In this document: in pieces, positions 1-16,656 of the stretch
Position numbering within the stretch: position 1 is the stretch's first letter
Layout: each line of letters opens with the position of its first letter
DNA from: Tychonema litorale BBK16
Lineage (GTDB): Bacteria > Cyanobacteriota > Cyanobacteriia > Cyanobacteriales > Microcoleaceae
NCBI RefSeq assembly: GCF_021648855.1
Contig: NZ_JAKJHX010000065.1
Span: 1 to 16,656, forward strand
DNA: 16,656 nt
Direction: 5' to 3'
Notes under the pieces: model-generated
Databases searched by the model: none
What the model saw: only the letters and a program-made list of their open reading frames with translations
What the model was told of the DNA's origin: nothing
Program-made: the position numbers and the translations under genes

Positions 1-619
1 GCGTAATCGATCGCACTTTAATATTAAACGGACTGGATGTATTCAGGCGATCGCTACCACCGGCAGCCACTTTGTAATCGCGGACATCCCGCAAACCAAT
101 TAAACCTACCGATTGAGGAAACGCTTTCGGACGATTGGGATAACCATCGCGTAATTGGCGCAGGATAGAAATCAATGCTTGGTCTTGTAATGCGTCAATT
201 TCGTCGATAAAAATAGCCAAAGGACGAGATGAAACTTGTGACCAAGCTTGTAAAGCAGCCCGAATTTTCTGTCCCGACTGTATGCTTGTCCAGTCGGGCG
301 GTTGTAATTCGGGTGGGAGACGGACGGAAATATTGTCTCGCCAAGCACCCAGAATGGCATCTTCAGCACCAGCTATGTCTTGACTGAAGGGTGCGCCCAC
401 TTCCACGGACAGCATGACGGCTGTGTATTGTCCGCCCAGGGTAAGTTGTTTGGCTAAGGCCAGCATGGCCGTGGTTTTTCCCACTTGTCGGGGTGCATGG
501 ATGACGAAATAGCTGCGTTGAGCAATTAAACGTTCTAAGCCCGGTAAGCGCACCGTGGGCGGCAGTGCATAATGAATGTCTTCCTGGCAAGGGCCTGCGG
601 TATTGAACCAGCGTGGCAT
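1..619 (-). CDS. AAA family ATPase, N-terminal part (cut by window edge)
   Basis: Open for 206 codons from an ATG at 619 to the window edge, so the C-terminus is missing. The N-terminus reads MPRWFNTAGPCQ and is followed by a P-loop APRQVGKTT at residues 42-50. A hydrophobic strand ending in Asp139-Glu140 (IFIDEIDAL) is the Walker B motif, and a later LIGLRDVRDY stretch (about 170) fits the sensor region. This pattern matches the cyanobacterial AAA-like ATP-binding proteins related to the archaeal ATPase family, which often carry a nuclease-like C-terminal domain; that part cannot be seen here. It lies 33 bp downstream of era on the same strand, so co-transcription is possible. The substrate is unknown. 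ATPase identity is confident; any specific function is not. Confidence 0.8.
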   Translation of the reverse strand, partial: MPRWFNTAGPCQEDIHYALPPTVRLPGLERLIAQRSYFVIHAPRQVGKTTAMLALAKQLTLGGQYTAVMLSVEVGAPFSQDIAGAEDAILGAWRDNISVRLPPELQPPDWTSIQSGQKIRAALQAWSQVSSRPLAIFIDEIDALQDQALISILRQLRDGYPNRPKAFPQSVGLIGLRDVRDYKVAAGGSDRLNTSSPFNIKVRSIT

Positions 620-652
620 AGGTCAATTGGGGCGAATGGGGCTGCTCTTAGT

Positions 653-1612
653 TTACTCTTCCACCCGATAGCCCAATTCCGCCAAACGAGTCCGAGACTG
701 CCGCCATTTCGGCTGCACCTTGACAAATAACTCCAAATATACTTTACCTTCAATTAACTTTTGAATCTGTTCGCGGGCCGCACTGCCGATCGACTTGAGC
801 ATAGCGCCACTCTTACCGATTAAAATACCTTTTTGGGAGTCCCGTTCAACGTTAATTGAAGCCAGAATGCGAGTAATTTTCGGTTCCTCTTCCACAACTT
901 CGATCGCAATTGCTACAGAATGCGGCACTTCTTCCCGCGTCAACAGCAAAATCTGTTCCCGAATCAACTCACCCATAATAAAGCGTTCCGGCTGGTCAGT
1001 CACCAAATCTGGCGGATAGTAATAGGGCCCAACTTCCAAATGTTCGACTAACAACTTTTGCAGCGACTCCACACCCTCGCCAGTTAAGGCCGAAAACTTG
1101 ACCACTGGCCACTGAGGATTGACAATTTGCTCGTAAGTGCGATCGATTAACACACAGTCAGGCGGCTGCTCGTCTAACTTATTCAGCCCCAAAATCACCG
1201 GTACCTCTGTATTGCTGAGGATTTCCACAATATATCGATCGCCCCCACCAGACTCTACCGAGCCATCCACCACAAATAATACTAAATCGACCGATCGAAT
1301 CGCCGTTTTAGCATTCTGCACCAAAACCTTACCCAATTGGTGATGAGGCTTATGAATTCCCGGAGTATCCACAAAAATTATCTGCGCCTCATCCGTCGTC
1401 AAAATACCCCGCAATCTATTGCGAGTCGTCTGAGAAACCGGCGAAGTAATCGCAATTTTCTGCCCCACCAACAGATTCATCAGGGTTGACTTGCCCACAT
1501 TCGGGCGTCCGACAATCGCCACAAAGCCCGATTTGTAACCCGCAGGAGCCACGGGAACACTCATAATTTCTGATAAGTCTATAATCTTGCTATCTTCCAC
1601 TAAAACCACCAA
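653..1612 (-). CDS. era: GTPase Era (30S ribosome assembly, 16S rRNA binding)
   Basis: Era is a Ras-like GTPase that binds the 3' end of 16S rRNA and helps 30S subunit maturation in the cytoplasm. All G motifs are visible: G1 GRPNVGKS (35-42), a TTRNR segment for G2 (62-66), G3 DTPG (82-85), G4 NKLD (144-147) and G5 SAL (174-176). A C-terminal KH domain follows, with its GxxG turn in IGKSGAMLKSIG (about 265-276). Length (319) is normal. The start is taken as the TTG at 1612 because AAGGAG (1621-1626) lies 8 nt upstream; a GTG at 1609 is possible. The first in-frame ATG (1564) has no ribosome binding site but would also give a complete protein. A weak promoter candidate upstream has TAAAAT at 1663-1668 and TAGCAA (minus-strand TTGCTA) at 1684-1689. 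Confidence 0.97.
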   Translation of the reverse strand: MVVLVEDSKIIDLSEIMSVPVAPAGYKSGFVAIVGRPNVGKSTLMNLLVGQKIAITSPVSQTTRNRLRGILTTDEAQIIFVDTPGIHKPHHQLGKVLVQNAKTAIRSVDLVLFVVDGSVESGGGDRYIVEILSNTEVPVILGLNKLDEQPPDCVLIDRTYEQIVNPQWPVVKFSALTGEGVESLQKLLVEHLEVGPYYYPPDLVTDQPERFIMGELIREQILLLTREEVPHSVAIAIEVVEEEPKITRILASINVERDSQKGILIGKSGAMLKSIGSAAREQIQKLIEGKVYLELFVKVQPKWRQSRTRLAELGYRVEE

Positions 1613-2058
1613 TATTCAAGCTCCTTCTCCACCCATTGTCCCTTGAAAGTGCTAAAACGACAATTTTATCGAGAAATAAGGTATAGCAAATAACACTCAA
1701 ACCTTTAGCCATAATCAACCAGCGTTAAAAATCGATATCTGCTTCACAAAGCTTGATATCTGAGACAAAATTTGATAAAGTTCCAAAAGGCATCCATCAA
1801 AAATCAATAATCCTGGTAAAACCCAGTCCCCAAAGCTGTAACAACTTCAGATGTGTAAATATCTAACTCAACTGAAACCATTTTACAGTGGTTCTGGAAA
1901 ACCCGTTTAAAACTTTTTGAGGATGTATAGTAATAAACTAAGTGGGTTAAACTCACAATCAAAAGCTCACTATCAACAATTTGTTGATAATTAGAAGCTC
2001 AGGTTTGTGGCGTCCACCTAAGTAGTTCTAGTCGTATAATGTTGAGGAGCTGAATCTA
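1613..2058. other. 446-bp intergenic region between era and the exported-protein gene
   Basis: No gene was found here on either strand. It holds the divergent 5' regions of era and the gene at 2059. Visible structure: a weak era promoter candidate (1663-1689), a direct repeat GATATCTG at 1734-1741 and 1755-1762 (21-bp period), and a perfect inverted repeat at 1971-1989. The rest is AT-rich and unremarkable. Confidence 0.6.
1971..1989. promoter_or_regulatory. Perfect 9-bp inverted repeat, possible operator
   Basis: TATCAACAA, one T, then TTGTTGATA: a perfect palindrome 70 bp upstream of the start at 2059. The size and symmetry fit a dimeric regulator site. A hairpin in a long leader is the other option. 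No regulator is identified. Confidence 0.35.
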
Positions 2059-2481
2059 ATGAAATCGAAATTATTTTGGAGTATCTGCACCGTTGTGGTA
2101 GCCAGCTTGCCGATGCCAAGCTTTGCTCAAACCAAGCCTGTAGAAGTACGTTTTGACTATAAAGGCAGCTCGATGAAGTATCAAGTCCTGCCGGGCGCAA
2201 TACCTGACAGAACCTTGCCCAGGTCCTTTGATTTTCCAATTATTACCAATGTTGCTACTGATACTAGCATCACCAGCGATTTCTTAATTACCGATGAGTT
2301 TCGCGCCCCAGCAACCCGCTCAGAATACACTTCGGCTCTCAACACCTGGGCAGCAGCAGTGAAAGAATGCATGGTCAAAAAACCACGCTTGATTCGTGCT
2401 AGTACCAAAAATCCAGTTTTGTTTGATGGCAAAGCAGGCACGATTGTGAGAAATGCCAATAACCGTGCAGTTTGCAAATAA
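2059..2481 (+). CDS. Small exported protein of unknown function
   Basis: 140 residues. The N-terminus has a clear Sec signal peptide: Lys2 and Lys4, a hydrophobic core (LFWSICTVVVASL), and a likely signal peptidase site after SFA at about residue 23 (SFA|QT). The mature part is about 117 residues with two cysteines (in KECMVKK and at the end, AVCK), which could pair outside the cytoplasm. The start is supported by GAGGAG at 2043-2048, 10 nt before the ATG. No family is recognised. It stands alone between a long upstream region and a strong terminator at 2532, so it is probably a single-gene unit. Confidence 0.8.
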   Translation: MKSKLFWSICTVVVASLPMPSFAQTKPVEVRFDYKGSSMKYQVLPGAIPDRTLPRSFDFPIITNVATDTSITSDFLITDEFRAPATRSEYTSALNTWAAAVKECMVKKPRLIRASTKNPVLFDGKAGTIVRNANNRAVCK

Positions 2482-2531
2482 GCGAGTAGATTCTGCTTTC
2501 TGAAAACCAAAAATCAAGGGCATTCTTGAAC

Positions 2532-2564
2532 AAAAAGAGCAATGGAAAAGCTATTGCTCTTTTT
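2532..2564 (+). terminator. Rho-independent terminator after the exported-protein gene
   Basis: A perfect 12-bp stem (AAAAAGAGCAAT / ATTGCTCTTTTT) with a 9-nt loop, ending in five T. It begins 50 bp past the stop codon. The A-rich left arm would also allow termination from the opposite strand. Confidence 0.8.
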
Positions 2565-2617
2565 GTTTGCTAAATTTCAATGAATATCAATAGCATCGGA
2601 ATTAATATTACCCGAAA

Positions 2618-2688
2618 TTAGGAGACGGCAGTGCCGTTTCCCTACCTGATTATTTTGGGGTAGGGACACTCCAAAAGCCGTCTCCGAA
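2618..2688. repeat. Nested palindromic repeat element (MITE/REP-like)
   Basis: About 70 bp bounded by inverted GGAGACGGC (2621-2629) and GCCGTCTCC (2677-2685); counting the flanking TT/AA, 11 of 12 positions match. Inside are a second pairing of GGAGACGGC with GCCGTTTCC (2633-2641, one G-T wobble) and an inner CCCTACC (2640-2646) / GGTAGGG (2659-2665). A 26-bp half of it recurs at 5493-5518 in the other orientation. No coding capacity. Confidence 0.7.
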
Positions 2689-2730
2689 CTATCATCTCGC
2701 TCGTGGAACCTGAATTGATATCAAGGAGGC

Positions 2731-2793
2731 AAAAACCCGGTTTCTTAAGGTAGTTGTGTCATTTTACGTGGATGCGCGAGAAACCGGGTTTTT
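2731..2793. repeat. Inverted-repeat element with AAAAACCCGGTTTCT arms, arrangement A
   Basis: The left arm at 2731-2745 (AAAAACCCGGTTTCT) pairs perfectly with the right arm at 2779-2793 (AGAAACCGGGTTTTT) across a 33-bp spacer. The arms recur at 3917-3985 in the reverse arrangement. It lies just past the end of the minus-strand gene at 2809 and could act as its terminator, since the minus-strand copy also ends in a T run. Confidence 0.7.
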
Positions 2794-2808
2794 AGGTTGG
2801 TAGTCCGA

Positions 2809-3081
2809 TCAAGTGGCGCAAAATTCATTTGTACTGAGTAAAATTTCGCCGTAGTCAGGAATCCAAGCCAGCCATTTTTCCTCGGAACACTCACACAAAA
2901 GCCATGCTTCGTCAAAGCTGAATGCTGTTGGTGGATTGAATAATTTAACCCAGGTAGAAGCGGAAAATTTGGGTGTTGGTGCTGCGGGATTCGATGCCAA
3001 TTTTTCCCACCAGGCTCCACTTGCGACGCTTCCTTGACGAATTTTTGGCAACCAAGTACGAATATCTGTTTCTAGTTTCAT
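2809..3081 (-). CDS. 90-residue protein of unknown function
   Basis: Starts MKLETDIRTWLPKI and ends NEFCAT. The start at 3081 is chosen because an almost perfect Shine-Dalgarno, AGGAGGTG, occupies 3087-3094, 5 nt upstream; a longer reading frame back to 3183 lacks one. The protein is rich in Trp (six) and has no signal peptide or membrane segment, so it is probably cytoplasmic. No family is recognised. Single gene, followed by the inverted repeat at 2731-2793. Confidence 0.6.
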   Translation of the reverse strand: MKLETDIRTWLPKIRQGSVASGAWWEKLASNPAAPTPKFSASTWVKLFNPPTAFSFDEAWLLCECSEEKWLAWIPDYGEILLSTNEFCAT

Positions 3082-3154
3082 CTTCACACCTCCTGTCGAG
3101 GGATGAGTCTGCACCAGGGCTTGCAACAACGCAGGGCGAAGGGGCAGAAAATTG

Positions 3155-3183
3155 TTTATGTAGTCTATGTTACAGATTTTCAA
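3155..3183 (-). promoter_or_regulatory. Candidate promoter of the 90-residue protein gene
   Basis: On the minus strand, TTGAAA (3178-3183) and CATAAA (3155-3160) are separated by 17 bp. The -35 is a good match and the -10 matches 4 of 6. The transcript leader would be about 65 nt. Tentative. Confidence 0.3.
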
Positions 3184-3329
3184 TAGTAAATGTGCATGAT
3201 TGTAGTGAAACTTTACAATTCAGAGCCAAAAACTAGAGCAAAGCTGAAAAAAATTAAGTGGCTCTTGTGCGATCGGCAATAATCAATTACCATCACAAAA
3301 ATATCGGAGTTTTTTGAGCAAAAGTACGA

Positions 3330-3893
3330 ATGAACACAGTTGCAAAACCCCAATGGAAAACCCTAGACCGCTTTGTAGAAATCAAATCTGACTGGGTAAA
3401 ACTAATCGGCGAACACCTTGAAACTGGTGAAGGGCAAATTGTCGAATATTGGCGAGTAGAAAGGGCAGATTCAGTGGTAATTTTGACAATTCAAGCTGAC
3501 AAATTCCTGTTTCCCGCACCGATGTATCGCCCCGGTGTGGGAGAAGCAACCCTCGATTTTCCCGGCGGTCGCGTACCTGCCGGAGCAACAGCAGCAGCGG
3601 CAGTTCCAGCTATAATCAAAAGAGAATTAGGAGTGTCAGAAAGTGCGATCGCGCATATCGAGCCTCTCAACCTCATAGGATGGGCAATTAACAGTTCATT
3701 TTCCAATCAGAAACTCTACGGTTTTGTCGCAGAATTGCACCCTAAAGCAACAGTAAATCCCGAACTTATCGGTGCTACATATTCTGTAACGCCAACCGGA
3801 ATTAGTGATTTGCTAACAAAATTAACTTGTCTCCAATGTCGAGCATTATTGTTAGAATGGCAAAATCAATCAATTTTGGATTTTAGATTTTAG
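3330..3893 (+). CDS. Nudix-fold protein with degenerate Nudix box
   Basis: 187 residues. The layout (WRVERADSVVILTIQ, then LDFPGGRVPAGATAAAAVPAIIKRELGV) is that of ADP-ribose pyrophosphatase-like Nudix proteins. Aligning G80 with the first Gly of the box GX5EX7REUXEEXGU keeps the spacing exactly through Gly101-Val102, but the first Glu is Ala86, the Arg-Glu pair is Ala94-Ile95, and the Glu-Glu pair is Arg98-Glu99. Most metal-binding residues are therefore gone, and ordinary hydrolysis is unlikely. It may have become a ligand-binding protein, as happened in some Nudix-type regulators; that is inference. There is no clear ribosome binding site. A weak promoter (TTGTGC 3266-3271, 17 bp, TACCAT 3289-3294) could drive it. 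Confidence 0.75.
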   Translation: MNTVAKPQWKTLDRFVEIKSDWVKLIGEHLETGEGQIVEYWRVERADSVVILTIQADKFLFPAPMYRPGVGEATLDFPGGRVPAGATAAAAVPAIIKRELGVSESAIAHIEPLNLIGWAINSSFSNQKLYGFVAELHPKATVNPELIGATYSVTPTGISDLLTKLTCLQCRALLLEWQNQSILDFRF

Positions 3894-3916
3894 ATTAGGA
3901 TTTACGCATATATACT

Positions 3917-3985
3917 AAAGAAACCGGGTTTTTCATTTTAGTTAAAGGCTGGGATACAGTATTTTCGTAAAAAAACCCGGTTTCT
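3917..3985. repeat. Inverted-repeat element with AAAAACCCGGTTTCT arms, arrangement B
   Basis: The left arm AAGAAACCGGGTTTTT (3918-3933) pairs with AAAAACCCGGTTTCT (3971-3985) across a 37-bp spacer. Compared with 2731-2793 the arms are swapped, so the T-rich ends point inward here. It fills most of the gap between the Nudix-like gene and the ABC transporter genes. Confidence 0.7.
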
Positions 3986-4039
3986 GATTTCCCATGTGTC
4001 CATAACTGTTCAGGAAAACCAATATAACTGAAACTATCC

Positions 4040-4795
4040 ATGTCTTCCAACAATGAAACTGCTGTCCAATGCTTCGACGTCACCTATCGCCTCAACCGCC
4101 GAAACTTAGTAGAAAATCTCAATTTCAAAGTCTTACAAGGAGAAGTTTTAGTATTGCTAGGACGCAGTGGTAGTGGCAAAACTACTACCATGAAATTGAT
4201 TAACAATCTACTAACACCAAGCAGTGGCGAAATTACTGTCATGGGAAAACCGACAACTCAGTGGAACTCCATTCAACTGCGGCGAAAAATTGGCTATGTA
4301 ATCCAAGAAATCGGTTTGTTTCCCCATTTTACAGTTGAGCAAAATATCGGTTTAGTGCCAAAATTGGAAGGCTGGGAGGGCGATCGCATTCAATCTCGCG
4401 TCCACCAACTGCTAGAATTAGTCAATCTCGACCCCCAGCACTTCGCCAAACGCTATCCCAGCCAATTATCCGGCGGACAGCGACAGCGAGTGGGGGTTGC
4501 TAGGGCGCTAGCGGCAGACCCTCCCGTGCTATTAATGGATGAACCGTTTGGTGCTTTAGACCCGATTACTCGCCTGGAATTGCAGCGGGAATTCTATAAA
4601 TTGCAGCAGCAACTCGGCAAAACTGTGATTTTCGTGACTCATAGTATTCAAGAAGCTTTTTTGTTAGCTTCTAGAATTGGTTTGATGCAAAATGGACGGT
4701 TGGTTGAGTTGGCTTCTCCTGATGATTTTATGAAATCTCAGCAACCAGAAGCGATCGCTTTTTTGGAATGTTTGCAATTACCTGGAGCTGGATAA
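4040..4795 (+). CDS. ABC importer ATP-binding protein, glycine betaine/choline (OpuBA/OpuCA) type
   Basis: Cytoplasmic ATPase that would power uptake of quaternary amine osmoprotectants. Motifs: Walker A GRSGSGKTT (41-49), Q-loop Gln89 (VIQEIGLFPH), signature LSGGQRQR (143-150), Walker B VLLMDEP (163-169), D-loop GALD and H-loop His201 (FVTHSIQEA). The VIQEIGLFPHFTVEQNI segment is typical of the OpuBA/OpuCA/ProV group. At 251 residues it lacks the C-terminal CBS domains of longer OpuCA/OpuA-A proteins, so ionic-strength sensing through CBS is not expected. No Shine-Dalgarno is seen before the ATG. The permease gene follows after 7 bp, so the two form an operon. Confidence 0.85.
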   Translation: MSSNNETAVQCFDVTYRLNRRNLVENLNFKVLQGEVLVLLGRSGSGKTTTMKLINNLLTPSSGEITVMGKPTTQWNSIQLRRKIGYVIQEIGLFPHFTVEQNIGLVPKLEGWEGDRIQSRVHQLLELVNLDPQHFAKRYPSQLSGGQRQRVGVARALAADPPVLLMDEPFGALDPITRLELQREFYKLQQQLGKTVIFVTHSIQEAFLLASRIGLMQNGRLVELASPDDFMKSQQPEAIAFLECLQLPGAG

Positions 4796-4802
4796 TTCAT
4801 CA

Positions 4803-5450
4803 ATGATACAATTTATCAATCGTTATGGCTCAGAAATTATTCATCGCGCGATCGAACACTTATATTTAGTAACAATTGCCATTGCGATCGCGATTGCTTT
4901 GGGTATTCCCCTCGGTATTTTAATTACTAGAAAACCTCAGTTTAAAAAGACTATTTTGGGCTTTGCCAATATCATGCAAACTATTCCGAGTTTAGCATTA
5001 TTTGGTTTACTAATTCCCGTACCGATTATAGGCGGCATAGGCGATCGCACAGCCATCATTGCGCTGACTCTGTATTCTTTGCTACCAATTATCCGCAATA
5101 CTTATACTGGTATTATTGGTGTCGATCCTGCGATTCGCGAAGCTGGGAAAGGCATGGGGATGACGGATTGGCAATTGCTGTTGCAAGTGGAAATTCCCTT
5201 GTCAATGGGGGTGATTTTGGCGGGGGTGCGAGTTGCTGCGGTAATTGCGATCGGGCTAGCAACGATTGCTGCTGCGATCGGTGCGGGCGGTTTGGGAGTG
5301 TTTATTTTTCGGGGTGTGGCGACAGTGAATAATCAGTTACTTTTTGCTGGGGCAATTCCGGCGGCTTTGATGGCGCTAGCTGCTGATTTTGGGTTGGGTT
5401 TGATTGAACAACGGCTGTCGAAAAGTGAGGTGAAAACTCTGAATTTTTAG
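4803..5450 (+). CDS. ABC importer permease, glycine betaine/choline (OpuBB/OpuCB) type
   Basis: Inner-membrane subunit of 215 residues. Hydrophobic segments lie at about 20-41, 51-79, 83-97, 134-168 and 178-200. The cytoplasmic coupling (EAA) loop is seen at about 107-132: DPAIREAGKGMGMTDWQLLL. The MQTIPSLALFGLL segment is characteristic of OpuBB/OpuCB/ProW. The length fits the short, unfused OpuCB type, so the substrate-binding protein must be a separate gene, and none is present in the window. Transcription is likely shared with the ATPase gene and ends at the strong terminator 2 bp after the stop. Confidence 0.88.
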   Translation: MIQFINRYGSEIIHRAIEHLYLVTIAIAIAIALGIPLGILITRKPQFKKTILGFANIMQTIPSLALFGLLIPVPIIGGIGDRTAIIALTLYSLLPIIRNTYTGIIGVDPAIREAGKGMGMTDWQLLLQVEIPLSMGVILAGVRVAAVIAIGLATIAAAIGAGGLGVFIFRGVATVNNQLLFAGAIPAALMALAADFGLGLIEQRLSKSEVKTLNF

Positions 5451-5452
5451 AT

Positions 5453-5482
5453 AAAGCAGCCTGTGACAGGCTGCTTTTTTTT
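5453..5482 (+). terminator. Rho-independent terminator of the ABC importer operon
   Basis: An 11-bp perfect stem AAAGCAGCCTG / CAGGCTGCTTT with loop TGA, followed by a run that makes eight T in total. It starts 2 bp after the permease stop codon. Confidence 0.92.
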
Positions 5483-5492
5483 GGACTATTTT

Positions 5493-5518
5493 GGTAGGGA
5501 AACGGCATTGCCGTATCC
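5493..5518. repeat. Half copy of the nested palindromic repeat
   Basis: This 26-bp sequence matches the reverse complement of 2621-2646 at 24 of 26 positions. It is itself a palindrome around ACGGCA/TGCCGT. It lies between the converging ABC operon and WYL gene, ending 1 bp before the WYL stop codon. Confidence 0.65.
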
Positions 5519-5519
5519 T

Positions 5520-6371
5520 CTAATCCCGGATTTCCAGGTTGTACACGCGGCCAAGGTCAATAATTTCTTGTTGGAAGCGATCGCGCACATTCTGGGGTGA
5601 CACAATCTCGCAATCTTTGCCGTATCTCCGCACATCTCGAAACAGCCAGAATAGGTTAGATACCCGCTTCACCACATGACGCACGTCTCCCACCATTTCA
5701 TTTGCCACATCTTCATCCGGTTTGAATTCATAGTTCCTAGCCAATCCTTTGAAAAAGTGTAAGTGTACTTCTAGATAATCTATGTTTTCGCGCCATGTTT
5801 CACTTGCAGGTAACAAGTTAACAATCTTGTCCAAGCGCAAACACCGATTGTGAGCTAATTCCGGGATTTCTTTGGAGTCAGGATCGTCGCACCAGATTTC
5901 GAGGTACAGGCGCTTGTCGTAAAGGCGAATGTTGGCACTGCGGGCGGTAAATTCGCTCACTTTATCTTTGCCTGACTGGTAAAACAATCTGAACGGTTGG
6001 CGATCGGCCTTAAGTTGATTGAGTCGAAGTCTCCACGCTTCATTAGTTTGGCTGACTTTTTCGAGCAATTGTTGTCGCATAGGGGCTTCCAGATTGGCTC
6101 TGTCTAAGAGTAAGCCCAGTACAATCTGGGCGGCTTCGACTTCGCCGGAGTCGTTAAGGAATTTGACGGCTTTGTCCAAGGATTGTACCTGCACTGAATT
6201 GAGTGTAAAGGGTTCGCCAACTTCGATTGTTTGTTGGGCGATCGCGACCAGTAACCCAGATACGCTGGGACTTTTGCCCCATTTGATGCCGAGGCGAAGG
6301 GCGATCGCCTCTAGCTGTTCTTTGGTTCCGGTCGGTATTGACAGTGTAATCGTCTCTTTTTTGCGGGGCAT
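5520..6371 (-). CDS. RHH-WYL transcription regulator of the type I-D locus
   Basis: 283 residues from the ATG at 6371. Residues 1-50 (MPRKKETITLSIP, then a helical stretch ending VSGLLVAIAQQ) look like a ribbon-helix-helix DNA-binding domain. A WYL domain covers about 115-190, with the core strand RLYLEIW (154-160) and the conserved basic segment RCLRLDKIV (176-184). A WCX-like C-terminal region follows (about 200-280). WYL regulators are common beside cyanobacterial type I-D loci, and one in Synechocystis (Sll7009) was reported to act negatively on the I-D CRISPR. The gene faces the cas operon across 167 bp, so control of the shared intergenic region is likely (inference). No Shine-Dalgarno precedes the ATG, but upstream in-frame codons offer no better start. 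Confidence 0.85.
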   Translation of the reverse strand: MPRKKETITLSIPTGTKEQLEAIALRLGIKWGKSPSVSGLLVAIAQQTIEVGEPFTLNSVQVQSLDKAVKFLNDSGEVEAAQIVLGLLLDRANLEAPMRQQLLEKVSQTNEAWRLRLNQLKADRQPFRLFYQSGKDKVSEFTARSANIRLYDKRLYLEIWCDDPDSKEIPELAHNRCLRLDKIVNLLPASETWRENIDYLEVHLHFFKGLARNYEFKPDEDVANEMVGDVRHVVKRVSNLFWLFRDVRRYGKDCEIVSPQNVRDRFQQEIIDLGRVYNLEIRD

Positions 6372-6379
6372 TGAATTAA

Positions 6380-6439
6380 GTGTAACTACATACTTGACAA
6401 CTTGGGTTTTAGATGTAAATATAATCTTAGTGCAATTAC
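6380..6439. promoter_or_regulatory. Paired direct repeats GTGYAAYTAC in the WYL/nuclease divergent region
   Basis: GTGTAACTAC at 6380-6389 and GTGCAATTAC at 6430-6439 differ at two positions and are exactly 50 bp apart, close to five helical turns. They bracket the candidate plus-strand promoter. RHH proteins usually bind short direct or inverted repeats, so these are candidate operators for the divergent WYL regulator. Function is inferred only. Confidence 0.4.
6394..6425 (+). promoter_or_regulatory. Candidate promoter of the nuclease-cas operon
   Basis: Perfect consensus hexamers TTGACA (6394-6399) and TATAAT (6420-6425), but with a 20-bp spacer instead of 17. The leader to the ATG at 6539 would be about 105 nt. 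Over-long spacers with good hexamers are seen in promoters that need an activator to realign them. Confidence 0.5.
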
Positions 6440-6469
6440 AAAACCTATGGATCGGAAAACCAGGACTTA

Positions 6470-6489
6470 TGCGACTGGCACAAGTCGCA
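6470..6489 (+). other. Stem-loop in the leader of the cas operon
   Basis: TGCGACT (6470-6476) pairs perfectly with AGTCGCA (6483-6489) across a 6-nt loop. It is not followed by a T run, so it is not a standard terminator. The stretch from about 6461 to 6502 resembles the ends of a dispersed cyanobacterial repeat (AGGACTTAYGC ... GGTGCGTCAG); that resemblance is from memory. Confidence 0.4.
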
Positions 6490-6538
6490 AGGTGCGTCAG
6501 CCTCAAAACTCTCGATAATTCCGTATATGGAGTTGAAT

Positions 6539-7552
6539 ATGAGTCTCCCCGAAGATTACAAAAATTTACTCATTGAAGTCAAACAGCGAATTCGTGCCGC
6601 TCAGTATGAGGCACTTAAAGCTGTCAACAAACAACTGATAGCCCTTTATTGGGATATTGGCAAAACCATCGTCACTCGCCAAGAGGGTGCGAGTTGGGGA
6701 AAATCTGTAGTCGAACAACTGGCAAAAGATTTACAAGCTGAGTTTCCAGGAATTAGCGGATTCTCGGCTGCAAATCTTTGGCGGATGAGGCTTTTTTACG
6801 AAAGCTATGCTGAAAATGAAAAACTCGCACCAATGGTGCGAGAAATTGGTTGGACTCACAACATTGTCATTTTAGAGAAGTGTAAAGACGACTTAGAACG
6901 CGAGTTTTATCTTCGCATGGCGCGCAAATTTGGCTGGACGAAAAATGTCTTGATTCATCAAATTGAAAATCAAACCTATGAGAAAACACTGCTGAATCAG
7001 ACAAACTTCGATCGCGCCCTCTCTGAAGCAGATCGCGATCGAGCAAAACTGGCAGTTAAGGATGAGTATACCTTTGATTTTTTGGAATTAGGGGACGAAC
7101 ATAGCGAACGCCAGCTAGAACAAGAAATTTTAACCAAAGTCGAGCCTTTTCTCAAAGAAATGGGGGGAATGTTTGCGTTTGTTGGCAGTCAGTATCGCTT
7201 GGAAATTGAGGGTGAAGAATTTTTTATCGACCTCGTTCTCTATCACCGCCAGTTGAAATGTTTGGTAGCTGTCGAACTCAAAATTGGTAATTTTTTGCCG
7301 GAGTATGTAGGGAAGATGCAGTTTTATCTGGCAGTTTTGGACAGTACAGCCAAGTTGCCGGATGAAAATTCTGCGATCGGCATCATTCTGTGTAAGTCCA
7401 AGAATAAAACGATTGTTGAATATGCGTTGAGAGAGTCAAATAAGCCGATCGGGGTGGCGACTTATAAATTTGTTTCTACGGTTCCTCAAGAACTGAAAAA
7501 TCAATTACCTGCGCCGGAACAAGTTGCAAAACTTTTACAAGGAATAGATTGA
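6539..7552 (+). CDS. PD-(D/E)XK nuclease, DUF1016 (YhcG) family, first gene of the cas operon
   Basis: 337 residues. The N-terminal half (about 5-155: LALYWDIG-type segment, GWTHN at about 120, EREFYLRMA) is the DUF1016 N-terminal domain. The C-terminal half (about 175-330) is a PD-(D/E)XK nuclease fold with Asp231 in FFIDLVLYH and Glu246-Leu247-Lys248 in VAVELKIGNFLPEYVGKM, so the metal-binding core looks intact. Start at 6539 is chosen because GGAG (6529-6532) lies 6 nt upstream; an ATG at 6527 is the alternative. The stop is 2 bp before the cas3' ATG, a spacing that implies translational coupling. The family occurs in defence and restriction contexts and its natural substrate is poorly known. 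A role in I-D immunity is suggested only by position. Confidence 0.85.
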   Translation: MSLPEDYKNLLIEVKQRIRAAQYEALKAVNKQLIALYWDIGKTIVTRQEGASWGKSVVEQLAKDLQAEFPGISGFSAANLWRMRLFYESYAENEKLAPMVREIGWTHNIVILEKCKDDLEREFYLRMARKFGWTKNVLIHQIENQTYEKTLLNQTNFDRALSEADRDRAKLAVKDEYTFDFLELGDEHSERQLEQEILTKVEPFLKEMGGMFAFVGSQYRLEIEGEEFFIDLVLYHRQLKCLVAVELKIGNFLPEYVGKMQFYLAVLDSTAKLPDENSAIGIILCKSKNKTIVEYALRESNKPIGVATYKFVSTVPQELKNQLPAPEQVAKLLQGID

Positions 7553-7554
7553 AA

Positions 7555-9735
7555 ATGGCAGATTATTCTATAACTCTTAAGTCGGTTTACTCCTGTCCCG
7601 CTGCGGAAATTCCCAAGAAAGTCAAATTACCGGAAAATTGGACACTTTCTTGGCATCAACTTGAAACTTTAAAGGCAATTCGCGATCCGAATATTGATGT
7701 TATTTTCAACTTTGCTATCACTAGCGATGGCAAAAGTTTAGCCGCTTTTTTAGAAACATTGCAGACAAATTGTTGTGCAGTGGCGCTATATCCAACGAAT
7801 GAACTGGCGCGAGATCAGGAGACTCAAATTAAGCGCTATATCGAACAATTCCAACCGGAACATCAACCCCGCGTGGTGCGACTCAGCGGGTCGGAATTAG
7901 AAATCTATGCAGAAAATGAAAAACTGAGAAAAGCAGCCGCGATCGCATCTCGCACAAGTCAATCAGAGATTTTATTAACTAATCCTGATATCTTGCACTA
8001 TCTCCACCGAGGAGCGTATTTAAGCTCTGAAGATAGCCCTGATAAACTGTGGGGTCGCATCGACAAAGATTTTGACCTATTCATTTTTGATGAATTTCAT
8101 GTTTTTGCGGCTCCTCAGATTGCCAGCGTCATCAATACCCTGTTATTAATTCGCCATACAAACCGCCGGAAAAAGTTTGTATTTCTGTCAGCAACTCCAG
8201 ACGAGCAATTAATTAGCAGACTAGAAACAGCAGGGTTTCGCTGTCAAACTATCGATCCTTTAAAAGCAGGCAAATATCGGTTTCCCGATCGCCCCGCCGA
8301 AATCGAACAGTTGAAAGCAGACTCCTGGCGGCAGATATTAAGGGAAAGTACGCTGACTTTCATTTCCCTAGAACCAACTTCAAAAGCTTCTGAAACTTGG
8401 CTGAAAGACAGCGCAAATCTCATCCTGACTCACTTTCAAAACAATCCGGGGAGTAAAGGAGCGATTATCCTGAATTCCATTGCTGCCGTCAAGCGGCTGA
8501 CACCATTTTTTCGGAAATTGTTCGAGCCTCACGGTTTAGTTGTTGGCGAAAATACCGGGTTGTCGGGAAAGACGGAAAAAGAGCGATCGCTCTCGTCAGA
8601 CTTAGTTCTCGGTACTAGCACCATTGATGTCGGGGTAGACTTCAAAATCAATTTGCTGATTTTTGAATCCGCCGATGCCGGCAACTTCATCCAAAGATTG
8701 GGAAGGTTGGGGCGACACGATGGGTGCGATCGCAATGGGGAGTTTATTCAGTTTAAAAATTTCACAGCCATCGCACTCACCCCTAATTTCTTAGTCGAAC
8801 GCTTGTTTGCAGGCGATACTGCCACTTTAGAGTCTAGTGGAATTTACGATCGTCCTTTTTTCTATCAACAAATTCGCGAAAACTACCGCCAAATCAACAA
8901 TTTTGAGGGATATTATTCGCGGTGGGGTGCGGTGCAGTCTGTTCAAATTTGTTGGACATTAGAGCACAGGACAATTAAACAGCAGTACGCATCAAGTCAC
9001 AAAGCTTTTCAGGAAGCTGCTCAAAAAGTATTTAAAACTAGCTTGGGGAAAGTAGCCGGTGATATTAAACAGTGGGGCAAAGAGTGGCAAGAGCGATCGG
9101 GAAATAAGACAGGAAATCCGATTGTTGAAGATGCTAGCAGTTTTCGAGGTTCTAGTCCCCTGCAATGCGGCATTTGCGATTTAACCGATTCCCACGAAGC
9201 AGACAAATTTAAGACTTACGATTTACCAGGAATTTTGAGCAATTTGGAAATCGAACCGATGACGGAATTTGTATTTATGCAAATGTTGAAGGAGACATCG
9301 GAACGCCTTGGGCAACCGATCGCAAAAGGTCGATTTAAACACTGTCTGGCTTTTTTGAAGTTGCGTAGTTATCGGGAGGAAAGACTGAATTGGAAATTTA
9401 CTTATTCGGGAAATTTAGAGGAAAATGCTGCTGCTTGGAAGGTTCAGGTTTTAACGGGGATTGAGGTTGTGCAACCTGAGAATTATTGGATCTGGGAAAT
9501 CAACAAGCGTTTGAAGAAGCAAGCATTGGTTTGTTATGTGCTGCGTTATCCGGTGGCTGAAGTGCGATCGCGCCTGCGACTGCCGGTACACTTTCAGATT
9601 TATCCGATTTGCGATCGGTACAGTATCCACGATGCGACTGCACCTTATTCGATCGCCTTTGGGCAGTCAGCGCTGTTGGTGGACACGCTAGCCCACTGGC
9701 TCAAAAGCAAGGGGGATGAAGTATGGATTGCTTAG
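7555..9735 (+). CDS. cas3: Type I-D CRISPR-associated helicase Cas3'
   Basis: 726-residue superfamily 2 helicase that unwinds target DNA after recruitment by the I-D surveillance complex. Motifs: I, ITSDGKS (55-61); II, DEFH (179-182); III, SAT (212-214); V, GTSTIDVGVD (353-362); VI, QRLGRLGR (380-387). The N-terminus (YSITLKSVYSCPAAE) and the variant P-loop TSDGKS are typical of the I-D/cyanobacterial Cas3. It has no HD nuclease domain, as expected for I-D, where HD is on Cas10d. The ATG at 7555 is preferred; a TTG at 7549 overlapping the upstream stop is possible. Part of the operon beginning at 6539. Two CRISPR-repeat-like sequences begin 2 bp after its stop codon. Confidence 0.95.
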   Translation: MADYSITLKSVYSCPAAEIPKKVKLPENWTLSWHQLETLKAIRDPNIDVIFNFAITSDGKSLAAFLETLQTNCCAVALYPTNELARDQETQIKRYIEQFQPEHQPRVVRLSGSELEIYAENEKLRKAAAIASRTSQSEILLTNPDILHYLHRGAYLSSEDSPDKLWGRIDKDFDLFIFDEFHVFAAPQIASVINTLLLIRHTNRRKKFVFLSATPDEQLISRLETAGFRCQTIDPLKAGKYRFPDRPAEIEQLKADSWRQILRESTLTFISLEPTSKASETWLKDSANLILTHFQNNPGSKGAIILNSIAAVKRLTPFFRKLFEPHGLVVGENTGLSGKTEKERSLSSDLVLGTSTIDVGVDFKINLLIFESADAGNFIQRLGRLGRHDGCDRNGEFIQFKNFTAIALTPNFLVERLFAGDTATLESSGIYDRPFFYQQIRENYRQINNFEGYYSRWGAVQSVQICWTLEHRTIKQQYASSHKAFQEAAQKVFKTSLGKVAGDIKQWGKEWQERSGNKTGNPIVEDASSFRGSSPLQCGICDLTDSHEADKFKTYDLPGILSNLEIEPMTEFVFMQMLKETSERLGQPIAKGRFKHCLAFLKLRSYREERLNWKFTYSGNLEENAAAWKVQVLTGIEVVQPENYWIWEINKRLKKQALVCYVLRYPVAEVRSRLRLPVHFQIYPICDRYSIHDATAPYSIAFGQSALLVDTLAHWLKSKGDEVWIA

Positions 9736-9736
9736 A

Positions 9737-9849
9737 AGGTCAAGCCCTAATAGGGAGTTTACATTGTACAGAAGTCAATGCTGGGAAAGCATCAAACAAA
9801 GGAGTAGGCGAGGTTTCAATCCCTAATAGGGGCTTGGATTTGCTTAAAC
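9737..9849 (+). CRISPR. Degenerate two-repeat mini-CRISPR (CreA/CreR-like candidate) between cas genes
   Basis: Copy 2 (9813-9849) is exactly 37 nt, opens with GTTTCAATCCCTAATAGGG and ends TTAAAC, a form close to cyanobacterial CRISPR repeats. Copy 1 (9737-9773), aligned on the shared 11-bp palindromic core CCCTAATAGGG (9745-9755 and 9821-9831), matches it at 22 of 37 positions and has lost the GTTTC end. The cores are 76 bp apart, giving a 39-nt spacer-like segment (9774-9812). Only two diverged copies exist. That is the pattern of pseudo-repeats flanking a spacer in CreA/CreR RNAs, or of a decayed array. There is no convincing protein-coding content here. Confidence 0.55.
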
Positions 9850-9990
9850 ATTTGCAAACAGTTTTAGTTTCCCAGGAGGCAACCCTAGCAGATAAAGGTG
9901 AAAATGTCAAAAATTACTTTCTTGCGACATTTAAAGTTGAGTTTGGTAAGAGGTGGTAAAAAAGAAATGGTTCTCGCTTACTCATTTAGC

Positions 9991-10010
9991 AGTGTTACAC
10001 TGACAGTGTT
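9991..10010. promoter_or_regulatory. Overlapping palindromes upstream of the coiled-coil gene (operator candidate)
   Basis: AGTGT-T-ACACT (9991-10001) overlaps ACACTG-A-CAGTGT (9997-10009), so three alternating half-sites share one centre; AGTGTT also recurs directly at 9991 and 10005. The reverse strand contains AGTGTAAC, which is also at 6379-6386 in front of the WYL gene. No clear -35/-10 pair is visible, although TACACT (9996-10001) could serve as a -10. Confidence 0.45.
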
Positions 10011-10033
10011 GTGATCCACGAGGAGAACTGCCC

Positions 10034-10306
10034 ATGTCCCAGCAAAACCTTGACGCTGACCAACTACACCATTTGCTTTGTGCTTTAACAGAAGACCTGA
10101 ACCAATTCCGGCTTCATACCTCAATTTTGCACAAATGTCAACAGCTTGTAACTATTGTCTACAATCAACAAACTAAAATTCAGTCACTTGAGGCTGAAAA
10201 TACTGCTCTCAGAAGCATTAATCGCGATCGAGCAGACAAAATTTTTGAATTGGAGTGTCTAGTAAATCCTTTTTCTCAAGATGGAGATGCTATTTGCAAT
10301 GAATAA
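10034..10306 (+). CDS. Small coiled-coil protein encoded within the I-D operon
   Basis: 90 residues, unknown function. The start is well supported by GAGGAG (10020-10025) 8 nt before the ATG. Residues 1-35 are predicted helical (DADQLHHLLCALTEDLNQFRLH). Residues about 38-78 have coiled-coil character with hydrophobic heptad positions (LVTIVYNQQTKIQSLEAENTALRSI). The protein is probably cytoplasmic, since no signal or membrane segment is seen. It sits between cas3' and cas10d, 40 bp before cas10d, preceded by an operator-like palindrome, so it may have its own regulated transcription start. It does not match any standard I-D subunit that I know. It could be an accessory or regulatory partner of the complex, or an unrelated insertion. 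Confidence 0.7.
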   Translation: MSQQNLDADQLHHLLCALTEDLNQFRLHTSILHKCQQLVTIVYNQQTKIQSLEAENTALRSINRDRADKIFELECLVNPFSQDGDAICNE

Positions 10307-10346
10307 TCTGTTTTCGGTACTAACATAGACTCCCTAGAGGCATAAA

Positions 10347-13300
10347 ATGGCTAAAAAACGTCAAAAACCAGATGAAGAGTACCAACAACTCTCATTATTT
10401 GATATCCCAGTTAATTTGAACTCTGAACAATCCGATGATGCAGATGATGACTGGTTGCAAGATGAAGAATTAGGAGCAAACTTTCAAACGTCCGATCGCA
10501 CGATCGAACCTCAAACTCGCGACTTACTAACCCTCAAACTCTTGCGAGAAGCCATTCAGAGTCAAAATCCAGGCGATCGCGTCATGGGAGACTTCGCAGA
10601 ATATGTCTTGCCAAATCTGCTGCGAGTTGCGATCGGTGTCACAGCCAAAGGGGGCAAATTTTTTGACGAACTCGATCGCAAGCAAGGAAAAGAGAATGTC
10701 AGGCGCGATAACGCAGGCGATCAGTCCCTAAATACTCACCTGCTAAATGGATTATTTCCTGCTAATTTAATTGAACAGCGGTTAGAAAAACTCGATACCA
10801 CCGTGCGGCGATCCGTAGGAGAAAAAGAACGGCGGTTAGTAATTGCTGGATTTATTCTACACGACTTTGAAAAATTCCCCGATGTCCCCAACGATTGCCG
10901 CAAGTTACCGCTAGAAAAGCACCGTCAAATTATTGATGAAAAAGTGCGACAGTTAGGACTAGATAGCTTCATCAATCCCGACGATCCAGATGCTTATCGA
11001 GAATACATTGACGATTTACTCTGTCTTGCTTACAACGCTCAGCGACGTTGGGATACTAACTGGAACTTTTCCGAATTTGGGTTAAATCCAGTTTTGCGCG
11101 ATCGCACGCTTCGCAGTCTCTCAGACTTAACCTGTTTAGCAGATTCCCTAGCATCTATTATCAAACATCCCCAAGATGCCGAAAATACCAGGCTAAACGA
11201 GTTAATCCATAGCCTCAGCGACGGGCAATTAAAATTCACTTATCACAGCATCGCTGAAAACAGAGGCGTACTTACCAACGTCGTCAATAACGCTTTAATG
11301 GAAGTGCATACGGCGCTGAATACCGACGATTGTACCTACTATGAAGCATTGCTTTACCTGCCAACAGGTGTAATTTATCTAGCGCGATCGGATGCTCCTG
11401 CTATTTCAATTGTAGACTTGCCCAAACGAGTAGTTAGCAAGATTAAACAACTCTGCGCCGGACAATTGCAACGGCGACAAACTGGTTTTGGCAGAGATGG
11501 TAAAGGCATGAAATATGCCGAGTATTATAACCTGTTTTTTGATACGTCAGAGTTGATGCTAGTTGCTGTTGATGCTACTTTACGCATTCTCAGAATAGGG
11601 AAAAACTCTGTCGCCAAAAGTCGCAGCGATAATCTGATAAAATTTCAGCGTCAGGATGTTTTGTCTGCTGATTATAAGTTCAATTTTGACGACGATATTC
11701 GGATCGACCAGATTGCTGAACTTGGCGATTTAGTGAGTCGCAAGATTTGGGGAGAACAGGTTAATACCATCGAAGCTGCACGCAAGAAAGACAAAAAATC
11801 ACCCGCACTACCTCATCTAGATATTGTCGATGAAATTGCTAAGTTTTGGAACCTGTCCGAGTATCTACCAGCCCTGAGAGAAATTCAACGGATTAATGAA
11901 CGGCTGAAAGAACTCAAACTAAAAGGCAATACAGGCGGCGTTCCTTACGAATGGTACTATTTAGCAGCAAAGTACCTAGAACATCACCCAGGAATTGAGG
12001 ATGTGCGGCAGGTTTGCGAACAGGCGATCGCCCACATTTCCCAAATGATTAAACCCATTCTTTCACAGTACAAATTGCCCGACGGTTGGGACGATTTGCG
12101 GTTGTGGGTAACGCGGGTTGTCATGTTACCCGGAAATACACCATTAGACATAGCATCCGGTAACGTATTTTTAGATGAATTGGAACGCTACCAACTCGCT
12201 AAAAAACAGGGTAGAGGAAGACAGTTAATCTGTTCGATTTCCCATTCAGCTTACACGGTGACAGAACAAATGGAATCAGCCGTTTTGTTCACCCCTCAAG
12301 TTTACACTAACAAACAAATGTTGGGAGGTTCTAACGCCAAACGCAATATTTCTAGTATTGCAGGTTTGGAAATGATGCTGAGGCAAATTTTAATGAATCA
12401 AACTCAAGCTGTGGGCAAAAAATTTGAAGATGGCAAATATCGCTATCTCTATTTTTATCCCACATATTACTTCACCCCAGAAACAAATAAGTTTCTGCAA
12501 AAAGCCTACACTAGCATTTTTCAAACCCGCTTTGATACCAGCATTCGCAATCATTTTATCAGCAAGGATTTGCAAGCCGATTTTGGGCGCGATCGCTACC
12601 AAAGCATCGATGCTTTCCTAATCGATGAAAACATCGAATCAGGAAAAGACCGCACCTTCAAACTTTCCTATCCCGAAGACCAACCCCTAACATTTTACTT
12701 CATGGCGCTTCCGCCCGGCCGAGATGCAACTGATACCGAATCTTGGGTAATGCCAACTTGGTTAGCTTTTGCCTTCCCGATGATTCTGGACGTAAAAACC
12801 GTGGTTTCCGAGTCGCCAATTCCGCCATTTAATGACGGTGCTGACTTTGAGGAAAGCGTATTTTTGGATAGCGCACCGCCAGCTTTTCGGGTTTTGACGA
12901 AGCGCGATCGATTTCGTCTTGACTATATCTTAGAAGGATGGGAGGAAAACGGCAAAAAATACCCTGCACCTTTGAATGTTTTAACTGCTGCTTATGCGAT
13001 TCACCTTGATGTTAATGCAAAACAAGGGAAGTCCGGTTATGACTCCAACTGGGGAAAATTAACTGAACTCGCCACTGATTTTGAAACCAGCCCGCTTTAT
13101 GTGTTTAGCTACCTAAATAAGTGGGTTCGCAAACAGAAAAATGAAACGGCATCAATTCAAAAAATCAAGCTTTATGCTTATCATTTTTACCCTTGCTTTG
13201 ACGCTTATGCCCAATATAATTTCATATCAGAGGAATGGAACGTGAGAGAACAATCAAGCCTAAATCACCCTGTCAATTTGACAGGATTATATCGCAGATT

Positions 13301-13769
13301 TTATCTAGCTGACAAGCGGTATAATCCGAAAGCAAATTCTGTGTTAAAACCGATTGATATTGCATCTAAAGTTGTCCTTGATGCCCATCCAAGTTTTGAA
13401 GGTGATGTCATATTACCTACTGTTATTGAGGAAAATCCAAGTTTTCAAAGTAAAGCATTAATTGCTACTGTTACTGGGGAAATATGCAAGCTGATGGATC
13501 GAGTTCATGCTAAAACTGCTAATGGACGCTGGGTATTTAATGCTAAACAACGTGATCTAGAACGAGAGGCGATTTTAGAGTTTGCTCGCTACTTTGTTGA
13601 GGAGGTATTTGAGAAATCATTTGCGGGCGATCGCGCTCGTTTAGCCGGCCGACAAATCAATCTAATCCGAGATACTTGCGAATTTCTTTACCGTTTAGAG
13701 AATGACAAAGACAATCGCACACCAGATGACAAATCTCCTGACGATTTACAAGAGGAAGCTGACAATTAA
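10347..13769 (+). CDS. cas10d: Cas10d (Csc3), type I-D large subunit with HD nuclease domain
   Basis: 1140 residues. Cas10d is the large subunit of the I-D surveillance complex, takes part in PAM recognition, and carries the HD nuclease that in other type I systems is on Cas3. The N-terminal HD-type domain shows His131 in DQSLNTHLLNG and His172-Asp173 in FILHDFEKFPD. The long middle part has the Csc3 layout without a GGDD cyclase motif that I can see, as expected for I-D. The extreme C-terminus is acidic (TPDDKSPDDLQEEADN). A ribosome binding site (TAGAGG) lies about 6 nt before the ATG. The 3' end probably also encodes Cas11d from an internal start. csc2 follows after 69 bp. Confidence 0.95.
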   Translation: MAKKRQKPDEEYQQLSLFDIPVNLNSEQSDDADDDWLQDEELGANFQTSDRTIEPQTRDLLTLKLLREAIQSQNPGDRVMGDFAEYVLPNLLRVAIGVTAKGGKFFDELDRKQGKENVRRDNAGDQSLNTHLLNGLFPANLIEQRLEKLDTTVRRSVGEKERRLVIAGFILHDFEKFPDVPNDCRKLPLEKHRQIIDEKVRQLGLDSFINPDDPDAYREYIDDLLCLAYNAQRRWDTNWNFSEFGLNPVLRDRTLRSLSDLTCLADSLASIIKHPQDAENTRLNELIHSLSDGQLKFTYHSIAENRGVLTNVVNNALMEVHTALNTDDCTYYEALLYLPTGVIYLARSDAPAISIVDLPKRVVSKIKQLCAGQLQRRQTGFGRDGKGMKYAEYYNLFFDTSELMLVAVDATLRILRIGKNSVAKSRSDNLIKFQRQDVLSADYKFNFDDDIRIDQIAELGDLVSRKIWGEQVNTIEAARKKDKKSPALPHLDIVDEIAKFWNLSEYLPALREIQRINERLKELKLKGNTGGVPYEWYYLAAKYLEHHPGIEDVRQVCEQAIAHISQMIKPILSQYKLPDGWDDLRLWVTRVVMLPGNTPLDIASGNVFLDELERYQLAKKQGRGRQLICSISHSAYTVTEQMESAVLFTPQVYTNKQMLGGSNAKRNISSIAGLEMMLRQILMNQTQAVGKKFEDGKYRYLYFYPTYYFTPETNKFLQKAYTSIFQTRFDTSIRNHFISKDLQADFGRDRYQSIDAFLIDENIESGKDRTFKLSYPEDQPLTFYFMALPPGRDATDTESWVMPTWLAFAFPMILDVKTVVSESPIPPFNDGADFEESVFLDSAPPAFRVLTKRDRFRLDYILEGWEENGKKYPAPLNVLTAAYAIHLDVNAKQGKSGYDSNWGKLTELATDFETSPLYVFSYLNKWVRKQKNETASIQKIKLYAYHFYPCFDAYAQYNFISEEWNVREQSSLNHPVNLTGLYRRFYLADKRYNPKANSVLKPIDIASKVVLDAHPSFEGDVILPTVIEENPSFQSKALIATVTGEICKLMDRVHAKTANGRWVFNAKQRDLEREAILEFARYFVEEVFEKSFAGDRARLAGRQINLIRDTCEFLYRLENDKDNRTPDDKSPDDLQEEADN
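13242..13769 (+). CDS. cas11d: Cas11d small subunit from an internal start within cas10d
   Basis: In the Synechocystis I-D system the small subunit is translated separately from the 3' end of cas10d. Here, in frame with cas10d, GAGGAA (13230-13235) stands 6 nt before a GTG (13242), codon 966. The product would be 175 residues (about 20 kDa), starting MREQSSLNHPVNLTGLYRRF and mostly helical, the right size for Cas11. No comparable Shine-Dalgarno/start pair was seen elsewhere in the last 600 bp; the ATG at 13494 would give only 91 residues. The sequence fact is the ribosome binding site plus in-frame start; use as Cas11d is inference from the family. Confidence 0.6.
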   Translation: MREQSSLNHPVNLTGLYRRFYLADKRYNPKANSVLKPIDIASKVVLDAHPSFEGDVILPTVIEENPSFQSKALIATVTGEICKLMDRVHAKTANGRWVFNAKQRDLEREAILEFARYFVEEVFEKSFAGDRARLAGRQINLIRDTCEFLYRLENDKDNRTPDDKSPDDLQEEADN

Positions 13770-13838
13770 AGCTGAATATTTTGTGCGATCGGCTACAGGC
13801 TAACTACAAAACTAACATTTTTACATAGGACACAAATC

Positions 13839-14852
13839 ATGCCTTTCTTGAAAACAGTTGACTCTAAATTTTTCCACACTAACATCCCTTACAAACCAAT
13901 GGGTAAATATGTACATTTCCTGACTGTGCGGGTGACGGAATCTTATCCGCTGTTTCAGACAGATGGAGAACTGAATAAAGCGCGGGTGAGGTCAGGAATT
14001 CAAGACCAAAAACCAATCAGCCGCTTGACCATGTTTAAGCGCAAGCAATCTACACCAGAACGTTTAGTCGGTCGCGAGTTGCTGCGTAACTACGGTTTTA
14101 TGACCGCTGAAGATTGCGAATACAATGTCAAGTTTGCCATGAATAACCCTGATTGCATTATCTACGGATTTGCGATCGGTGATTCGGGTTCAGAAAAGTC
14201 AAAAGTCGTAGTTGACACAGCATTTTCAATTACCGCTTTTGACGAATCTCACGAGACTTTTACCCTCAATGCTCCCTTTGAGAATGGCACAATGGCATCC
14301 AAAGGTGAAGCAGGTTCAAAAGCGGGCGAAGTTACCAGTCGCATCAATCAGCAAGACCACATCAAACCCCAGATTTTCTTTCCTAGTATTGTCACTCTAA
14401 AAGACCCTACAGAAGCTAGCTTTTTGTATGTTTTCAACAACATCCTCAGAACGCGGCATTATGGCGCTCAAACCACCCGCACAGGTAGAGTCAGAAATGA
14501 GTTAATTGGTGTAGTATTTGCCGACGGCGAAATTACCAGCAACCTCCGCTGGACGCAAGCAATTTACGACAAATTGCAGCTTGACGATAAGCTGAATTCC
14601 AACAATCCTCTCAATGAAGATGATGTGATTGTGAGTGCTAGCGCTGCTATCCAAACATTAATGTCTGAGGAATTTATCGTGCATCAGGACTTGATTGGGG
14701 ATAAGTTTACGCCATTAGTGACAGAGGTGAAAGCGATTATTGGCAATGAAGATGAACTGAAAAAGATGTTGAAAAAAGCTGATGATGAAGCTAAAGCTTA
14801 CGCGAAGAAGCATATCAAAAGTAAGGCAGGATCTACAGCAGCAGCGGAGTAA
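13839..14852 (+). CDS. csc2: Csc2 (Cas7d), backbone subunit of the I-D complex
   Basis: 337 residues. Csc2 is the Cas7-like protein that polymerises along the crRNA to form the backbone of the surveillance complex. Recognised from the N-terminus (SKFFHTNIPYKPMGKYVHFLTVRVTESYPLF), the ERLVGRELLRNYGFMTAEDCEYN block and the basic segment RTRHYGAQTTRTGRVRNELIG (204-224), which suit an RNA-binding RRM-like fold. The C-terminus is Lys/Ala-rich (about 310-337). AGGA lies 8-9 nt before the ATG. csc1 begins 5 bp after its stop, so the two are coupled. Confidence 0.96.
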   Translation: MPFLKTVDSKFFHTNIPYKPMGKYVHFLTVRVTESYPLFQTDGELNKARVRSGIQDQKPISRLTMFKRKQSTPERLVGRELLRNYGFMTAEDCEYNVKFAMNNPDCIIYGFAIGDSGSEKSKVVVDTAFSITAFDESHETFTLNAPFENGTMASKGEAGSKAGEVTSRINQQDHIKPQIFFPSIVTLKDPTEASFLYVFNNILRTRHYGAQTTRTGRVRNELIGVVFADGEITSNLRWTQAIYDKLQLDDKLNSNNPLNEDDVIVSASAAIQTLMSEEFIVHQDLIGDKFTPLVTEVKAIIGNEDELKKMLKKADDEAKAYAKKHIKSKAGSTAAAE

Positions 14853-14857
14853 ATATT

Positions 14858-15577
14858 ATGACTTTGATTTACCGCTGTCAAATCGAGTTGCACGATAGCC
14901 TTTATTTTGCAACTCGCGAGATAGGAAGACTTTACGAAACAGAGCCTGTAATTCACAATTACGCGCTTTGTTACGCCCTCGGTTTGGTGGATAGCGAAAT
15001 CTATGCTACCACCGTTGCTGAAGAACATTCCTATCGCTATTTTTGCCCCGAACAAATCCCTAAATATGAGCAGCATTTAACGGCGCTCAACCAACAGGGG
15101 ATTTATGTCACTCCGGCCCGATCGCTCTTTCACTCCTCTACTCTCAACACTTGGAAATACGCCAACAACAATTATCACGTTGAGATGGAGAAAACCCAGA
15201 AAAACATCCCCAGTTTTGGCAGAACCAAAGAAATTGCGCCGGAAAGCAAATTTGAGTTTTTCATTATCTCAGAAAAGGCTTTAAAACTGGCTAAATGGAT
15301 TCGTTTGGGAAAGTGGATGACTAAAGCTGAGTTGAAGATTAAGGAACAGAAGGAAGTGAAGCGATCGCAATCTGAAGCAGACGTAATCTTTCCCTATCTA
15401 CTCAATCCTTTAGATGTGATGTTTTCCCATCAAGTGATTAGCTACGATGTGGTGAATATGCCTCCGGTTAGCCTCATCCAAAATGTCAAAATGAGAGGGC
15501 AATATTATGAGTTTGACAATGAATCTTACAAACTCAAAATTCCTGGTTGCATGGAATATCGCTTTCGCGCTGATTAA
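14858..15577 (+). CDS. csc1: Csc1 (Cas5d), crRNA 5'-handle binding subunit of the I-D complex
   Basis: 239 residues. Csc1 is the Cas5-like subunit that caps the crRNA 5' handle and helps PAM contact together with Cas10d. The N-terminus (TLIYRCQIELHDSLYFATREIGRLYETEPVIHNYALCYALGL) is the characteristic Csc1 block; the FEFFIISEKALKLAKWIRLGKWMTKAE segment and the C-terminal MPPVSLIQNVKMRGQYYEF also fit. Length is normal. It follows csc2 by 5 bp and is separated from cas6 by 88 bp that contain a dispersed hairpin repeat. Confidence 0.95.
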   Translation: MTLIYRCQIELHDSLYFATREIGRLYETEPVIHNYALCYALGLVDSEIYATTVAEEHSYRYFCPEQIPKYEQHLTALNQQGIYVTPARSLFHSSTLNTWKYANNNYHVEMEKTQKNIPSFGRTKEIAPESKFEFFIISEKALKLAKWIRLGKWMTKAELKIKEQKEVKRSQSEADVIFPYLLNPLDVMFSHQVISYDVVNMPPVSLIQNVKMRGQYYEFDNESYKLKIPGCMEYRFRAD

Positions 15578-15627
15578 TGCGAGGCGGAGCCTCTAGAAAT
15601 GCGTTCCTAGGTAGAACCTGGGAACGC
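15578..15627. repeat. Dispersed double-hairpin repeat between csc1 and cas6
   Basis: GAGGC/GCCTC (15581-15593) forms a short hairpin. GCGTTCCTAGGT (15601-15612) pairs with ACCTGGGAACGC (15616-15627) over a 3-nt loop as a 12-bp stem with one G-U pair. It looks like a family of hairpin repeats common in filamentous cyanobacteria. There is no T run after it, so it could pause transcription or stabilise RNA 3' ends rather than terminate. Confidence 0.65.
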
Positions 15628-15665
15628 TAATTTAGACAAATAACCAATTTTAACCATTAACAATT

Positions 15666-16496
15666 ATGCCGCACAGCCTCATCCTCAACCTTCTTCCCAT
15701 CGCCCCAATTCCCCCCGGATACCTCACCGGCAGACACCTGCACGCACTCTTCCTCACCCTCGTGAGCTCCGTTGACAAACAACTCGGCGATCGCCTCCAC
15801 GACGCCACAGCCCAAAAATCCTTCACTCTCAGCCCTTTACAAACTAGAAAATGCCCTTTCAAAAAACACCATTCCCTGCAATGGGAACACACGGAAGCGA
15901 TTCCAGAACATACTCCCTGTTGGTGGCGAATTACACTGCTTGATGACTCTTTATTTAGCAAATTAACTCACCTTTGGCTGAATATTAATCCCTCCAAACC
16001 CTGGCATCTTGGCCCGGCAGATTTGCTGATTACTAAGATTCTCGGAACACCTCAAATAGACCAACCTTGGGCTAATGCTTGTACTTATTCTCAACTTTAC
16101 GAACAAGCTTCGGAAACTAATCGCTTAATTGCCTTCAGTTTTGCAACTCCTACTACTTTTCGGCAGGGAAAGTTTGATTCGGTGATTCCGACTAGAGATT
16201 GCGTTTTCAACAGTCTCCTCAGTCGGTGGAATAAGTACAGCGGCATTGAGATTCCCGATCTTTCATTAGATGCACTTTTTTCGACATTTGTAAATATCAA
16301 AACTGAAAGATTGACTAACTATGAAATCAATTTTGTGGGGATGGTTGGAGAGGTTAGTTATCGGATTTTGGGAGATGTGGAGCCTTTGGTGATTAAGCAA
16401 ATTAATGCTTTGGCTGATTTTGCGCTTTACTGCGGGGTGGGGAGGAAAACTCCGATGGGGATGGGGATGACTCGGCGGATTGTTGTTAATAAATAA
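15666..16496 (+). CDS. cas6: Cas6 CRISPR RNA endoribonuclease (type I-D)
   Basis: 276 residues. Cas6 cuts the CRISPR transcript within each repeat to release mature crRNAs. The N-terminal ferredoxin-like domain carries His24 and His26 in GRHLHALFL, a likely catalytic histidine region. The C-terminal glycine-rich loop GVGRKTPMGMGM (257-268) is the family signature. No Shine-Dalgarno precedes the ATG; the gap to csc1 is 88 bp and includes a hairpin repeat, so its translation is not tightly coupled to csc1. It ends the visible operon; cas4-cas1-cas2 and an array usually follow but are outside the window. Confidence 0.93.
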   Translation: MPHSLILNLLPIAPIPPGYLTGRHLHALFLTLVSSVDKQLGDRLHDATAQKSFTLSPLQTRKCPFKKHHSLQWEHTEAIPEHTPCWWRITLLDDSLFSKLTHLWLNINPSKPWHLGPADLLITKILGTPQIDQPWANACTYSQLYEQASETNRLIAFSFATPTTFRQGKFDSVIPTRDCVFNSLLSRWNKYSGIEIPDLSLDALFSTFVNIKTERLTNYEINFVGMVGEVSYRILGDVEPLVIKQINALADFALYCGVGRKTPMGMGMTRRIVVNK

Positions 16497-16517
16497 GAGT
16501 TAAACGTAAAACTCATA

Positions 16518-16656
16518 GATTCTACCCGGCGGTTGAAACCGCGTCTACACACACAAAACCTGCCTCCGCAGGTTGAAGATTTCACCTGATGATTTCTGAT
16601 CGATTCTACCCGGCGGTTGAAACCGCGTCTACACACACAAAACCTGCCTCCGCAGG
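16518..16656. repeat. Tandem 55-bp double-hairpin repeat after cas6 (reaches window edge)
   Basis: Two identical 55-bp copies (16518-16572 and 16602-16656; period 84 bp) begin GATTCTACCCGGCGG. Each holds GCGGTT-GA-AACCGC, and each carries CCTGC-CTCC-GCAGG. The 29-bp linker is unique. It is not a CRISPR array: the repeat is too long, has two hairpins and looks like a dispersed repeat family. The second copy ends exactly at the window edge, so more units may follow. Confidence 0.75.

Follow-up and report, generated by a model that had tools for sequence, protein, structure and literature searches.

What is the segment with two diverged repeat-like sequences that directly follows cas3' in the type I-D CRISPR locus of Tychonema litorale BBK16, and what could it act on? 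The stretch of DNA analyzed here (the window; 16,656 bp, positions 1 to 16656 of a contig of 28,727 bp; the genome has 5.27 Mb in 226 contigs) holds a type I-D set according to profile matches, with cas3', cas10d, csc2, csc1, and cas6 together in the window, while cas1 and the true CRISPR array lie beyond it on the same contig. An earlier note, made from the sequence of the window, had read the segment as a candidate guide RNA of the CreA/CreR type. The features to which the following analysis refers are these:

7549 to 9735, plus strand: cas3' of type I-D (TIGR03158)
9737 to 9773, minus strand: psiR2, the 3' pseudo-repeat (copy 1), with a degenerate handle (4/8) and 17/29 agreement with the array repeat at the other positions
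9774 to 9812, minus strand: psiS, the 39-nt spacer-like guide, which starts CTCGCCTACTCCTTTG and is unchanged relative to the sister locus L039
9813 to 9849, minus strand: psiR1, the 5' pseudo-repeat (copy 2), whose handle ATTGAAAC is that of the array (8/8), with 18/29 agreement at the other positions
9882 to 9910, minus strand: candidate guide-RNA promoter (TTGACA at 9905 to 9910, 17 nt, TAGGGT at 9882 to 9887)
9970 to 9987, plus strand: GTT PAM (9970 to 9972) and the pairing part of the protospacer (guide positions 1 to 15 except 6 and 12)
9996 to 10001, plus strand: TACACT, by sequence a possible but weak -10 box of an ORF90 promoter, without a good -35
10034 to 10306, plus strand: ORF90, the first gene behind the target, encoding a small coiled-coil-like protein that ends NPFSQDGDAICNE
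10347 to 13769, plus strand: cas10d (csc3; TIGR03174), starting 40 bp after ORF90
15666 to 16496, plus strand: cas6 (TIGR01877), the expected processor of the candidate guide

The 11-bp core that the earlier note had described as shared by the two sequences, CCCTAATAGGG, was located at 9745 to 9755 and 9821 to 9831, 76 bp apart, and it has no further copy in the whole genome. The shared stretch is longer than this core (16 nt, 15 of them identical), and with up to one mismatch allowed, the window contained four matches, i.e., the two places on both strands, against 0.14 expected. The true array consists of 39 to 40 copies of a 37-nt repeat (contig positions ∼19053 to 21958; GCCGCAATAAACCTAAATCCCTATCAGGGATTGAAAC on the plus strand) with a repeat-to-repeat spacing of 70 to 83. 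Comparison with this repeat revealed that the pseudo-repeats are related to it but inverted: the agreement lies on the minus strand, and psiR1 has the same length of 37 nt and the identical handle. Thus, the description of copy 2 as a 37-nt sequence with a preserved end that copy 1 has lost stood up (8/8 versus 4/8), whereas the preserved end itself, GTTTCAAT, had to be reinterpreted as the inverted handle, being the reverse complement of the 3' handle given above. Considering the inversion, the minus strand would encode the guide, with copy 2 as the first (5') repeat of the RNA, and its predicted direction is opposite to that of the cas genes and divergent from ORF90. On the same strand, the array core CCCTATCAGGG and the pseudo-repeat core CCCTATTAGGG have an identical 4-bp stem and differ at one loop base. 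The predicted hairpins are weak (-5.5 kcal/mol for psiR1 and -3.3 kcal/mol for psiR2) and no better than those of shuffled sequences, the two repeats pair with each other in the predicted fold of the whole precursor, and an Rfam search of the window yielded no match at the gathering score.

A potential target of the guide was found nearby, upstream of ORF90 and cas10d. The start of psiS, CTCGCcTACTCcTTT, pairs with GTT-CTCGCtTACTCaTTT at 9970 (plus strand, GTT CTCGCTTACTCATTT), 61 bp upstream of ORF90, with mismatches within guide positions 1 to 15 at positions 6 and 12 only, and GTH followed by the psiS seed occurs once in the genome. For type I-D, GTN and GTH have been given as PAMs in the consulted part of a review (PMC10212523), and one assay found higher activity with GTT and GTC targets than with GTA (PMC7648086, as excerpted); in I-B CreA, positions 1 to 5 and 7 to 11 are described as paired and positions 6 and 12 as unpaired (PMC8501985, in part). 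Relative to L039, the element has a single change in 113 nt and the next 120 nt have 15, with the target differing only at guide positions 6 and 15. The functional unit seems to reach past the pseudo-repeats to the 9970 target and ORF90; the minus-strand orientation, this target, and the linked, exchangeable first gene had not been part of the earlier note. As for transcription, the L039 equivalent of the candidate guide promoter is TTGACA-17-TATACT, and the TACACT box falls within the stretch that a full-length guide would cover, while a strict promoter scan listed none in 9700 to 10060. Over the related loci described below, consensus promoters were moderately enriched near the target (27/71, versus 17% of shuffles) and modestly enriched for the guide itself (24/89, versus 15% of shuffles).

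Related loci came in two sets. For the first, a cas3' search covering 388 genomes from the same order gave matches in 168 at an E value of ≤1e-60, from which 120 loci were used (128 with a cas3' end, minus 8 that were second copies within a genome or too short). The second set comprised 42 further loci (80 named loci, minus 38 whose first 120 nt behind cas3' equaled those of an earlier locus) and is not fully independent, as some of its members are still close relatives (e.g., L212, L226, and L227). L227, a contig from a metagenome-assembled genome titled Gammaproteobacteria, carries a cyanobacterial-type I-D cas3' (66%) and is probably a binning error; its guide start is that of L212 and L226. 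Among the named loci, those closest to the window by cas3' belong to Microcoleaceae or Microcoleus. The repeat motif was fixed after the arrays had been viewed and the seed rule after the first loci had been viewed, so that the 42-locus set alone received both unchanged. Sites were scanned on both strands up to 600 nt downstream as GT-N plus a 10-position seed, and the psiR1 position was set by hand in three loci with CCCG-type repeats (L044, L137, and L141).

Two repeat-like sites with a pair score of at least 24/32 were present in the first 260 nt of 68 of the 120 loci, compared with 0 of 2,400 shuffles. psiR1 could be assigned in 85/120 loci of the first set, with best sites of 10/10 in 31, 9/10 in 34, 8/10 in 7, and lower in 13, and in 29/42 loci of the second set under the unchanged rule, with 10/10 in 12, 9/10 in 13, 8/10 in 2, and lower in 2. 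Together, 114 of 162 loci have psiR1, and a GT-flanked site of at least 9/10 accompanies it in 90 and of at least 8/10 in 99; the other 15 lack a site of at least 8/10 even when other registers and PAMs are tried. In controls run against these same gaps, foreign seeds reached 9/10 in ∼1 of 850 tests in the first set, where 10/10 was never reached, and in 0 of 290 in the second (1/1,140 together), and shuffled seeds reached at least 9/10 in ∼7 of 850 (∼0.8%). Only 1 of 357 true array spacers, from nine loci, attained 9/10 against the gap of its own locus; this was in L051, whose guide scores only 8.

Features outside the selection rule were compared as well. The third PAM base of the 90 pairs was T in 48 and C in 42, so that all were GTT or GTC, whereas T or C follows GT in 57% of the background. 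Pairing statistics were calculated for 58 distinct pairs, among which there were 36 different seeds: only 21, 21, and 26% matched at positions 6, 12, and 18, respectively, whereas positions 13 to 16 matched in 83, 74, 64, and 59% (versus 42, 34, 35, and 39% in shuffled pairs), and the match rate was approximately at background from position 20 on. The 25 held-out pairs gave a position profile of the same shape. The mismatches at 6, 12, and 18, together with the background rate from position 20, indicate the pairing pattern of a type I effector with complementarity that ends early. Moreover, the pseudo-repeats of L044, L137, and L141 have CCCG/CGGG stems (in L141, one of the two only), and further repeat copies with the same stem occur in these genomes, whether on the same contigs or not. 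Two sites of at least 8/10 were detected in the gap of 31 of the 114 loci, arranged head to head 1 to 2 bp apart or in tandem ∼22 to 33 bp apart (e.g., L087, L114, and L155), while among 1,140 foreign tests none gave two sites and 24 gave one. To our knowledge, neither CreA nor CreR has such paired targets under a single guide.

Some loci extend the range of arrangements. L053, L152 to L155, and L162 seem to form a separate I-D branch in which only one good pseudo-repeat follows cas3' (at a distance of ∼49 nt), the sites lie on the opposite strand, and the first gene encodes a RAMA-domain protein. In L288 (G001:C194) and L291 (G104:C269), HTH genes are accompanied by a guide and a 10/10 site; csc2 of the former contig is only 35% like that of the window, so that a divergent branch of I-D may have the module as well.

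The anatomy, the conservation, and the covariation of guide and site can be read directly from these sequences, and they make it very likely that the minus strand of 9737 to 9849 is a two-repeat mini-CRISPR, i.e., a guide module of the CreA/CreR type in a type I-D system. The reading proposed in the earlier note thereby gained support from the genome-unique, PAM-flanked seed match mismatched at 6 and 12 only, the near-complete conservation relative to L039, the recurrence in other I-D loci with a variety of seeds, and the stems that follow the local array. Two of the refuting conditions set in the earlier note, an unrelated true repeat and a lack of conservation in sister strains, did not come true. 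On the opposite side stand the 15 psiR1 loci lacking a site, the 48 loci that have no psiR1 in its usual position, the better-scoring array spacer of L051, the weak hairpins, and the modest promoter signals. In the mechanism that we infer, a minus-strand transcript would start near 9875, and the Cas6 of the locus would cut behind the stem of each pseudo-repeat to give a crRNA-like RNA with the 5' handle AUUGAAAC. The I-D Cascade (Cas10d, Csc2, Csc1, and Cas6) would load this RNA and bind GTT-CTCGCnTACTC at 9970. Since pairing would stop after ∼15 to 17 nt, which is presumably insufficient to license cutting, Cascade would just cover the promoter region ahead of ORF90, and the block of ORF90 would, via cotranscription, also lower cas10d and the genes behind it. 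Loss of Cascade, its titration by crRNAs, or its inhibition by an anti-CRISPR would lift the block.

The gene that the module may control was analyzed further. ORF90 is a conserved 90-amino-acid protein with seven homologues, among them two from Microcoleus and one from Kamptonema, and it received no family name from Pfam, PADLOC, PHROGs, or NCBIfam, with neither a toxin domain nor a KilA-N domain found. From the 99 site-bearing loci, 82 proteins fell into five first-gene families, one of which, the HTH family, was delimited by an ad hoc motif after its cluster had merged with unrelated proteins. Families and seeds correspond: GAATAnGTCTG and AAATAnGTCTG seeds accompany a small HTH protein (PADLOC HTH model), TTCCG, TTCGC, and TTCTC seeds accompany a ∼63-amino-acid protein with two QLxLF/QLxLxL motifs (QLELF type), ACTGT seeds accompany a RAMA-domain protein, and mixed seeds, including that of the window, accompany the coiled-coil family of ORF90. 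The two QLxLF/QLxLxL motifs were present in 16/16 members of the QLELF-type family (L042:15285-15473 and 15 relatives), at least one being found in 5% of shuffles; QLSLPL or QLELPL occurred in 4/5 members of another family (L132:1231-1482), one motif occurred in 3/6 RAMA proteins, and the ORF90 family had none (0/29). The SocB toxin blocks replication via the sliding-clamp motif QL(S/D)LF (PMC9690074, in part), and the first-gene proteins with clamp-like motifs are possible replication blockers.

Loci whose cas3' is 93 to 98% identical to that of the window differ in their first genes, which are of the ORF90 type in the window and L039, the QLELF type in L037, and the HTH type in L038; L035, of the same identity group, lacks the cassette, and its cas3'-cas10d gap is only 66 bp. 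Seven of the 48 loci (among 162) without psiR1 at the usual place hold a member of a first-gene family, and in four of these (L114, L125, L126, and L198), the guide is displaced and a site of 9/10 or 10/10 lies close to the gene, while no guide was detected in the other three (L089, L104, and L200). These swaps between near-identical cas loci and the displaced guides suggest that guide, site, and gene tend to move as one cassette. Many loci also have one to four other genes between target and cas10d, with gaps of up to 2 to 3 kb. Such gaps (e.g., in L084 and L091) contain DUF433/DUF5615 and nucleotidyltransferase/HEPN toxin-antitoxin-like pairs, named by eye from translations, as well as YhcG-type nucleases; the YhcG gene of the window (6527 to 7552) instead overlaps the start of cas3'. 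Outside I-D loci, ORF90-like proteins with the C-terminal motif ECLxxPxSxDGDAICN were observed at L301 to L312, at several of which the gene adjoins one for a ∼285-amino-acid protein without a Pfam family above cutoff.

Two roles for such a module have to be weighed. The guide may be an antitoxin that restrains a harmful small protein, here ORF90, as in CreTA or CrePA; we regard this as a serious possibility, just short of probable, and if true, the cassette would addict the cell to Cascade or punish phages that carry anti-CRISPRs. This role is favored by the cassette swapping, in which first genes change together with their guides among the loci with near-identical cas3', by the rarity of first-gene members lacking a detected guide (just 3 of the 48 loci that have no psiR1 in its usual position), and by the resemblance of the motifs of one family to the clamp motif of SocB. 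ORF90 itself, lacking a toxin domain and a clamp motif, fits it less well, as does the HTH family, which looks regulatory, and the KilA-N domain typical of CreP (PMC12737573, in part) was not found in ORF90. Moreover, ORF90 relatives were examined at 15 places other than the window and L039: 13 had no guide-like pair from -900 to +700 nt of the match start, and the remaining two had only weak pairs with 6/8 handles; such C-terminal relatives without a convincing guide argue against ORF90 as an obligately held toxin.

The other role, possible but on balance less likely than not, is CreR-like: the guide would serve autorepression of the cas10d operon, with the first genes as accessories. The position of cas10d 40 bp after ORF90, with no promoter-like site known between them, favors a cas-autoregulatory role, and the creTA intergenic region of Haloarcula hispanica also drives the downstream cas genes (PMC9458426, in part). 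In many loci, however, the other genes mentioned above intervene between target and cas10d, and first gene and seed change jointly while the cas genes stay, a pattern more in keeping with a cassette than with an intrinsic cas promoter. The guide could also have both roles simultaneously, as in H. hispanica, where deleting the creTA region reduces the transcripts of downstream cas genes as well (PMC9458426, in part).

Other explanations do without a guide. A decayed remnant of a real array, the main alternative in the earlier note, would account for the 37-nt length, the degenerate second copy, and a 76-bp spacing like the 70 to 83 of the array, but it is very unlikely: the element is inverted, occupies the same place in many loci, and is nearly unchanged in L039, and decay leaves unexplained a seed/PAM match that ignores positions 6 and 12. 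We rejected it on the seed/PAM matches and the 6/12/18 pattern across loci. Slightly less credible still is that a protein regulator, e.g., a small HTH protein, binds at the shared words, as the double sites of 31/114 loci, some head to head 1 to 2 bp apart like palindromic operators, and the company of HTH genes with the commonest seeds might suggest; in every case, the match begins precisely where the pseudo-repeat handle ends, GTT or GTC stands at the target only, mismatches fall at 6, 12, and 18, and seeds with non-HTH genes, including that of the window, follow the same logic. Finally, ORF78 (9723 to 9959), a 78-amino-acid frame across the cas3' stop that is also open in L039 and had one weak tblastn match over the repeat (L042; 36 amino acids, 39%, E value of 3e-4), can be dismissed as a conserved small protein gene with incidental repeats, because 13 of 16 changes relative to L039 fall at codon positions 1 and 2, tblastn found no match in L037, L038, or L052, and the two pseudo-repeats sit in different frames relative to each other.

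With the mini-CRISPR guide module as the preferred reading, we tentatively extend it, somewhat short of calling it probable, to an exchangeable guard cassette of cyanobacterial I-D loci that would usually lie right behind cas3' and comprise an inverted guide, one or two targets, and a small protein gene, drawn from several unrelated kinds and released at Cascade failure. If so, there would be CRISPR-guarded protein effectors with swappable payloads, of which the members with clamp motifs may stop replication, and harmful payloads would make up a new set of such effectors. Through the module, repression guided by Cascade would come to include type I-D, which has been described as the type I system found most often in cyanobacteria (63.2% of the genomes surveyed; PMC11903412, in part), and the module offers an explanation for the changing small genes that so often separate cas3' from cas10d. 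In addition, the ∼90 natural guide/target pairs provide material for work on seed rules and PAM preference, on repression through dual sites, and on surveillance by Cascade in photosynthetic hosts. The top-ranked results of our literature search, which leave aside the primary CreTA, CreR, and CrePA papers where an I-D prediction may stand, contained no link of CreA, CreR, or CreTA to type I-D in their consulted parts; likewise, word searches found no mention of toxins in a 2023 I-D review (PMC10212523) and none of toxin, CreR, autoregulation, or mini-CRISPR in a 2025 cyanobacterial review (PMC11903412).

Compared with known systems, the element is closest in build to CreA of CreTA (I-B in haloarchaea and I-F in Acinetobacter), which, in the consulted parts of PMC8501985 and PMC10097628, likewise has diverged pseudo-repeats around a spacer-like part with the psiR1 handle better kept, limited pairing of positions 1 to 5 and 7 to 11 beside a PAM, and a guide divergent from the controlled gene. 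The I-F CreA sits in a cas3-csy1 gap that is absent from relatives (same sources), and here the gap is likewise missing from L035. The creTA described earlier are placed around cas6 of type I or III systems (PMC10097628, in part), whereas the system of the window is type I-D and the element is not beside cas6. CreTA controls a mini-ORF toxic RNA, while protein genes of at least 58 amino acids stand behind the target here, and two targets occur in 31/114 loci, unlike in CreA. CreR, whose distribution is given as I-B, I-E, and V-A, without I-D, in a 2026 review (PMC13131331) or as "Type I and Type V-A" (PMC12737573) in the consulted parts, resembles the element as a crRNA-like RNA partly complementary to a promoter, here a putative one, of its own cas locus. 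CrePA likewise combines a guide RNA with a protein-coding controlled gene at a CRISPR locus, although CreP typically has a KilA-N domain (PMC12737573, in part), which ORF90 lacks. Unlike in CreR, the first gene behind the target is here an exchangeable small gene rather than a cas gene, with cas10d second. The tracr-L of type II-A is also a natural guide that makes a Cas effector a repressor of a cas promoter, but it belongs to another CRISPR class and has another RNA architecture. Thus, the working principle is a known one, and what would be new is the CRISPR subtype, the recurrent location, the protein-coding exchangeable cargo, and the frequent paired targets.
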